Source: Bacilli bacterium (GTDB lineage Bacteria > Bacillota_I > Bacilli_A > ML615J-28 > CAG-698). Taken from it: a stretch of DNA of 64,000 nucleotides. Position numbers and translations under genes: made by a program. Positions 1 through 64,000 of the stretch are shown here, one piece after another; within the stretch, counting starts at the first letter, position 1; the number at the start of each line of letters is the position of its first letter. The notes under the pieces are model-generated. The model saw nothing but the letters and a program-made list of their open reading frames with translations, searched no databases and was not told the DNA's origin. The DNA lies in assembly GCA_017962745.1 (NCBI GenBank), contig JAGCUR010000016.1, positions 1 through 64,000 on the forward strand, in the 5' to 3' direction.

Positions 1-222
1 AGTAACTTCTTGCTTATTAGCATCAAAGTATTTTCCACATACTTCACAGAAGTAATGTCCTGCCATTCCATCTTTAGATTCAGTTGCTTTAACTTCTTCA
101 ACCCAAGCTAATTCATCATGGTTGTGCTCAGGTTCTGGATTGTTTCTTTTACATCCAACTAATGTTAAAGAACAAATTCCTAAGATTAAGAATAAAACTA
201 ATAATAAACGTTTTTTAAACAT
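1..222 (-). CDS. Small lipoprotein with a CxxC ribbon motif, 3' part outside the window
   Basis: The reading frame starts with ATG at 222, preceded by an AAAGGAG ribosome site about 10 bases upstream, and is still open at position 1, so only the first 74 residues are visible. They hold a lysine-arginine start, a hydrophobic stretch and the lipobox LVGC (Cys near residue 24), so it is an exported lipoprotein. A His/Glu-rich spacer follows, then a short segment HYFCEVCGKYFD with a CxxC pair. Similar CxxCGKYF segments recur in secreted Bacillota proteins and look like a small metal- or disulfide-stabilised ribbon. Function is not known. The next gene, read the same way, begins about 50 bases upstream of it. 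Confidence 0.75.
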   Translation of the reverse strand, partial: MFKKRLLLVLFLILGICSLTLVGCKRNNPEPEHNHDELAWVEEVKATESKDGMAGHYFCEVCGKYFDANKQEVT

Positions 223-271
223 GTTTTCTTTTCTCTCCTTTATGTTTATTTTTTATTAGTCAATTGTTATA

Positions 272-2929
272 TTATTTCCCATAAACACTGATTTCTGATA
301 ATTGTGCATTATAACCAGCTCTAATGTTATTTGAGTAAATAATCACTTTGATATATCTAGCACTAACGCCAGATTCCAAATTAATAATGTTTCTGTTTCC
401 TGTTTGTGGATCAAACAAGAACGATGTTTTCTCTACAATCGTATTAAAACTTGTACTAGCGCTATACGCGTCAACTGATGCTGATGCTAAAATCTCAATT
501 TCTTGTGTTCTAGCATCCCACTTAAGTGATGGTGGCAAACATAATACAATCGCATTAAGTTCATAGACATCACCTAAGTCTATAACGATATATGCAGGTA
601 ATTCTGCTGATTCATAATATGAAGTACCCGTTGCATCGCCATCCACTGCCTTCTCTACATTATAAACATCGTTATGCGGAGTTGAATCCACAATCGCTTT
701 ATTATAAGAAAGCGATGGAGCAAATAATTGAATTTCACTCACTTCATAATATTCAGGACTAGAATCATAATCATTTCGATAAAATCTAATTTGTAATCCC
801 GCATATTCTTGAGTTGTTATATTAACATCAATGCAGTTATTAGATCCAGGTGTCATTTCATAATCTTTAAGGGCTAATAAACGCGTGTATTTATCATTTA
901 CTGTCCCATCTGATTTTACTTTCATTCCCCAGATTTGGAATGAATACGTGTAATAGAATTCATTGCTTTGATTACCTAATATTCTAATAACCCCGACATT
1001 GAGCAATTTTCCGCCAAAATCAATTGTTAAGGCCGCAAATTCGTTCTCTTCATTCGTCCAAGTACCACTAATCCAAGAAGTTGTTGGATCTTTATCAACC
1101 GCACTGGCAGCACTTGATCCACTTCTTGTGAAATCACCACTACCATCATCAGCTGGAGTTGTTGTTTTATTGCCAGCTGAATGTGTAGCTACAGCTGAAT
1201 ATGTGCTTCCTTCAGCTACACCGATATAAGGTAAGTCACCTTTAGCACGGGCAAATTCCGGAATTAACATGCCAATTTGCGTAACATTTTCATTGTTTTG
1301 TTTATTCACATTAGTATCACTTAGTTGTAATTTGTAAGGAAGAGTAATCTTAGCACCAATTACTTTATCCATACCCTCAATACTAACACTAGATGTAAAG
1401 TCATTAGTAACTAGCTTTAAGTCATTAGTGCTTGTTAACTTTTTACCTTCTACTTCCACACCTTTAATAGTTACCCCACTAATATTTGAAGTTGGTGAAT
1501 ATCCATTAATACGACACATGACAGTTGATGCCATTTTATAGACTTTCACATTTTCAATTAAAACATCTCTAACAGTTCCTTTAATGTTTGTTGAATTGCT
1601 CCAATCTTGATTATATAAAACACAAATATCAATTAAAAAATCATTTTCGCCATCGCTTCGATTATCACCAAGTGTTTGACAATCTTCCACAATTATATTT
1701 GTATATTTTACATTACTAATTTGGGCATCATCAGCATTATGCATTGAAATAACAGCTTTATGGAAATTATGTATAACTACGATATTATTAAATACAACAT
1801 CATTCATACTTGCACCATTAGCTTCATAACCAACTTCCATTGATTGAGCTAAATCAGTCCATACTGTTACTCCTTCAAATTTAATATGATTTGTAGAACC
1901 ACCATCAACATTCTTTACAACTAAAGAATCATCCCATGTTCTGACAAATCCACCAGTAACTGTGACATTTTCGCAAGCTTGAACAGAAATTCCATCTCCG
2001 TTTTGTCTAGCTGTTATCATCTTAACATTATCAACTGTAACATTAGTTGATTTATATAATGCCATTGTCCACCCTGCCGGGTCTAAGAATGTAATTCCTT
2101 CAATCTTCACATTATCGCAATAACGCATTTCAATTGGAATTGTATATTCTGATTCGCTACGCCTATTATATAATGCTCCACTAATAATTCCTCTACCACG
2201 AATTGTTAAATTATTAATGCCTTCGGCTCTTATTTGACCATATACATAAGCTCCACCAGCTAAATAAATAGTTTGATCATCACTAACTGGAATCGCATCT
2301 GCTTTATATACTCCTGGACCAATATAAGTTATTTTAGGATTATTATTGGCATCTTCTTCAGTAATTGGGTTTTCTTCAATTGGATTTGCAAAAATATGCA
2401 ATGCATTATTTGAATCATCATTGTATTCTAAAACATAGTTTCCAGAATATTCTAAATCAAATGAAATCACATTATCTTTTACTTCACAACTGATACCATA
2501 TACTAATGGTAAAACTTTAGCACTTGTGATGTTTTCATCAAGCACTTTTACTTCCACATGCACTTTACCTTCAAAATCAAATATAACAACATCAGTCATA
2601 TCTGTTGGTAACATCCATGAGAATTGTCTACCATGATTTACTCTTGTTTGATAAACAAATAAATCTTTTCCTTCTACACTTACTTCACATTTATTAGAAG
2701 GCGTAAGATAACTAGGGCCATCATATGTAACAAGTTTAGTAGTTGTTACTTCTTTTGATGATTCAATAAAATTATCAATAGAGTAATAATCAGTTTTTTG
2801 CGGTACGTTTTCATGATTATTTGTTCCTTGATTAGTGCCCGAATCACCTACTGGCTCTTTTTCTTTGCAGCTAGCAAAGAAAAACACACAAACAATCATG
2901 CAAATAGTTATAAAAATCTTATTTTTCAT
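272..2929 (-). CDS. Lipoprotein with GH28-like beta-helix and two F5/8 type C (discoidin-like) modules
   Basis: I chose ATG 2929 (MKNKIF) over an in-frame GTG at 2950 because AGAAGGAG lies just upstream of it. Signal peptide with lipobox FASC; a beta-sandwich follows, then a right-handed parallel beta-helix (roughly residues 190-520) resembling GH28/GH49 enzymes: the GPGVYKAD and LAGGAYVYGQI strands, then NGDG and WDDS, which match the positions of the three catalytic aspartates of polygalacturonases. The HG and RIK motifs of classical GH28 are not seen, so the substrate is uncertain. The C-terminal 280 residues hold two discoidin/CBM32-like domains (DKDPTTSWIS; VDGDATGTSYYES). It probably works on the cell surface against a plant or mucin polysaccharide. 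It lies directly downstream of a LacI-type gene and its operators, which probably control it. Confidence 0.8.
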   Translation of the reverse strand: MKNKIFITICMIVCVFFFASCKEKEPVGDSGTNQGTNNHENVPQKTDYYSIDNFIESSKEVTTTKLVTYDGPSYLTPSNKCEVSVEGKDLFVYQTRVNHGRQFSWMLPTDMTDVVIFDFEGKVHVEVKVLDENITSAKVLPLVYGISCEVKDNVISFDLEYSGNYVLEYNDDSNNALHIFANPIEENPITEEDANNNPKITYIGPGVYKADAIPVSDDQTIYLAGGAYVYGQIRAEGINNLTIRGRGIISGALYNRRSESEYTIPIEMRYCDNVKIEGITFLDPAGWTMALYKSTNVTVDNVKMITARQNGDGISVQACENVTVTGGFVRTWDDSLVVKNVDGGSTNHIKFEGVTVWTDLAQSMEVGYEANGASMNDVVFNNIVVIHNFHKAVISMHNADDAQISNVKYTNIIVEDCQTLGDNRSDGENDFLIDICVLYNQDWSNSTNIKGTVRDVLIENVKVYKMASTVMCRINGYSPTSNISGVTIKGVEVEGKKLTSTNDLKLVTNDFTSSVSIEGMDKVIGAKITLPYKLQLSDTNVNKQNNENVTQIGMLIPEFARAKGDLPYIGVAEGSTYSAVATHSAGNKTTTPADDGSGDFTRSGSSAASAVDKDPTTSWISGTWTNEENEFAALTIDFGGKLLNVGVIRILGNQSNEFYYTYSFQIWGMKVKSDGTVNDKYTRLLALKDYEMTPGSNNCIDVNITTQEYAGLQIRFYRNDYDSSPEYYEVSEIQLFAPSLSYNKAIVDSTPHNDVYNVEKAVDGDATGTSYYESAELPAYIVIDLGDVYELNAIVLCLPPSLKWDARTQEIEILASASVDAYSASTSFNTIVEKTSFLFDPQTGNRNIINLESGVSARYIKVIIYSNNIRAGYNAQLSEISVYGK

Positions 2930-2954
2930 CGCATTCTCCTTCTCATTCACCTAC

Positions 2955-2992
2955 ATTATATATCACTATTTTTTTAATTGAAAGCGTTTTTT
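2955..2992 (-). promoter_or_regulatory. Promoter with overlapping cre-like site, for the beta-helix lipoprotein
   Basis: A perfect -10 box (TATAAT on the minus strand, 2955-2960) is placed 17 bases from a weak -35 (TTTCAA, 2978-2983). A cre-like element, TGAAAGCGTTTTTT, spans 2979-2992 and covers the -35. It matches the CcpA consensus in its left half and core but not at the last two positions. Repression by CcpA or by the neighbouring LacI protein is an inference. Confidence 0.55.
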
Positions 2993-3001
2993 AAAAAAAA
3001 T

Positions 3002-3034
3002 TTAACCGGTTAACGTATTTTTTTAACCCGTTAA
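3002..3034. promoter_or_regulatory. Tandem LacI-type operators
   Basis: Two nearly identical 12-base palindromes, TTAACCGGTTAA (3002-3013, perfect) and TTAACCCGTTAA (3023-3034, one base off), have centres 21 bases apart, about two helical turns, so two dimers could bind on one face. They sit between the LacI-type gene and the lipoprotein promoter, which makes the adjacent LacI protein the likely ligand. Confidence 0.6.
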
Positions 3035-3043
3035 CTAAATATG

Positions 3044-3070
3044 ACCAAAAAAGAGGCAAAAAATGCCTCT
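3044..3070 (-). terminator. Intrinsic terminator after the LacI-type gene
   Basis: AGAGGCA (3052-3058) pairs with TGCCTCT (3064-3070); on the minus strand the stem is followed by TTTTTT. The stem overlaps the stop codon of the regulator gene. Confidence 0.75.
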
Positions 3071-4085
3071 ATTTCCCTTTTACACTCTCTCTAATTACTA
3101 AAACTGGTTCCATATTAATAGTCACTTTTCCCCTTCGATCATTTTCTAATTTATCAATTAATATTTCTGCAGCTCTAGATCCTTTTTCGCTAATATCTTG
3201 GCGAATAGTTGATAAACCCGGGTATACAAAGTTAGCATAGCTGATATCATCATAGCCCATAATTGACAAATCTTTAGGTACATCGTAACCCAATTCTTTA
3301 ATCTTTTTCATAATACCAATGGCTAAAATATCAGCACTGCATACAATTGCAGTTAATTCTTTTTTATTAATTAATTCTTCTCCAATTTCATATCCGTCAT
3401 TGAATGTAGCATTAATGCGATAAATGTTATCATCTTTAATTTCTAGGTGATCTTCTTCCATTGCTTTTTTATAGCCTTCAAAACGACGCATATCAATAAG
3501 ATATGATTCAGGTTTACCAATAAAACCAATATTTTTATGTCCCGAATTAATCAAATATCTTGTAGCTAAATACATTCCTTGTTCATCATTTGAAGAAATA
3601 TTGTTAAATGCGTTAGCATCATCTGAATAATCATCAATTAAAACAATTGGAATATTCAATCTTTTTAATTCTGAATATATATTTTTAGGGCAAGTTCCAA
3701 TAATAACTAACCCATCTAAATCTCTTCTTAGAACCCATTCTTTTAAATCATCTTGCGTTTTAGTAACACCAATTACTAAATCATAATTGTATCCTAGCAT
3801 TCCTTTTTCAAATCCACCAATGAATTCTACATAAAATGGATTTTGAAGAAAGGCAATTGATGCATCATCTAAAGGAAGCAAAATACCAATCAAATGTGAT
3901 TTACCAGTTGATAAGGTTCTAGCTGTATAATTTGGAACATATCCAAGTTCATCAATTGCTTTTAATACTTTTTGTTTTGTTGCCTCGCTTACTTTATCAA
4001 CTCCGTTGATTACATAAGATACAGTAGCTGGTGACAATCCTAAATATTTAGCAATATCATAAATACTTACTTTATTATTTTCCAT
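3069..4085 (-). CDS. LacI-family transcriptional regulator
   Basis: 338 residues, the usual length for the family. The N-terminal helix-turn-helix and hinge are clear (VSIYDIAKYLGLSPATVSYV, then a hinge around residue 50-60), followed by a periplasmic-binding-protein-like effector domain starting IGILLPL and ending with the LSTIRQDI dimer segment. Ribosome site GGGAG 8 bases before ATG 4085. It has its own promoter just after miaA and ends in a terminator, so it is a single-gene unit. Its most likely target is the beta-helix lipoprotein gene next door, through the palindromes at 3002-3034. Effector sugar unknown. Confidence 0.9.
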   Translation of the reverse strand: MENNKVSIYDIAKYLGLSPATVSYVINGVDKVSEATKQKVLKAIDELGYVPNYTARTLSTGKSHLIGILLPLDDASIAFLQNPFYVEFIGGFEKGMLGYNYDLVIGVTKTQDDLKEWVLRRDLDGLVIIGTCPKNIYSELKRLNIPIVLIDDYSDDANAFNNISSNDEQGMYLATRYLINSGHKNIGFIGKPESYLIDMRRFEGYKKAMEEDHLEIKDDNIYRINATFNDGYEIGEELINKKELTAIVCSADILAIGIMKKIKELGYDVPKDLSIMGYDDISYANFVYPGLSTIRQDISEKGSRAAEILIDKLENDRRGKVTINMEPVLVIRESVKGK

Positions 4086-4103
4086 TTTTTAATCTCCCAT
4101 TCG

Positions 4104-4133
4104 ATTATACTCAAAAAAAATAAAAAATATCAA
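4104..4133 (-). promoter_or_regulatory. Promoter of the LacI-type gene
   Basis: On the minus strand TTGATA (4128-4133), an 18-base T-rich spacer and TATAAT (4104-4109). It starts immediately after the miaA stop codon. Confidence 0.65.
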
Positions 4134-4994
4134 TCAATTATTTAAAAATTGTTTAACTAAATCATTAATGTTATTATCTAAATCTAAATTTATTAAATGA
4201 TAATTACGATATTTATTCTTACTTCCTCTAAACCAAGTTAATTGTCTTTTCGCATAATTTCTTGTTTTTTGTTTAATTAGATCACTTACTTCTTCCAAAC
4301 TTTTTTTGTTTTCAAGATAATCATTTAGCTCTTTATAACCAATTTCTTTAATCTTAGATGTATCAATACCGCGATTCTTTAATGCTTTTAATTCATCTAT
4401 CCAGCCATTTTCAATCATTATCGAATACCTATTATTTATTCGCTCATATAATTTATCGCGATTCATATCCAAGTTTATAAATAAAATATCATATAATTCA
4501 GTTGCTTTTTTTTCTTCTTTACCAGCTATTTCTAAATATCGCAAAACTCTTTTACGATTGTTAGGATGGGTTTTATTAGCTAAAGATACATCTTTTGATT
4601 GTAATAATGCATATAATTCTTCATTCGATAAATCATATTCTTTTTCTTTATCCCTAGCTTCATTATTTAAGTCATAGTCAAGTAAAGCAGCATCAATATA
4701 AAGCCCACTTCCTCCGCAAATAATTGAACAATTATTTTTTTCAATTATTGGTCTAGCCAAATCTTGATAATCTTTAATCGAAAAATCGCTAGCTGGTTCT
4801 AAAAACTTAAATAAATAGTTTTCGATACCAGCTATTTCTTCACTTGTTACATTAGCAGTACCAATATCCATTCCTTTTCGCATCTGACTCGCATCCGCAT
4901 TTATTAGTGGCAAATTAAACATCCTTGCTAACTTACACGATAGAACTGTTTTACCAATACCAGTTGGACCACTTATTACAATTACTTTACTCAT
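4134..4994 (-). CDS. miaA: tRNA dimethylallyltransferase
   Basis: Transfers a dimethylallyl group to N6 of A37 in tRNAs that read UNN codons. The P-loop SGPTGIGKT is at residues 8-16, followed by the family signatures NADASQMRKGMDIGTA, GGSGLYIDA and, near the C terminus, KQKTRNYAKRQLTWFR. The length of 286 residues is slightly short but complete. The start ATG overlaps the mutL stop (ATGA), so translation is coupled. Grouping with mutS and mutL is common in bacteria. Confidence 0.95.
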   Translation of the reverse strand: MSKVIVISGPTGIGKTVLSCKLARMFNLPLINADASQMRKGMDIGTANVTSEEIAGIENYLFKFLEPASDFSIKDYQDLARPIIEKNNCSIICGGSGLYIDAALLDYDLNNEARDKEKEYDLSNEELYALLQSKDVSLANKTHPNNRKRVLRYLEIAGKEEKKATELYDILFINLDMNRDKLYERINNRYSIMIENGWIDELKALKNRGIDTSKIKEIGYKELNDYLENKKSLEEVSDLIKQKTRNYAKRQLTWFRGSKNKYRNYHLINLDLDNNINDLVKQFLNN

Positions 4995-6844
4995 ACGATG
5001 CGTTTAAACCACTTTTCTATTTCATATTTCGTAAATTTAACGATTATTGGTCTACCATGTGGACAAGTATATGGGTTTTTACATTTGTTTAAAAGATTAA
5101 GTAAGATTCTTGCTTCTTCCATTGTATGATATTCATTACCTTTAATTGCTGATTTACAAGCGATTGATTTAGCTAGGCTATCTAAGAATTCTTCCTTCTT
5201 AGTTTTAGTTCCTCTTAAAAAGGCATTAAAGATTTCTTCTAAATATTCATAAACAAAGTTTTTAGGAATCCAAGTACCAACACTTCTTACTAAATATGTA
5301 GATCCACCAAAACTTTCTAGTCTGATGCCTAAACTTTCTAGCTCTTCTAGTTTAGTATTAATGATAATAGCTTCACTTGGTGTAAAGTTAAATGTCATTG
5401 GTACTAATAAATCATAACTAGAAATAGCCGAACTAGCCATCTCGTCGTAAATCTTTTCGTAATTAACTCTTTCAGCAGCTGCATGTTGATCGATTAAATA
5501 GAACGAGTCTTCACCTTGCGCTAAGATATATGTTTCAAATAACTGGCCTACTAGATTCATTAGCGGTAACTTATTATCATTAGTTTCACTATCAAGGCTA
5601 ATTCCGTCACTAAATAAATCTAATTTTTCTTGATATGGAATATTATCTTCACTGATTTCTTCTAATTCTTCGCTAGAATCGCCATCAATATCTCTTGAAT
5701 ACTCAAAACTACCAGCTTCAGCGACTTTAGATACCATTTGGTCGTAATCAGTACTAAATAAATCTTCTACTTGGTCATCTATCTCATCTTCAATTTCTTC
5801 TTCATAGAATGGATCATCAAAGTCTTGATCTTGTTTAGTTTCTTTTTCTAAAATCAACCTAGTATTATCTAATATTTCACTAATAGCACTAGCGATTAAG
5901 CTATCAAGTTCTTCTTCCATACTAAATCTAACTTCAGCTTTAGCAGGATGAACGTTAACATCTACAAGTCCTGCATCACAGTTAATATGCATAATAGTAA
6001 TTGGATATTTACCAATCATTAATCTAGTGCCATATCCTTTGATGATGGCATTAGTGATATTATAATTTCTAATTAATCTTCCATTTACTAAAATTGTAAT
6101 ATGTTGTTTTGATGATCTAGTAACACTAATATTTGTAGTATAGCCTTCAATTGAAAAGAAACTATTTTCTTTAGCGAAAGCTAACATGTTCTTAGCTACA
6201 TCATAGCCATATACACTACTTACTACTTCTAATTCATCATCATTTCCATAAGTTTGGAAGATTATTTTACCATTAGATATAAAGCTAAAAGAAATATCAG
6301 GATAAGCAAAGGCAATCTTTGTTAAATAATCAGTAACAAAACTTACTTCATTAGTCCCACTAGCAAGCTGAGCAAGCCTTGCTGGTGTGTTATAGAATAA
6401 GTCTTTAACCGAAATGGTTGTCCCTTTAGGCATACTAATGGTGCCTTCAGCTACTAACATTTCATCCTTAAACCTTAAAACGATACCTTTACCATCAGTT
6501 GTGCTGGTTTTAATCGTTAGATTACTTACAGCACAAATTGAAGGTAGAGCTTCGCCTCTAAAGCCTAAAGTATTAATATTGAATAAGTCATCAGAGTTTT
6601 TAATCTTACTAGTGTAATGAGGAAGCACGCAGCATTTTGCATCAGCTGCATCCATTCCGATACCATTATCCGATACGATTATCTCTTTTAGACCTGATTC
6701 AATAAGTTCTACTTTAATTTTAGTAGCCAAAGCATCAATCGAGTTTTCTACAAGTTCCTTAACTACGCTAGATACTCTTTCGATAACTTCACCGGCAGCT
6801 ATTAAATTAGCGACTTTTGTGTCAAGTTTAAGGATTCTACCCAT
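4991..6844 (-). CDS. mutL: DNA mismatch repair protein MutL, endonuclease type
   Basis: 617 residues. The N-terminal GHKL ATPase is intact: ENSIDA, DNGIGMD and GFRGEAL (residues 94-100). An acidic linker (about 335-400) leads to QEKLDLF (405-411), which resembles a sliding-clamp-binding QxxLxLF motif. The C-terminal domain carries the nicking-endonuclease motif DQHAAAERVNYE (452-463), CKSAIKGNE and CPHGRP, so this MutL should nick DNA as in organisms without MutH. It lies 4 bases after mutS and overlaps miaA by 4 bases. Confidence 0.97.
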   Translation of the reverse strand: MGRILKLDTKVANLIAAGEVIERVSSVVKELVENSIDALATKIKVELIESGLKEIIVSDNGIGMDAADAKCCVLPHYTSKIKNSDDLFNINTLGFRGEALPSICAVSNLTIKTSTTDGKGIVLRFKDEMLVAEGTISMPKGTTISVKDLFYNTPARLAQLASGTNEVSFVTDYLTKIAFAYPDISFSFISNGKIIFQTYGNDDELEVVSSVYGYDVAKNMLAFAKENSFFSIEGYTTNISVTRSSKQHITILVNGRLIRNYNITNAIIKGYGTRLMIGKYPITIMHINCDAGLVDVNVHPAKAEVRFSMEEELDSLIASAISEILDNTRLILEKETKQDQDFDDPFYEEEIEDEIDDQVEDLFSTDYDQMVSKVAEAGSFEYSRDIDGDSSEELEEISEDNIPYQEKLDLFSDGISLDSETNDNKLPLMNLVGQLFETYILAQGEDSFYLIDQHAAAERVNYEKIYDEMASSAISSYDLLVPMTFNFTPSEAIIINTKLEELESLGIRLESFGGSTYLVRSVGTWIPKNFVYEYLEEIFNAFLRGTKTKKEEFLDSLAKSIACKSAIKGNEYHTMEEARILLNLLNKCKNPYTCPHGRPIIVKFTKYEIEKWFKRIV

Positions 6845-6848
6845 AATT

Positions 6849-9413
6849 TTATCCTTTCAATTTCTTTTGCAATTCATTTAATTTGATTAATGCATCAAGT
6901 GGATTCATTTCATATAAATTAATTGATGATAAATCATTTAAAACAATCTTTTCAATTTCTGTCTTAGAATCATATAAAAGCGGAGCAACATAATTATATG
7001 GTGATAATTTGTCGCTATCGATTCGATTTTGTTCTTGTAATTTATTAAGTAAATCATTTGCTCTTAAGATTACATCAAGTGGAATCTTAGCAAGTTTTGC
7101 TACATTGATACCATAACTCTTATCGATGGCTCCATCTTTAACTTTATGAAGAAATACGATTTCGCCATCCACATTTTCAGCGCTTACATGAACATTTTTA
7201 AGATGTTCAAGTGAATTTTCTAAAGCCGTTAACTCGTGATAATGCGTTGAGAATAGCATTTTAGCTTTAACTTTATCATGAACATATTCTACGATTGCTT
7301 GCGCTAAAGCAATTCCATCGTAGGTTGCGGTACCTCTACCTATTTCATCAAATAAAATTAATGATTTAGTTGTGGCATTCTTTAGAGCATTATTAACTTC
7401 TGCCATTTCAACCATAAATGTCGACTGACCGCTTACGATATCATCGGCAGCTCCAATTCTTGTAAAGATTTGGTCAAAGATTGGAAGACGCGCACTTTTG
7501 GCTGGTACAAATGATCCAATTTGGGCCATGATCGCAATTAAAGCGACTTGTCTCATATAAGTGGATTTACCACTCATATTAGGCCCCGTAATTAATAATA
7601 CTAATTCTTCATCCATCTTTAAGTCGTTAGAGACAAATTCACAATTTTTCTCTACGACTGGATGACGGCCTTCTTTAATATCAATAGCACCTTCAGTTAA
7701 AATAGGTCTAACGTATTTATTCTCATTAGCTACTTTAGTAAATGATGCCATCATATCTATCATAGCTATCGTTTTAGCTAAATCTTGAAGAATTAAAGTG
7801 TATTCTTTAATCTTATTTCTAATTTCACCGAATAATTCATGTTCTAAAGCGATTGATTCTTCTAAAGCACGTAAAATCATCGCTTCTTTTTCTTTTAATT
7901 CTTGCGTAATATAACGTTCCGCATTAACTAAAGTTTGTTTACGAATATAACCATATTCATCTTTAATTAAACTACTATTTAGTTTACTTACTTCAATATA
8001 GTAACCAAATACTTTATTGTAACCAACTTTTAGTTGTTTAATTCCTGTTCTTTCTCTTTCTTTGTTTTCTAAGCCAACTAAGAATGATTTAGAATCTTTA
8101 TTAATGCTACGAAGTTCATCAAGTTTATCATTATATTTAGCTTTAATTACGCCACCATCTTTAATTGAATATGGGGCATCTTCGTTAATTGAAGCATCAA
8201 TTAAATGATATAAATCATTATAATCTTGATAATGACTATCTAGATCATATAAGTTATTAATCTTAATCTTTTCAATTAACTTCTTTAACTTTGGAATTGC
8301 ACCAAGTGATTTTTTAAGTTGAAGTAAATCTTTTGGATTAGCATTTTCATAACTAATACGACCAACAATTCTTTCTAAATCGTAAACATCATCTAAAACT
8401 TTACGCACTTCGCCAGTTTCGATAAAGGCTTTTTTCATTAAATCGATTGTGTCATATCTTTTTTCAATTTCGCTCTTATCGATTAGCGGTAACGTAATAT
8501 TTCTTTTTAGGCATCTAGTACCCATTGCGGTAGAACATTTGTTTAAAGTAGAAAACAATGTGTTTTGGTAAGTACCAAAGCGCAGTGTTTCAACAAGTTC
8601 TAAGTTACGGCGAGATGCAATATCGATTTTTAAATAACTATTAACGTTATATTTAATTACTTTTTGTAAATGCACTAAAGTACGCATTTGTGTCCTTGTA
8701 ATGTAATTTAATAAGCGTGAATAGTTTTTAACTTCATCTTGATCTAAGTTTTCCATTAGGCTCTTAGTATAAGATGGACTTGTATAATTTGGTTCAACCG
8801 AAATTAAGAAATTATATACTTTTAAAAGTGGAGTAAAGATTTCTTTATTAAACTTTTCACTAACAACAACTTCTTTTGCTTGCAGTTTCATAATTTCTGC
8901 AAACAATAAATTATCATCGAGTGGAATATTAGTAAGATATCCAGCTCCCGTTGATAAATCTAAATAAGATAAAATGTATCTATTTTTATCGCCAGATATT
9001 GATAAAATGTAATTAAAATCACTAGCATTAATAGCATTAGCATCAATTACTGTACCCGGAGTTACAATTCTAATAACTTCTCTTTTAACAATTCCTTTAG
9101 CACTCTTTGGATCTTCTACTTGTTCTACAATTCCTACTTTAAAGCCGTTAGCAGCTAGTGTATCAATGTAAGAGTCAACTGCATGATAAGGTACTCCGCA
9201 CATCGGTACCCTTTCATCAACACCTGCATCCTTTCCGGTTAAGACAATTTCTAAGATACGACTTGCTACAATGGCATCGTTAAAAAACAACTCGTAAAAG
9301 TCGCCAACTCGATAAAGTAATAATGTGTCAGGATATTGTTCTTTAATTTTCAAATACTGCCTAATCATTGGCGAGTATTGTAATTTATCAATATCATTAA
9401 AATCTTTTTCCAT
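6849..9413 (-). CDS. mutS: DNA mismatch repair protein MutS
   Basis: Mismatch recognition ATPase. I chose ATG 9413 (MEKDF) rather than the in-frame TTG at 9425 because GAGGAA precedes the ATG at normal spacing; this gives 854 residues. The Phe-x-Glu mismatch-reading motif lies in GDFYELF near residue 40, followed by connector, lever and clamp domains, Walker A GPNMSGKST, Walker B LILFDEIGRGT and STHYHEL. First gene of the mutS-mutL-miaA operon. Confidence 0.97.
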   Translation of the reverse strand: MEKDFNDIDKLQYSPMIRQYLKIKEQYPDTLLLYRVGDFYELFFNDAIVASRILEIVLTGKDAGVDERVPMCGVPYHAVDSYIDTLAANGFKVGIVEQVEDPKSAKGIVKREVIRIVTPGTVIDANAINASDFNYILSISGDKNRYILSYLDLSTGAGYLTNIPLDDNLLFAEIMKLQAKEVVVSEKFNKEIFTPLLKVYNFLISVEPNYTSPSYTKSLMENLDQDEVKNYSRLLNYITRTQMRTLVHLQKVIKYNVNSYLKIDIASRRNLELVETLRFGTYQNTLFSTLNKCSTAMGTRCLKRNITLPLIDKSEIEKRYDTIDLMKKAFIETGEVRKVLDDVYDLERIVGRISYENANPKDLLQLKKSLGAIPKLKKLIEKIKINNLYDLDSHYQDYNDLYHLIDASINEDAPYSIKDGGVIKAKYNDKLDELRSINKDSKSFLVGLENKERERTGIKQLKVGYNKVFGYYIEVSKLNSSLIKDEYGYIRKQTLVNAERYITQELKEKEAMILRALEESIALEHELFGEIRNKIKEYTLILQDLAKTIAMIDMMASFTKVANENKYVRPILTEGAIDIKEGRHPVVEKNCEFVSNDLKMDEELVLLITGPNMSGKSTYMRQVALIAIMAQIGSFVPAKSARLPIFDQIFTRIGAADDIVSGQSTFMVEMAEVNNALKNATTKSLILFDEIGRGTATYDGIALAQAIVEYVHDKVKAKMLFSTHYHELTALENSLEHLKNVHVSAENVDGEIVFLHKVKDGAIDKSYGINVAKLAKIPLDVILRANDLLNKLQEQNRIDSDKLSPYNYVAPLLYDSKTEIEKIVLNDLSSINLYEMNPLDALIKLNELQKKLKG

Positions 9414-9444
9414 ATAATTCCTCAAAATATAATATTATAAAATC

Positions 9445-9474
9445 ATTATATCATATTATTAAATATATTTACAA
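9445..9474 (-). promoter_or_regulatory. Promoter of the mutS operon
   Basis: On the minus strand TTGTAA (9469-9474), an 18-base AT-rich spacer and TATAAT (9445-9450). A second TATAAT-like sequence lies closer to the gene, so the exact start of transcription is uncertain. Confidence 0.5.
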
Positions 9475-9475
9475 T

Positions 9476-9508
9476 TTAAAACAAAAGCTGAAACGATTGT
9501 TTCAGCTT
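9476..9508 (-). terminator. Intrinsic terminator after the ECF S-component gene
   Basis: AAGCTGAAAC (9485-9494) and GTTTCAGCTT (9499-9508) form a perfect 10-base stem with a 4-base loop, followed on the minus strand by TTGTTTTAAA. Confidence 0.75.
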
Positions 9509-9513
9509 ATATT

Positions 9514-10143
9514 TTAAAACTTTATTTTTTCGATTGATTTACTTACTATCGCTGTAACTATAATACCCAAAGCCATTTCAGGTAGCATATTTAGTAATAC
9601 TACTGATCCAAATAGCCAGTTAGCGACGCTTGCGCCTTCAAGTAGGGCTGTAATATCCGCATAGTGGAATATTAAAAGTAAGGCCATTGTGAAGACTGTA
9701 TTAAATAGTGGTACTAGCGCTCCAACTATGATGCCACGAACGATTGTATTCTTTACGGCTTTTTTAATTAAAGCGTATAAAAAAACAACTACTACACCCA
9801 TAAGAGCACGTGGTAAGACTGATACTAATGGATTTTGAAAATATGGATCTAGAACTGATGCTGGAGCAAATGCTCTAATCCAACTACATATACCAAAAGC
9901 AATACCTAATGCTATTCCATATCTTTTCTTTTCAATACAACAAATTCCGACCGCAACTGGTAAAAATACCGTTGTAGGGGAAACAAAGCCCAGTGGAATA
10001 AAACCTAGTACTGTCCAAGCAAAAGCAAACATTAAAGCTATTAAAATAGCGCTAAATGTTATGCTTTTTATTTCTTGGAATAGTTTGGTTTTATGTTCAT
10101 CTTGTTCTAGTTTGACTTCTTCTTTAATTTCTTCTTTTTCCAT
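9514..10143 (-). CDS. ECF transporter S component, substrate unknown
   Basis: 209 residues: a charged Glu/Lys-rich N-terminal tail (about 28 residues) and then five or six hydrophobic helices. The segment NPLVSVLPRALMGV after helix 3 is typical of substrate-binding S components of energy-coupling-factor vitamin transporters, which share an EcfA/A'/T module encoded elsewhere. The substrate cannot be read from the sequence and no riboswitch precedes the gene. It starts 9 bases after obgE and shares its transcript. Confidence 0.75.
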   Translation of the reverse strand: MEKEEIKEEVKLEQDEHKTKLFQEIKSITFSAILIALMFAFAWTVLGFIPLGFVSPTTVFLPVAVGICCIEKKRYGIALGIAFGICSWIRAFAPASVLDPYFQNPLVSVLPRALMGVVVVFLYALIKKAVKNTIVRGIIVGALVPLFNTVFTMALLLIFHYADITALLEGASVANWLFGSVVLLNMLPEMALGIIVTAIVSKSIEKIKF

Positions 10144-10152
10144 AGTAAACCT

Positions 10153-11430
10153 CTAGTCAAAGAATTCAAATTCATAATCAAAGATTCTAACAGTGTCGCC
10201 ATCTTTAACGCCTAGTTCTCTAAGCTTATCGTCAACACCTAAATCTCTAAGTCTTTTAGCTAGTAATCTTACTTGTTCTTCGTTCTCTAGATCTGTAGAG
10301 TCAAAATACTTCTTAACTCTTGGTCCACTTACTTCATAAACACCATCACTTGCTAGTTTAACCGTAAACTTCTCAACTGGTGGTGTAAATTTGTATTCTA
10401 CAACTTCATCAGTTACTGGACTATCAAAGTCCGTAATTTCAATAGTATCAAGTAAGTCAGCAATCTTATAAAGTAAAATATCTAAATTATCGTTAGTATA
10501 AGCACTAATTGGGATAACTTCTAAGTCAGGTAACTTCTTTTTAAACTCTTCTAAGTTTTCTTTAGCTCCCGGCATATCCATCTTATTAGCTACAACGATT
10601 TGTGGACGAAGCATTAGTTTTGGATTATAAGTTTCAAGTTCATTATTGATTGTTAAGTAATCATTATATGGATCTCTACCATCAATTCTTGCCATATCGA
10701 TAATATGAACGATAACTCTAGTTCTTTCGATATGTCTTAAAAATTCAAAACCAAGGCCTGCGCCTTGACTAGCGCCTTCGATTAAGCCTGGTAAGTCAGC
10801 GATAACAAAGCTTCTACCATCTTTGGCTTTAGCTACCCCTAAGTTTGGTGCTAAAGTTGTGAAATGGTACTCGGCAATCTTTGGTTTACAAGCTGATACA
10901 ACACTAATTAGCGTACTTTTACCAACGCTTGGAAAACCAACTAAGCCAACATCTGCTAATACTTTTAATTCAACACGGATGAATTTAGCTTCTCCTGGTT
11001 CGCCTTTTTCGCAAATTTCGGGTGCTGGTACTCTAGGGGTAGCAAAACTTGAGTTACCTCTACCACCTCTACCACCTTTAGCGATAACTACTTCTTCGCC
11101 GTGTTTAGTAATATCGGCGATAACGATGCCTTTTTCTAAGTCATGCACAACGCTACCAATCGGTACTTTTACATATACATCGCTAGCAGCCGCCCCAAAC
11201 ATATTTTTAGGCATGCCATTTTCGCCGTTTTCGGCTTTAATCTTCATACGATATTTTAAATCAAGTAAAGTAGTAAGCCCACTATCACCTACAAAGATAA
11301 TTGAGCCACCTCTACCACCATCCCCACCGGCTGGTCCACCTTTAGGGACATATTTCTCACGTCTAAAGGCAACTATGCCATTACCACCGTTACCAGCTTG
11401 GACGCGAATCTTTACATCATCAATAAACAT
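10153..11430 (-). CDS. obgE: Obg-family GTPase
   Basis: 425 residues with three domains in order: glycine-rich Obg fold (1-158, GGNGGNG and [12 protein letters not shown]), G domain with [18 protein letters not shown] and NKMD, and the C-terminal OCT domain ending EFEFFD. The protein acts on the 50S subunit during assembly and in stress signalling. Ribosome site AAAGGA before ATG 11430. It follows rpmA as in most Bacillota, but a terminator lies between them, so part of its transcription may be separate. Confidence 0.97.
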
Positions 11431-11465
11431 AATTCCTTTAGTCCTTTCTTAATAATTATAATACT

Positions 11466-11502
11466 TTTTAAAAAAAAGCATAACCAATTTTTAGCTATGC
11501 TT
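11466..11502 (-). terminator. Intrinsic terminator between rpmA and obgE
   Basis: AAGCATA (11476-11482) pairs with TATGCTT (11496-11502) across a 13-base loop; on the minus strand it is followed by a long T run. The stem is only 7 bases, so readthrough into obgE is possible. Confidence 0.6.
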
Positions 11503-11521
11503 AATTATCATTTAGTTTTTC

Positions 11522-11803
11522 TTATTTTGCTTCGTAAACTGAAACTTGTTTTTTGTTTCTACCTTTACGTTCAAATTTTACATATCCATCAATTTTAGCA
11601 AACAATGTATCATCTCCACCAATACCAACATTAGTTCCAGGGAAAATAACTGTGCCTCTTTGACGATAAATAATTGATCCAGCTGTAGCGAATTCGCCAT
11701 CGCTCATCTTTGCACCTAATCTTTTTGCATGAGAATCACGACCGTTCTTTGTTGAAGAACCAGCTTTCTTTGAAGCGAAAAACTGAATATTAAATCTTAA
11801 CAT
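11522..11803 (-). CDS. rpmA: 50S ribosomal protein L27 with Prp-cleaved N-terminal extension
   Basis: 93 residues. The start [10 protein letters not shown], then [14 protein letters not shown], matches the Firmicutes form in which the first residues up to FFA are removed by the protease Prp before L27 enters the ribosome. The body ([20 protein letters not shown]) is standard. It is third in rplU-prp-rpmA. Ribosome site AGGAGG precedes the ATG. Confidence 0.97.
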
Positions 11804-11835
11804 TTCTCTTTCCTCCTAAAATATATTTATCAAGT

Positions 11836-12147
11836 TTATTCATTAATAATAGTAACATTAGCTTTATAATCAAAAGCAATGCCTTCTAAGACATCTACTA
11901 AATTTTCCATAACTAATTTAGTAATATCATTAGATTTATTAATCTTTAGTTCCATAAATGGTTTTGCTTCATCAGCTGTAAATGTGAAATCACATTTAGC
12001 TTTATCAAGCATTCCATATGAAACATACATAGCAGTTGTAATAGAACTACACACAATATCACTACCTTTATTAGCATATCCAGAATGACCTGATACTTTA
12101 ATAACCTGAATCAAGTTATCTACTTTTTTTATGCTAATCTTTGTCAT
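11836..12147 (-). CDS. prp: Ribosomal-processing cysteine protease Prp
   Basis: 103 residues, formerly known as YsxB. The catalytic pair is visible: His in VSGHSGYA and Cys in SDIVCSSIT. It lies between the L21 and L27 genes, and the L27 gene here carries the matching cleavage site. The protease removes the N-terminal extension of L27, an essential step in Staphylococcus aureus. Confidence 0.93.
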   Translation of the reverse strand: MTKISIKKVDNLIQVIKVSGHSGYANKGSDIVCSSITTAMYVSYGMLDKAKCDFTFTADEAKPFMELKINKSNDITKLVMENLVDVLEGIAFDYKANVTIINE

Positions 12148-12152
12148 TTGAA

Positions 12153-12452
12153 TTAACCTTCAATACTAGTGATTTGAATCTTAGTAAATGGTTGACGATG
12201 ACCTTGTTTCTTGTGATAATTTTTCTTTGATTTGTACTTGTAAACAATGATCTTCTTTGCTTTACCTTGAGCTAATACTTTACCAGTAACTTTAGCACCT
12301 TTAACGTATGGAGCACCGATCTTGTTATCAAGCATTAAAACCTTATCAAAAACAACGTTAGCGCCTTCCTCAGCTTCTAATTTTTCAACGAAAATTACTT
12401 CGTCTTGCGCAACATGGTATTGTTTACCACCAGTTTCAATAATTGCATACAT
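12153..12452 (-). CDS. rplU: 50S ribosomal protein L21
   Basis: Start set at ATG 12452 ([12 protein letters not shown]), not the in-frame GTG at 12458, because AAGGAGG then lies at 9 rather than 3 bases. It is 99 residues, with [10 protein letters not shown] and [14 protein letters not shown]-type basic C terminus (here [19 protein letters not shown]). It binds 23S rRNA. First gene of the operon, behind an L21 leader. Confidence 0.96.
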
Positions 12453-12469
12453 TTGCACACACCTCCTTA

Positions 12470-12546
12470 TAAATTTTTAAGACACGCCATTAAGGTGAGA
12501 TTGCTCTACTTACAAACCTATTCAGTGCGGTTGTGCCTTACACAAC
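12470..12546 (-). promoter_or_regulatory. L21 leader (5' untranslated regulatory RNA)
   Basis: The stretch between the rplU promoter and its ribosome site is conserved in look with the Bacillota L21 leader: a GGCACAACCGCACTGAATAG core followed by GTAGAGCAATCTCACC. This RNA is thought to let L21 control its own synthesis. Recognised by eye, not by a covariance search. Confidence 0.7.
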
Positions 12547-12552
12547 AATAGC

Positions 12553-12581
12553 ATTATACTCTAAAACCGTATAAATTGCAA
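12553..12581 (-). promoter_or_regulatory. Promoter of rplU-prp-rpmA
   Basis: On the minus strand TTGCAA (12576-12581), exactly 17 bases, TATAAT (12553-12558). Confidence 0.8.
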
Positions 12582-12597
12582 GTTCTTTTTTATTTTC

Positions 12598-14070
12598 CTA
12601 TTGGATTGGATAATTTTCACTCAAATATTCGGCTACTACATCTCTAACTAATACCGTTGTATCAGTTACATCAATTGCTTTACTTGTAAAATCATTATAG
12701 TTTTCATATACATAACTAATTAATGCTACTGTATAGACTTTATCAGTATCAAATGTATCCACATTAGCATATAAACTAGAATTAATAGCACGAACTAGGT
12801 CGCTTCCCTTCATTGTGATAACAAATACGGTATTGTCAAATGGAAAAACATTATAAACATCACTATATGATATTTCTCCAGCCTCAATGGTAGCTCTAAT
12901 ACCGCCGGTATTACAAATACCTACTTCTGCTCCATACTTTTCCATCATCGCATCACAACATAAGTATCCTAATGTTTCTTTGCTTAAGTTTCTTGATGAA
13001 TAAGCAATCACCGAATTTGATTCTTTAATATCTTTATAACGCGCAAATAATAAATCATAAGCTGTACTATCAGATGCATATCTAGTTGGATTGTAATGAG
13101 TAATAGTACCTCTACTAACTGGTGCACCATCTTTCATTTGTAAATTAATTGTACCAACACTACCGTTATATCCTCTACACTGGATAACTGGAATTACATA
13201 TGAATCACTTCTAGTTACATAATCTTTATTTTGCGTATGTGAGTGTCCACATATAATAGCATCAATTCTACTATCACCCGTTAAAGCGGCAAATCTTTCA
13301 TTAACATATGTATCATATTGGTGAATTGATACGATTACTACATCACATTTATCTTCAGTTCTTAATTTCTTTGCATATTCTTTAACTAGGGGAACTGGAT
13401 CTACAAACTCATAATCTTTAGCCATACTAGCCGCAATTGAACTAGTTAAGCCTTCACCGATACAGCCAATTACCCCAACTTTATAACCATTACATTCTTC
13501 AATCGAATAAGCTTCGATCCAATCTGGCATCGCATTAGTTGCTTTAAGATAGATATTACAGCCTAATACTTCGCAATCTTCATTTAATTCGCCGTTTTCT
13601 AGATTTCCATCTTTATAAGCAGCTATCTTTTCAATTCCCCAGTCAAATTCGTGATTTCCTAAGACGAAACAATCAAAATTTTCTAGATTCATCCATTCAA
13701 TGGCAGGTAGGCCATATAAATAATTAGAAAATTGTGATCCTTGGAACATATCACCATTGCTAATTTTTATATAATCATCAGCACTAGTTAATTGTTTTAA
13801 AAGGGTTGATACTTTATCTAGACCTGCTTCTATTCCAACTTCGGAATCAGTGATTAGGCGGCCGTGAATATCATTTACGGTAAAGAAATTAACTGTTTGA
13901 TGAGGATGAGCAAGATCAGCTCCACTTCCACTATTACCAGATCCACTGCCACTACCGCTAGACCCGCTTTGTGACTCGCCCCCATTTAAGTTGAAATTGA
14001 ATTCACAACCAGCAAGCGTAACTATAAATACTGCTAAAACAATAATTATTAATAATCTAATTCTTTTCAT
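12598..14070 (-). CDS. 5'-nucleotidase / 2',3'-cyclic phosphodiesterase family lipoprotein
   Basis: 490 residues. Signal peptide with lipobox LAGC (Cys 22), then a Ser/Gly linker, then a calcineurin-like metallophosphoesterase with NDIHGR, NGDMFQGS, GNHEFDWG and GHSHTQN, and a C-terminal 5'-nucleotidase domain (NTGGIRA, FPFDNTV). It should hydrolyse extracellular nucleotides for nucleoside and phosphate uptake. The ATG overlaps the CvpA stop by one base (TAATG), so the genes are coupled. The exact nucleotide substrate is unknown. Confidence 0.9.
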   Translation of the reverse strand: MKRIRLLIIIVLAVFIVTLAGCEFNFNLNGGESQSGSSGSGSGSGNSGSGADLAHPHQTVNFFTVNDIHGRLITDSEVGIEAGLDKVSTLLKQLTSADDYIKISNGDMFQGSQFSNYLYGLPAIEWMNLENFDCFVLGNHEFDWGIEKIAAYKDGNLENGELNEDCEVLGCNIYLKATNAMPDWIEAYSIEECNGYKVGVIGCIGEGLTSSIAASMAKDYEFVDPVPLVKEYAKKLRTEDKCDVVIVSIHQYDTYVNERFAALTGDSRIDAIICGHSHTQNKDYVTRSDSYVIPVIQCRGYNGSVGTINLQMKDGAPVSRGTITHYNPTRYASDSTAYDLLFARYKDIKESNSVIAYSSRNLSKETLGYLCCDAMMEKYGAEVGICNTGGIRATIEAGEISYSDVYNVFPFDNTVFVITMKGSDLVRAINSSLYANVDTFDTDKVYTVALISYVYENYNDFTSKAIDVTDTTVLVRDVVAEYLSENYPIQ

Positions 14071-14585
14071 TATTTTTTACCAATCAATTCAATAATCTTT
14101 GTTATAAAGTTATTTTCATATAACCAAACAGTTACACCCCATCCTTTATTCTCTAAATCAATCCATCTAGAAAATAAATCATGGATAAAACCAATCTTAT
14201 TTAAAGCTTGGTAAGCGATTAATACTACACATACAATAATAGCAGCTTTTGCTAGTCCCCAAGCAAGTCCTAACACTCTATTTACTAAACCTAAAGGTGA
14301 TTTTTCGGTACCTTTAGAAATAATTCCACCAATTATTCTAATAACTAAGAATACAACTATAAATATAACTAAATAATAGATACATTTTGTAGAAGTCTCC
14401 ATTGTATCAAAATCTGCAAATAAATTAATAATCGGTCTACTTAAAAATATGACACAAGCTAAAGCACCAGCTATCGCAAGTATTGAAAATATTTGCTTAG
14501 TTAAACCTCTAAATAAACCAATTATTCCAAGTAATGCGGCAAACCCAACAATAATTAAATCAGTAATTTGTAAAAAAGACATCAT
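14070..14585 (-). CDS. CvpA-family membrane protein
   Basis: 171 residues with four hydrophobic helices beginning ITDLIIVGFAALLGIIGLFRG, characteristic of the CvpA/colicin V production family. Two adjacent ATG codons (14585 and 14582) are possible; GGGAGG is better spaced to the second. Members are linked to envelope maintenance, but the molecular role is not established. It overlaps the upstream CCA gene by 4 bases and the nucleotidase gene by 1 base. Confidence 0.82.
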   Translation of the reverse strand: MMSFLQITDLIIVGFAALLGIIGLFRGLTKQIFSILAIAGALACVIFLSRPIINLFADFDTMETSTKCIYYLVIFIVVFLVIRIIGGIISKGTEKSPLGLVNRVLGLAWGLAKAAIIVCVVLIAYQALNKIGFIHDLFSRWIDLENKGWGVTVWLYENNFITKIIELIGKK

Positions 14586-16162
14586 TTGCCTCCCATATAT
14601 TTTTTAATCAATTCACATTTATGGAATCTTTCTAACTGGTAATACCTGTTATACCAATATTCTAAAGACTCTAAATGTAATACATCATTATCAAGATTAT
14701 ACTCTAAATCACAAATATTTAAAACATTATCTTCTTTAATTACTAAATCAATTTCTACTCCATCAATCTTAAAATTGTAAATATAACCCCATTTAAGATT
14801 AGGTGTAGTACTAATCTTAGCTAAATCATCTTTGATTTTTTCATAATCGTCTTTAGATATTGATAAATCATAGTCACCAAAATAATCTACAATCCCTCTA
14901 AAGTACATCATTGCACCTGCTCCAATTGAAATTGTAGCATTATGTTTGCTAACTATTGAGTTAACTAACTTAATAACAGCTAATTTCTTCTTTAAGTAAT
15001 TAGCTTTACCATATTTATTAAATAAATAATCTTTGATTACTTCTTTTTCATTATCTAAGTTACCTTTAACGACTTCACTAAATACTTCTTCGATCGCTTC
15101 ACTAATTTCTTTGCCATCAAAGCCAGTGGCATGTTTTACGCTTCTTCCATTAATGGCTAGAATATTATTTTCATATCCTAAAGAAATAGCTTCATTCAAA
15201 ATATCATCATCTGTATTAGGTAAGCCAATTAATTTATGGTATCCATTTAAATCTTTATAATAATCTAAGCCTAATTTATGCATTAATATTCTCGTATTTG
15301 CTAAATCATTATTAGTAATTAAGTCATTGTTTCTAATAATTGATTTAATTTTTAAAGATAATGCTTTAGGAAATCTAAAATTATTAATTGCTTTATCTAA
15401 ATTAGTTACATCACTAAATAGTATTGCTAATTTATATACCAATTCATTAGTATTTAGTTTAAGTAAACCAATATTTATACCTTTTAGTTCTGGGATTAAA
15501 TATTTAAAGACATCATAATATTCACTAATGATGTTTTCAATTCCACCAGTAGCAATTTTACATACTTCTTCAGTAATACGTTCTTTAGAAATATTATTAA
15601 GTAACTTATAGTCTTTAAAAATAGCAAGTTTTGTTGCTTCTTCAATTTTAAAATTGAATCTAGCACTAAATCTAATGGCTCTAAATATTCTTAAAGAGTC
15701 TTCTAAAAATCTATTATGAGGAATACCAACACATCTAATAATTCCTTCATTTAAATCTTTAATGCCCCCTACTAAATCGACTATTTTCTCATTCTTAATA
15801 TCATATGCAATCGCATTGATGGTAAAGTCACGCCTTAGCACATCGCTTTCTAGAGTTGCATCAAACTTAACAACTCTAGGGTGTCTATTATCTACATATC
15901 CATCTTCACTTCTAAAAGTCGTAATTTCGATTAAATTACCTTCATAATTGATACCGATGGTGCCATATTTTTCCCCATAACTAAAGATTTGATAATCTTT
16001 ATAGACCTCTTTTATCTCAGCAGGCGTTGCGTTAGTAGTCGCATCGAAATCATGGCATTCTAAACCTAGTAGGTAATCTCTTACAACACCACCTACTAAA
16101 TATGCTTCATATCCATTATCACTTAATTTCTTAAGTAAGTTTAAAACGCCATTATCAAACAT
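14582..16162 (-). CDS. cca: CCA-adding tRNA nucleotidyltransferase with extra C-terminal nucleotidyltransferase-like domain
   Basis: Start set at ATG 16162 (MFDNGV) behind AGAGAGG; an in-frame TTG lies at 16183. The first 400 residues are a class II CCA enzyme: VGGVVRDYLLG, DFDATTNATP, RRDFTINAIAYD and EDSLRIFRAIRF. It builds or repairs the tRNA 3' CCA end. The last 130 residues are not part of the usual enzyme; they read IGAGAMMYFRGIVDYFGDYDLSI and later VEIDLVIK, which fits a second minimal nucleotidyltransferase fold with three acidic positions. The role of that domain is unknown. Confidence 0.9.
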   Translation of the reverse strand: MFDNGVLNLLKKLSDNGYEAYLVGGVVRDYLLGLECHDFDATTNATPAEIKEVYKDYQIFSYGEKYGTIGINYEGNLIEITTFRSEDGYVDNRHPRVVKFDATLESDVLRRDFTINAIAYDIKNEKIVDLVGGIKDLNEGIIRCVGIPHNRFLEDSLRIFRAIRFSARFNFKIEEATKLAIFKDYKLLNNISKERITEEVCKIATGGIENIISEYYDVFKYLIPELKGINIGLLKLNTNELVYKLAILFSDVTNLDKAINNFRFPKALSLKIKSIIRNNDLITNNDLANTRILMHKLGLDYYKDLNGYHKLIGLPNTDDDILNEAISLGYENNILAINGRSVKHATGFDGKEISEAIEEVFSEVVKGNLDNEKEVIKDYLFNKYGKANYLKKKLAVIKLVNSIVSKHNATISIGAGAMMYFRGIVDYFGDYDLSISKDDYEKIKDDLAKISTTPNLKWGYIYNFKIDGVEIDLVIKEDNVLNICDLEYNLDNDVLHLESLEYWYNRYYQLERFHKCELIKKYMGGK

Positions 16163-16172
16163 ATTTGCCTCT

Positions 16173-16823
16173 CTATAAATCAATATAATCTAATACTTTA
16201 TCACTATGGACAATATAACTACTATGGTTTTCACCTGGAATTATAATTAGTTTTGAATCTTTTAGCCATTTATGAGCTAGTTTTATATGATTCTTCTTCA
16301 TGCAATCATTTTCCCCATATACTAAAGTCACATTTGCTTTTAAATCATTAAAATCATTTTTAGTAAAATATGGAGAATTAAGCATCATTAAGACATTTGG
16401 ATCTTTTGAATACTTATAATCCCTCTTCATCGCTCTAAAGTCTTTAAACTTAATTCCACTTGGAAACAAGTTGATTCCGCATAAATATATTTCTTCAATT
16501 TCAAAATATAATTTACTAGCTAAAAATAAAGCAACTATTGCCCCATCACTAAATCCCAAAATCGTAATATTCCTTAAATCTAATTTACGAATAAAGATAG
16601 CAACATCAAAGGCAATATCAATATAAGTAACATTATTTGTTTTAGTTGTGCGCCCATGATTTCTGGAATCAATCGCATATATATGGAATCTAGATTGTAG
16701 CTTTTCAATTAATTCTAAAAAGATAGTGCAATCTTCATTATTTCCATGAAGTAAAATGAGCGTTTTATCCCCACTTCCATATTCTTCATAATAATAATCT
16801 AAACCGTTAATTTGTATATTCAT
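16173..16823 (-). CDS. Alpha/beta hydrolase
   Basis: 216 residues. The oxyanion segment LLHGNNED, nucleophile elbow GFSDGA (Ser), the acid position in YGENDCM and the histidine in GENHSSY make a plausible full catalytic triad. There is no signal peptide, so it is cytoplasmic. The substrate is unknown. It lies 10 bases upstream of the cca start and is probably the first gene of the operon that runs to the 5'-nucleotidase. Confidence 0.85.
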   Translation of the reverse strand: MNIQINGLDYYYEEYGSGDKTLILLHGNNEDCTIFLELIEKLQSRFHIYAIDSRNHGRTTKTNNVTYIDIAFDVAIFIRKLDLRNITILGFSDGAIVALFLASKLYFEIEEIYLCGINLFPSGIKFKDFRAMKRDYKYSKDPNVLMMLNSPYFTKNDFNDLKANVTLVYGENDCMKKNHIKLAHKWLKDSKLIIIPGENHSSYIVHSDKVLDYIDL

Positions 16824-16883
16824 TTTCTATCCCTTTTTCCTTATTAACATTTTAACATTTTTTTTCATTATTTAATAGTTTTC

Positions 16884-16912
16884 TAGATAAATCGTTTGTT
16901 TTTTGATATAAT
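16884..16912 (+). promoter_or_regulatory. Promoter of the ion channel gene
   Basis: TAGATA (16884-16889), 17 bases, TATAAT (16907-16912), about 28 bases upstream of the GTG start. Confidence 0.6.
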
Positions 16913-16940
16913 GTTATAGTATTTAAAAAGGAGAAAACAA

Positions 16941-17816
16941 GTGGATATTAAGAAATTAAATAGGAAAGTAAATAAAAATATCATAATGAGCATTATTGTA
17001 TTTGCGGTAGCAATTTCAGCGATGATTATATCTTACATAAATATAAGCAATATTGGACATATTGAAGATTCAATCACTTTGCAAGCTAAAATATACACTG
17101 CTTTAGTTTATGGTTTAGTTGCTTTCCTTCAAATCGTTAACTACATCAAGGAATTTAAAAAACCAGGATCACTAAACTATTTAGTATCTTGCTTTGGTTG
17201 TCTAGGCTGCTGTGCCCTAATAATAATATTCAATAATATGATATGGGCATATCCTACTTCTGCTATAGTGTTCTTCGTAACAGCAATTGTAAGTAGAATT
17301 GTATCAATGATTGGCAATAGAACAGCAAGGAATATAATATTTAATATATTATTAATAGTTATTATTTCATTTTTATTAGTAGCTTCTATTGCTTACACAA
17401 AAGATGAAAACAAATTTAGTCCTACAACTATTGTATGTTACTTTATAGTAGTTATAACATTAGCTTATATTTTAAAAGAAGCATTCTATCGAATTCGCCT
17501 AAATAGTATTAAAGATATTTTAAAGAGAACTTATGCTTTGGAAATTCTTCTTGGATTACTTGCACTAATTGTTAGTTTTTCATTCTTACTTACTTTATTT
17601 GAGGAAATTGATTTTAAAGATGCTTTATGGTATTGCTTTGCAGTCGTAACTACAATTGGATTTGGTGATGTTACAGTATCTACTATAATCGGTAGAATAT
17701 TATCAGTAGTATTAGGAATATATGGAATAATTGTAGTAGCTGTAATTACATCAGTAATTGTTAACTTCTATAATGAATCTAAAAACTTTGAAAAAGTTCA
17801 AAAAGATAAAAAATAA
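16941..17816 (+). CDS. Two-pore-helix potassium-channel-like membrane protein
   Basis: 291 residues, GTG start behind AAGGAG. Six hydrophobic segments precede a last pair of helices that flank a pore loop with the selectivity-filter-like VVTTIGFGDV near residue 233, the hallmark of K+ channels (TxGFGD). No RCK/TrkA regulatory domain follows; the tail after the last helix is about 15 residues and ends in KVQKDKK. Role: probably passive K+ conductance; gating is unknown. It is transcribed alone. Confidence 0.85.
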   Translation: MDIKKLNRKVNKNIIMSIIVFAVAISAMIISYINISNIGHIEDSITLQAKIYTALVYGLVAFLQIVNYIKEFKKPGSLNYLVSCFGCLGCCALIIIFNNMIWAYPTSAIVFFVTAIVSRIVSMIGNRTARNIIFNILLIVIISFLLVASIAYTKDENKFSPTTIVCYFIVVITLAYILKEAFYRIRLNSIKDILKRTYALEILLGLLALIVSFSFLLTLFEEIDFKDALWYCFAVVTTIGFGDVTVSTIIGRILSVVLGIYGIIVVAVITSVIVNFYNESKNFEKVQKDKK

Positions 17817-17821
17817 ACTAG

Positions 17822-17848
17822 AAAAGTTGTTGATAACCAACAACTTTT
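17822..17848. terminator. Bidirectional terminator
   Basis: AAAGTTGTTG (17823-17832) and CAACAACTTT (17838-17847) form a perfect stem between convergent genes, flanked by T-rich tracts on both strands. Confidence 0.8.
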
Positions 17849-18796
17849 TTATTTCATTTTTAACTCTTCATTTTCTAATAACTTATTAATTAATGGTTTA
17901 TATACTTCTATATTATTAATACTAATAATACTATTTACTTTATTACCTCCATCTTTACTACTTCCCCCACACAAATATATCTTCTCTTCTTTTGTGTTGT
18001 AATCAATTATTATATGCCTGTCATGGACTTTGCCATTTCTTTTAAATACTATATTTATATTAGTATCTTTTCTAAAATCATTTATAAAAGTATTATCTAG
18101 TTTTAAGTAATTATCACTTATAATTATTATATTTATATTACATACTTTTAATAACTGTAATGTTTTTATATCTATATAATTATCAATTATTATTAAAGAA
18201 TATTTAGCTAATTTATAAATAGATTGATAAGCAATATCTGATTCAATTCTTTGACCGTTTAATATTAAATAATGTTTATAACTAGATGGATCAATAAAAT
18301 TATCCATAACTATATCTAGTTTATCTTCTAACTTAACTAGTCTTTTAGTATTTTCATTAACTTGATTAGTTAATTTAATTACATCGTTAATAGATGAAAG
18401 ATTATTATTTTCTAAAATATAATCTTTCATATTCTTGAAAACTCTAATTAGCACGATGCTTTGCCTAACTGCTAATTCACCTTTTAATACAGTCATTAGC
18501 ATATATACACCTTGTTCCGTGAAGGCATAAGGAAGCTTTCTAGTACCACCCCAACTTGATGTAACATTTTGTGACATCAAGTGCGTGTTCATTTCTATTC
18601 TACTCAATTGAAACATGAAATCAGCTGGAAATTTATTAATGTTTCTATTAATTTGTTGATTGAAAGCACTTGTAGAATAGCCATAAATTCTAGCTAAATC
18701 AAAGTCAAGCATTACTTTTTTACCTCTAATAACATAAATCATTTTCTCAATTGATTCATTGTTTAATTCCATGATTTCTATTTCTTTATTATCCAT
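17849..18796 (-). CDS. ORF6N-domain protein with phospholipase-D-like C terminus
   Basis: Start set at ATG 18796 (MDNKEIE), 6 bases after AAAGGTG; a GTG lies at 18805. The first 100 residues match the ORF6N DNA-binding domain (IYVIRGKKVMLDFDLARIYG, then PYAFTEQGVYML), frequent in phage and mobile-element regulators. A short coiled segment (about 120-160) follows, then a C-terminal domain with HDRHIIIDY and GGSSKDGG, resembling a degenerate PLD (HxK/GS) active site. No phage genes surround it. Function unknown; possible regulator or defence factor. Confidence 0.8.
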   Translation of the reverse strand: MDNKEIEIMELNNESIEKMIYVIRGKKVMLDFDLARIYGYSTSAFNQQINRNINKFPADFMFQLSRIEMNTHLMSQNVTSSWGGTRKLPYAFTEQGVYMLMTVLKGELAVRQSIVLIRVFKNMKDYILENNNLSSINDVIKLTNQVNENTKRLVKLEDKLDIVMDNFIDPSSYKHYLILNGQRIESDIAYQSIYKLAKYSLIIIDNYIDIKTLQLLKVCNINIIIISDNYLKLDNTFINDFRKDTNINIVFKRNGKVHDRHIIIDYNTKEEKIYLCGGSSKDGGNKVNSIISINNIEVYKPLINKLLENEELKMK

Positions 18797-18831
18797 TGTT
18801 ATCACCTTTTTTGTGTTTTCTATACACTTAA

Positions 18832-18860
18832 ATTATATCTTGAATTTGGATTATTCTTAA
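18832..18860 (-). promoter_or_regulatory. Promoter of the ORF6N gene
   Basis: On the minus strand TTAAGA (18855-18860), 17 bases, TATAAT (18832-18837), followed by GTGTATAGAAAACAC, an imperfect inverted repeat between -10 and the ribosome site that could bind the gene product. Confidence 0.6.
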
Positions 18861-18921
18861 GTTTAAAAAACACTTTTTTAAGGATTTAAAAATGTGTTTT
18901 TCCTTACTCTTTCCAAAGAAG

Positions 18922-18967
18922 ACATAAAAAAACTATTAGTGAAAAACTATACATCACTAATAGTTTT
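18922..18967 (-). terminator. Intrinsic terminator after the DUF368 gene
   Basis: AAAACTATTAGTG (18929-18941) and CACTAATAGTTTT (18955-18967) are perfect arms of 13 bases; on the minus strand the stem runs into a T tract. Confidence 0.8.
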
Positions 18968-18976
18968 AATTAGTCA

Positions 18977-19894
18977 TTAATTGTTTTCTTCGCCTTCTAC
19001 AGCTTTATTATTCTTTTCTAGAAGTTTTGGTAAAACATATACTAAGAATATCCCCACAAAGAACAATACTACTGCAATGATATAACCAAGTACTCCTGCT
19101 TCTTGAATCTTTGGAAGATAATCCGCATCGTTATAAATTAACCAGAAAATAGCAAATGGACTAGCAAATAAGATTCCTAAGATTGACATATAAACAGTAG
19201 TTGGCCATTTGGCTAATGCTTTCTTTAAAAATTTTGAAATAAGTACTAAACCAATTATGATACCTACGCCAAAGGCAAAGATACTAATTAGTGATATCCA
19301 GTAGCCATCAAAAGTAAATGTTATTAATCCTTTTACTAAATTAGTAATATGGGCCATTACATAAAAGAAATAACCAAAAATCATTAGAATTAAAGCGCCG
19401 CTTAGTCCAGGTACTACCATAGCAGCCGCACAAAGCGCACCTAAGAATAATAAAATTAGTGGAACATACCAAGCAAATGCTTCATTATCAATATTTTGGT
19501 TTAAGAAAGGTAGGATTACGATTAATGCGGCAAAGAAGATAAAGCAAATAATACTAACTACTGTAATTTTACCGCTTTGTTTAATTGCATTAATTACTCC
19601 AGGATAACTAGCAATTACTAATCCAGTAATAAAGAATGCTGTTTGCACCGGAAAAATACCGATTAATTTAGTAATTCCAAAGATACCAACCGCTGCCCCA
19701 ATCACCATACCTAAAAGTAATGACCAGCAGTTTTTAAATGTTTCTTTAAAATTAGAAACTAAATCTGCAAACATCGTAACAAATCTATCATATACTCCCA
19801 AGATGACAGCCGCTGTTCCACCGCTAAATCCAGGGATTAAATTAGATATTCCTATTCCAAAGCCTTTAAAAAAATCGATAATCTTATTTTTCAT
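18977..19894 (-). CDS. DUF368 (PopT-type) polyprenyl-phosphate transporter
   Basis: Start set at ATG 19894 (MKNKIID) behind AGAGGT; the longer frame would start inside a terminator stem. 305 residues, eight or nine hydrophobic helices, with the family signature GISNLIPGFSGGTAAVILG near the N terminus and a second, related VVPGLSGALILMIFG, an inverted repeat pattern. DUF368 proteins have been shown to return undecaprenyl phosphate across the membrane for wall and capsule synthesis, which fits its position beside a CapD-type gene. Assignment to this role is by family membership. Confidence 0.85.
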   Translation of the reverse strand: MKNKIIDFFKGFGIGISNLIPGFSGGTAAVILGVYDRFVTMFADLVSNFKETFKNCWSLLLGMVIGAAVGIFGITKLIGIFPVQTAFFITGLVIASYPGVINAIKQSGKITVVSIICFIFFAALIVILPFLNQNIDNEAFAWYVPLILLFLGALCAAAMVVPGLSGALILMIFGYFFYVMAHITNLVKGLITFTFDGYWISLISIFAFGVGIIIGLVLISKFLKKALAKWPTTVYMSILGILFASPFAIFWLIYNDADYLPKIQEAGVLGYIIAVVLFFVGIFLVYVLPKLLEKNNKAVEGEENN

Positions 19895-19908
19895 AATGAC
19901 CTCTTCTA

Positions 19909-19943
19909 TTAAAAATATTATCAATCGGCCAATTGATAATATT
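19909..19943 (-). terminator. Terminator after the CapD-type gene
   Basis: AATATTATCAAT (19914-19925) and ATTGATAATATT (19932-19943) form a perfect 12-base AT-rich stem followed on the minus strand by TTTTTAATAG. It partly overlaps the upstream extension of the DUF368 reading frame. Confidence 0.65.
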
Positions 19944-19953
19944 TTTTAACCAA

Positions 19954-21822
19954 TTAGTTCTTAGTATATTTATATGTTGGTACTAATTTTTGAACTAATT
20001 CTCTAATGTTATCTTTTTCATTTACAGCAGCATCTACTAATTCATTTAGTTCAGCCATAAATGTTTCTTCATCGTATTCAATAGGTTTACCAATGTGAAT
20101 AAGTTTATTATCAGTAGTCTTTAAGCCTTCTTCATCCATTAGTAATTCTTCATATAATTTTTCACCAGGTCTTAAACCAGTAATTTCAATCTTGATATCC
20201 ACATTAGGTGTAAAACCAGATAATCTAATTAGATTTACTGCTAAATCATAAATCTTGACTGGTTTACCCATATCAAGGACAAATATTTCGCCACCTTTAG
20301 CATAATATCCAGCTTGTAAAACTAGGCTTACAGCTTCCGGGATTGTCATAAAGAATCTAGTAATATCTTTATGAGTTACACAAACTGGTCCACCGCGTTT
20401 GATTTGTTCTTTAAACAAAGGAATTACTGATCCATTTGATCCAAGTACATTACCAAATCTTACAGCTACAAATTCAGTGTTACCTGGAAGTTTATTGGCA
20501 TGTTGAATAACCATTTCACAAATACGTTTACTAGCACCCATAATGTTAGTTGGGTTAACAGCTTTATCAGTAGAGATTTGTAAAAATCTCTTTACGCCAT
20601 ATTTAGCAGCACAATTTGTTAAAACGATAGCACCAATTACATTGTTCTTAATTGCTTCATTAGGGCTTGTTTCCATTAATGGAACATGTTTATGAGCAGC
20701 TGCATGGTAAACTAAGTCTGGTTTATATGTTTTAAATACGGCATCCATCTTGATTTCATCGCATACATTAGCGATTAATACAAGTAAATTTAAGCCCGCT
20801 ACTTCGCGCTTTAATTCTTGTTCAATGGCATATGCATTGTTTTCATAGAAATCTAGGATTATTAGTTGTTTAGGTGAGCACTTAGCAATTTGACGGCATA
20901 GTTCAGATCCGATTGATCCGCCACCACCAGTAACTAATACTACTTTATCTTTTAAATCAGCTTTAATTTGTTCATCTTTAACATCAATTGGATCTCTACC
21001 AAGTAAGTCTTCAACTTCTACGTCTCTAATTCCCTTTAGTAGACTAGCGTCTTTAATTAATTGGTAAACACCAGGTAATGTTTGGATATGACATTTTGTA
21101 TCTTGACAAATATGGATGATATCAGCAACATCTTGAGCTCTTACTGAAGGCATCGCAATGATGATACGATCAATATTGAATTTTTCAGCTGCTTCTACGA
21201 TCTTTTCTCTACCGCCGTATACTTTTACATTATCAAGCATTCTTCCTTGCTTTTCTACATTATCGTCGATTAAGCAAACAGGTTCCATATTTAAGCTGTT
21301 TTCGTTTCTAATTTCTTTGATCAAAGCGATTCCGGCATCTCCGGCACCAATAATCATTACTCTAACAGCTTTAGCTTTGTCTTCCGCAAATCTATTTTGG
21401 TAGTCGCCTTTGATATGGCGAATTCCTCGATAGCCAAATCTTATAGCAAATGCAAATAACATTTGTAAGAAGAAAAATACATAACACCATCTAAACATTA
21501 AGAATTGGAAATTATCCACAACATTGTTAGCAATAGCCATTACACTAATGTTAATAACAAGTGTAACAAGTGATGAAACTACAATTCTTATTGCTTCATT
21601 AATACCTGCATAACGCCATAAACTTGCATATAGTCTAAAAGCAACATTAGCAAGAATTGCTATTGCAGGAATGATAAATGAATAAATAAATGCATGATGG
21701 TAATCTGGATCATTACCACCTACGATAAATTCAGCTAAATATACACTCGCCATCAATGTAACAATATCATATGCAACTAAGATTGCATATTTGAATTGAT
21801 GGGTCTTAAATAACTTTTTCAT
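19954..21822 (-). CDS. CapD/PglF-type nucleotide-sugar 4,6-dehydratase, membrane-anchored
   Basis: 622 residues. Four N-terminal membrane helices (about 12-125), a CoA-binding-like Rossmann domain (VRVMIIGAGDAGIALIKEIRNE), then the catalytic short-chain dehydrogenase domain with VTGGGGSIGSEL, ISTDKAVNPTNIMGASKR and GLRPGEKLYEELL. In this family (CapD, PglF, WbpM, EpsC) the Tyr-x3-Lys of the active site is replaced by Met-x3-Lys, as seen here (MGASK). The substrate is usually UDP-GlcNAc, for capsule or exopolysaccharide synthesis. It has its own promoter. Confidence 0.9.
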   Translation of the reverse strand: MKKLFKTHQFKYAILVAYDIVTLMASVYLAEFIVGGNDPDYHHAFIYSFIIPAIAILANVAFRLYASLWRYAGINEAIRIVVSSLVTLVINISVMAIANNVVDNFQFLMFRWCYVFFFLQMLFAFAIRFGYRGIRHIKGDYQNRFAEDKAKAVRVMIIGAGDAGIALIKEIRNENSLNMEPVCLIDDNVEKQGRMLDNVKVYGGREKIVEAAEKFNIDRIIIAMPSVRAQDVADIIHICQDTKCHIQTLPGVYQLIKDASLLKGIRDVEVEDLLGRDPIDVKDEQIKADLKDKVVLVTGGGGSIGSELCRQIAKCSPKQLIILDFYENNAYAIEQELKREVAGLNLLVLIANVCDEIKMDAVFKTYKPDLVYHAAAHKHVPLMETSPNEAIKNNVIGAIVLTNCAAKYGVKRFLQISTDKAVNPTNIMGASKRICEMVIQHANKLPGNTEFVAVRFGNVLGSNGSVIPLFKEQIKRGGPVCVTHKDITRFFMTIPEAVSLVLQAGYYAKGGEIFVLDMGKPVKIYDLAVNLIRLSGFTPNVDIKIEITGLRPGEKLYEELLMDEEGLKTTDNKLIHIGKPIEYDEETFMAELNELVDAAVNEKDNIRELVQKLVPTYKYTKN

Positions 21823-21851
21823 TTAGATAAGCCTCTCTTATGTCTCAACCC

Positions 21852-21880
21852 ATTATACAAAACAAAACCTAATAAATCAA
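21852..21880 (-). promoter_or_regulatory. Promoter of the CapD-type gene
   Basis: On the minus strand TTGATT (21875-21880), 17 bases, TATAAT (21852-21857). Confidence 0.7.
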
Positions 21881-21907
21881 GATAAAAACTCCCTTCAAGG
21901 GAGTTTT
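21879..21907 (-). terminator. Terminator after the uridylyltransferase gene
   Basis: AAAACTCCC (21885-21893) pairs with GGGAGTTTT (21899-21907) across TTCAA; a T tract follows on the minus strand. Confidence 0.75.
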
Positions 21908-21909
21908 CA

Positions 21910-22635
21910 TTATTTTCTATTTAGGTATTCTTCTTCAGCTTGATGTAATGTATCTAAATCATTTATACCTACAAATTTTTCATAACAAGCAAAAGGCAAC
22001 GAATTTACTTTATGATTCTTTCCTATAATTTCTACGATATCAGTAAAGTAATATTCACCGCTAACGCTACTAGTTTTAACTTGATGTAATGCTTCATACA
22101 TAAGTTTCATATCAACGCAGTATAATCCACTATTAACTTCATTAATCTTGCGTTGTTCTTCAGTAGCATCTTTGTGTTCAATAATGCGTTTGAATACACC
22201 ATTTTCTTTATAGATTCTACCATATCCAGTAGGATCGGGTTGAATTGATGATACAACAGTTAAAGATACATTTGAAGCTAAATAATTATTAATTGTTTCA
22301 TTAATAATTTCGCTATCTACTCTTGGCATATCACCAGGAAGTACGACACATAAAGCATCTTTATCATCTACTAGTCCTTCTGTACAAAGTACAGCATGAC
22401 CAGTACCTAGTTGTTGATCCTGAACTGCATATTTTACAGAATCGCCAAGAATATCATAAATGTATTCTTTTTTATAACCAACTATTACGATAATATCATC
22501 AAAGTTGCATTTTCTACATTCTTCAACGATTCGTAAAACCATTGGTTTGCCCGCAAACAAATGAGCACATTTTGGTTCTTCACTTTTCATTCTTGTGCCT
22601 TTTCCGGCTGCAAGAATAATAGCATATTTTTTCAT
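21910..22635 (-). CDS. GlmU N-terminal-like sugar-1-phosphate uridylyltransferase
   Basis: 241 residues, covering only the pyrophosphorylase half of GlmU: LAAGKGTRMKS, KCAHLFAGKPM, QLGTGHAV, LPGDMPR, YGRI and NEVNSGLYC are all present. The left-handed beta-helix acetyltransferase half is absent; the protein ends shortly after GEYYFTDI. It should make UDP-HexNAc from HexNAc-1-phosphate and UTP. It follows the HexNAc-kinase-like gene by 14 bases, which fits a salvage route and explains why no acetyltransferase is needed. Confidence 0.85.
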   Translation of the reverse strand: MKKYAIILAAGKGTRMKSEEPKCAHLFAGKPMVLRIVEECRKCNFDDIIVIVGYKKEYIYDILGDSVKYAVQDQQLGTGHAVLCTEGLVDDKDALCVVLPGDMPRVDSEIINETINNYLASNVSLTVVSSIQPDPTGYGRIYKENGVFKRIIEHKDATEEQRKINEVNSGLYCVDMKLMYEALHQVKTSSVSGEYYFTDIVEIIGKNHKVNSLPFACYEKFVGINDLDTLHQAEEEYLNRK

Positions 22636-22649
22636 CTTGTCTTCTTTCT

Positions 22650-23789
22650 TTATTCGCCTTCTAAAGTGTATTCAGGTCCAAAGTCAAGTTCATCTAGAAT
22701 GTTACGAATAATTTTATTAATTGCTTGTTCGTTCTTTTCTAATTCTTTAACAAATTGTAATTGGCATCTAGCTCTATCTAAATTGTGCTTTGGACGAGCA
22801 ATCTTGAAATATTCATCGCCATTAATATAGTCGTTTAAGAAACGCATAGCGATTTCTAGAGCGATTATTTGACAAGATTTATATAAGCCTCTTACTTCTT
22901 CTGGAACAATTAAGTTCTTTACTTCTTTTAGAAATGCTCTTGTGAATGCTTCAAAGAAGTCTAGACGAACATGAACTTTTGATAAATCAACTTCATCTTC
23001 ATCAGCTGTACAAGCACCAATTCTAATTGCATCTCCAAAATCAAATAATAATGATCCTCTCATTACTGTATCTAAGTCGATTAAGCAAATTGCTTTACCA
23101 GTTTTATCGTCAATTAAGACATTACTTGGCTTAGTGTCATTATGAGCAACACGTCTTGGAATTGATTTATCATCAATTCGAAGCATAATCCAATTCATAA
23201 TAGATACTCGATCACGAATTGCTCTAATTTCTTTTTTACATTCTTCTACTCTTTCAACACGGTCAATCTTAATATCATCTAAAAAATGACGATAACGATA
23301 TGGAGTATCGTGGAAATGAATAATTGTTTCATCTAATACACGAGTATGGAATCCGGCAAGCATACATTGGAATTCACCAATTGCTCTACCAATTTCTGCA
23401 AACATTTCGGGTGTATCTACATTTTGATAAGCAGTTGCGCCATCAATATATTGTAGACAACGCCAATAATTATCATTTCTAATTACGATATCTTGATCAT
23501 ATCTTGATTTAACAACATTTAATACGGCACGATTAGGATCTTTTCCTTCATATATTACTTTCTTACGAATAAATTCAGTAACTTGAGTAATATTATGCAT
23601 AACGCCAAAAGGACTTGGGAATACGAAATTGTTTATTCTTTGAAGAATATACAATGCCTCTGGCATTGTGATAAGATATGTGGAATTAATATGGCCGCCA
23701 TTTAATTCACGAATTTCAACGATTTTATCGACATTGACGAATTCCGCAGCGACTTTTCTTAATTCGGCTAATCTTTCACCATCAATCAT
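22650..23789 (-). CDS. N-acetylhexosamine 1-kinase-like phosphotransferase
   Basis: 379 residues of the aminoglycoside phosphotransferase/choline kinase superfamily. The segments LNGGHINSTYLI, LQRINNFVF, RVAHNDTKPSNVLID and CLIDLDTVMRGSLLFDFGDAIR match NahK of Bifidobacterium longum, which makes GlcNAc-1-P and GalNAc-1-P from the free sugars. The catalytic Asp (HNDTKPSN) and metal-binding Asp (DLDTV) are present. Paired with a uridylyltransferase, it completes HexNAc to UDP-HexNAc. The kinase family is recognised by eye; a specific sugar is not certain. Confidence 0.8.
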   Translation of the reverse strand: MIDGERLAELRKVAAEFVNVDKIVEIRELNGGHINSTYLITMPEALYILQRINNFVFPSPFGVMHNITQVTEFIRKKVIYEGKDPNRAVLNVVKSRYDQDIVIRNDNYWRCLQYIDGATAYQNVDTPEMFAEIGRAIGEFQCMLAGFHTRVLDETIIHFHDTPYRYRHFLDDIKIDRVERVEECKKEIRAIRDRVSIMNWIMLRIDDKSIPRRVAHNDTKPSNVLIDDKTGKAICLIDLDTVMRGSLLFDFGDAIRIGACTADEDEVDLSKVHVRLDFFEAFTRAFLKEVKNLIVPEEVRGLYKSCQIIALEIAMRFLNDYINGDEYFKIARPKHNLDRARCQLQFVKELEKNEQAINKIIRNILDELDFGPEYTLEGE

Positions 23790-23815
23790 TTGAAAATTCT
23801 CTCCTTAGTAAATAT

Positions 23816-24337
23816 TTATTCTTTTGCTTTTAGTAAATCTCTAATCTCAGAAAGTAATTTAATGTCTTCAGGAATAACAGGTTCTGCAGGTGCAGGAGCT
23901 GGTTCTTCTTCAGCAGGAGCTTCTTCAGCTTTCTTAGCTTCTAAAGCAGCTTTTGCTTTTTCAGCTTTAGCTTTAGCAGAATTGATAACTTTAATGATAA
24001 TAAATAATACTAATGCTGTTGCTAAGAATGTAATAATAGCACTAATAACTTCACTCCATAAAATAGCAACTTCTGCTTGAGCAGCAACAAGGATTTCGCC
24101 TTCAGCATTTACAACTTCTGCTACAGCTGGTTTTAAAACCGTTTTGAAAGTTCCTGATTCACCAAGTGGAATTAATGAAATAAGTGGTTTTAATACATAA
24201 TTAACTACGGCAGTGATGATTGCTGTAAAAGCAGCACCAATAATCATACCAACAGCTAAGTCTAAAACACTTCCACGACTAATAAATTCTTTAAATTCTT
24301 TAATTAAACCTTTTTTTTCTGGATTTTTCTTACTCAT
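23816..24337 (-). CDS. mscL: Large-conductance mechanosensitive channel
   Basis: Start set at ATG 24337 (MSKKNPEKK) behind AAAGGAG; 173 residues. The N-terminal FKEFISRGSVLDLAVGMIIGAAFTAIITA is the conserved first helix; helix 2 is ISAIITFLATALVLFIIIKVIN. It opens under membrane tension to release solutes. It is longer than the usual 130-150 residues: the external loop has an extra stretch and the C terminus carries an Ala/Glu/Pro-rich tract before the terminal helix. It is followed by the kinase gene after 26 bases, too little for a separate promoter. Confidence 0.92.
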   Translation of the reverse strand: MSKKNPEKKGLIKEFKEFISRGSVLDLAVGMIIGAAFTAIITAVVNYVLKPLISLIPLGESGTFKTVLKPAVAEVVNAEGEILVAAQAEVAILWSEVISAIITFLATALVLFIIIKVINSAKAKAEKAKAALEAKKAEEAPAEEEPAPAPAEPVIPEDIKLLSEIRDLLKAKE

Positions 24338-24394
24338 ATGCGTGTCTCCTTTACACAAATACATTTTAACACATTATTTAAAAAAAGTATAGAA

Positions 24395-24432
24395 ATTAAA
24401 AAGTATTAACTACTTTTTATAGCTAATACTTT
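24395..24432 (-). terminator. Terminator after the DUF3737 gene
   Basis: AAAGTATTA (24400-24408) pairs with TAATACTTT (24424-24432), with TTTTTAATTT following on the minus strand. The loop is 15 bases. Confidence 0.55.
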
Positions 24433-24441
24433 ATTTTTTTC

Positions 24442-25284
24442 TTATTTTCTTACCTCTACAACCCCATTACATTCCATAACTGGGTGCTCTTTTATAATTT
24501 CCCCAACGCTATCAACTACAATTTTACCTGATCTTGGATTTTTAATTGAATCAACATGACCAATAATAGTAGCATCAACATCGCTATACTCAAATGCTAA
24601 GTCACAATCTTCCATTGTACAATTGATAAGCTTTAAGTTTTTAGCATAACATAAAGGTTGTGTTCCAATAATTCTACAATTAACTAATGTTAATCCATCA
24701 GAAAACCAACCTAAATATTCTCCTTTAACTACGGAATTAGAAACTAATACATTTTTACTATGCCAAAAAGCATCTTTGGTATCTAATATTGAATTTCTTA
24801 TTTCCACATTCTCCGTATATTGATATGTATATTTACCTGATTGGTGAATATTAGCACATTTTATATTTTTAGAATTTAAAAATAAATATTCACTATTTAT
24901 TTTAGTATCGACTAAAGTGATTCCATCACATAGCCAACCAAATTCTTTTGAATCAATGTCGCATTTTTCAATATATGTATTAGTTGATTCTCTTAAACAC
25001 TTAACACCGGTAATTTTAGTATTGATAATTTTCCCATCGCTTGCATACCAAATCGGTGCTCTACAACCATCATTTAGAAATGAATCAATAATTGAATACT
25101 TCTTAACATGCCAAAGAGGATATCTAAGATCAAAATTTGTATTTTTAACGATAATATCTCTCGCTTCTTTTAAAGCAGATTCACCATCTTCAATGCCGGC
25201 GAAACGGCATCCATCGATTAACCCATCAGTTAAATTGTATAATGCTCTTTCTTCCCCAAACGTTAAATTTTTAATCTCTTTCAT
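24442..25284 (-). CDS. DUF3737 family beta-helix protein
   Basis: 280 residues built of about a dozen short repeating strands (for example EYLFLNSKNIKCANIHQSG, FWHSKNVLVSNSVVKGEYLG), the pattern of DUF3737, a pentapeptide-like right-handed helix seen in Lactobacillus and Clostridia. No signal peptide, so it is cytoplasmic. The function of the family is unknown. Aromatic residues (W, Y, F) recur at one position in each turn. Confidence 0.8.
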   Translation of the reverse strand: MKEIKNLTFGEERALYNLTDGLIDGCRFAGIEDGESALKEARDIIVKNTNFDLRYPLWHVKKYSIIDSFLNDGCRAPIWYASDGKIINTKITGVKCLRESTNTYIEKCDIDSKEFGWLCDGITLVDTKINSEYLFLNSKNIKCANIHQSGKYTYQYTENVEIRNSILDTKDAFWHSKNVLVSNSVVKGEYLGWFSDGLTLVNCRIIGTQPLCYAKNLKLINCTMEDCDLAFEYSDVDATIIGHVDSIKNPRSGKIVVDSVGEIIKEHPVMECNGVVEVRK

Positions 25285-25388
25285 TTTTTATACCTCTATT
25301 GCATTTTACCATATATCATATTTTTTTCAACTCTTCTGCTTTTTTGGATAATTATAAGCCTCAATTTGCCACAATTTTAAAAAAACAC

Positions 25389-25417
25389 TTGCATAAAAAG
25401 CGCTAGTTTGTTATAAT
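25389..25417 (+). promoter_or_regulatory. Promoter of the tRNA-Gly gene
   Basis: TTGCAT (25389-25394), 17 bases, TATAAT (25412-25417), about 16 bases upstream of the tRNA. Confidence 0.8.
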
Positions 25418-25432
25418 GTTAAAGTAAGTTGT

Positions 25433-25507
25433 GCAGGTATAGTACAACGGCTAATATGCGGCCTTGCCATGGCTGAGATGCGAGTTCGATTCTCGTTACC
25501 TGCTCCA
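25433..25507 (+). tRNA. tRNA-Gly (GCC)
   Basis: A 75-base cloverleaf: acceptor GCAGGTA/TACCTGC, a short D stem, anticodon arm CGGCC-TTGCCAT-GGCTG with anticodon GCC, T arm GCGAG-TTCGATT-CTCGT, discriminator T, and an encoded CCA end. It stands alone with its own promoter and terminator. Confidence 0.95.
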
Positions 25508-25517
25508 TTGAAATTTC

Positions 25518-25545
25518 GACTTTGATTTATCAAAGTCTTTTTTTA
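25518..25545 (+). terminator. Terminator of the tRNA-Gly gene
   Basis: GACTTTGAT (25518-25526) and ATCAAAGTC (25529-25537) form a perfect stem with a 2-base loop, followed by a run of T. Confidence 0.85.
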
Positions 25546-25600
25546 TTTATATTATGATATTTTAAATCGTTATGTTATAATCTACATATAAGGAATTAGC

Positions 25601-26695
25601 GTGCATATGAAAAAAATACTAACTACTCTTAAAAATTATTTATGCTATTGCGGAATTGATAAAGATGAATACAATTCATTAAAAAAAGAGGCATATGTTA
25701 CTAACTTTCAAGTATGGAAAGTATTGCACATTTTAATGGTATTAGCATTTGGTGGATTATTTATTAATTCACTATTCGTTGATTCATTAAAAGCTAATAC
25801 GATCTTCTACTTAATCGCCTTTATTTATTCAATAGTATCAGCTGTTCTATTCTTATTTATTTTAAAGAAAGATTCCCTGATCGCTCAATTCTATATTTAT
25901 TTATCAATTGTAGTACTATTTGTTGAAGGAGCATTAGTTGCTACACACCGACCAGATGATTTAGCAGTAACATTTATGGTGCTTTTGATTATAACGCCAA
26001 TGTTTATGATCGATAAACCATTCTTTATGTCCTTTGTACTCGTAATTGCTTCTACTATTTTCTTAATTTGGATGTATAAAATTAAATCATATGATAAATG
26101 GATTGGCGATTTAGTTAATGCTATTACATTTACTTTTGTTGGAATATTCCTTCATATCATCACAAATTCAATTCGTATTAGAGAATTTGTATATATGAAA
26201 CAAATCAATATCCAAAAAGATTTAGATGACTTAACAGGATTAATGAATAAAGGAGCAATTATTCGTAATATAAATGCCTTTCTTGCTACTTCTGTTAACA
26301 AAGGTATCTTGTTTATGTGCGATGTAGATAAATTCAAATCAATCAACGATACATTTGGGCATGATGTTGGTGATGATGTATTAAAGCAAGTTGGTGAATA
26401 CTTAAGCAATAAATTTAGTAAGACACACATTATCGGCCGCTTTGGTGGCGATGAATTTATCGTATTTTTGGAAGGTGAAGATGATTTAGCAGTAGCTAGT
26501 AACCTTGCGCGTGAGATTAATGCTGATATAGAAAAATATATTAAAACTCCCGATAGTAATTTCCATGTCAATATGACGATTGGTATTGCCATTTATCGTG
26601 GAGAAGAAAAATACTATTCCGAAATCTTTAAAAAAGCTGATATTGCTCTATATGATGCAAAAAATACTGCGAAAAGTGGATTTATAATTAATTAA
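25601..26695 (+). CDS. Membrane-anchored GGDEF diguanylate cyclase
   Basis: 364 residues; GTG at 25601 (AAGGA 6 bases upstream) or ATG at 25607. About six membrane helices (residues 40-190), a short linker and a GGDEF domain with DLTGLMNKGA, DVDKFKSINDTFGHDVGD and an intact GGDEF at 282-286. The product would make cyclic di-GMP from GTP. The RxxD inhibitory site that usually sits five residues before GGDEF is not seen (SKTHIIGR), so product feedback is probably absent. No EAL or HD-GYP gene lies in the window. Confidence 0.88.
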   Translation: MHMKKILTTLKNYLCYCGIDKDEYNSLKKEAYVTNFQVWKVLHILMVLAFGGLFINSLFVDSLKANTIFYLIAFIYSIVSAVLFLFILKKDSLIAQFYIYLSIVVLFVEGALVATHRPDDLAVTFMVLLIITPMFMIDKPFFMSFVLVIASTIFLIWMYKIKSYDKWIGDLVNAITFTFVGIFLHIITNSIRIREFVYMKQINIQKDLDDLTGLMNKGAIIRNINAFLATSVNKGILFMCDVDKFKSINDTFGHDVGDDVLKQVGEYLSNKFSKTHIIGRFGGDEFIVFLEGEDDLAVASNLAREINADIEKYIKTPDSNFHVNMTIGIAIYRGEEKYYSEIFKKADIALYDAKNTAKSGFIIN

Positions 26696-26719
26696 AGCAA
26701 GACAAAGTCTTGCTTTTTT
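26695..26719 (+). terminator. Terminator after the GGDEF gene
   Basis: AAGCAAGAC (26695-26703) pairs with GTCTTGCTT (26707-26715) across AAA, followed by TTTTC. The stem begins at the stop codon. Confidence 0.8.
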
Positions 26720-26744
26720 CTTAATTAATTCTTAAGAAAAAAAA

Positions 26745-26789
26745 GTAAAGCGCTTAACAATTGACTAGATTTTTTATTCATTCTATAAT
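26745..26789 (+). promoter_or_regulatory. Promoter with LacI/CcpA-like operator, for the ABC transporter gene
   Basis: TTGACT (26761-26766), 17 bases, TATAAT (26784-26789): a near-consensus promoter. Immediately upstream, GTAAAGCGCTTAAC (26745-26758) is an almost perfect palindrome of the LacI/CcpA type with an AGCGCT core. Which regulator binds is unknown. Confidence 0.65.
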
Positions 26790-26813
26790 TTACAATGTAT
26801 AGGAGCTTATATT

Positions 26814-29792
26814 ATGCTTAAACTTAATAATATTACTAAAATTTATCATACAGGCGGCGAAGATGTTCACGCATTGAAAGGAATTAACCTATCTTTTCGT
26901 GAACACGAGTTCGTATCGATTCTCGGTCCTTCTGGCTGCGGGAAGACGACAATGCTTAATATCATTGGCGGTCTTGACCAATATACTAGCGGCGATCTGC
27001 TTATCAACTCTAGATCGACAAAGTCGTATAAGGATCGTGATTGGGATACTTATCGAAACCATTCAATCGGTTTTGTTTTTCAATCATATAACCTAATTCC
27101 ACATCAAACAGCTTTACAAAACGTTGAACTGGCGCTAACGCTATCAGGTGTTAGCAAGATTGAGCGTAGAAAACGTGCAATTGATGCCTTAAAGCAAGTT
27201 GGCCTAGCCGATCAATTAAAAAAGAAACCAAACGAAATGTCTGGTGGCCAGATGCAAAGGGTAGCGATTGCTAGAGCAATAGTCAATGATCCTGATATCG
27301 TCCTAGCTGATGAGCCAACTGGTGCTCTTGACACAGAAACTAGTATTCAAGTTATGGATATCTTGAAGCAAATATCAAAAGATCGCCTCGTTATTATGGT
27401 TACTCATAACCCTGATATCGCATCAACTTATTCAACAAGAATCGTTAAGATGCTAGATGGCTTAATCACTGATGATTCATTGCCTCTAAGCGATGAAGAG
27501 ATTGAGGAAGCTACAAAAGCTGACAAGGAAAAACCTTATAATAATAAGAAACCATCAATGTCTTTCTTCACTTCTTTCGTTTTATCGCTTAAGAACTTGA
27601 TCACAAAACATGCAAGAACGATTCTTACAAGTTTTGCTGGATCAATTGGTATTATTGGTATCGCATTAATTTATGCGGTTTCTGCTGGTACTAATCAATA
27701 CATTAACGATGTCCAAGAAGAAACTCTCGCAAGTTATCCATTAACTTTGCAAGAAGAAAATGTTAGCTTATCTACTTTGATAAGGACATTTATGGGTCGA
27801 GCTGAAACTATTGAAGAGCACGAAAACGATGCAGTCTATAAAAAAGCAATGCTTGCCCAAATGGTTAATTCACTAAATACAATTGAAGCAGATACTAATG
27901 ACTTAAAAGCCTTCAAAACATATTTAGAAGGGCAACTTGCAATTGAAGATAGCAAATTAGCGCAGTCTATTTCAGCCGTTCAATATTCTTATAATACTGA
28001 TTTAATCGTTTATACTAGAAATGTGGATGGTGAAATAATAAAATCAGATACTAGCGAAGCAATGATGGCAATTATGCAAGATTATCTAAATATGGATATG
28101 TCTACTTGGATGTCTGCTGCTGCTAGTGGCCCACTTAGTTCATTTGTATCAACTGGTTCATTATGGTACGAGCTAATACCTGGTACTAATGGTAAAGCTA
28201 TCAATGATGTTTATGATAAACAATATGATATAGTTTACGGTAGATGGCCGGATCGATTTGATGAGGTAGTTATATTTGTCGATAAAAATAATGAAATTGA
28301 TGACTTAACATTATATGCATTAGGCTTAGAATCTTGGGAAGAAATTCAAAAAATCGCGGAAGCTGCTCTAAATAATACTACTGTAGATATCCATGCTCAC
28401 AAGTGGACATATCCTGAAATATGTAACATGGAATTTAGAACAATTTTGAGTTCAAATTGTTACTCATATAGTTCTATGACAAAAACATATTATGATTTAA
28501 CATCAATTCCAGCAATGCTTGCGTCTTTATATAACGATAAATCTACTCCTTTAAGAGTAGTTGGTATCGCAAGACCTAGCGAAGGTAGCGTATCAGGAAA
28601 TGATTCAGGAATCGGTTATACTCATAAACTTACTGAGTATATTATTACTGAAGCATATAATTCTGATGCATCGCGTGCCCAAATGGAAAATCCAGATACT
28701 GATATATTTACTAATTTACCATTTAAGCCTACTGAAGAATTATCTGTTGCTGCTAAAGCAGATTACTTTAGAGAATATGTAGCTGGTCTATCTAATAAAG
28801 AAAAGAGCGATTTATATACTGAAATTGCTTGTACTCCTTCTCAAGAATATGTAAACGAACAATTAGCAGCAACGCTAGGTTCTATGAGTCGAGAACAAAA
28901 AGAAAATATGGTCTTCCAACTAGTTAAAACGCAAATGCCAACAGTTGATGATGATACAATTAATATGTATCTTCATGCGATGAGCGAAAGCGACCTAGAT
29001 AGTGCCTTATCAACTCTACTTACAATGCAAATTACGCAACAATACGCTGCTGCTATCAGGGAAGAATTAGACCAATTAGAAGATAGCGAAAAAGCAGCAA
29101 TGCTTGATGCACAAGTAGCTACTGCTAGCGATGAAGAGTTGGCTAATTATTATGATACAGTTTTAAAGTTCTCAACTTCATCATATGAAGCAAACTTAGT
29201 AAAACTAGGATGTTTAGATTTAGATAGTCCTTCTGCTATTAGCCTTTATTCAACATCATTTAAAGCTAAAGATGAAGTTAAAGCCGAAATCGAAACTTAT
29301 AATGATAGTGTTGAAGAAGCAAAAGAAATATCATATACTGACTATGTTGGTATCATTATGTCTTCTATTACTACTATCATTAATGCTATATCGATTATCT
29401 TAATGGCATTTGTTGGGGTATCACTGGTAGTATCATCGATTATGATTGGGGTAATTACTCTAATATCAGTTCAAGAAAGAACTAAAGAAATCGGTATTTT
29501 AAGAGCAATTGGTGCATCAAAAGGCAATGTTTCGAGTATGTTTAACGCAGAAACATTAATCATCGGTTTCACATCAGGTGTATTTGGTGTATTAATAACT
29601 TATATTCTATGTATACCAATTAACATAATCTTGAAACACTTTACAAAGATTCAAAACTTACATGCTTTCTTACCGCCATATATAGGATTAATTCTTATTG
29701 GAATAAGTATGTTGCTTACTCTAATTGCGGGTATAATCCCTTCAAGAAGCGCAGCTAAGAAAGACCCGGTTGTAGCATTAAGAACTGAATAA
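26814..29792 (+). CDS. MacB-type ABC transporter, ATPase fused to FtsX-like permease with large extracellular domain
   Basis: 992 residues. ATPase domain first (1-240) with GPSGCGKTT (38-46), Q-loop [10 protein letters not shown], signature [10 protein letters not shown] and Walker [12 protein letters not shown], as in MacB/LolD. Then a first transmembrane helix (about 270-295), an extracellular domain of around 500 residues rich in Asp, Ser and Ala, and three C-terminal helices including [20 protein letters not shown], the FtsX/MacB signature. It probably exports a peptide or lipid, or drives an envelope process by mechanotransmission. Complete and single-gene. The substrate is unknown. Confidence 0.85.
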
Positions 29793-29802
29793 ACTTAAAT
29801 TT

Positions 29803-29840
29803 TGAGCCAATTTTTATAAAATTTGGCTCATTTTTAAATT
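29803..29840 (+). terminator. Terminator after the ABC transporter gene
   Basis: TGAGCCAA (29803-29810) and TTGGCTCA (29823-29830) pair across an AT-rich loop and are followed by TTTTT. Confidence 0.75.
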
Positions 29841-29894
29841 TTAAGTTTGCTTTTTTAAGAATTGTGATAAAATATATTTAAGGGAGGAATTTTT

Positions 29895-30104
29895 ATGGCA
29901 AGCACTAAAACTATTTATCATGTATCTAAGAGAGATAATGATGGACGTGAATGGAAAGTATTCATTCAAGGATCTGACAAAGTAATCAAATTATTTAAGA
30001 CACAAAAAGAAGCTCTAGACTATGCACAAGGATTATGCAAGAACAAAAATGATGGTTCTACAGTAATGCTTCACGGACTAGATGGCAAGATGAGAAAATA
30101 TTAA
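29895..30104 (+). CDS. DUF2188 domain protein
   Basis: 69 residues covering the whole DUF2188 pattern: IYHVSKRDNDGREWKVFI, a threonine-containing KTQKEALDYAQGL helix, and a C-terminal VMLHGLDGKMRKY. Ribosome site GGGAGG. The family is a small, often phage-associated domain of unknown function; no phage genes are near. It has its own terminator. Confidence 0.85.
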   Translation: MASTKTIYHVSKRDNDGREWKVFIQGSDKVIKLFKTQKEALDYAQGLCKNKNDGSTVMLHGLDGKMRKY

Positions 30105-30110
30105 TAAGAA

Positions 30111-30141
30111 AAAATAGATAGGCGTTGGCCTATCTATTTTC
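30111..30141 (+). terminator. Terminator after the DUF2188 gene
   Basis: AAATAGATAGGC (30112-30123) and GCCTATCTATTT (30128-30139) form a perfect 12-base stem with a 4-base loop, followed by T residues. Confidence 0.8.
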
Positions 30142-30186
30142 GTTATATTTGATATGTTTTGCTAGGAACTATATCATTAAAAAGTA

Positions 30187-30215
30187 AATGATGAATGCGT
30201 GGGTCATTCTTCATT
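30187..30215 (-). terminator. Possible terminator of the SSB gene
   Basis: AATGATGAATG (30187-30197) and CATTCTTCATT (30205-30215) pair with one mismatch and overlap the last codons of the SSB gene; TTTACTTTTTAA follows on the minus strand. Confidence 0.4.
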
Positions 30216-30629
30216 TGTCTTGCTTTTCTTTTTCGGTTCTTTTTCAATTCTTTCGTTTATATCTTTTTCTTCTTCATCCTCTTGGACATTGACATCAGTT
30301 TTTTCTTTTTGACGAACAGCATTGATAAATGCTACGCGCTCACCAATAATCTCAACGGTTTTTACTTTTCCTCCTCCCGCATCTTGATAACGGGTGATAA
30401 GGCGTCCTTTTACGCCAATTACACTTCCAACTCCACAATATTGGTATACAGCATCAGCATAGCCATACCAAATTGTTATCGGGAAGAAATCAGTTTCTTT
30501 GGTTCCTTCTTGAGATTTAAATGGGCGATCAACTGCCAAATCAAAATTACAAACTTTTGCACCATCTTCAAAAATTCTTATTTGCGGTTCGCTAGAAACT
30601 CGCCCAACTAATACAAGATTATTAAGCAC
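30204..30629 (-). CDS. Single-stranded DNA-binding protein, short form
   Basis: 141 residues from a GTG start behind AAAGGAG. The OB fold is clear: NNLVLVGRVSSEPQIRIFEDGAKVCNFDLAVDR, then an acidic Glu/Lys-rich tail ending KSKTNEE. The conserved DDDxPF tip, through which SSB recruits partner proteins, is absent. It stands alone, away from rpsF and rpsR, so it is probably a second copy such as those seen in competent Bacillota rather than the replicative SSB. Confidence 0.8.
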   Translation of the reverse strand: MLNNLVLVGRVSSEPQIRIFEDGAKVCNFDLAVDRPFKSQEGTKETDFFPITIWYGYADAVYQYCGVGSVIGVKGRLITRYQDAGGGKVKTVEIIGERVAFINAVRQKEKTDVNVQEDEEEKDINERIEKEPKKKSKTNEE

Positions 30630-30756
30630 ATTTCGCTCCTTTCTTTACTAGCCACTTTAATTATATATAAGAATGAACCCTTTTAAAAACAAAGTAAAGC
30701 AGCGATTTATCTGTTTCCAAACATCTTTTAACTAAAATAATTAATACTTATTTCAT
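30630..30756. other. Intergenic stretch between SSB and the LacI-type gene
   Basis: AT-rich, with no recognisable gene. The SSB promoter must lie here, but no convincing -35/-10 pair stands out. The terminator of the LacI-type gene begins at 30757. Confidence 0.5.
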
Positions 30757-30796
30757 AATAAAAGTCATTTTTACCAACAATTGATAAAAATGACTT
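30757..30796 (-). terminator. Terminator after the LacI-type gene
   Basis: AAGTCATTTTTA (30762-30773) and TAAAAATGACTT (30785-30796) are perfect 12-base arms; TTTTATTATG follows on the minus strand. Confidence 0.75.
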
Positions 30797-30837
30797 ATTT
30801 TCATATGTTTTATAAAAAAGGTAGGTTTTATAATCTG

Positions 30838-31827
30838 TTATTTTTCCAAAGTACTTTCTCTTTCAATAACATTAGCGCTATTTACATATAGTGATTCTTC
30901 CACATTCTCTTTGTTTATAACGTCAATAGCGTATTTGGCAACTCTTTTACCATATCCATACCAATCAACGGATATCGTAGATAAGGATGGACTAATGAAT
31001 GATGCTTTATCAATATTATCAAAACCAGTTACTTTTACATCTTTTGGCACAGCATACCCTGCTTCCTGTAGTGCCTTGATTGCCCCAATCGCTAATTCAT
31101 CATTTCCGCACATTAAAGCATCAAACTTCAAGCCATTAGTTTTTAATATTTCTTTTATTTCTTGATATCCTTTTTCTTCCGTAAATGAATTAGCATCAAA
31201 AACGATATCTTCATCAAAACTAACACCACTAGTAGCAAGAGCACGTTTATATCCATTGAATCTTGTACTATTATGATATGATGCTTTTGGACCTAGTAAA
31301 TAGGCAATTCTTTTACAGCCTAAATTTAGAAGCTTCATCGTTTGATTAAACATACCTTCTTCGTTATTTACATCAGCCATATAAATGTTTTCACCATGGA
31401 CAAATTTATCAAGTACAATTATTGGCATAACTTGCGCAATATCTTTAATTAATGAAATATCCAGTTTTGGATCCATAATAATTGCTAAATCAACCATTCT
31501 GCTTCTAATCATCGATAGGTTGGAATCAGGAATCATAACTAACATATTATATCTAGCATCATACTCTTTAAATCCACTAGCTAGTCCTGATAAGACAGTA
31601 TGGTGAATTGGGCCATCAAAGTCCGGAATAAAAACACCAATGTTAAATGATTTTTTACGTTTCAAGCCACTCGCATAAGCACTTGGAACATAATTTAACT
31701 CTTCTGCGGCCTTAAGAATCTTTTTACGCGTTGCTTCTGGTATCTCTTTACTACCATTTAAGGCATAAGAAACTGTTGTAACCGAATAATTACAATATTT
31801 AGCTAAATCTTTAATTGTGACGTTCAT
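30838..31827 (-). CDS. LacI-family transcriptional regulator, likely controller of the glucan locus
   Basis: 329 residues. The HTH reads VTIKDLAKYCNYSVTTVSYA and the hinge KILKAAEELNYVPS, followed by the effector domain (FNIGVFIPDF at about residue 66; ends STISVDWYGYGKR). It is read in the same direction as the 23-kb glucan operon and directly follows its terminator, so it is separately transcribed. The AAACGTTT palindromes in the operon promoter (55.3 kb) are plausible targets. The effector would be a sophorooligosaccharide if the locus is read correctly. Confidence 0.9.
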   Translation of the reverse strand: MNVTIKDLAKYCNYSVTTVSYALNGSKEIPEATRKKILKAAEELNYVPSAYASGLKRKKSFNIGVFIPDFDGPIHHTVLSGLASGFKEYDARYNMLVMIPDSNLSMIRSRMVDLAIIMDPKLDISLIKDIAQVMPIIVLDKFVHGENIYMADVNNEEGMFNQTMKLLNLGCKRIAYLLGPKASYHNSTRFNGYKRALATSGVSFDEDIVFDANSFTEEKGYQEIKEILKTNGLKFDALMCGNDELAIGAIKALQEAGYAVPKDVKVTGFDNIDKASFISPSLSTISVDWYGYGKRVAKYAIDVINKENVEESLYVNSANVIERESTLEK

Positions 31828-31888
31828 AATACACCTCTAGTTTCCTTCATTATTTAATAAAGCAAAACCCCTTTATTTTATTAAATAA

Positions 31889-31929
31889 AAAAGGAAGGAT
31901 TGGCTGCGCTCCTAAGAGCGCAACCAATC
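31889..31929 (-). terminator. Terminator at the end of the 23-kb glucan operon
   Basis: GATTGGCTGCGCTC (31898-31911) pairs with GAGCGCAACCAATC (31916-31929) in a 14-base stem with a 4-base loop. The one non-Watson-Crick pair becomes a G-U wobble in minus-strand RNA, as expected if this strand is transcribed. A T-rich tract follows. Confidence 0.88.
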
Positions 31930-31944
31930 AATCTATTTAGTTAA

Positions 31945-34767
31945 TCATTCTGGTAATTCATATAAATATACTAATTCATAAATAGTAATTTGGTTACCAG
32001 TACCAGCAGTGCCAGGGTTAGCAAATAAAACCATTTCAAGTTTATTAGCTTCTAATGTTTTATCTGATAAGTCGATAATACCGCTTTGAACACTTCCATC
32101 AAATGTAACTTTATATTCATTTGCGTTATTGTCATTAGGTTTGAATAAGATTTCTTCGCCTGCAGTACCTTTAACCGTGTATTTAACACATTTATATGAT
32201 GTAATATCAGCATTAACATCTAACCATAAACTATCATATCCCTCAGTGATAGTAGTTGGTTTATTAATTACTAATGCATAAGCAGCATTGCAATCACCAG
32301 ATTTTGCAAGAGTTCCAGCCAATAAATCGATTGGTTCTTTACCATCGCCTTGCAATTCAAACTTCGTAATTACAAAGTCATGACCTCTACCAGCTACATC
32401 TGCATCTGGCATGAAAATCATAAGTTTAGATGAATCAAATGATGTGCCTTCAGGCAATGTATATTCTAACGATTGAACTGTGCCATCCATTGTAAATCTA
32501 TGTTCTAAAGCACCATCATCATTTGGCTTAATTAAGAATATTTCGCCTTCTGTTCCTTGAATAGTAACAACAACCTTATTATAGCCAGTTAAATCGCCAT
32601 CAACCTTTAAGCCGACCCATTCATAGCTTCCGCCGCCTACTACTTTAGAAACAATTAGTTCTTTAAAGTATTCGTGGCCATTCTTTGTAATTGTAGGATT
32701 AGCTAATAAATCAACGTCATCTTTTGCTACTGGTTCTTCTTCCTCTGAAGCAGTGTATTCTTGAGTAAATAATACGCTATAAACTTCAATTTCATGACCA
32801 GTTCCATTAGCCCCTGGATTAGCAAATAAAACTACAGCAGCTTTTGAAGATACATAATCAGCTTCAAATTCATAGAAGAATTGTTGAAGCTCGCCAGTCA
32901 TAGTTTCTTTATGTTCCATGCTTCCACCAGTGTCATAAATCTTAATCATTACTTCTTCACCAGCAGTACCTTTAAGAACAACTGATAATCCATTAAAACC
33001 ATTTAAGTCAACTGGTGATGCATATTTAACATGATCCCAATTGAATTCTTCGCCTTCAAATGGAGCTTTTGCGAATTTTAAAACGCCGTTTTCAATACTG
33101 AATGTAGTCTTAGTCTTAGGTTGACCTTGTTCATCAACTGGAGTTGACCAAGCTTCAGCATTAGCTAAAGCATCATGTAATGCAGGATAATTACCTAATT
33201 GTAATGCATATATTTCGAATTCGCCTGAAGCTCCTTCTACATCGGCATTAGGCATTAAAGTGACAGCAAACTTGCCTGATTTCCATGCACCTTCGAATTC
33301 AATATCAAGAGATTGGATATCACCAGTGCATTCAACTCTCTTTTCAATTGCGTTATCATCATAGATCTTAAATAACATTTTTTGTCCTTTAGGACCTTTG
33401 AATGAAACTCTTAAGTGATCGTATCCGGCAGGATCAGCGCCTTCAGCAAATTTAACACCAATCCATTCATATGCACTAGCGCCTTCACCTTTTGATACGA
33501 TTAAAGCATGCTTTAATTCATCATAAGCAGCACTAGCCTTAGTATCTTCAGCAAGTACTAATTCGCCACCATAAATAATGATATCTTCTTTAAGTTCTTT
33601 TGATTTTTCCCATTTAGCATACACAACAGCACCAGTCTCAGGGATTGTAGTGAATTCGTATGGAGTAGTTAAATCGCTATCTGCATACCAACCAGCAAAT
33701 TCCCAACCAGCTCTTTCTGGAGCTTCTGGAGCGCTAACTGCTGTACCAGGAACATCATAATATTCTTCAACTGCGCTTCCGCCATTAGTTACGAAGAAAA
33801 TAGCGGCTTTTTGAGTAGCTTCTGCGTCGATTGTACGACATAATTTAATACTCTTAATCTTTACATATTCAGGAGTTTCGCCACAACCTACAGTTCCACC
33901 ATTTAAGAATACTAATACTCTTTGGCCAAGAACATCGCTGAAGTTGTCAGCTTCACCAGTGAAAATAACTGTTTGAGCTTCGCCTGTCATAATAACTTTA
34001 GTTTCGAATGCTACTGATTCTCCACCTTCAAGTTTAAGTGTTACTTCAATATCTTTTGTTCCTTCAAGTTCAAAAACAACTGTTTGATTGTTCTTTGTAG
34101 CAATTGGAATATTGACAGCACAGAATGACCATTCGCCTTTTCCAGCTGTAGCAGTAAGTTTTGTTCCATCTTCTTCGTTAGTAATTAAATATGCGCCATC
34201 ATCATTGTTAGCAAAATTGATTGGAACATTAATTAATGAACCAGGTTCAAATACTTGCCACTTAGCATAAGCTGTAGTGTTAGTTCTTGGCATAACATAT
34301 GTTAACTTATTTGTATAAGCTTTATCTGTAAACCAACCAACGAATACATATCCTTCTCTAACAGGATCATCAGGGATTTTAAATGTTTTACCACCTTCAG
34401 CTACAATTGGATTGTAAGAAGGTCCGCCTTGTGAGTCGAATGTTAATGTAACAACCCACTTAGCAAATAATTCTACATTTTGGCTAGGCATTGTTGCTGG
34501 AAAATCATATGGTTCTAATAAATCAATATCAGAATACCAGCCACCAAATGTCATATTAGCAAGTGTAGGATCAGCAGGTTTAGTGATAGCTGCGCCAGCT
34601 TCAGCTTTAATATCAGCTACTTCACTTCCACCATTTGATTCAAAGGTGATAGTATATTCAGTCTTACCACCTTGTTGGCCACCACCATTGCCACCGTTTT
34701 TACAAGCAGCAAATGCGAAGACCATTAAAAAAGCAAATAAACAAACAAATAATTTTTTAATTTTCAT
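31945..34767 (-). CDS. Surface lipoprotein with InlB-type repeats and four tandem beta-sandwich modules
   Basis: 940 residues. Lipobox AFAAC (Cys 22) and a Gly/Gln-rich linker, then InlB/Listeria-Bacteroides repeats at about 36-104, 105-170 and 320-386 (FGGWYSD, FVGWFTD, FAGWYAD), and an intervening beta domain (170-312). The rest consists of four related copies (about 400-525, 550-668, 690-806, 815-936) with the shared elements KGTxGExxxxKxxD and FANPGxxGTG. These look like carbohydrate-binding sandwiches, but I cannot assign a CBM family. It is the last gene of the glucan operon, 22 bases after GH3, and probably a glucan-binding surface protein. Confidence 0.8.
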   Translation of the reverse strand: MKIKKLFVCLFAFLMVFAFAACKNGGNGGGQQGGKTEYTITFESNGGSEVADIKAEAGAAITKPADPTLANMTFGGWYSDIDLLEPYDFPATMPSQNVELFAKWVVTLTFDSQGGPSYNPIVAEGGKTFKIPDDPVREGYVFVGWFTDKAYTNKLTYVMPRTNTTAYAKWQVFEPGSLINVPINFANNDDGAYLITNEEDGTKLTATAGKGEWSFCAVNIPIATKNNQTVVFELEGTKDIEVTLKLEGGESVAFETKVIMTGEAQTVIFTGEADNFSDVLGQRVLVFLNGGTVGCGETPEYVKIKSIKLCRTIDAEATQKAAIFFVTNGGSAVEEYYDVPGTAVSAPEAPERAGWEFAGWYADSDLTTPYEFTTIPETGAVVYAKWEKSKELKEDIIIYGGELVLAEDTKASAAYDELKHALIVSKGEGASAYEWIGVKFAEGADPAGYDHLRVSFKGPKGQKMLFKIYDDNAIEKRVECTGDIQSLDIEFEGAWKSGKFAVTLMPNADVEGASGEFEIYALQLGNYPALHDALANAEAWSTPVDEQGQPKTKTTFSIENGVLKFAKAPFEGEEFNWDHVKYASPVDLNGFNGLSVVLKGTAGEEVMIKIYDTGGSMEHKETMTGELQQFFYEFEADYVSSKAAVVLFANPGANGTGHEIEVYSVLFTQEYTASEEEEPVAKDDVDLLANPTITKNGHEYFKELIVSKVVGGGSYEWVGLKVDGDLTGYNKVVVTIQGTEGEIFLIKPNDDGALEHRFTMDGTVQSLEYTLPEGTSFDSSKLMIFMPDADVAGRGHDFVITKFELQGDGKEPIDLLAGTLAKSGDCNAAYALVINKPTTITEGYDSLWLDVNADITSYKCVKYTVKGTAGEEILFKPNDNNANEYKVTFDGSVQSGIIDLSDKTLEANKLEMVLFANPGTAGTGNQITIYELVYLYELPE
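31960..33570 (-). repeat. Four tandem repeats in the surface lipoprotein gene
   Basis: Protein-level repeats of about 120-130 residues each. Each contains a KGTxGEE strand, a FKIYDD or IKPNDD strand, a short TGxxQS element and a closing strand of the type ANPGANGTGHEIEVY. The copies have diverged, so they are old duplications. Confidence 0.7.
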
Positions 34768-34789
34768 TTCTTTCTCCTTTACTAATTGT

Positions 34790-36925
34790 TTATTTATCCA
34801 ATTTCAAATTGAATTCTTTGAAATTTTCTACCGAACTGTTTGCGCCAACAAATAGTTTATACTTACCAAAGTATGGAACCATTTTTTCACCAACGTAATA
34901 CATTAAATCTTTAGGATTTAAATCAAAACTAACTATCTTCTTCTCAAAAGCATTAAACTTAACTTTTTTAAAGCCTTTTAATTCTTTTATTGGTCTTGAT
35001 ACATTTCCGGATGGTGCGCTGATATAAAGCTCAACAACTTCCATTCCTTTATAACTACTATCATTAACGATTTCTACCGATACTTGCAGTTTATCATTTA
35101 AGCCTATTTCATTTTTAGATAGAATTATATCACCATAGATAAACCTCGAATAAGATAAGCCGTATCCAAATGGATATAGTGGATAAATATCCATATCGAT
35201 ATAGCGCATCAGATAGTCGTTATTTCCATTATCATCGTGTGGTCTACCACTTGGTAGGTGATTATAGTAGATTGGTACTTGACCAATACCTCTTGGAAAG
35301 CTCATTGTAAGCTTACCTGATGGATTAATCTTTCCATACAAGCAATCCACAATTGCATCTCCGCTCATAGTTCCTAAGAACCAAGCATAAAGAATTGCAT
35401 GAACCTTATTCTCTTCATATAGTTTTTTATACTTAGTTAAGACAAGCGGTCTTCCACTAAAGATAACAAGTACAATTCTTTTTTCTAATTTAGTTAATTC
35501 TTCTAGTAAAGCATCATGAGCACTAATTACATCAAGCGATGTTCTTGAATGGTTTTCACCACTCATCCACTGCTCTTCGCCGATAGTTAAAACGATCGTA
35601 TCAGCGTCTTTCGCAACATCAATTGCTTCTTTTAATAACGCTTCATCGCTATCAAACATCTTCGAACCTTTAGCATATAAATAATGATAATTACCATTAT
35701 CTAATGCTTCTTTAATTGTAATAGTGTCATCAAAGTTTACTTTTCCGCCCCAAGCGCCAACAACTTTCTTCTCCTCCACAAAAGGACCAATGAAAGCTAC
35801 CTTTTGACGCTTCTTAAGAGGCAATGTCCCATTATTCTCAAGCAAGCACAAGGCCTGGCTTGCGACCTGATAAGCAATTTTTTTGCTCTTTTCTTCTAAA
35901 AAATAGTTTTCCGGATTAGGATAGATTGCTTTATATGGATTAGCAAATAATCCCATTTTGTATTTCACATCTAAAACGCGATAACATGCTTCATCCACAA
36001 GCTTTTCGCTAACAATTCCCTCGCTAACTAGCTTTTCTAAATTGTCGATATAGCATCTTGTATACATTTCGTGATCAACACCAGCAAGGATTCCTTTTTT
36101 AGCGCATTCAGCCATATCTGCTGCACACTTATGTTCCATAATTTCTTCTAAAGAACCCCAATCTGTAATAACTACATTTTTAAAACCAATCTTCTTCCTT
36201 AAAACATGGCGAAGTAGATAATCATTAATTGTTACTGGTACATCATTAAATGTATTAAATGCTGACATAACCATTTCGCAGCCATTATTAATTGCTTCTC
36301 TAAATGGTGGTAAATAAAAATTAAATAATGTAGATGTGCTCATCTCAACACCATCATAATCTCTACCACCAACGCAAGCGCCATAACCGACGAAATGTTT
36401 AGCGCAAGCGCCAATGCCGCCTTTATGATATCCTTTGATGTAAGCTGCCGCTATTTTTTTAGAAAGATATGGGTCTTCTCCATTTCCTTCCATAACGCGG
36501 CCCCATCTTGGATCTCTTGCTAAATCGAGCATTGGGGAAAATGTTAAGTTTACCCCGCTATGGCTTGATTCATAGCCAACCATCTCGCAAGCTTTTTCGA
36601 TTAGGGATGGGTTCCACGAACAAGACATCGCTAAATTGATCGGTATCATTGTCCTGCAACCATGAATAATATCGTTACAAAAGATTAGCGGAATTTTATG
36701 TTTTGTCTCATTAACTGCTACTTCTTGTAACTTCTTAATTACACTTACATCATTGAGACCTAAAATTGATCCTACTTCTCCATTTTTAATCGAAGATAAA
36801 GTATTTTTGCTTTCCTTTACATTACCGGTAATTAGTGACCCATCGTAAGTAGATTGGTACATTTGGCCAATCTTTTCGCGTAAGGTCATTTTCCTCATCA
36901 AGTCTAAAACAAATTCGTTAGTCAT
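34790..36925 (-). CDS. GH3 beta-glucosidase, cytoplasmic
   Basis: 711 residues, no signal peptide. The GH3 N-terminal barrel shows LTFSPMLDLARDPRWGR, KHFVGYG (from 176) and the nucleophile Asp255 in VVITDWGS. The second domain and the fibronectin-like C-terminal domain (MEVVELYISAP...RPIKELKGF) are present. It removes glucose from the end of beta-linked oligosaccharides. In this operon the likely substrate is sophorose and short beta-1,2-glucan oligomers, as for the GH3 enzyme beside the Listeria innocua phosphorylase. Substrate assignment is by context. Confidence 0.9.
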   Translation of the reverse strand: MTNEFVLDLMRKMTLREKIGQMYQSTYDGSLITGNVKESKNTLSSIKNGEVGSILGLNDVSVIKKLQEVAVNETKHKIPLIFCNDIIHGCRTMIPINLAMSCSWNPSLIEKACEMVGYESSHSGVNLTFSPMLDLARDPRWGRVMEGNGEDPYLSKKIAAAYIKGYHKGGIGACAKHFVGYGACVGGRDYDGVEMSTSTLFNFYLPPFREAINNGCEMVMSAFNTFNDVPVTINDYLLRHVLRKKIGFKNVVITDWGSLEEIMEHKCAADMAECAKKGILAGVDHEMYTRCYIDNLEKLVSEGIVSEKLVDEACYRVLDVKYKMGLFANPYKAIYPNPENYFLEEKSKKIAYQVASQALCLLENNGTLPLKKRQKVAFIGPFVEEKKVVGAWGGKVNFDDTITIKEALDNGNYHYLYAKGSKMFDSDEALLKEAIDVAKDADTIVLTIGEEQWMSGENHSRTSLDVISAHDALLEELTKLEKRIVLVIFSGRPLVLTKYKKLYEENKVHAILYAWFLGTMSGDAIVDCLYGKINPSGKLTMSFPRGIGQVPIYYNHLPSGRPHDDNGNNDYLMRYIDMDIYPLYPFGYGLSYSRFIYGDIILSKNEIGLNDKLQVSVEIVNDSSYKGMEVVELYISAPSGNVSRPIKELKGFKKVKFNAFEKKIVSFDLNPKDLMYYVGEKMVPYFGKYKLFVGANSSVENFKEFNLKLDK

Positions 36926-36932
36926 AATTCAC

Positions 36933-38267
36933 CTAAATGTGCGAAAAGCCTAATACATCTAATGCATTTTGGATGTAATCTATTTGCATAAATGTCTTCC
37001 AAATGATTTCACTACGATAATTTTCAATCATTAATACCGTAATACCTTTATCGATACCGATAACGCTACTTGCAATCCATACATTTCTACCATCAAAATT
37101 GAAAGCATCTTTAAAGCCATAATCGCCAACTAAATCACCATCTAATAGCGTAGCATAGTTTCTAAAGACTGGCATAACGAGATCTGGTGCAAATGGTAGT
37201 GATCCAATCGCGCCGCAACAAGCGATAGTGCCATCATTAGTAAACTTCTTTTCGTTACCATTGCCGCTAGGATAAGCGCCAATTAAGCCGCTATAGCCGC
37301 TTGGTGTATCGCAAGCAGTTGTTCCCCACTGGTCTTTCGCAAATGTATTAAAACCTTGCGGGTTAGCTACACAATATTTGTAATTAGCGATTGTAGCGCT
37401 AACGGAATTATCAAACCAGTTAGTGCCATTTTCATCTACGATATCTCTAAAATCGATGAAAGCATGCGAGAATTGGTATGTAAATAATGATCCAAACCAA
37501 GAATTAATTAATGTTTCCCCTTGATAAGTGCCTCTATTTCGCCTAAATGCATAATAAACTTTTTTATCGATTGGATGCGTAGGTGAGCCTGCTCCTAAGA
37601 AATACATCATAAGTTGTTCTGCATATACATCCCAGGCACCGCCAAAATTACCATCTTTATATGACATATAGAAATTGTTAGTTTTCGGATTAACAAACCA
37701 GTTCCAATCTACTTCTTCATATAACTGTCTTGCTAATCTTTCTACTTCATCGCCAAAATATTTACCAGCTACTAGCGCTCCGCAGTAAAAGATTGCGGAA
37801 TCGATATTAGATACTTCTGATCCACTAGCAACACTTCCCATTTTTTCTTGGTAGAAATGATAAAAGAATCCATGTTCTTTTGGAAGATCGGCTACATGCG
37901 TTAATGTCAATAAGCATCTATCATAACCTTCTTGTCTTGTAATATAGCCATTATTAACGCCAACTACAAAACTTGCAAGGCCAAAACCGACTGATGCGAT
38001 TGATGCTAACCCATTTGATGGATAGCGGTCTGGAATTAGACCGCATCCACCAAGTAATTCGTTAGTATTTTGCGTTTCCCAGAAGAAATAAAAACTATCT
38101 TCTTCCTCAGCTAGCATGTATTCGTTTTTTAAATATGTTTCGCGTTTGCCTGAAGGGGTTCCTGACCCGCCTTGTTGGCCACCTCCGCCTTCGCCCCCGC
38201 AACACGGTAAAACAAATAAAGCTAGTAATAATAATATTAGTAAGAATTTTTTAAGGAGATTTTTCAT
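36933..38267 (-). CDS. Glycoamylase/GH144-like lipoprotein, probable extracellular beta-1,2-glucanase
   Basis: 444 residues. Lipobox LPCC (Cys 22), a Gly-rich linker, then an alpha/alpha-barrel domain of the PF10091/GH144 type: SFYFFWETQN, SEVSNIDSAIF (from 150), AWDVYAEQLMMYFLG, FSHAFIDFRDIV and GIDKGITVLMIENY. It is clearly a paralogue of the C-terminal domain of the 1500-residue phosphorylase in the same operon. The characterised GH144 member cuts beta-1,2-glucan internally, and the genes beside it point to the same substrate. The ATG overlaps the upstream stop by one base. Confidence 0.75.
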   Translation of the reverse strand: MKNLLKKFLLILLLLALFVLPCCGGEGGGGQQGGSGTPSGKRETYLKNEYMLAEEEDSFYFFWETQNTNELLGGCGLIPDRYPSNGLASIASVGFGLASFVVGVNNGYITRQEGYDRCLLTLTHVADLPKEHGFFYHFYQEKMGSVASGSEVSNIDSAIFYCGALVAGKYFGDEVERLARQLYEEVDWNWFVNPKTNNFYMSYKDGNFGGAWDVYAEQLMMYFLGAGSPTHPIDKKVYYAFRRNRGTYQGETLINSWFGSLFTYQFSHAFIDFRDIVDENGTNWFDNSVSATIANYKYCVANPQGFNTFAKDQWGTTACDTPSGYSGLIGAYPSGNGNEKKFTNDGTIACCGAIGSLPFAPDLVMPVFRNYATLLDGDLVGDYGFKDAFNFDGRNVWIASSVIGIDKGITVLMIENYRSEIIWKTFMQIDYIQNALDVLGFSHI

Positions 38268-40177
38268 TACATACCACCAAGTCCTGTCTTATCGATACCT
38301 TGAACGAACCATTTTTGTAATACGAAGTATAAAAGTAGTAATGGTAAAATACTGATCAAAGTACCTGCCATATAAACGGCATCATTTAATTTATCGGTAT
38401 AACTACTGCTTTGTCCCGCGGACGCATATACTGATCTATACGATTCCGCAAACCTCGATAGCTGCATTGGTAGCGTCGATGAGTTAGCAATGTATAGTGA
38501 TGTTAAATATGTTTCATTCCAATACCATACAAAACTAAAGATAAACGCTACGATGAAGATGGTAGATGAAAGTGGAATCGCTACTCTAAAGAATATTTTA
38601 AAGCGACCAGCACCATCTAGCATCGCTGCTTCATCTAATTCTACCGGTAACATAATAAAGAATTCGTAGAACAATAAGATAAATATGGCATTCTTTAAAC
38701 CTTGCGCAAAGGTTGCTGGCAATGCAAATGTTAAGATAGATCCAAGTAAGCCAAGCTTACTATAAGTAACATAGGTTGGAATCATTAAAATTTGCGATGG
38801 AATAATAAATGAAGCAATTATTAAACCAAATACTGCCTTTTTACCTTTGAATTTAAACTTAGCTAGGCCGTAACCAACTAGGGATGTTGATGCCACTTGT
38901 AAAAGTGTTGGCACTAAAGCATATAGTACTGACTGGCCTAAAGCTTTAAAGAAACCAATTGTCTTAAAGGCCTTCACGAAGTTTTGGAAATATAACTTCG
39001 TTGGTATTAAATTAACTGATGGATTTAAAACATCATCAGGCGATTGTAAACTAATTAATAACATATAAATAAATGGATATAAGAAAGCGAAGCTCATTAC
39101 ACCAAGTAAAACATATGTAAATATCTTTACAATAATACCATCCGATAAGTTACGTCCTAAAACGATACGTTTAATCTTCTTTCCTTTTGGAGTTGAATTA
39201 AAGAAGTTAGGTTGCAAATCATATCTCTTAGTTGTTGTGAAGTATCCTTCAATTGAACCATATTTCTTCTCTTTCTTTCTAAATTTACCAAAGAAGATTA
39301 AGAATAATATGGCAATTATAATCGCTAAAGCAAGGAAGTATAACCAAGCTAAAGCTGATGAGAAACCAAATCCTTTACCAATTTGCGTATCAAACATACA
39401 ATTCTTGATAACATTGATAACGCCATTGTTATCAAATGTTGCTAGCAAGATAAATGTATATACTAAATTGATAAAAATCGCTGTCTTTAGTGAAGGTAGG
39501 GTTATTTTCCAGAATTGTTCCCAGACACTTGCCCCATCCATTTGACTAGCTTCGTACATGCTCTTATCTAGTTTTTGAAGCACTGTTAAATAAACGATTA
39601 ACTGTACGCCACTAAACCAGAACATATAAACTAAGTTTTGGAATGTCCTAACGATAAAGTTAGATACGGTAGCTCCTAGGGTAGTTCCGATTAAGTTAAC
39701 AATACCAAAATCACCAATAGTACTCATTACAATAACGTTTTTATCTACTAGTTCGCTCATTACCGGTCCTGATACGATAACTACTGGTAAGAAGAATATC
39801 GTTCTAAAGAATCCTCTTCCTTTAATATTACCGTTTAGGATAACCGCAAATAATACCGCGAAGACGTTAATAATAAATACCATTATTAAGCTTTCTTTTA
39901 AGAAACTTAGTAATGCTTGAATCATCGTACGATCGGTAGTAAAAGCTGTTTGGTAATTACCAACGCCAATCCAATCAGTTAAAATACCATCAGCACTAAT
40001 TGTTACTTTATTAAAGCTTAAGAATAATGAATAAATCATCGGAAAGGCACCGAATACCAAAAAACCAATTATCCAAGGACTAACGAATGCTAAACCAGCT
40101 AAGTTATCACGCTGAGCATTGTTTAGTCTTTTCTTTTGTTTCATTGGGGCATTAGATAATACTTTTGTTTCTTCCAT
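38267..40177 (-). CDS. Single-chain fusion of MalF- and MalG-type sugar permeases
   Basis: 636 residues in one uninterrupted frame. The first half is MalF-like (six helices, EAA loop YEASQMDGASVWEQFWKITL at about 208-227), followed by a Lys-rich cytoplasmic linker (about 300-350) and a MalG-like half (six helices, EAA loop DEAAMLDGAGRFKIFFRVAI at about 515-534). The two halves are normally separate proteins that pair in a carbohydrate ABC importer. The ATPase is not encoded here. It follows the DUF5696 gene directly and is followed by the lipoprotein glucanase gene. Confidence 0.88.
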   Translation of the reverse strand: MEETKVLSNAPMKQKKRLNNAQRDNLAGLAFVSPWIIGFLVFGAFPMIYSLFLSFNKVTISADGILTDWIGVGNYQTAFTTDRTMIQALLSFLKESLIMVFIINVFAVLFAVILNGNIKGRGFFRTIFFLPVVIVSGPVMSELVDKNVIVMSTIGDFGIVNLIGTTLGATVSNFIVRTFQNLVYMFWFSGVQLIVYLTVLQKLDKSMYEASQMDGASVWEQFWKITLPSLKTAIFINLVYTFILLATFDNNGVINVIKNCMFDTQIGKGFGFSSALAWLYFLALAIIIAILFLIFFGKFRKKEKKYGSIEGYFTTTKRYDLQPNFFNSTPKGKKIKRIVLGRNLSDGIIVKIFTYVLLGVMSFAFLYPFIYMLLISLQSPDDVLNPSVNLIPTKLYFQNFVKAFKTIGFFKALGQSVLYALVPTLLQVASTSLVGYGLAKFKFKGKKAVFGLIIASFIIPSQILMIPTYVTYSKLGLLGSILTFALPATFAQGLKNAIFILLFYEFFIMLPVELDEAAMLDGAGRFKIFFRVAIPLSSTIFIVAFIFSFVWYWNETYLTSLYIANSSTLPMQLSRFAESYRSVYASAGQSSSYTDKLNDAVYMAGTLISILPLLLLYFVLQKWFVQGIDKTGLGGM

Positions 40178-42334
40178 CTATGCCACCTTATAACTTCTAG
40201 CATTCACTAAAAGCCCTTCATAATTATATTCATTATTAGTATAGTTAACGATTATGCGCTTACCATTGCTATAATCAACTACGCTTATTCCTTCACTTGG
40301 AATAATACGATTAACAATAGTTGCCCCGCTCACTTGATTAAGTACACTACTAATCATTACATATTGTTCTTTGATCATATCAGCTACAGAATCATAATAT
40401 GTAGCATAATAATCACTAGATAAAGTATTTGATAATAAGTAACTTGGTTGCTTACTAATTAAATATGCTGGACTTACACCATATTCAATACACTTCAAAA
40501 CATCTAAATCGATGTTTGAAGAAAAGTTTAGATAAGGTGAATAATAATCAATATATCCTTTAAGTAAGATTTCTAAGAACGGAACGGAATCCGTTACAAA
40601 TCTTGTTCTTTCCGAATATAGTGGCATATTTAAATATTTTGATGTATTAGCTAAGAAATAATAATTAGGTTTATACATTGGTAGTTTATCTTCCCCTAAC
40701 AGGCCAGAATATGTTGCTAACATTTCACTTCTTGTTAATTTATTATTCTTATCACCATATAAACGGTATCCAATTCCATCTAAAGCAATCCTACCATCAT
40801 ATTTATCAACTGCTTTTAAAGTATATTTCACTACATCTTTCGCATTAGCATAAAACTTATATTTATTGGCTTCCACCGCAATATAATTCTTTTCATTATA
40901 TAAGTTAACTAATACTTTATTTGGATAACTCTTCTTTGAGTTATAACTTTCCACTGGATTATAGTAGAAATATGCTTCTAAATCTTTCAAATCATGCATT
41001 GAACCAAGTTTTCCATCAAACTTATAATTCTTAACGCTTTGGTTTGAATAACCTTTTTTATTAAATGCACGTAAAGTATAGAAAATATTATTAACTCCAC
41101 CTTCTTCTAAATCTTCATTAATATGAATGATATCTTTAGTAGTAGTCATATTTTTATACTTTTTAAAGATTAAACCTTTTTCATAATCACGGCCAAATGC
41201 TTCAATTTGGATATCTATTGGATTAGAATCGCTATTTCTTTGTAAAATACCATCTTCGATTAAAGTATTTCTATAAGCTTCTGCCATTCCTAGATAATTA
41301 GCTTTTTCATCAGATAAGAATGTATATTCAATTTCCATATCCACATCATAATTATTTTCCGGAATCATTAATATTTGATCAGATCCAGGGATTGATAAAT
41401 AATAAATCTCACGCGTATTAAATGTAGTGTAGATGAAATTAAATCCTTGATCGATGTTAGCTGGACTATATGTAAGAGTGGTGAATGCTTCACCGCTTTT
41501 AATATTTACAAGCATCGCATTTTGATTTACACCATGACATAAGCCATAAATCGGTAAGCTCAATACTTCATTTTCCGTATTTTTAGAAATATTAGCATCA
41601 GTTCCATAAAACTTAGCAGAATATGTAGATGTGATTGGGGAAGTTGATGAATATCTAACTAGGGCGCCACTTCCTGATGGTAAAAATACATAACCAGGAA
41701 TGTTATCTTTATAAACAGCTCCTAAATATGGAAACATCGTAATAGCAGTTAGTTTGTTTGCTCCCGTTTCACTAATTTCGCTAGCTTTAATTAAGACATC
41801 GATTGAATAATCATTTAGCGTTATTTCATAACTAAATCTAATATCTGCTTTATCTAACAATACATTAACAGTTAGTTTATTACCACTAACAGAATCTGTA
41901 AGTTTTGCTGCAGTATCTGCCGCATATACATCTTTTACATTACCATCTTCATTACGGTATAAAACCTTAAAGGCAGATGTTAATCTTTTCTTTACTGCAT
42001 TATTAAAGTTATAATCATCGATATTTAAAATATCGCTTGCCCATACGTAACTTGTATCTTTATTTAAGATTCTAATAGCACCATTTGCTTTATTATAGAA
42101 TAATTCTAGGTGGCTATTTTCTAATTTAGAATCAAAATCGCTTAAGTCTACTGCTCCTTGGTTATATGCAGTTTCATCATCCATATGGGTAAATAGAGAT
42201 GAATCGATAAAGAATTCAGATGTATCTTGAAGCTCTTCTTCTTTAGCTTTTACTTTATTATTATTTAGAGCAAGGAAGCATACTGTAACTAGTACAAATG
42301 AAAACAAAACGATGATTCTTAATTTTTTAATCAT
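40178..42334 (-). CDS. DUF5696 domain protein, exported
   Basis: 718 residues with an N-terminal hydrophobic signal or anchor (about 5-25) and the characteristic GYVFLPSGSGALV element near residue 215. DUF5696 proteins commonly lie beside Firmicutes sugar ABC transporters with unknown role. The middle and C-terminal parts resemble a barrel (for example RIALDGIGYRLYGDKNNK) but no catalytic pair is certain. The start overlaps the NHL/Yip1 gene by 4 bases, and the stop touches the fused permease start. Confidence 0.7.
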   Translation of the reverse strand: MIKKLRIIVLFSFVLVTVCFLALNNNKVKAKEEELQDTSEFFIDSSLFTHMDDETAYNQGAVDLSDFDSKLENSHLELFYNKANGAIRILNKDTSYVWASDILNIDDYNFNNAVKKRLTSAFKVLYRNEDGNVKDVYAADTAAKLTDSVSGNKLTVNVLLDKADIRFSYEITLNDYSIDVLIKASEISETGANKLTAITMFPYLGAVYKDNIPGYVFLPSGSGALVRYSSTSPITSTYSAKFYGTDANISKNTENEVLSLPIYGLCHGVNQNAMLVNIKSGEAFTTLTYSPANIDQGFNFIYTTFNTREIYYLSIPGSDQILMIPENNYDVDMEIEYTFLSDEKANYLGMAEAYRNTLIEDGILQRNSDSNPIDIQIEAFGRDYEKGLIFKKYKNMTTTKDIIHINEDLEEGGVNNIFYTLRAFNKKGYSNQSVKNYKFDGKLGSMHDLKDLEAYFYYNPVESYNSKKSYPNKVLVNLYNEKNYIAVEANKYKFYANAKDVVKYTLKAVDKYDGRIALDGIGYRLYGDKNNKLTRSEMLATYSGLLGEDKLPMYKPNYYFLANTSKYLNMPLYSERTRFVTDSVPFLEILLKGYIDYYSPYLNFSSNIDLDVLKCIEYGVSPAYLISKQPSYLLSNTLSSDYYATYYDSVADMIKEQYVMISSVLNQVSGATIVNRIIPSEGISVVDYSNGKRIIVNYTNNEYNYEGLLVNARSYKVA

Positions 42335-44373
42335 GTCCTGTACACTCCTTCCCTAAATAGTCCGATGATGAATTGTACGAATTGCATAGTTAAGATATAG
42401 AATACTAAATATAAAAGTACCATAATCACTACTGCTACAAATGTAAGGATTACATTTAAGATAAATTCACCTAGCTTATAATTATGAATTTGGCTAATCA
42501 TTATTATTAAGTTAACGAAAGACCAAGCCCATAACAATCCATTTAGTATTTGATATAGATATCCTTCATTATAAGTTAGGAAGTTACTAATTAGATCAAC
42601 TGGAATCTTAAATAAGATTATCGGTGCAAATGATACCATTGTACCAATAAAGATATCTCTAAAGAATCCTTCACCACTTTGCAGTGTTGATACTAAATAG
42701 TTACCGATTACAAATAAGATAATTACTAGTCCCCATCTCAATAATTCAAAAGCAAAATTCATATCTTTTACATTAGTAGATCTAAATAAGTAGCCTCTAA
42801 TAAAGTAATCACCAAAGATGTTAATTAAAATAAATACAATGAATAATAACCAAGCGGTTCTCGTTCTAATCTTTAAACCAAACTTGATATCATAAAAGAC
42901 ATCTTTTGGCTTTCTAAAGATCTTAAGCAAATATTTTAATTCATTTATTAATTTAGAATTATTAATCTTTTCTTTAAACTTCGTTAAATCAATCTTTGTT
43001 AAGTGCCATAATCTTGAATATACGTGGAATATCTTTAATAAGATTAAGACAACTAGAACAATTATCATCCATACTAAGTTTTTATTAAACCAGTCATCTC
43101 TTAATTCCCAATATACTTCACTATAACCCGATTTATAATTAGCTAGTTTAAAGTATTCAATTGCTTTATCATAATCTTCTAATCTTTGGGCAATTTTACC
43201 TAAGCCAATATAAGCACTTACAAAACTAGCACTTTGGCGTAATATTTCTTCATATGCGCTAGTTGCTGCTTCATAATCACCTTCATTATATGCAAGAATT
43301 GCTTTAGTGACTGTACTAGCAAATGATGTTTTACGGAAGACTTGAATGTTCTTTCCGCCACCATCTAATACCCAAATATTAAAGTTAGAATCAACAGCGA
43401 TACCTTTTGCACTATCGAATTCACCGATCAAGCTCGATCCTGATTTTGTGGAACCAAAGGAGAAAAGTAGGCTTCCTTCGGGATCCATTACTTGGATAAC
43501 CCCTTCGCTTGAAGCATCAACTGTATAAATAAAGCCATTATTATCAACCGTAATATCTTTGTATGATGTAGAGAAGAATGATGCTTTGGCTAAAACATTA
43601 GTACCACTAATGTTATATTTTTTAAGACTCGTTCCTGTCTCACCATCAATTACAGTATAGACGATATTCTTTTTATCGATCGCTAAGTTAGTTGTTGCTT
43701 TTGGTGCTAAAGATGCATAAGTTTCGCGGTCTTCTTTGGATAAGAATAAACGTTTAATAAATAATGATGCAGTTAACTTTACATTATTTGGACCAAAATA
43801 GCCCATGAATTCACCATCGCTATTTAGTTGGATAATACCAGTTGAGTTACCTTCACTCGTAATGAAAATATTACCGTTCTTATCTACCACTACTTTTGTT
43901 GGACGGTACTGGCTATCTTCCCCAAATAAAGCTTCTGTTGGACGGCCAAACTCGCGTAAAAGCGTACCCGCGTTATCAAATTTATAAACGCTCTTTTCAT
44001 CAGCTACGAAAATATTGCCATCACTATCAGTACATACTCCTTGCGGACTAGAAAGGGTTCCTTCCCCAATCGTTGTAACATTAGCCGTAGCTATTTCGTA
44101 GCGGTATACTACTTTTGCTCCCTTATCCGCAATAAAGGCAATATCGTTATTATCGATATAAATATCTTGCGGATTAGTTAGCCCAATATTAATTACATTA
44201 ACACCTTCATATGCTAGTGGCGAAATTGCAAGTTCGCCATCTAGGCCAACCGCATATGTATTATATGGGTTCGAATTGATTTCGCTTTTTGCGACTACTT
44301 TTAAGTTAAATGCTAATAGGCAAATGCAGAATACTACTAGTACCATTAGTATTCTAGTTATCATTTTCTTCAT
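42331..44373 (-). CDS. NHL beta-propeller, TPR and Yip1-type membrane protein
   Basis: 680 residues. Signal peptide (1-28), then an NHL-type propeller outside the membrane (about 60-350; repeated xNIFVADE, NGNIFITSEG, NGFIYTVDAS), two TPR-like helices pairs (about 355-425: YNEGDYEAATSAYEEIL, LEDYDKAIEYFKLA), one membrane helix, a basic cytoplasmic segment, and five helices of Yip1/YIPF type at the C terminus. It sits between permease genes with one- and four-base overlaps, so it is probably a structural or sensing partner of the transporter. Function unknown. Confidence 0.75.
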   Translation of the reverse strand: MKKMITRILMVLVVFCICLLAFNLKVVAKSEINSNPYNTYAVGLDGELAISPLAYEGVNVINIGLTNPQDIYIDNNDIAFIADKGAKVVYRYEIATANVTTIGEGTLSSPQGVCTDSDGNIFVADEKSVYKFDNAGTLLREFGRPTEALFGEDSQYRPTKVVVDKNGNIFITSEGNSTGIIQLNSDGEFMGYFGPNNVKLTASLFIKRLFLSKEDRETYASLAPKATTNLAIDKKNIVYTVIDGETGTSLKKYNISGTNVLAKASFFSTSYKDITVDNNGFIYTVDASSEGVIQVMDPEGSLLFSFGSTKSGSSLIGEFDSAKGIAVDSNFNIWVLDGGGKNIQVFRKTSFASTVTKAILAYNEGDYEAATSAYEEILRQSASFVSAYIGLGKIAQRLEDYDKAIEYFKLANYKSGYSEVYWELRDDWFNKNLVWMIIVLVVLILLKIFHVYSRLWHLTKIDLTKFKEKINNSKLINELKYLLKIFRKPKDVFYDIKFGLKIRTRTAWLLFIVFILINIFGDYFIRGYLFRSTNVKDMNFAFELLRWGLVIILFVIGNYLVSTLQSGEGFFRDIFIGTMVSFAPIILFKIPVDLISNFLTYNEGYLYQILNGLLWAWSFVNLIIMISQIHNYKLGEFILNVILTFVAVVIMVLLYLVFYILTMQFVQFIIGLFREGVYRT

Positions 44374-45245
44374 TATTTAATACCTGAATGAGACATAGTG
44401 TCCATAACCTTCGATTGTAAGAAGATAAAGATGACTAAATTTGGTACGAATATAATCAACGCTGCAGCTGCACTTACACCAGCTCCACTAATACTATTAG
44501 AAGCATTAGTTAGAGTTGATAAGTAGTATGCAAATGTTTGAAATTCTTCTTGGTTAACATATAAATTAGATGTTTCCGTATTATTCCATGCTGTCTGGAA
44601 GGCTAGAATTGCTACCGTTACTAAGGCTGGCTTAATTAATGGTAAGATTATCTTCGTATAAATGAAGAAATCACCAGCACCATCCATCTTAGCGGCTTCA
44701 ATTAATTCATTTGGCACTTCATCAATAAATTGTTTTACTAAGAATAGTCCTACTGGAATAGCAAGTAATGGTAAGATGTGCGCCCATAAAGTATTAATAA
44801 TACCAATCTTTGAGATAATTAAGAATCTTGGAATTATTACCGCACAGCTTACGAACATCATTGATAAAGTATTGATTTCGAATAATACTGATTTTAGTTT
44901 AAACTTCTTCTTTGATAAGATGTAACCAGCCATTGAAGATATCAAAACTGATAGGGCCGTTACCGCTAAAGTAACAATAATACTATTGATTAAATAACGA
45001 TAAATCGGCAGGCCAGTTGAACCACTTCTTTGGAATAGATCCACGAAGTTACCAAATGTCGGGTTACGTACAAAGAATTTTGGTGGGAATTCTAACAACT
45101 CATCTAATGGTTTAAAGGCTGATACAAACAAATAAATGATTGGTAAAGCCATAAACGCAGCTAGTGGGACGATGATGATGTAGAACTTGATTTGATCTTT
45201 AGTAAAACGTTTAGGGTTGAACTTTGTTCCGGTATTATTTCTCAT
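44373..45245 (-). CDS. Carbohydrate ABC transporter permease, MalG type
   Basis: 290 residues with six hydrophobic helices and the EAA loop [21 protein letters not shown], the site of ATPase contact. Overlaps the MalF-type gene by 4 bases and the NHL/Yip1 gene by 1 base. It pairs with the gene upstream to import an oligosaccharide delivered by one of the two solute-binding proteins in this operon. Confidence 0.93.
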
Positions 45246-46225
45246 CGTTTTTTACCCCCTTTCTTTTCACGAAAGACGCTAGTAAAAATACGATTGAAGA
45301 TGTACACGATTATTAGTAAGATTACTGATAATGCGGCACTCATACCTAGTTCTTTTCTTAAAACGCCATAGTCATCGATGTGGTTAACAACAAGTTGGCC
45401 AGCATTTTGTGGAGTTGGGTTCGAACCAGATAGCTGAACACCAATGGCTCCGGAACTAAATGCCCCTACAATTGCCATAACGGCACCGAATAACATTTGT
45501 GATTTCATATTTGGAATCGTAATATAGAATATTTCTTGAACACGGTTTCTAACTCCATCAATGGCAGCTGCTTCGTATTGTTCTTGATCTACATTAAGTA
45601 AACCAGATAACATGGCAAGGAATCCTATACCCATACTACTCCATAAAGTTACCATCATCATAACTGGCATTAAGTATTCAGGTGACTGTAACCACTGAAC
45701 TGGTTCAGTTATAATACTCATGTTTAATAATATTGAGTTTAAGTAACCTTGTTCATCACCACTAAAGATAATCTTCCATAGAACTGTCATAGCGACACCT
45801 GATGTCATTGATGGTGAATAAATAATTAAAGCTAATACAGTTCTAGCACCTTTTTGGATTTGTGATAAAATCCAAGCTAAAATAAATGAAAGTACATATC
45901 CACCAGGACCAACTACTAAAGCAAATACCAATGTATTTGGTAAAATTGTCTTCATGAAGTCAGAATCTTGCGTGAATAAATATACATAGTTATCTAGCCC
46001 TACAAATTCTGGTTTTGAAATACCATTATAATATGTAAAGCTAAAGATAATCGCTACGATTATTGGTAGCACAATAAATACGATAAACATTAAAACATAT
46101 GGGAATAAGAAAATAATACTAGTTCGATTGCCTTTATCCATCCATTGGCTAATCTTATCACCCATATTCTGGAAGAACTTTTTAACTTTCTTAAGGAAAG
46201 GTTGCTTTTCTACACTATTTTCCAT
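45242..46225 (-). CDS. Carbohydrate ABC transporter permease, MalF type
   Basis: Start set at ATG 46225 behind AGAGG, two bases after the stop of the large solute-binding protein; a longer TTG start at 46246 would overlap that gene. 327 residues, six helices and the EAA-type loop [20 protein letters not shown]. The partner of the MalG-type gene that follows. Confidence 0.9.
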
Positions 46226-46227
46226 AA

Positions 46228-49167
46228 TTAGCCTCTTTCCTGCCAAGACTTAATTTCTTCAAGGGATGGAACCTTGTAAGGTTTTAAAACATTACCGTCT
46301 TTATCTAAATATTTAAATTCTATCATCTTACGCTTAATCTCACGGTTTATTTCTAATGAATAATCCGTAACTGCTGCTCTTACTGATACCGTGTTAAATA
46401 CACATGAATTCCATGCATTAGAAATTCCACGTTCGATCATGTAAGTAGCTGGTGTTTGAGGAACTTGATATAAGTATTCCCATTGATCTAAGATGACTTG
46501 TTTATCTTCTTCTGGGATCGCTAGCGTCTTAAATGCTTCAAGATTAGCAGTATTCCATAAGAATAACTGACCATAAGTAGCTTGGATTCCGGCCGCAAAC
46601 CTTGTTTGCGTTTCGGTAGATAACCACCACTTCAAGAAATCCCAAGCTTGATCTTTTTTCTTTGACTTTTCAAAAATTACAACTGTTTTAGAATCAGCAG
46701 TTTGGGTTCTATTGATGTATTCATCTTCAGTTCCTTCATTATATTTAACACCAGGTGTTAATGTAATACCCCATTTACCTACAATTTCCGGAGCAGCATG
46801 AGTTAATTGTAAATAAGTATCGAAGTTAGCAATACCAACTGGACTCATACCATTTCTAAAATCGTTATAGAAGTTTTGGGTTGTAAGTGGAAGCGAATAA
46901 ATCGTGAATAAATCAACCATCATTGTCATCGCTTGAATTCCTTCTGGCGTATCAATTTCCGCTCTTAGGAAATCATCGCTATAAATATTGCATCCATATT
47001 GATAATAGAATGCGGAAGTGGTTCCAAGTGATTTTAAACCTGCTCCACCGGCCATTGGCATATAGAAATTCATTCCATAACGCTGCAAAGTAGGTAACAT
47101 TCCGATAATATCTTCGTAAGTTTCTGGAATTTCTAAGCCAATCTTATCTAAAATATCTTTTCGATAAAATAGAACTTGGAAATCTTGCGTTTCTGGTAAG
47201 CCGTATACTTTTTCACCTTCAATAAAACTAATTAGTGAACCTGGTGACATCGTCTTAATCGTTGTATAGAACCCGTCCATACTCCTAAGATCGGCTAGAG
47301 CCCCTCTAATACCTAATGTATAAGGAACCCCTGATCCAACCCCAATTGCCGCATCAGGTTGCGTATTAGAGGCATTAGCATATGTTAGTTTAGATTCATC
47401 AGGAAGTAAGCTTAGTCTTACTTTAATACCACTTGTTGGTGTATAGTAAGCATCTGCGAACTGTTGAAGAAGGGAAACATAATATGTTGAACGATTCATC
47501 CAAATAGTTACGCAATCTTTATCAGCTGCATCTACTTTTGATCTAAATACTCTTTGGCTAGTCGCAAAGTACTTAACAAAGAAATTATTTCTAATCTTTG
47601 GTAGTTTTGCTTGATCCCCATAAATATAAATCTTATCGATTGATAATGGACTAAATGTTGATGTATGAAGGGAATTACTTAGCATTAGTGATGCTGATGC
47701 AGATCCTTCATATAAAATATTTAATTTAGTCGGTAACTTATTTGGATCTTTAGCTAAAGAGACAATCTTTTTGTATGCATTATTGATTTGTTGATACAAA
47801 CGATTCTCTTTTTTCGGATTAGACATACTATATTTACTAACATATTCAAGTAAATCTTCTAATCTTTCTTTCCAATTGTTAAGTCTAGTTCTAGCAGTTG
47901 GAATAAAAGCATCGATATTCCAAGTCTTGTTCTTATCGCTATTACCACCAGTTAACTTAATAATTTCTAGATATAATTCATTTATTTCATTAATTAAGCT
48001 AACAAGTTCATAATAAATTGGTGCTTGATAAGATGCATCAAGTTGGAATGTTAAGAAATGTTCACCTTCAGTGAAGTAAAAATACATGTCTTCATCGTTA
48101 TTATTAAGTATTTCATAATCGTAAGAACCTTTACGATTATTTAAATTGTTTTTAAAACAATATCTATTTAAGTTATCATATAAAACAACATTATCTAATA
48201 ATATTTTTGAATAAATTGATGTAAATGTTTGGGAAATATAATACTTAATAGCAATTTTATAATAACCAGCTTCATTTACTTTAAAAGCATAAGTAATACT
48301 ATTACCAGATTGATTGAATGAATCACCTGATAAGTTGTTTAACTTATTCTTTGAAGTTGAAAATGGTGTTAAATGTGGCATCTGACTAGATGTAGCAGAA
48401 ATATCAGGAGATGATTTATAAGTAGGCTCTTCTCCTTCTAAAACTATCATCTTGTCGCTTGATGCTACATTATTTGGTTTTTCATAATTACTGTAAGAAC
48501 TCTTTCCAAAAATATAAATATCACCAAGTAGTAAATCACCTGTAGCTTTTTCGATTTCAATCGTATGAGCTCCACTAGTTAGATAAATTGACATCGGTGT
48601 ATCGTTATAATAACGTTGGTCGTATAAGAAATACTTGCTCCAAACATCATATCTAACTTGCATTTGATTTACTTCATTTTGGTAAATATCATATACTTCC
48701 TCTCTTGAAGAGTCCGTCCAATATGTCGGTAAGCAGGCATTGGCATAATCATCGTTGTTTACGCCATCCACTCTTACGTTAACAGTAATATCTTGGACAT
48801 CGTTTTGTAGAGACTTGTAATCTAGAGCTAGCTCGTATTCATCACTAGTCGCTACATTTATATTAAAAGTAATGATATCATCACCAGACCAACGATATAC
48901 TTTTTTACCGTATTCTTCATCATCTAGTAAGTTTGCTTCATCAATCACTGTATTAATTTCAACTTTTTGATAATTCCTCTCTTCATCAAACGAAAGTAAG
49001 GTAGTATGAGCAGGGAACAAGTTGCTCCCTTGCTCATCTTTACTCACGTTAACAAAAAATGAAATTATAATTAATAAAAGATTTATTAAAGCAAAGACGA
49101 GAAAGAATCGTATAAAATACTTTTTAATCATCGCTCCGGTAATTTTACCTTTTAACTTGAGAGCCAT
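46228..49167 (-). CDS. Large membrane-anchored solute-binding protein with extra N-terminal beta modules
   Basis: 979 residues. An N-terminal membrane helix (about 16-36) without a lipobox anchors it. Two beta-rich domains follow (about 60-225 and 235-390; the second contains SITYAFKVNEAGYYKIAIKY), both carbohydrate-binding in style, then a helical linker. The last 430 residues are an extracellular solute-binding domain, family 1: LPDESKLT, GLPETQDFQVLFYRKDIL and KKDQAWDFLKWW. It delivers sugar to the adjacent permease. The extra modules may hold polymeric substrate near the transporter. Confidence 0.8.
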   Translation of the reverse strand: MALKLKGKITGAMIKKYFIRFFLVFALINLLLIIISFFVNVSKDEQGSNLFPAHTTLLSFDEERNYQKVEINTVIDEANLLDDEEYGKKVYRWSGDDIITFNINVATSDEYELALDYKSLQNDVQDITVNVRVDGVNNDDYANACLPTYWTDSSREEVYDIYQNEVNQMQVRYDVWSKYFLYDQRYYNDTPMSIYLTSGAHTIEIEKATGDLLLGDIYIFGKSSYSNYEKPNNVASSDKMIVLEGEEPTYKSSPDISATSSQMPHLTPFSTSKNKLNNLSGDSFNQSGNSITYAFKVNEAGYYKIAIKYYISQTFTSIYSKILLDNVVLYDNLNRYCFKNNLNNRKGSYDYEILNNNDEDMYFYFTEGEHFLTFQLDASYQAPIYYELVSLINEINELYLEIIKLTGGNSDKNKTWNIDAFIPTARTRLNNWKERLEDLLEYVSKYSMSNPKKENRLYQQINNAYKKIVSLAKDPNKLPTKLNILYEGSASASLMLSNSLHTSTFSPLSIDKIYIYGDQAKLPKIRNNFFVKYFATSQRVFRSKVDAADKDCVTIWMNRSTYYVSLLQQFADAYYTPTSGIKVRLSLLPDESKLTYANASNTQPDAAIGVGSGVPYTLGIRGALADLRSMDGFYTTIKTMSPGSLISFIEGEKVYGLPETQDFQVLFYRKDILDKIGLEIPETYEDIIGMLPTLQRYGMNFYMPMAGGAGLKSLGTTSAFYYQYGCNIYSDDFLRAEIDTPEGIQAMTMMVDLFTIYSLPLTTQNFYNDFRNGMSPVGIANFDTYLQLTHAAPEIVGKWGITLTPGVKYNEGTEDEYINRTQTADSKTVVIFEKSKKKDQAWDFLKWWLSTETQTRFAAGIQATYGQLFLWNTANLEAFKTLAIPEEDKQVILDQWEYLYQVPQTPATYMIERGISNAWNSCVFNTVSVRAAVTDYSLEINREIKRKMIEFKYLDKDGNVLKPYKVPSLEEIKSWQERG

Positions 49168-49217
49168 GTTCCCTCCTCTTTTTTATTAAGTGCTTTTAAA
49201 AGTTTTGTTTTTTAATC

Positions 49218-50729
49218 TTAATATTCTAATCCCATTGAAGCATAGTCATCAGCAACAAGCTTATTGATCTTGTCATTTAATTCTTTAGTCATATAGTTAA
49301 TATAATCATTAATTGAAATCTTGCCTTCGCAAGTATCCCATACTAAGTCACCAATTGTTAGAAGATTACCTTCTCTAACACCTTCAATTGAAATACCAGT
49401 GTTAAATGTATATCTTGCTTTTAAGAAGCCAGGAACTGTCTTATTACCTTCAACGATAACTTCTACTTTTCCCGCATTAACTGCATCAAATGTTTCTTGT
49501 AAACCTTTCATCTTAATGTATGAGAACCATTTAGTAGAGATTTCTGGTTTTGTATTTAGTGGAATACAAGTTAAAGATAAACCTGCATCTGGGTTTTGAT
49601 CTAAAATATCGAACATTGCTTGAGCGCCTTCAGCACCGAATGTCATATATTTTGCAACTTCATAAGCAGCTTCAGCGTGTTTTGTGCTCTTAGAAATACA
49701 TATGAAGTCAGTAGCAGCTGTTACTTTTCCGTTAGGATATGAAGTAAATGTGCAATCGAAATCAACATTTTCATATGTTCCAGCCCAAGAACCTTCTTGG
49801 ATGAAGCCCATTCTACCAGCGATAAATACATCGCTTGGAGAACCTGGACCTAAAATTAAAGATCTATATTCTTCGGCGTCTTCTCCTTCACCGACTGTTG
49901 CTGGAATTGAGTTATAAACATATTGGCTTTGTGGATCGCCTAAATCAGCAATAACTCTTAAAGCATCAAGTAATGCTTCACTTCTGAAATCAAATTCATG
50001 ACCATTCCAAGTAAAGTGTTTAGTTCTACCAGTTGTATCGAATGTAGCAGGAAGCCAGTTGATCATATCACCAACAGCGTTCATACCGATAACACCAGTT
50101 CCATCCATATGGTTAATATCTTTCATTGATTTAACTACATTAATCCATTGTTCAGTAGTGAATTCACCAGGTGCGAATAATTCTTCTGCACTCTTGTCAC
50201 CAGTTAGATAATCATCGATTAAATCTAAGTTAGCAAATAATCCCATGTAGTATTGACCAGCAGGAACTGCATAGATCTTATCATTGTAAGTAATTGAATC
50301 TCTTAAAGCAACTGGAATATCTGTCCATTCGCTATCGGCTTTAGCAAGGCTAGTAATATCCATTGCCCATTGGTTAATAACAGCACTAGGTACGCTATTA
50401 ACAAAGAATACATCAGGAAGTTCGCCTGAAGCAGCCATTGTAGCTAAGAATTCATCATAACCAGAGCCATCTACTGGAACTACCATTTCAATACGAATAG
50501 TGCTTGATGCTTTATTAAAAGCTTCAACTCTTCTTCTTGTTAAATTATTATCTTCTTCTGTACCAAAATTCCAGCTACAGAATGTTACGACTGTCTTACG
50601 TGTTTTACCACCGCCACCGCCTTGGCTTCCGCCGCCGCCTTCATTTCCGCCTTCTCCACAAGCGAATAGAATTAAACTAAATAGGCAAATAAATACTGCC
50701 ATTACAATTGTTAAGAATCTTTTTTTCAT
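49218..50729 (-). CDS. Extracellular solute-binding lipoprotein
   Basis: 503 residues. Lipobox FACG (Cys 24), Gly/Ser-rich linker, then an extracellular solute-binding protein, family 1 fold (VVTFCSWNFGTEEDN at the first strand; PDVFFVNSVP; IFIAGRMGFIQEGSWAG). The start codon overlaps the stop of the phosphorylase gene (ATGA), which ties substrate binding to the enzyme. It would correspond to the sophorooligosaccharide-binding protein beside the Listeria innocua phosphorylase. Confidence 0.9.
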   Translation of the reverse strand: MKKRFLTIVMAVFICLFSLILFACGEGGNEGGGGSQGGGGGKTRKTVVTFCSWNFGTEEDNNLTRRRVEAFNKASSTIRIEMVVPVDGSGYDEFLATMAASGELPDVFFVNSVPSAVINQWAMDITSLAKADSEWTDIPVALRDSITYNDKIYAVPAGQYYMGLFANLDLIDDYLTGDKSAEELFAPGEFTTEQWINVVKSMKDINHMDGTGVIGMNAVGDMINWLPATFDTTGRTKHFTWNGHEFDFRSEALLDALRVIADLGDPQSQYVYNSIPATVGEGEDAEEYRSLILGPGSPSDVFIAGRMGFIQEGSWAGTYENVDFDCTFTSYPNGKVTAATDFICISKSTKHAEAAYEVAKYMTFGAEGAQAMFDILDQNPDAGLSLTCIPLNTKPEISTKWFSYIKMKGLQETFDAVNAGKVEVIVEGNKTVPGFLKARYTFNTGISIEGVREGNLLTIGDLVWDTCEGKISINDYINYMTKELNDKINKLVADDYASMGLEY

Positions 50730-53700
50730 TTTTCTTCTCCTTTTATAAAATTCAATTTTTCTAAAGCCTTCTTAGTCATATCACAACACATGAAATACTT
50801 CCAAACCGTCTCATTTTGATAATTATCTAACATGATAATGGTTGGACCTTTATCAATACCAATATAGCAATCACTAATATAGCCACTATCTAGGTTATAT
50901 GAATCACATAACCCATATTTTTTATTTAATCCTTCAATTGTATTAAAATATTCTAATGCTTTTAAGGATTCTTTTGGCGTAAATACAATACTTGATAGAG
51001 CTGCATAAGGAGCAACACTACCATCTAATTCTTGCTCAATTGGTTTACCAAAGCCCCAAGGTGGTGCTCCAAATACCTTATAACACTTTTCTCCTTGAAA
51101 TGCGGTTAAGCCCCAAGAGTTTTCCCCATATGATTTAGACCATGTTTGATCGATACAATATTCTCGATTTGCAAGGGTTGCTTCAACCGAATTTTTAAAC
51201 CAATCAATATTATCATCGGTTTTTAGATTTCTAAAATCGATAAAACAGTGACTAAACTGATGGATGAATAAGGCATTTGTGTAACAATGAATTAATTCAT
51301 CACCTTTATATTTACCAATGTGCCTTGTAAACCCATGATATAAATCTAGCGAGTCTTGCTTACTTGTATCATCTTTAGCCGCATACAAGTAATACATCAT
51401 CAATTGTTCTGCGTAATGATTCCAAGTCGCTGGACAATACCCATTATTTTCTTGCCAAATATGATTTGAATAAGCCATCTTAATTACTTTCTTGCCATTT
51501 TCTAAAGTAACAAAGTGATCCCAGTCAACTCGATTGACTAAATACTTAACATCTTTTTCAATATCACCTTTAAAGTAACTTGCTGCTGTGATTGCCCCCA
51601 TTAATAAAATGGCGGTATCGATTGTAGAAAACTCACTATTTTGATTTTCCCCCGTAACTGGATCCACAAAGTGTGGTAACAATCCATGGAAATCTTCAAT
51701 CTTTAATATTGAATCAATGGTATTCCTTACAATCTTTCTTGCTTCATCTTGACTAATTAGGTTTCTACTTGCCGCTACTACCATCGCTGCTAGTTCAAAA
51801 CCAACGCCTGCTGTAGAACAGCGGTATCTTTTCGATGTTGCAAAGATTTTATCAAGGGTTAAGCCATTTTCTCCTGATTCACCTAAGAAAAAATCTAAGC
51901 ATCCTTTAATTTCTTTATTGATCAATTCATTTTCTAAATAAACATCAATAACTGTACTATCTTTAATTAATGATTTATCAAATACAAAGCCACCATTTCG
52001 ATAATGGTTAGTTGCATCTTGATATTTTATCTCTTTACCATTTATTAATAATTTCTTCTTAGTTTGATTTAGATGATAATGAATTAATACATCTTTATCG
52101 TTTATTTGATAATTGAGGCTAAAATCTCCTAAATAACTAGGAATTAGCGGATCCATAATAACTTGTTTTGCTTCTTCTTTAATTCCTAAGAAATTAGTAA
52201 TTAAATTATTTAAATAAATTCCTGGGCCACTTGAATATACTCGCCAGCCACCTTTAACGCCCACTTCACCATTTTTTAGTTTATTAAAATTAGCAATTGC
52301 ATCATATCTAGTATTAAAGCAACCATCGCTACTACTAAAATATGAATTTCTTTGGCGCGGTAAAGCATTTTTAACTACATCCGTTACAATGATTGGATTA
52401 ATCTTTTTAAGTCCATCATAGAAATGACATGATAAACCTAATTTATGCATTGCTTCTAAATATCTTACATTAGCATGACAATACTGAAGTCCAATTTCTC
52501 TACCAAAGTTAGCAGCAGTTTCTGCACGGTTGAAATAAGTTTTAATTCCGCCATTATACTTAACAGCATCACTCATCAACCTTACGCCATCTGGAAACAT
52601 CAAATTATCATCGATAATCTTAGCGCATCTAATCGCTTGATCATAATCAAACATTTCGCTAATGATTCCTCTAGTCAGAGGCAGCAAACGATACTTAATG
52701 CCACTAGCTTGATCTGATGGATGAAGGATGTATTCAATTCCTTCATTTCTAAAATGAATGAATCCAGCTGGCACTCCATCTTTAAAGACTAATTTGTTGT
52801 AGTCTTCTTTAATGCCACTAGCAAGTTTTGATAATCTAATCGATAATTTCGAATCTACTTCGCTTAAAGAAAGAGATAATTTCTTAAATGCTTCATAAGT
52901 TAGACATGTTGTCCAACCTGATACCATTTCTTTCTTATGGTCGCTATTAGCAGGCTGAAGTGTATCATCCCAGTCACCACCACCATAACAAGATAGTTTA
53001 GTACCATTTATGAAATTAGCTTCAATTGTATCTATTTCTTTTATTAAATGATCTTTAATGCTATAAGCTTCAGTATATTTAATACCTTCGCGACTAGTAT
53101 ATGGTACTTTCTCATCTAGAATCGCAAAATCATCAGTTGCTTCTAAATATTTAGCTAGTAACATTGCTGGCCATACGATAACATCCCCATGGCTTGATAA
53201 GTCTTGAATGTTATAAAACTTATCAAACATAAACCATTGAGGGAAATTACCATTTTCAATATATTGGTGCTTATAAACATCTAAAATGATGTTTTTAGCA
53301 CTACCAAACTTATGCATACTTAAGAATAGTTCGGCTGGGCCTTGGCAAACATCTCTAGTTCCCCATGCAGCACCACTATATTGTTCTAGTCCATGCGGAG
53401 TGAGATAATGACACATCGCATCATGATAATACCAATATACTAAATAATTTAATGATTCTAACTCTTTAACCCCTTCAATATTAAAGCCATTAACAAACTT
53501 TTTAGCTTCAGCTAAATAGTTAGGAACTTCTTTTTCAAACTCTAAATGTTTACTATCGGTAAAACTGCTACCAATAAATAACTTAAAGTTATTAGAATTT
53601 AGGCTAAATGTTAATAAGTTTTCATCTCTTGATTTATTATCTAAATAAAATACGCGATCATCACTTACTTCATATACTTGATTTATACCAACTTTGAAAT

Positions 53701-55228
53701 ATAAATCCGGATATCTATTATAAGTCATTGAATCTTTATCAAATAATACTTTAGTAACTAGCTCTTCTTTTTCTATATGAATTAGACTTTCATGTTCCCT
53801 CTCACCCATAACTAAGTGATTAGTGATGATTAAATCATATTTAATTCCTTTAAGTGATTTAAATTCCAATTCAACTTTTGATGTTTCATAACTTACATAT
53901 GATTTAATTTCTAAAGTATCATCTTCAAGTTTATAAATCCATTTAAGGTAATTAATACCCATGATAAATACGCTCGGCATACAAAGTAGCTTGTATTTAT
54001 CACCATGTTTAATAAAAATTCTTTGTCCACTAATCTTTTGTACATTCAGTGGATTTCGCAAATTACTTAATAATTTATTAAATGATGTGTTTCCACACAC
54101 AACTTGTGAGTTGAACAGACCAAATATATAACCAGTTGATGCCATAACATTTTCAAAATCATAAGTAACATCATTAAACTTGTTTTGACTGTAAATTATA
54201 TTGCCACTAGGTCGCTCTAAATATTTTTCTTTATGATTTAAAACAACATGCGCTTTATTATCTAGAAAGAATGATGCTAATATTCCATCGATTCTTTCTT
54301 CTAAGCATCGATTAGGAAATAAATCTTTAACTTCTTCTTCATCTAAATCTTTACCGTTTAGATAATCTAGATAACTGATCTTTAAATCTAGACTAGAATA
54401 TTTATCTTCTTCAAAAATATATTTTCTATTTTCGACTTTTTTATAAAGTTCTTTAACTTGATCTTTATATAAAGGTTTAGAAATAGCTTCTGGATGCCTA
54501 TCGCTATAATATGAATAAAATACTATTCTTTTTGCTTCTTCTAAATCAACTTTTTCACTTTGAATTGCATGATATGCAAATTCATATTGATAAATTTCGC
54601 TATCTAGCTTTGGTTTAGATAAGCTAACTGGTAAGTTAGTAAATTTATAATCTTTACCAAAGAATTGAAAACCATCGATATCATAACTAACATTTTTAGA
54701 AAGCGTTGATGTTTCAAGATATAAGCTATCACCTTGGTTTTGACGTGAACATAAAGTATAGCCATCATCATCTAAATATGCTTTATGATCAATATATTGT
54801 GATACATATGCTTCATTATTAGAGATCGCATAAATATTACTAATTGATACATCTAAACCATAAAATACTTCTACTATTTTACCTTTAGCTTCACTTAATC
54901 TGACATCAAATAGTAAAGCGTTTTCAATAATTGAAAAAATAATATGGTACGATACACCTTCAAAACTACCTTTATATACGACATAATTATTAATATCATC
55001 GTTAGTAAAAATTACTTTTGTTGGCGAATCAATACCAATCATTCTAGAATATTTACCATCTACTCTAATGAATAAGTTAGCAACTGATGGTTCTAAGTTG
55101 TTACCAACATATGTATTGATGCGGTTTATTCCGCTTCTAATTTCTTGGATATTACCACTTTCTAAGATCTTAGCATTAAGAAATTCACTACCAATAACAT
55201 ACGTTTTGATTTGATTTTTCGGAAACAT
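50726..55228 (-). CDS. GH94/1,2-beta-oligoglucan-phosphorylase-like enzyme fused to a C-terminal glycoamylase/GH144-like domain
   Basis: 1500 residues, no signal peptide, so cytoplasmic. The first 1100 residues read as a 1,2-beta-oligoglucan phosphorylase: an N-terminal beta-sandwich (to about 570), an (alpha/alpha)6 barrel starting YLVYWYYHDAMCHYL with GAAWGTRDVCQGP (619-631) and GGGDWDDTLQPAN (749-761, probable catalytic Asp752), and a closing beta domain. Residues 1108-1500 are a second alpha/alpha barrel (NSEFSTIDTAILLMG, NHYAEQLMMYYLY, FSHCFIDFRN, GIDKGPTIIMLDNY), the same fold as the lipoprotein in this operon. Expected products are glucose-1-phosphate and shorter oligomers. First gene of the operon. 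Confidence 0.82.
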   Translation of the reverse strand: MFPKNQIKTYVIGSEFLNAKILESGNIQEIRSGINRINTYVGNNLEPSVANLFIRVDGKYSRMIGIDSPTKVIFTNDDINNYVVYKGSFEGVSYHIIFSIIENALLFDVRLSEAKGKIVEVFYGLDVSISNIYAISNNEAYVSQYIDHKAYLDDDGYTLCSRQNQGDSLYLETSTLSKNVSYDIDGFQFFGKDYKFTNLPVSLSKPKLDSEIYQYEFAYHAIQSEKVDLEEAKRIVFYSYYSDRHPEAISKPLYKDQVKELYKKVENRKYIFEEDKYSSLDLKISYLDYLNGKDLDEEEVKDLFPNRCLEERIDGILASFFLDNKAHVVLNHKEKYLERPSGNIIYSQNKFNDVTYDFENVMASTGYIFGLFNSQVVCGNTSFNKLLSNLRNPLNVQKISGQRIFIKHGDKYKLLCMPSVFIMGINYLKWIYKLEDDTLEIKSYVSYETSKVELEFKSLKGIKYDLIITNHLVMGEREHESLIHIEKEELVTKVLFDKDSMTYNRYPDLYFKVGINQVYEVSDDRVFYLDNKSRDENLLTFSLNSNNFKLFIGSSFTDSKHLEFEKEVPNYLAEAKKFVNGFNIEGVKELESLNYLVYWYYHDAMCHYLTPHGLEQYSGAAWGTRDVCQGPAELFLSMHKFGSAKNIILDVYKHQYIENGNFPQWFMFDKFYNIQDLSSHGDVIVWPAMLLAKYLEATDDFAILDEKVPYTSREGIKYTEAYSIKDHLIKEIDTIEANFINGTKLSCYGGGDWDDTLQPANSDHKKEMVSGWTTCLTYEAFKKLSLSLSEVDSKLSIRLSKLASGIKEDYNKLVFKDGVPAGFIHFRNEGIEYILHPSDQASGIKYRLLPLTRGIISEMFDYDQAIRCAKIIDDNLMFPDGVRLMSDAVKYNGGIKTYFNRAETAANFGREIGLQYCHANVRYLEAMHKLGLSCHFYDGLKKINPIIVTDVVKNALPRQRNSYFSSSDGCFNTRYDAIANFNKLKNGEVGVKGGWRVYSSGPGIYLNNLITNFLGIKEEAKQVIMDPLIPSYLGDFSLNYQINDKDVLIHYHLNQTKKKLLINGKEIKYQDATNHYRNGGFVFDKSLIKDSTVIDVYLENELINKEIKGCLDFFLGESGENGLTLDKIFATSKRYRCSTAGVGFELAAMVVAASRNLISQDEARKIVRNTIDSILKIEDFHGLLPHFVDPVTGENQNSEFSTIDTAILLMGAITAASYFKGDIEKDVKYLVNRVDWDHFVTLENGKKVIKMAYSNHIWQENNGYCPATWNHYAEQLMMYYLYAAKDDTSKQDSLDLYHGFTRHIGKYKGDELIHCYTNALFIHQFSHCFIDFRNLKTDDNIDWFKNSVEATLANREYCIDQTWSKSYGENSWGLTAFQGEKCYKVFGAPPWGFGKPIEQELDGSVAPYAALSSIVFTPKESLKALEYFNTIEGLNKKYGLCDSYNLDSGYISDCYIGIDKGPTIIMLDNYQNETVWKYFMCCDMTKKALEKLNFIKGEEK

Positions 55229-55241
55229 AAATACCTCGTTT

Positions 55242-55312
55242 AGTAAACGTTTTACTGAATCGTTTCAATAACTATACATATGCATTGTATCATACTGAAA
55301 CGTTTTTGTAAA
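55242..55312 (-). promoter_or_regulatory. Promoter of the glucan operon with LacI-type operators
   Basis: On the minus strand TTTACA (55307-55312), 17 bases, TACAAT (55284-55289). The palindrome AAACGTTT (55298-55305) lies inside the spacer. A second copy lies downstream within AGTAAACGTTTTACT (55242-55256, perfect 6-base arms), and a one-mismatch version is at 55258-55265. The arrangement fits repression by a LacI-family protein. Confidence 0.7.
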
Positions 55313-55349
55313 CTTATATAACTATAATTTATAAATTAATGTGTATTGG

Positions 55350-55386
55350 ATAAAAAAAGATTTAAAGAATTATTCTTTAAATCTTT
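55350..55386 (-). terminator. Terminator after the CotH-like gene
   Basis: AAAGATTTAAAGAAT (55356-55370) and ATTCTTTAAATCTTT (55372-55386) are perfect 15-base arms with a T tract on the minus strand. It separates this gene from the glucan operon promoter. Confidence 0.82.
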
Positions 55387-55392
55387 ATAAAA

Positions 55393-56889
55393 CTATCTAC
55401 AATAGGTATTAACCATGAAATCAAGTTTTGCAAATAACCATTCTCTAACAAATTCTACTTGTCCTTCCCAAGTATTAATGGCTACAATTTCTGGTGGATT
55501 AGGCCAACCGTATTTACCTAATATTTTCCACTTTTCGAAGTTTTCTAAGAAGTATGGTTTATACATCATTACTTCTGCTATTTTTTCGTCAATTACTTGG
55601 TGGATTAAATTATAATATTTAGTTAGTTTTTCTTTAACTAAGTCTTTAAATTCTTGATGTCTTAATAAATATTTATACCATGTATTATTGTTAGCAAATA
55701 GACGATCATTAAATCTTGCTTGATCATTATAATCTACATTACCAGCGCTAATATCAAAGTCCCAAATTGGTCCATTTTTAACGCGATCACCTTTATCTTT
55801 GGAAATATACCAACTAGAGAAGTTAACATCGATTGAAGAGAATAGTTCGTGGATGATATATCCATCCGCAAAACTATTAACATCAATACATGTCTTTACA
55901 TCTGCGTAACTACCATTTCTAATGGTATCAATACAGAACTGAATATAGTTTTGAATTCTTGTGCACTGATCTGCATTATATGCTTCATCTTCTGTATCTG
56001 GTGCTTTAATACCGTAAGGTTGACCATTGACGAAGAAATAATCAATTCCTTCCGTCTTACCTTCGTCTAAAATACGTTGGTCTAATTCTAATAAAAAGCT
56101 AATTTGATTATCAATATCATCATTTATTTCTACGCGATTTTTTCCAGTCTCGATTTGTTCACATACCATATATAAACCAAGATATTCTCCGTTTAAATAA
56201 ACAGATGCAAACTGAGTTGATGTAGTATATGGAACATCATCAAAACTATCCCCAAGTGAATAAGCTAAATAGTTTCTAATTAAGCTTGGATCAACATAAT
56301 TAGCAATTAAGGTCCAATCTTTATTAGCCCCATTGCCAAATAGGTCTACCTTTTGATTGAATTTAATACGATAAGGCTTTTTTGGTTTATCCCATGTAGA
56401 ATTGCCACGACCTTTAATTCTAGCTTCTACTCTAGTTAAGCTATATTCTGGATTTTTATTATCATCGACTGTAATTGTGCAGTTTAAGTAAGTTTCTTTA
56501 GAAGTAACGACTTTACTGCCTTCAGTTCTAATAAAAATAGTTGGATATTCATAAACTATCTTTCTAAAATTAGCAACTAATGATATATCGCTAGTAACAT
56601 CTTTCACAAACCTTTTAGCATCAATTTCGCCATCGCTCCAAGATACAAATTCATATCCTTCGCTGGCAATCGCTTTTACAGTCGTACTAGATTTCCCATC
56701 TTCTACATCCTGGATATCTGTACCACTGATGTAACCACCACTGTTAGCTACAAATGTCACTCTGTGGTAAACTTTTTCTTCTACTTCAACAGTATCCGTA
56801 TTATCAATTACATCCGGGGCCTCTTCGCCACAACCGATTAATACAAATGCTAATAATAAAATAATAACTAGTTCTAAATAGCGCTTCAT
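55393..56889 (-). CDS. CotH-kinase-like lipoprotein
   Basis: 498 residues. Lipobox LIGC (Cys 20), a short acidic linker, an InlB-like repeat (about 45-110: GYEFVSWSDG, SLVANFRK), then the CotH domain: RIKGRGNSTWDKPKKPYR, NYVDPSLIRNYLAY, NGEYLGLYMVCEQIE and the catalytic-like GPIWDFDIS. Spore-coat CotH phosphorylates coat proteins; secreted CotH-like lipoproteins of non-sporing gut bacteria are uncharacterised. It has its own promoter and terminator. Confidence 0.85.
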   Translation of the reverse strand: MKRYLELVIILLLAFVLIGCGEEAPDVIDNTDTVEVEEKVYHRVTFVANSGGYISGTDIQDVEDGKSSTTVKAIASEGYEFVSWSDGEIDAKRFVKDVTSDISLVANFRKIVYEYPTIFIRTEGSKVVTSKETYLNCTITVDDNKNPEYSLTRVEARIKGRGNSTWDKPKKPYRIKFNQKVDLFGNGANKDWTLIANYVDPSLIRNYLAYSLGDSFDDVPYTTSTQFASVYLNGEYLGLYMVCEQIETGKNRVEINDDIDNQISFLLELDQRILDEGKTEGIDYFFVNGQPYGIKAPDTEDEAYNADQCTRIQNYIQFCIDTIRNGSYADVKTCIDVNSFADGYIIHELFSSIDVNFSSWYISKDKGDRVKNGPIWDFDISAGNVDYNDQARFNDRLFANNNTWYKYLLRHQEFKDLVKEKLTKYYNLIHQVIDEKIAEVMMYKPYFLENFEKWKILGKYGWPNPPEIVAINTWEGQVEFVREWLFAKLDFMVNTYCR

Positions 56890-56907
56890 TCTTTTCCCTC
56901 TATATCC

Positions 56908-56936
56908 ATAATACTAAATTATCATCAATAAAGCAA
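56908..56936 (-). promoter_or_regulatory. Promoter of the CotH-like gene
   Basis: On the minus strand TTGCTT (56931-56936), 17 bases, TATTAT (56908-56913). Confidence 0.55.
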
Positions 56937-56949
56937 ATTATATGGCTAC

Positions 56950-56995
56950 TATAACAAAAAAAGACATATCAAATGATCTAAATCATTGATATGTC
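56950..56995 (-). terminator. Terminator after the DUF4097 gene
   Basis: GACATATCAAATGAT (56963-56977) pairs with ATCATTGATATGTC (56982-56995) with one bulged A; TTTTTTTG follows on the minus strand. Confidence 0.78.
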
Positions 56996-57002
56996 ATTTA
57001 TT

Positions 57003-58019
57003 TTATTCACCACTTTCAATCCAAAGTTTGATATCACCAGTTGATGTAGTTACATCACATAAATCACCAGTAGTTGATTTTGGAACATTTGGTGTACTAG
57101 TTGATGAACTTGCATAAAATACTTTATCAGTTAGAAAACTACCAGTTACATCGCCAGTTGATGTTTTAACTGTAATTTCAGCTGCATCACATTTATCAAA
57201 CTTAACATCACCAGTTGATGCTTTGATAACCATTTTTCCTGATGCGATAACACTAGTTAAGATTTTTTTACCAGTTGTAGTCTCTAAATAAATATCTTTT
57301 GAAGTGACATTAGTAAGTCTAAACTTACCAGTATCGGCGATAGCAATAATTTCATTACCTACTTGAACATTTTGTGCTGTTAGGTCACCAGTATCTGAAT
57401 CAGTTACTAAAGTATCACTAACTACTACATTCTTTAAGTTAATATCACCAGTTGATGTGCTTAAACCTAGTTTATTTACTGTACAATCATTTACATTTAC
57501 TTTTCCAGTAGAAACAGTGATTGCGGCCTCACCATAATTAGCAGATGATGTTACATCACCAGTCGATAACTTAATATATGCATTATTAAACATATAAGCG
57601 CCATTTACTGTGTAATCGCCAGTTGCTCCTTTAACTTGAATTGATTCAAATGTCTTAGCTGGCATATAAATAGTAACAGAACTCTTGATAGAACCAAAGA
57701 AGCCAATACGAGCATACCATTTTAAGTTGTTTTCTTGCTTGATAAATAATGTGCCATCTACTACTTCTACAGTATGTTTTAATTCTTCAATTTCTCTACA
57801 TACTACTTTTTTCTCATCGCTTACAACAATTTCAATATCTGATAAATCTACATCAATATTGATCTTATCAAAATCAGTAGTTAATTCATGAGTATTTTCT
57901 TCCATTTTACCATTTACATTGGCAAATCCATTTTTGGCAACAACGATGCCAAAGACTGCTCCGCCAACTAATACTAACGATACCGCTACAATTAATATAA
58001 TAATTCTTACTTTATTCAT
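57003..58019 (-). CDS. DUF4097 family beta-strand repeat protein
   Basis: 338 residues. One N-terminal membrane helix (about 5-27), then a beta-helix of about ten repeats containing the recurrent STGD or DTGD turn (LSTGDVTSS, STSTGDINLK, KASTGDVKFDK, TSTGDVTGS). The family is nearly always next to a DUF1700 protein and a PadR regulator, as here. Role in envelope stress or antimicrobial sensing is suggested for related systems, but the molecular job is unknown. Its start overlaps the DUF1700 gene by 8 bases. Confidence 0.85.
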   Translation of the reverse strand: MNKVRIIILIVAVSLVLVGGAVFGIVVAKNGFANVNGKMEENTHELTTDFDKINIDVDLSDIEIVVSDEKKVVCREIEELKHTVEVVDGTLFIKQENNLKWYARIGFFGSIKSSVTIYMPAKTFESIQVKGATGDYTVNGAYMFNNAYIKLSTGDVTSSANYGEAAITVSTGKVNVNDCTVNKLGLSTSTGDINLKNVVVSDTLVTDSDTGDLTAQNVQVGNEIIAIADTGKFRLTNVTSKDIYLETTTGKKILTSVIASGKMVIKASTGDVKFDKCDAAEITVKTSTGDVTGSFLTDKVFYASSSTSTPNVPKSTTGDLCDVTTSTGDIKLWIESGE

Positions 58020-58614
58020 TCTTCTTTCCTCCTACAAAAGATCTTTTAACTCCTAATAAACTCTTCTTAGTTACTTTAATAACTAGTTTAGTAATACAAA
58101 TTGATGCATAGTACATTAATATGGCTAGTCCAGCCCCCGCTATTGCACAACCAATATATAGTCCACCTGCAACCGGGTTACCGCCAGCTACATTAATAAT
58201 TGCCAAAATGATACCGGCAATACTTCCTGCAGCACAAGCAATAAATACGATATATACCACTAGTACAAATATCCATATTAATAAATATGCAACAAGGGCT
58301 AAAATTCCTGCTACGAGTAGTAATGGAAACCATAACGGAAATCCAACTATTAGAAGTACTATTTCCCAACCTCTTGGTTTTCTTGTATTTTTAGTCTTTT
58401 CTTTTACGATATTACGCAGTGGTGTTTCTTCTAGAATTTTTTCTACAACTTCATCAATACTACCAACTTTGCTTACAGCTTCTTCCTCGCTTAAGCCTTC
58501 TTCCATAGCATCATCGATCATTTCGCTATAAAACTCAATTCTTGAATCAATTGCTTCTTTAGAAATTCCCGCTAATCTATCTCTTAATTCTAATATAAAT
58601 GCCTCTTTAGTCAT
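58012..58614 (-). CDS. DUF1700 (HAAS-domain) membrane protein
   Basis: Start set at ATG 58614 (MTKEAFIL) behind AAGGAGG; a TTG lies three bases upstream. 200 residues: an N-terminal HAAS helical domain (LRDRLAGISKEAIDSRIEFYSEMIDDAMEEGLSEEEAV) and four membrane helices (about 80-180). The HAAS domain is thought to contact the co-encoded PadR protein or the membrane partner. It lies between the PadR and DUF4097 genes, with short overlaps on both sides. Confidence 0.88.
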   Translation of the reverse strand: MTKEAFILELRDRLAGISKEAIDSRIEFYSEMIDDAMEEGLSEEEAVSKVGSIDEVVEKILEETPLRNIVKEKTKNTRKPRGWEIVLLIVGFPLWFPLLLVAGILALVAYLLIWIFVLVVYIVFIACAAGSIAGIILAIINVAGGNPVAGGLYIGCAIAGAGLAILMYYASICITKLVIKVTKKSLLGVKRSFVGGKKNE

Positions 58615-58924
58615 CAATATCCTCCTTGCAGATGAACTTATACACTGTCATCATCTCTTTAAATTCTTCTTTAAACTCTTCAATTCTTGCTAATCCGTTA
58701 TTTGTAATATGATAATATTTTCGAAGTCTACCATTATGTTCCACTGATCTAGTAACTAACATCTTCGCTTCTTCTAATCTCTTTAAAATTGTATATAGCG
58801 TTGATTCTGATAATTCTAAGAATGGACTTACATCTTTAATTATCTTATAACCATAACTATCTTCGTTTTTAATAGCAGCTAAGACGCATACATCGAGTAT
58901 TCCTCTTTTTAATTGTGCATCCAT
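58607..58924 (-). CDS. PadR-family transcriptional regulator
   Basis: Start set at ATG 58924 (MDAQLKRGILDV) behind GAGGAGGAG; the longer frame would start inside the -35 box. 105 residues with the winged helix (SYGYKIIKDVSPFLELSESTLYTILKRLEE) and a short dimer helix. Autorepression is likely through the inverted repeat over its own promoter. First gene of the PadR-DUF1700-DUF4097 operon. Confidence 0.93.
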   Translation of the reverse strand: MDAQLKRGILDVCVLAAIKNEDSYGYKIIKDVSPFLELSESTLYTILKRLEEAKMLVTRSVEHNGRLRKYYHITNNGLARIEEFKEEFKEMMTVYKFICKEDIDD

Positions 58925-58940
58925 AATACTCCTCCTCACG

Positions 58941-58975
58941 TAATACATCATATCACGAGGTATTATATATGTCAA
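58941..58975 (-). promoter_or_regulatory. PadR promoter with inverted-repeat operator
   Basis: On the minus strand TTGACA (58970-58975), 17 bases, TATGAT (58947-58952), close to consensus. TAATAC (58941-58946) and GTATTA (58960-58965) form an inverted repeat with a 13-base spacer spanning the -10, where a PadR dimer could sit. Confidence 0.72.
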
Positions 58976-58984
58976 TACTTTTCA

Positions 58985-59012
58985 TAAAAAAAACCTGACA
59001 TTTAGTCAGGTT
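58985..59012 (-). terminator. Terminator after deoD
   Basis: AACCTGAC (58992-58999) pairs with GTCAGGTT (59005-59012); a run of T follows on the minus strand. Confidence 0.8.
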
Positions 59013-59016
59013 CTTC

Positions 59017-59736
59017 TTATTTGATAGCTGCATCTAAAGCAATTTCCACCATTTTCATTAATGATTTATGTCTTTCTTCTGATGTAGTAGCTTCATGAGT
59101 TACAAATGAATCAGATATTGTAAGTAAGCAAGCTGCTTTCTTACCTAACGCTTTTGCGTTAGCAAATAAAGCAAATGATTCCATTTCTACACAAGATACA
59201 CCTTGAGGATTAACTACATCTTGATAAACATCGCCGTGCTCACGGTAGAATACATCTGAAGAATGTACTTTACCTACTGATACAGGATAACCTAGTTTTT
59301 TTGCACTAGCTTCTAGTTTTTTAACTAAACTCTTATTAGCAGCAATTGTATGGCTGCGATAGCCAAATGCAACTTTAGCGAAATTAGATTCACTATATGC
59401 TTTATCAGCAATTACTACATCATATACATTTAGTTCTTTTACGTAACTACCAGCTGAACCAATTCTAATAATTTGTTCTACATCATAGAATTTAAATAAT
59501 TCATATGAATAAATACCAATACTAGGTTGACCCATTCCTGAGCCCATAACTGTTACTTTTTTACCATGATAATAGCCAGTAAAACCAAACATATTTCTAA
59601 CTTTATTAATTTTCTTAACATCAGTTAAGTATTTATTAGCGATATATTCCGCTCTAAGTGGATCACCAGGCATTAAAACAGTTTTAGCGAAATCATCTTT
59701 ATTAACTACTTCAATATGAGGTGTAGGAATGCTCAT
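59017..59736 (-). CDS. deoD: Purine nucleoside phosphorylase DeoD
   Basis: 239 residues of the trimeric/hexameric phosphorylase family: MPGDPLRAEYIA, GSGMGQPSIGIYS, RIGSAGSY and CVEMESFALF are all present. It splits purine (deoxy)nucleosides with phosphate to the base and (deoxy)ribose-1-phosphate. The start overlaps the deoC stop by one base. With DeoC it forms the nucleoside salvage pathway. Confidence 0.96.
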   Translation of the reverse strand: MSIPTPHIEVVNKDDFAKTVLMPGDPLRAEYIANKYLTDVKKINKVRNMFGFTGYYHGKKVTVMGSGMGQPSIGIYSYELFKFYDVEQIIRIGSAGSYVKELNVYDVVIADKAYSESNFAKVAFGYRSHTIAANKSLVKKLEASAKKLGYPVSVGKVHSSDVFYREHGDVYQDVVNPQGVSCVEMESFALFANAKALGKKAACLLTISDSFVTHEATTSEERHKSLMKMVEIALDAAIK

Positions 59737-60392
59737 TATTTATTCTCCTTTTCTGCTGCTTCCATAATTGCAATACCAGCTGAAGCACCAATTCTTGTGG
59801 CACCAGATGCAACTAATGCTTTAACATCTTCATAAGTTTTAATTCCACCACTAGCTTTTACTTCCATATTAGGAGCAATATTAGCTTTCATGATAGCTAC
59901 ATCGTGGCAGTTTGCCCCACCAGTTCCAAAACCAGTAGATGTCTTTACAAAATTAGCTTTAGCTAGAGTTGCGGCTTTACATACTTCTGCTTTTTCAAAA
60001 TCATCTAAATAACATGTTTCAATAATTACTTTTACTGTATTACCTTTTGCAGCTTTAACTACAGCTGCAATTTCTTTTTCGATATAAGCAAAATCGTGTT
60101 CTTTAGCTTTGCCAACATTGATAACCATATCAATTTCCCTAGCACCGTTATTAATTGCATCAGTTGTTTCGGCTTCTTTAATTGCAATTGTATTAGCACC
60201 TAATGGAAAACCAATTACTGTACATACTAAGACATCGCTATCTTTTAATAATTTAGCAGCTAAGCTAACATTAACTGGATTAACGCATACGCTCTTGAAG
60301 TGATATTCTTTGGCTTCATTACAAAGTTTAATGATATCCCCTTCAGTAGCGAATGCTTTAAGTAATGTATGATCGATTAATTTATTAACCAT
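59736..60392 (-). CDS. deoC: Deoxyribose-phosphate aldolase
   Basis: Start set at ATG 60392 (MVNKLIDHT) behind GAGGAA; 218 residues. IDHTLLKAFAT, CVNPVNVSLA, IGFPLGAN, the Schiff-base lysine in FVKTSTGFGTGGA and VKASGGIKTYED identify it. It splits deoxyribose-5-phosphate into acetaldehyde and glyceraldehyde-3-phosphate. It lies 2 bases after the unrecognised upstream gene and is coupled to deoD. Confidence 0.96.
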   Translation of the reverse strand: MVNKLIDHTLLKAFATEGDIIKLCNEAKEYHFKSVCVNPVNVSLAAKLLKDSDVLVCTVIGFPLGANTIAIKEAETTDAINNGAREIDMVINVGKAKEHDFAYIEKEIAAVVKAAKGNTVKVIIETCYLDDFEKAEVCKAATLAKANFVKTSTGFGTGGANCHDVAIMKANIAPNMEVKASGGIKTYEDVKALVASGATRIGASAGIAIMEAAEKENK

Positions 60393-60394
60393 TT

Positions 60395-61249
60395 TTATTC
60401 CTCGATTGCATCGCATAGGCGAAGTGGTACGAATGTAGATGCATCAATCGCAAACTTAGCAAGTTTCTTAACTTCCTTCTTGCAAGACTTAGCATTCTTA
60501 CCTTTAATTACATATAAATCAGGTAAGAAAGTCTTAATTTCAATAAAGTACTTGCTTAAGATACGATAGAAATCAGCTCTTTTAACTAAATAAGTTTGTC
60601 CTTCATTCTCTACATAAATGTAATCAATGTATGGAGGAAATACGGCTGCTTCACCTAATGTCCATCTGTATCCAATACCAGATACACTGTTAACATGGCT
60701 TATCATTGGGAAACAACTACCGACAGTTACTTCACCATTATAATAATCAATTAAGCTTTGAATGCTTCTTTGATATTTAAATACGATACCAAGCTTTTCA
60801 CCATCAAGTTTAATCTTTCCTTGAAGTCCATATTCATCTACATATTGAGCACGCATTTGTTCGAATAATACTAACATATCAACTACGTTGAATGGTTTTA
60901 CATCCGCAAATGATTCGTGATAAATATCTAAATCGAATTGTTTACAAATCTTTTGGGCTAAAGTTAAGATTTCTTTAGCTAAGAATGATGGGATTAATAC
61001 TGGCATTTCAAGTAAGAAGTTAATGTTAATGTAAGCAGGATTTAAATCATAAATACCTTTTACGCGTGATTGACGGGTAATTAAATAACGATATTCAAAT
61101 TCGAAATCCTTATCATTGCATACTGCTTCTACATATTCATCAGTATAATAAATTTTAAAATTAGGTAATGTTTCAAAATAATCTAAAACTTTATCGAAAT
61201 CGATTTTTTCTAGACTACTCTTACGAAAGAAATGAATATTAATTGCCAT
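60395..61249 (-). CDS. Conserved-looking protein of unknown function
   Basis: 284 residues, no signal peptide or membrane helix, no family I recognise. It begins [20 protein letters not shown], is moderately charged and mixes alpha and beta stretches, with a Lys-rich end ([16 protein letters not shown]). Two cysteines occur in CKQFDLD and SCKKEV but no clear metal site. The start overlaps the ileS stop by 11 bases and its stop is 2 bases before deoC, so it shares the transcript of ileS, deoC and deoD. Confidence 0.6.
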
Positions 61250-64000
61250 TATTTTCCTCCTCTAATACTTTTTTACATCTATCACATAATTCATCTTCAC
61301 TAACGTGATCAACTACTTGCCAACATCTAGCACAAATTACGCCTTCCCTTGCACTAACTTTAATTGCTCCACTTGGATAATCCACTCCATCAGCTAAATT
61401 ATCGTTAATCTTAAATTCCGATACGATAAATAAAGTCTTAGGATCCGCTTGTAAGCTAGCAAGTAAATCCCTAACTTCGTTAGTTGGTTTAATTTGTACA
61501 AGAGCACTTAATGATTTACCAATAATCTTTTCATTTCTTGCTTCTTCAATTGCTTTTAAGACATCATCTCTTAAAGCCATTAACTTAGCATATTTATTAA
61601 ATAAATCATCTGCTTCTTCATGTTTAACTACTTTAATCATATCAAGCATTGCTACAGAAGCAACTTTAGTTCCATTCATATATGAATAAATTTCTTCACA
61701 TGTAAATGGAATCATCGGTGTAAGCAATCTTAGTAAGCTATCTAAGTGCATATAGAATACTGTTTGAATGCTTCTACGTGCTAAATTGTTAGTAGCTTCA
61801 ATATACAAAATATCTTTTGTGAAGTCTAAATAGAATGCCGATAAATCATTAGTCATATAATTTAAAACTAATCGATAAACTTCACTAAAGTTATATTCTT
61901 CATAAGCTTTATAAGCTTTTTCTAATAAATCATTTAGTTTACATACCATGTAACGATCTACTTCAGCTAATTTTTCATATGCTACTTTATCAGTATCATC
62001 ATTATAATCGCTTAAGTTACCTAGTAAGAATCTAAATGTATTTCTAATCTTACGATAAGCTTCCGCATTTTGTTTAATAATATCAATACTAATTCTAACA
62101 TCAGCTGTATATTCTACACTTGCAACCCATAATCTTAAAATATCAGCACCAAATTCTTGGCATACTTTAAGCGGATCGATTGTATTTCCAAGTGACTTAG
62201 ACATCTTATTGCCAGCACCATCTAATACAAATCCGTGTGTTAATACTTCATTATATGGTGATACTCCTGCTACAGCAACGCCAGTTGATAAACTAGAATT
62301 GAACCAACCACGATATTGGTCAGCACCTTCTAAGTATAAATCAACAGGATATGGATATTTTTCACGTTTACAAATGTATTGATGGCTGCTTCCAGAATCA
62401 AACCATACATCCATGATATCATTTTCTTTAGTAAAGATACCATTTGGAGAATGAGGGTTAGTATAACCAGCTGGAAGTAATTCCTTAGCATCACGCTCAA
62501 ACCATACATTTGATCCATACTTTTCAAATAGATCAGCTACATGATTGATAATATCGGTATCTAGAATTATTTCACCATCTTCGCAGTAGAATACTGGAAT
62601 TGGTACACCCCATACTCTTTGACGAGAAATACACCAAGCTTCACGATCTTTGACCATATTGCTAATTCTTACTTCACCCCAAGATGGGATCCAGTGAACT
62701 GATGCAATATTTTCTAACATATCTTTCTTAATATCATCGATTGAAGCAAACCATTGAGCAGTTGCTCTAAAGATAATAGGTTTATTAGTACGCCAATCAT
62801 GAGGATATGAGTGGGTAATTTCTTCAGCTTTAAGAAGAATTTGTTTTTCAGCAAGCCTATCCATGATTGGGCCTTGAGCCTTTTCATAGAACATTCCTTC
62901 AAATTCACCAGCTTCTTCCGTCATAAAACCACGGCTATCAACTGGGCAAACTACTTCTAAGTTATATTTTTTACCTACAATATAGTCATCTTCACCATGT
63001 CCGGGAGCAGTATGAACTAAACCAGTACCACTTTCAAGTGTTACATGGTCTCCACAAATAACTGGACATATTTTATTATTTAATGGTTGGAAATATGTAA
63101 CATATTCTAAATCGGCACCATTAATTTCTCTAATAATCTTATGTTCGTTATCTTCGCCACAAACATGGTTTAAGAAACTTTCAAGTAGTTCTTTAGCTAC
63201 TACGAATTTACGGTTATTAAATTTCTTTAAACTTACTACTACATAAGTGAATGTAGCATTTACACAAACAGCAAGGTTAGCAGGAATTGTCCAAGGAGTT
63301 GTTGTCCAAATAACTAATTCTTCATCTTTATTTAGAATACCTTTACCATCATTTACTTTAAATGCTAAGTAAATTGAAGGTGAAGTAATATCATGATATT
63401 CAATTTCCGCTTCAGCTAAAGCAGTTTCTGAAGATGGAGACCAATATACTGGTTTTAATCCTTTATAGATATAACCATGTGACGCCATCTTACCAAATAC
63501 TCTAATTTGTTCGGCTTCAAAATCTTTAGCTAGTGTCAAATAAGGATTATCGAAATCACCGATTACACCAAGTCTTTTAAAACCAACTTTTTGACCTTCT
63601 ACTTGCTTAAGCGCATATTCTTCACATAATTTTCTAAATTCACTAACGCTTAATTCTTTACGATTAACTTTCGAATTTTTAGTTAATGCATTTTCAATTG
63701 GCAGACCATGTGTATCCCAACCAGGAACATAAGGTGCATAAAACCCGTTCATTGATTTATATCTAATTATGAAATCTTTTAAGATTTTATTTAAAGCATG
63801 GCCAACATGAATGCTACCGTTAGCATATGGTGGACCATCATGAAGAATAAAGGTTGGTTTACCTTCATTTTTCTTTAAAATTTCATGATAAATATCTTTT
63901 TTATCCCAAGTCTGTACCATAGTTGGTTCTTTTTGATTAAGATTAGCTCTCATAGAGAACTCAGTATTCATCATATGTAATGTATCTTTATAATCTTTTG
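61239..64000 (-). CDS. ileS: Isoleucyl-tRNA synthetase, 5' end outside the window
   Basis: The frame is open to the window edge: upstream of the internal Met at 63974 the codons read KDYKDTLH, continuous with the usual N terminus KDTLxxPxTxFPMRANL, so the true start is just beyond position 64000. Class I motifs are intact: HVGH in [24 protein letters not shown] in the editing domain, WFDSGSSH, and [10 protein letters not shown]. The C-terminal zinc ribbon ([20 protein letters not shown]) is present, the form found in most Bacillota. It charges tRNA-Ile and edits valine. Confidence 0.96.

What the first reader, a model, noticed from the sequence alone, without database searches (positions are those of the whole stretch)
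50726..55228. Phosphorylase fused to an endo-glucanase-like barrel in one cytoplasmic protein
Residues 1-1107 resemble 1,2-beta-oligoglucan phosphorylase and 1108-1500 are a glycoamylase/GH144-like domain. Cyclic beta-1,2-glucan synthases also contain both kinds of domain, but in the order glucosyltransferase, glycoamylase-like, phosphorylase, and in a membrane protein. Here the order is reversed, the synthase domain is missing and there is no membrane segment. An intracellular coupled cutter-phosphorylase would make long imported oligomers accessible.
Basis: partly seen in the sequence, partly recalled or inferred. Interest (0 to 1): 0.85.

Follow-up and report, generated by a model that had tools for sequence, protein, structure and literature searches.

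The report
Fused β-1,2-glucan cutter and phosphorylase
An uncultured, rumen-related bacterium has joined two cytoplasmic sugar-processing enzymes, one that cuts β-1,2-glucan chains and one that strips glucose phosphate off their ends, into one protein; the parts and the pathway are known, the fusion appears to be new, and the separate form of the same pair is widespread in its relatives.

Summary
Confirmed. The minus-strand ORF 50726-55228 (1500 aa) is an SOGP-type GH94 1,2-β-oligoglucan phosphorylase (residues ~1-1099) joined without a linker to a GH144 β-1,2-glucanase domain (~1101-1500), with no signal peptide or membrane segment. Both active sites look intact: the GH144 pair E211/E142 of CpSGL appears as E1274/D1204, and the predicted C-domain (pLDDT 94) matches GH144 structures best. 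It is not an assembly artefact: an independent same-genus genome has the same single ORF (80% identity, dN/dS 0.15). In the nearest other family member the halves are two genes overlapping by 8 nt, so the fusion probably arose from an overlapping operon pair. In ~1,900 genomes searched, 88 carry SOGP and only these two are fused. The C-domain belongs to a well-supported clade of cytoplasmic GH144s; at least 26 of 32 SOGP genomes in this class carry one, usually with a separate lipoprotein GH144, GH3, LacI and importer genes. The partnership is thus old and general; only the covalent fusion is new. Likeliest role: catabolism of imported β-1,2-glucans, the cutter supplying short chains (SOGP's preferred substrates) and opening rings or long chains. 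Activity and coupling are inferred. New variant of a known kind.

The parts
50726..55228 (-). Fused gene, 1500 aa: SOGP (GH94) - GH144
51932..55228 (-). 1,2-beta-oligoglucan phosphorylase half, residues 1-1099 (SOGP_N, SOGP_2nd, GH94 catalytic, SOGP_4th); GGDWDDT motif at residues 750-756
   Evidence: Pfam; phmmer 5h3z E 2e-234; motif position
51875..51955 (-). Linkerless junction, residues 1092-1118: last SOGP strand runs into first GH144 helix
   Evidence: pLDDT ~90-96 here; DNA compared with L003, L005 and L026
50729..51928 (-). GH144 beta-1,2-glucanase half, residues 1101-1500
   Evidence: fold match TM 0.85-0.87 to CpSGL/XcSGL; tree
51617..51619 (-). D1204, equivalent of CpSGL E142 (candidate general base)
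   Evidence: PMC12102758
51407..51409 (-). E1274, equivalent of CpSGL E211 (general acid)
   Evidence: PMC12102758
49218..50729 (-). ABC solute-binding lipoprotein; overlaps the fused gene by 4 nt
46228..49167 (-). Solute-binding protein with N-terminal membrane segment and weak CBM35-like region
44373..46246 (-). Two ABC permeases (45242-46246, 44373-45245)
42331..44373 (-). NHL/TPR protein conserved in these loci
40178..42334 (-). DUF5696 protein conserved in these loci
38267..40177 (-). Double permease (two fused permease domains)
36933..38267 (-). Second GH144, a lipoprotein (extracellular)
34790..36925 (-). GH3 beta-glucosidase without signal peptide, relative of Lin1840 (4zoa) and of JMB19063/5xxl
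30838..31827 (-). LacI-type regulator

Best explanation
A cytoplasmic two-enzyme protein for catabolism of imported beta-1,2-glucans. A lipoprotein GH144 outside trims the polymer and the ABC importer brings products in. The C-terminal GH144 domain then endo-cleaves whatever is long (or cyclic) into Sop2-Sop5-sized pieces. The N-terminal SOGP phosphorolyses pieces of DP 3 or more to glucose 1-phosphate and sophorose, and cytoplasmic GH3 hydrolyses sophorose. The protein arose in one genus when a cytoplasmic GH144 gene that overlapped the end of the SOGP gene lost the intervening stop. Shown: sequence, predicted fold, conserved catalytic residues, gene context, phylogeny, purifying selection. 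Inferred: activities, substrate, and any benefit of physical coupling.
For: Domain and structure assignments. Catalytic residues kept: E1274, D1204, F1321 and Y1383 are 100% conserved in the 33 cytoplasmic and 34 lipoprotein homologues. Same fused ORF in a second same-genus genome, dN/dS 0.17 (SOGP), 0.16 (junction), 0.09 (GH144). Split, 8-nt overlapping pair in G006/L005 and adjacent pair in G038. The C-domain lies in a starred clade of cytoplasmic GH144s; at least 26 of 32 SOGP genomes of the class have one and 22 have both forms. Conserved locus with importer genes, lipoprotein GH144, GH3 and LacI. SOGP is ~50 times more efficient on Sop3-5 than on DP77 glucan and does not use Sop2 (PMC3960220); Lin1840-type GH3 prefers Sop2 (PMC4757417).
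Against: No activity was measured. SOGP alone can in principle degrade linear chains, so the cytoplasmic cutter may be of minor importance. Six of 32 SOGP genomes showed no cytoplasmic GH144, though that search scored only the best two candidates per genome. The fusion could be neutral. A GH144 relative (BDI_3064) is exo-acting (releases Sop2), so endo action is not certain.
Confidence: 0.72

Rival explanations
1. The fusion is a near-neutral accident of an overlapping operon pair: both enzymes work, but being joined gives only equal dosage, no kinetic coupling.
For: The split form with 8-nt overlap exists next door phylogenetically; fused and separate forms carry the same conserved residues; the fusion is confined to one genus.
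Against: The fused state is kept at 80% identity with purifying selection across the junction; the model shows a linkerless join with pTM 0.84, which may or may not matter.
Confidence: 0.45
2. The C-domain is an exo-acting sophorose-releasing GH144 (like BDI_3064), so the protein shortens oligomers two units at a time by hydrolysis alongside phosphorolysis.
For: An exo-type enzyme that releases Sop2 is known within GH144 (PMC8861115, PMC11842490); 5z06 is among the structural matches.
Against: Sequence and fold matches to endo enzymes 8xul/5gzh are better than to 5z06; BDI_3064 has an extra ~300-residue N-terminal region outside the GH144 match, and PMC8861115 describes this exo-enzyme as having an unknown-function N-terminal region. 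No such region precedes the separate cytoplasmic homologues.
Confidence: 0.15
3. It works in reverse: SOGP builds a cytoplasmic beta-1,2-glucan reserve from glucose 1-phosphate and the GH144 domain trims or mobilises it.
For: SOGP is reversible (PMC3960220).
Against: The locus is built for uptake: two solute-binding proteins, permeases, surface GH144, GH3, LacI.
Confidence: 0.05
4. [quoted passage not shown]
For: Same clan-like fold (8wy1 TM 0.83).
Against: GH189 identity is 14% and sequence E 2e-4 against 25-29% and E ~1e-36 for GH144; the GH144-type acidic pair is conserved.
Confidence: 0.03

Closest known systems
[quoted passage not shown] Lin1839, LpSOGP 5h3z)
   Same: Residues 1-1099 align over the whole enzyme (E 2e-234), all four SOGP domains present, cytosolic
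   Different: LpSOGP ends at the C-terminal sheet; here a GH144 barrel follows directly
GH144 beta-1,2-glucanase (CpSGL 5gzh/5gzk, XcSGL 8xul)
   Same: Fold TM 0.85-0.87, catalytic Glu and base-position acid, clan-defining Phe and Tyr kept
   Different: Fused to SOGP; its clade lacks signal peptides
[quoted passage not shown] 8rf0)
   Same: Also contains a glycoamylase-like barrel and a GH94 domain
   Different: Membrane synthase; middle domain is GH189, GH94 domain not SOGP-type, order reversed, glycosyltransferase present
beta-1,2-glucan gene clusters of Listeria innocua (lin1839, lin1840 and neighbours) and Ignavibacterium album
   Same: SOGP or GH94, GH3, solute-binding protein; Ignavibacterium has two GH144 genes (PMC8861115)
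   Different: No fusion reported; importer here has an extra double permease, NHL/TPR and DUF5696 genes
BDI_3064 (5z06), exo-acting GH144 with N-terminal domain
   Same: GH144 domain preceded by another domain
   Different: Its N-terminal part is not SOGP; acts by releasing sophorose

Membership tests
SOGP (GH94) | SOGP_N, SOGP_2nd, GH94 catalytic and SOGP_4th domains | tested here: met
   all above Pfam cut-offs
SOGP (GH94) | Catalytic Asp motif GDWxD of GH94 (D739 in Lin1839) | tested here: met
   GGDWDDT at 750-756, aligned with LpSOGP GGDWDDT; Lin1839 D739 itself not mapped residue by residue
SOGP (GH94) | Phosphorolysis of beta-1,2-glucooligosaccharides of DP 3 or more | not testable with these tools
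   needs enzyme assay
GH144 | Best sequence and fold match to GH144 rather than GH162/GH189/GH192/GH194 | tested here: met
   GH144 E ~1e-28 TM 0.85-0.87; GH194 (8xuk) TM 0.79; GH192 (8xuj) 0.76; GH189 (8wy1) 0.83 at 14% identity; GH162 (6imu) 0.70. GH193 was not among the listed matches
GH144 | General acid E211, base candidate E142, F268 and Y330 (CpSGL numbering) | tested here: met
   E1274, D1204, F1321, Y1383; Asp at the base position is also found in XcSGL
GH144 | Hydrolysis of beta-1,2-glucan with inversion | not testable with these tools
   needs enzyme assay
[quoted passage not shown]
   no such Pfam match, no membrane segment

The most novel reading that the evidence does not exclude
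A dedicated cytoplasmic machine that linearises imported cyclic (or substituted) beta-1,2-glucans and passes the fresh ends directly from the GH144 site to the SOGP site across a rigid interface, i.e. a natural endo-hydrolase/phosphorylase with substrate transfer, by which rumen-type bacteria feed on the osmoregulatory glucans of other bacteria.
Probability: 0.15. Interest if true: 0.7.

Novelty: new variant of a known kind. Interest (0 to 1): 0.42.

Why it matters
No SOGP-GH144 fusion was found in the papers or genomes searched, and a natural join is strong evidence that the two enzymes act on the same cytoplasmic substrate. It points to a wider rule, which the papers read here do not describe: β-1,2-glucan loci in these Bacilli carry two GH144 enzymes from separate clades, one on the surface and one in the cytoplasm. 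That raises a testable question: why cut again inside if SOGP already degrades chains from the end? Import of rings or long glucans is the obvious candidate. A bifunctional enzyme would also be useful for making glucose 1-phosphate or defined β-1,2-oligosaccharides.

Tried and rejected
Assembly join or frameshift artefact: rejected (same ORF in a second genome, selection across the junction). Loss of catalytic residues: rejected. GH189 or cyclic-synthase derivation: rejected. Cytoplasmic versus lipoprotein GH144 differing in the active site: none of the mapped catalytic or clan residues differ, so no change of activity can be read from them. Wider distribution: 88 SOGP genomes in ~1,900 searched; no other SOGP match lay in an open frame above ~1,230 aa; plasmid records gave no fusion. 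The one genome-contig scan used six short peptide patterns and would miss distant fusions. An alignment (A2) with smeared GH144 rows was discarded and replaced by a trimmed one (A3). The two-domain model gives high pTM (0.84), but no coordinates are available, so the distance between active sites was not measured. Literature searches for GH94/GH144 fusions or a sophorose phosphorylase found none; most subscription papers are not held.

Full report
WHAT IS THERE. The minus-strand ORF 50726-55228 encodes 1500 residues without interruption. Pfam places the four SOGP/GH94 modules at 21-1093 and the PF10091 glycoamylase domain at 1268-1482. phmmer aligns residues 27-1092 with the crystallised SOGP of Lachnoclostridium phytofermentans (5h3z, E 2e-234) and 1112-1495 with GH144 enzymes (8xul, 5gzk, 5gzh). 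There is no signal peptide or membrane segment (by hydropathy and inspection, not by SignalP).

THE C-DOMAIN IS GH144 AND LOOKS ACTIVE. AlphaFold2 on 34 natural homologues gives pLDDT 93.9. Foldseek ranks GH144 structures first (TM 0.85-0.87, 25-29% identity), ahead of GH194, GH189, GH192 and GH162. In CpSGL numbering, E211 (general acid) is E1274, E142 (base candidate) is D1204, F268 is F1321 and Y330 is Y1383; all four are invariant in 33 cytoplasmic and 34 lipoprotein homologues (residue roles from PMC12102758). Asp at the base position is also present in XcSGL.

THE FUSION IS REAL AND YOUNG. The same single ORF is in an independent same-genus genome (L003/L016/L113; 80% identity), with dN/dS 0.17 for the SOGP half, 0.16 for the junction and 0.09 for the GH144 half. 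In the next family member (G006/L005) SOGP ends ...VIEVYLNG* and the GH144 gene starts inside it (ATGGCTAG, 8-nt overlap); in G038 the two are adjacent. The fused form reads ...VIDVYLENELINKEIKGC..., with no linker. In the two-domain model the last SOGP strand (1092-1099) runs straight into the first GH144 helix (1101-1118), with high local confidence and pTM 0.84. Searching ~1,900 genomes of the window's own phylum, a clostridial class, a Vagococcus-containing class and a Lentisphaera-containing phylum found 88 genomes with SOGP (my count from the match tables) and no further fusion.

THE PARTNERSHIP IS OLDER THAN THE FUSION. A maximum-likelihood tree of 70 GH144 domains splits with strong support into a cytoplasmic side (33 rows, no signal peptide, including the two fused domains) and a side of 34 lipoproteins plus three rows that are an outgroup, a truncated ORF and an ORF with an uncertain start. 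Of 32 SOGP genomes of the window's class at least 26 carry a cytoplasmic GH144 and 22 carry both forms. The clade also occurs without SOGP in one family, there beside a 795-residue GH94 that resembles the GH94 domain of cyclic glucan synthase more than cellobiose phosphorylase.

THE LOCUS. Around the fusion lie two solute-binding proteins, two permeases, an NHL/TPR protein, DUF5696, a double permease, the lipoprotein GH144, a GH3 related to Lin1840 and to 5xxl, and a LacI regulator. The same set recurs across relatives. No ABC ATPase is in the cluster; ATPase genes elsewhere in the genome could serve.

HOW IT PROBABLY WORKS. SOGP removes glucose as glucose 1-phosphate from chains of DP 3 or more; kcat/Km is 17-24 for Sop3-5 but 0.40 for DP77 glucan, and Sop2 is not used (PMC3960220). 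Lin1840 GH3 hydrolyses Sop2 (PMC4757417). A cytoplasmic endo-glucanase would therefore raise SOGP's rate on long chains. It would be strictly needed for cyclic β-1,2-glucans, the usual natural form (PMC11842490; PMC12102758), because a ring has no end for an exo-enzyme to work from. That last step is inference: whether the importer takes rings is unknown. Whether joining the enzymes changes kinetics is also unknown; a neutral fusion of overlapping genes remains quite possible. The best explanation (what the protein does) and the first rival (that the join itself is neutral) are not exclusive, which is why their confidences sum to more than one.

VERDICT. Observation confirmed, interpretation partly supported. 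New domain architecture built from known enzymes in a known pathway, limited to one genus, but it exposes a general two-compartment GH144 arrangement that I did not find described.

Noticed in passing
38267-40177 (-): Double permease: one ORF with two permease domains here and in several relatives (L006-L008, L081, L083, L112, L113), but two separate genes in others (L089, L090, L092-L094, L101, L104, L117, L118, L120). A second fusion or fission in the same locus.
   Followed up: partly
L118:2839-5226, L117:3642-6032, L120:14436-16823: In one family of the class no SOGP was found and a 795-aa GH94 sits beside the cytoplasmic GH144, LacI and GH3. [quoted passage not shown]
   Followed up: partly
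40178-46246 (-): The importer genes include two permeases plus a double permease, an NHL/TPR protein and a DUF5696 protein, a set conserved across relatives, with no ATPase gene in the cluster. DUF5696 and NHL/TPR roles are unknown.
   Followed up: partly
46228-49167 (-): 979-aa protein with an N-terminal membrane segment, a weak CBM35-like region and a C-terminal solute-binding domain, conserved in the locus next to a normal solute-binding lipoprotein.
   Followed up: no
31945-34767 and 55393-56889 (-): Lipoprotein-like surface proteins with Listeria-Bacteroides repeats flank the cluster; the second also carries a CotH kinase domain.
   Followed up: no
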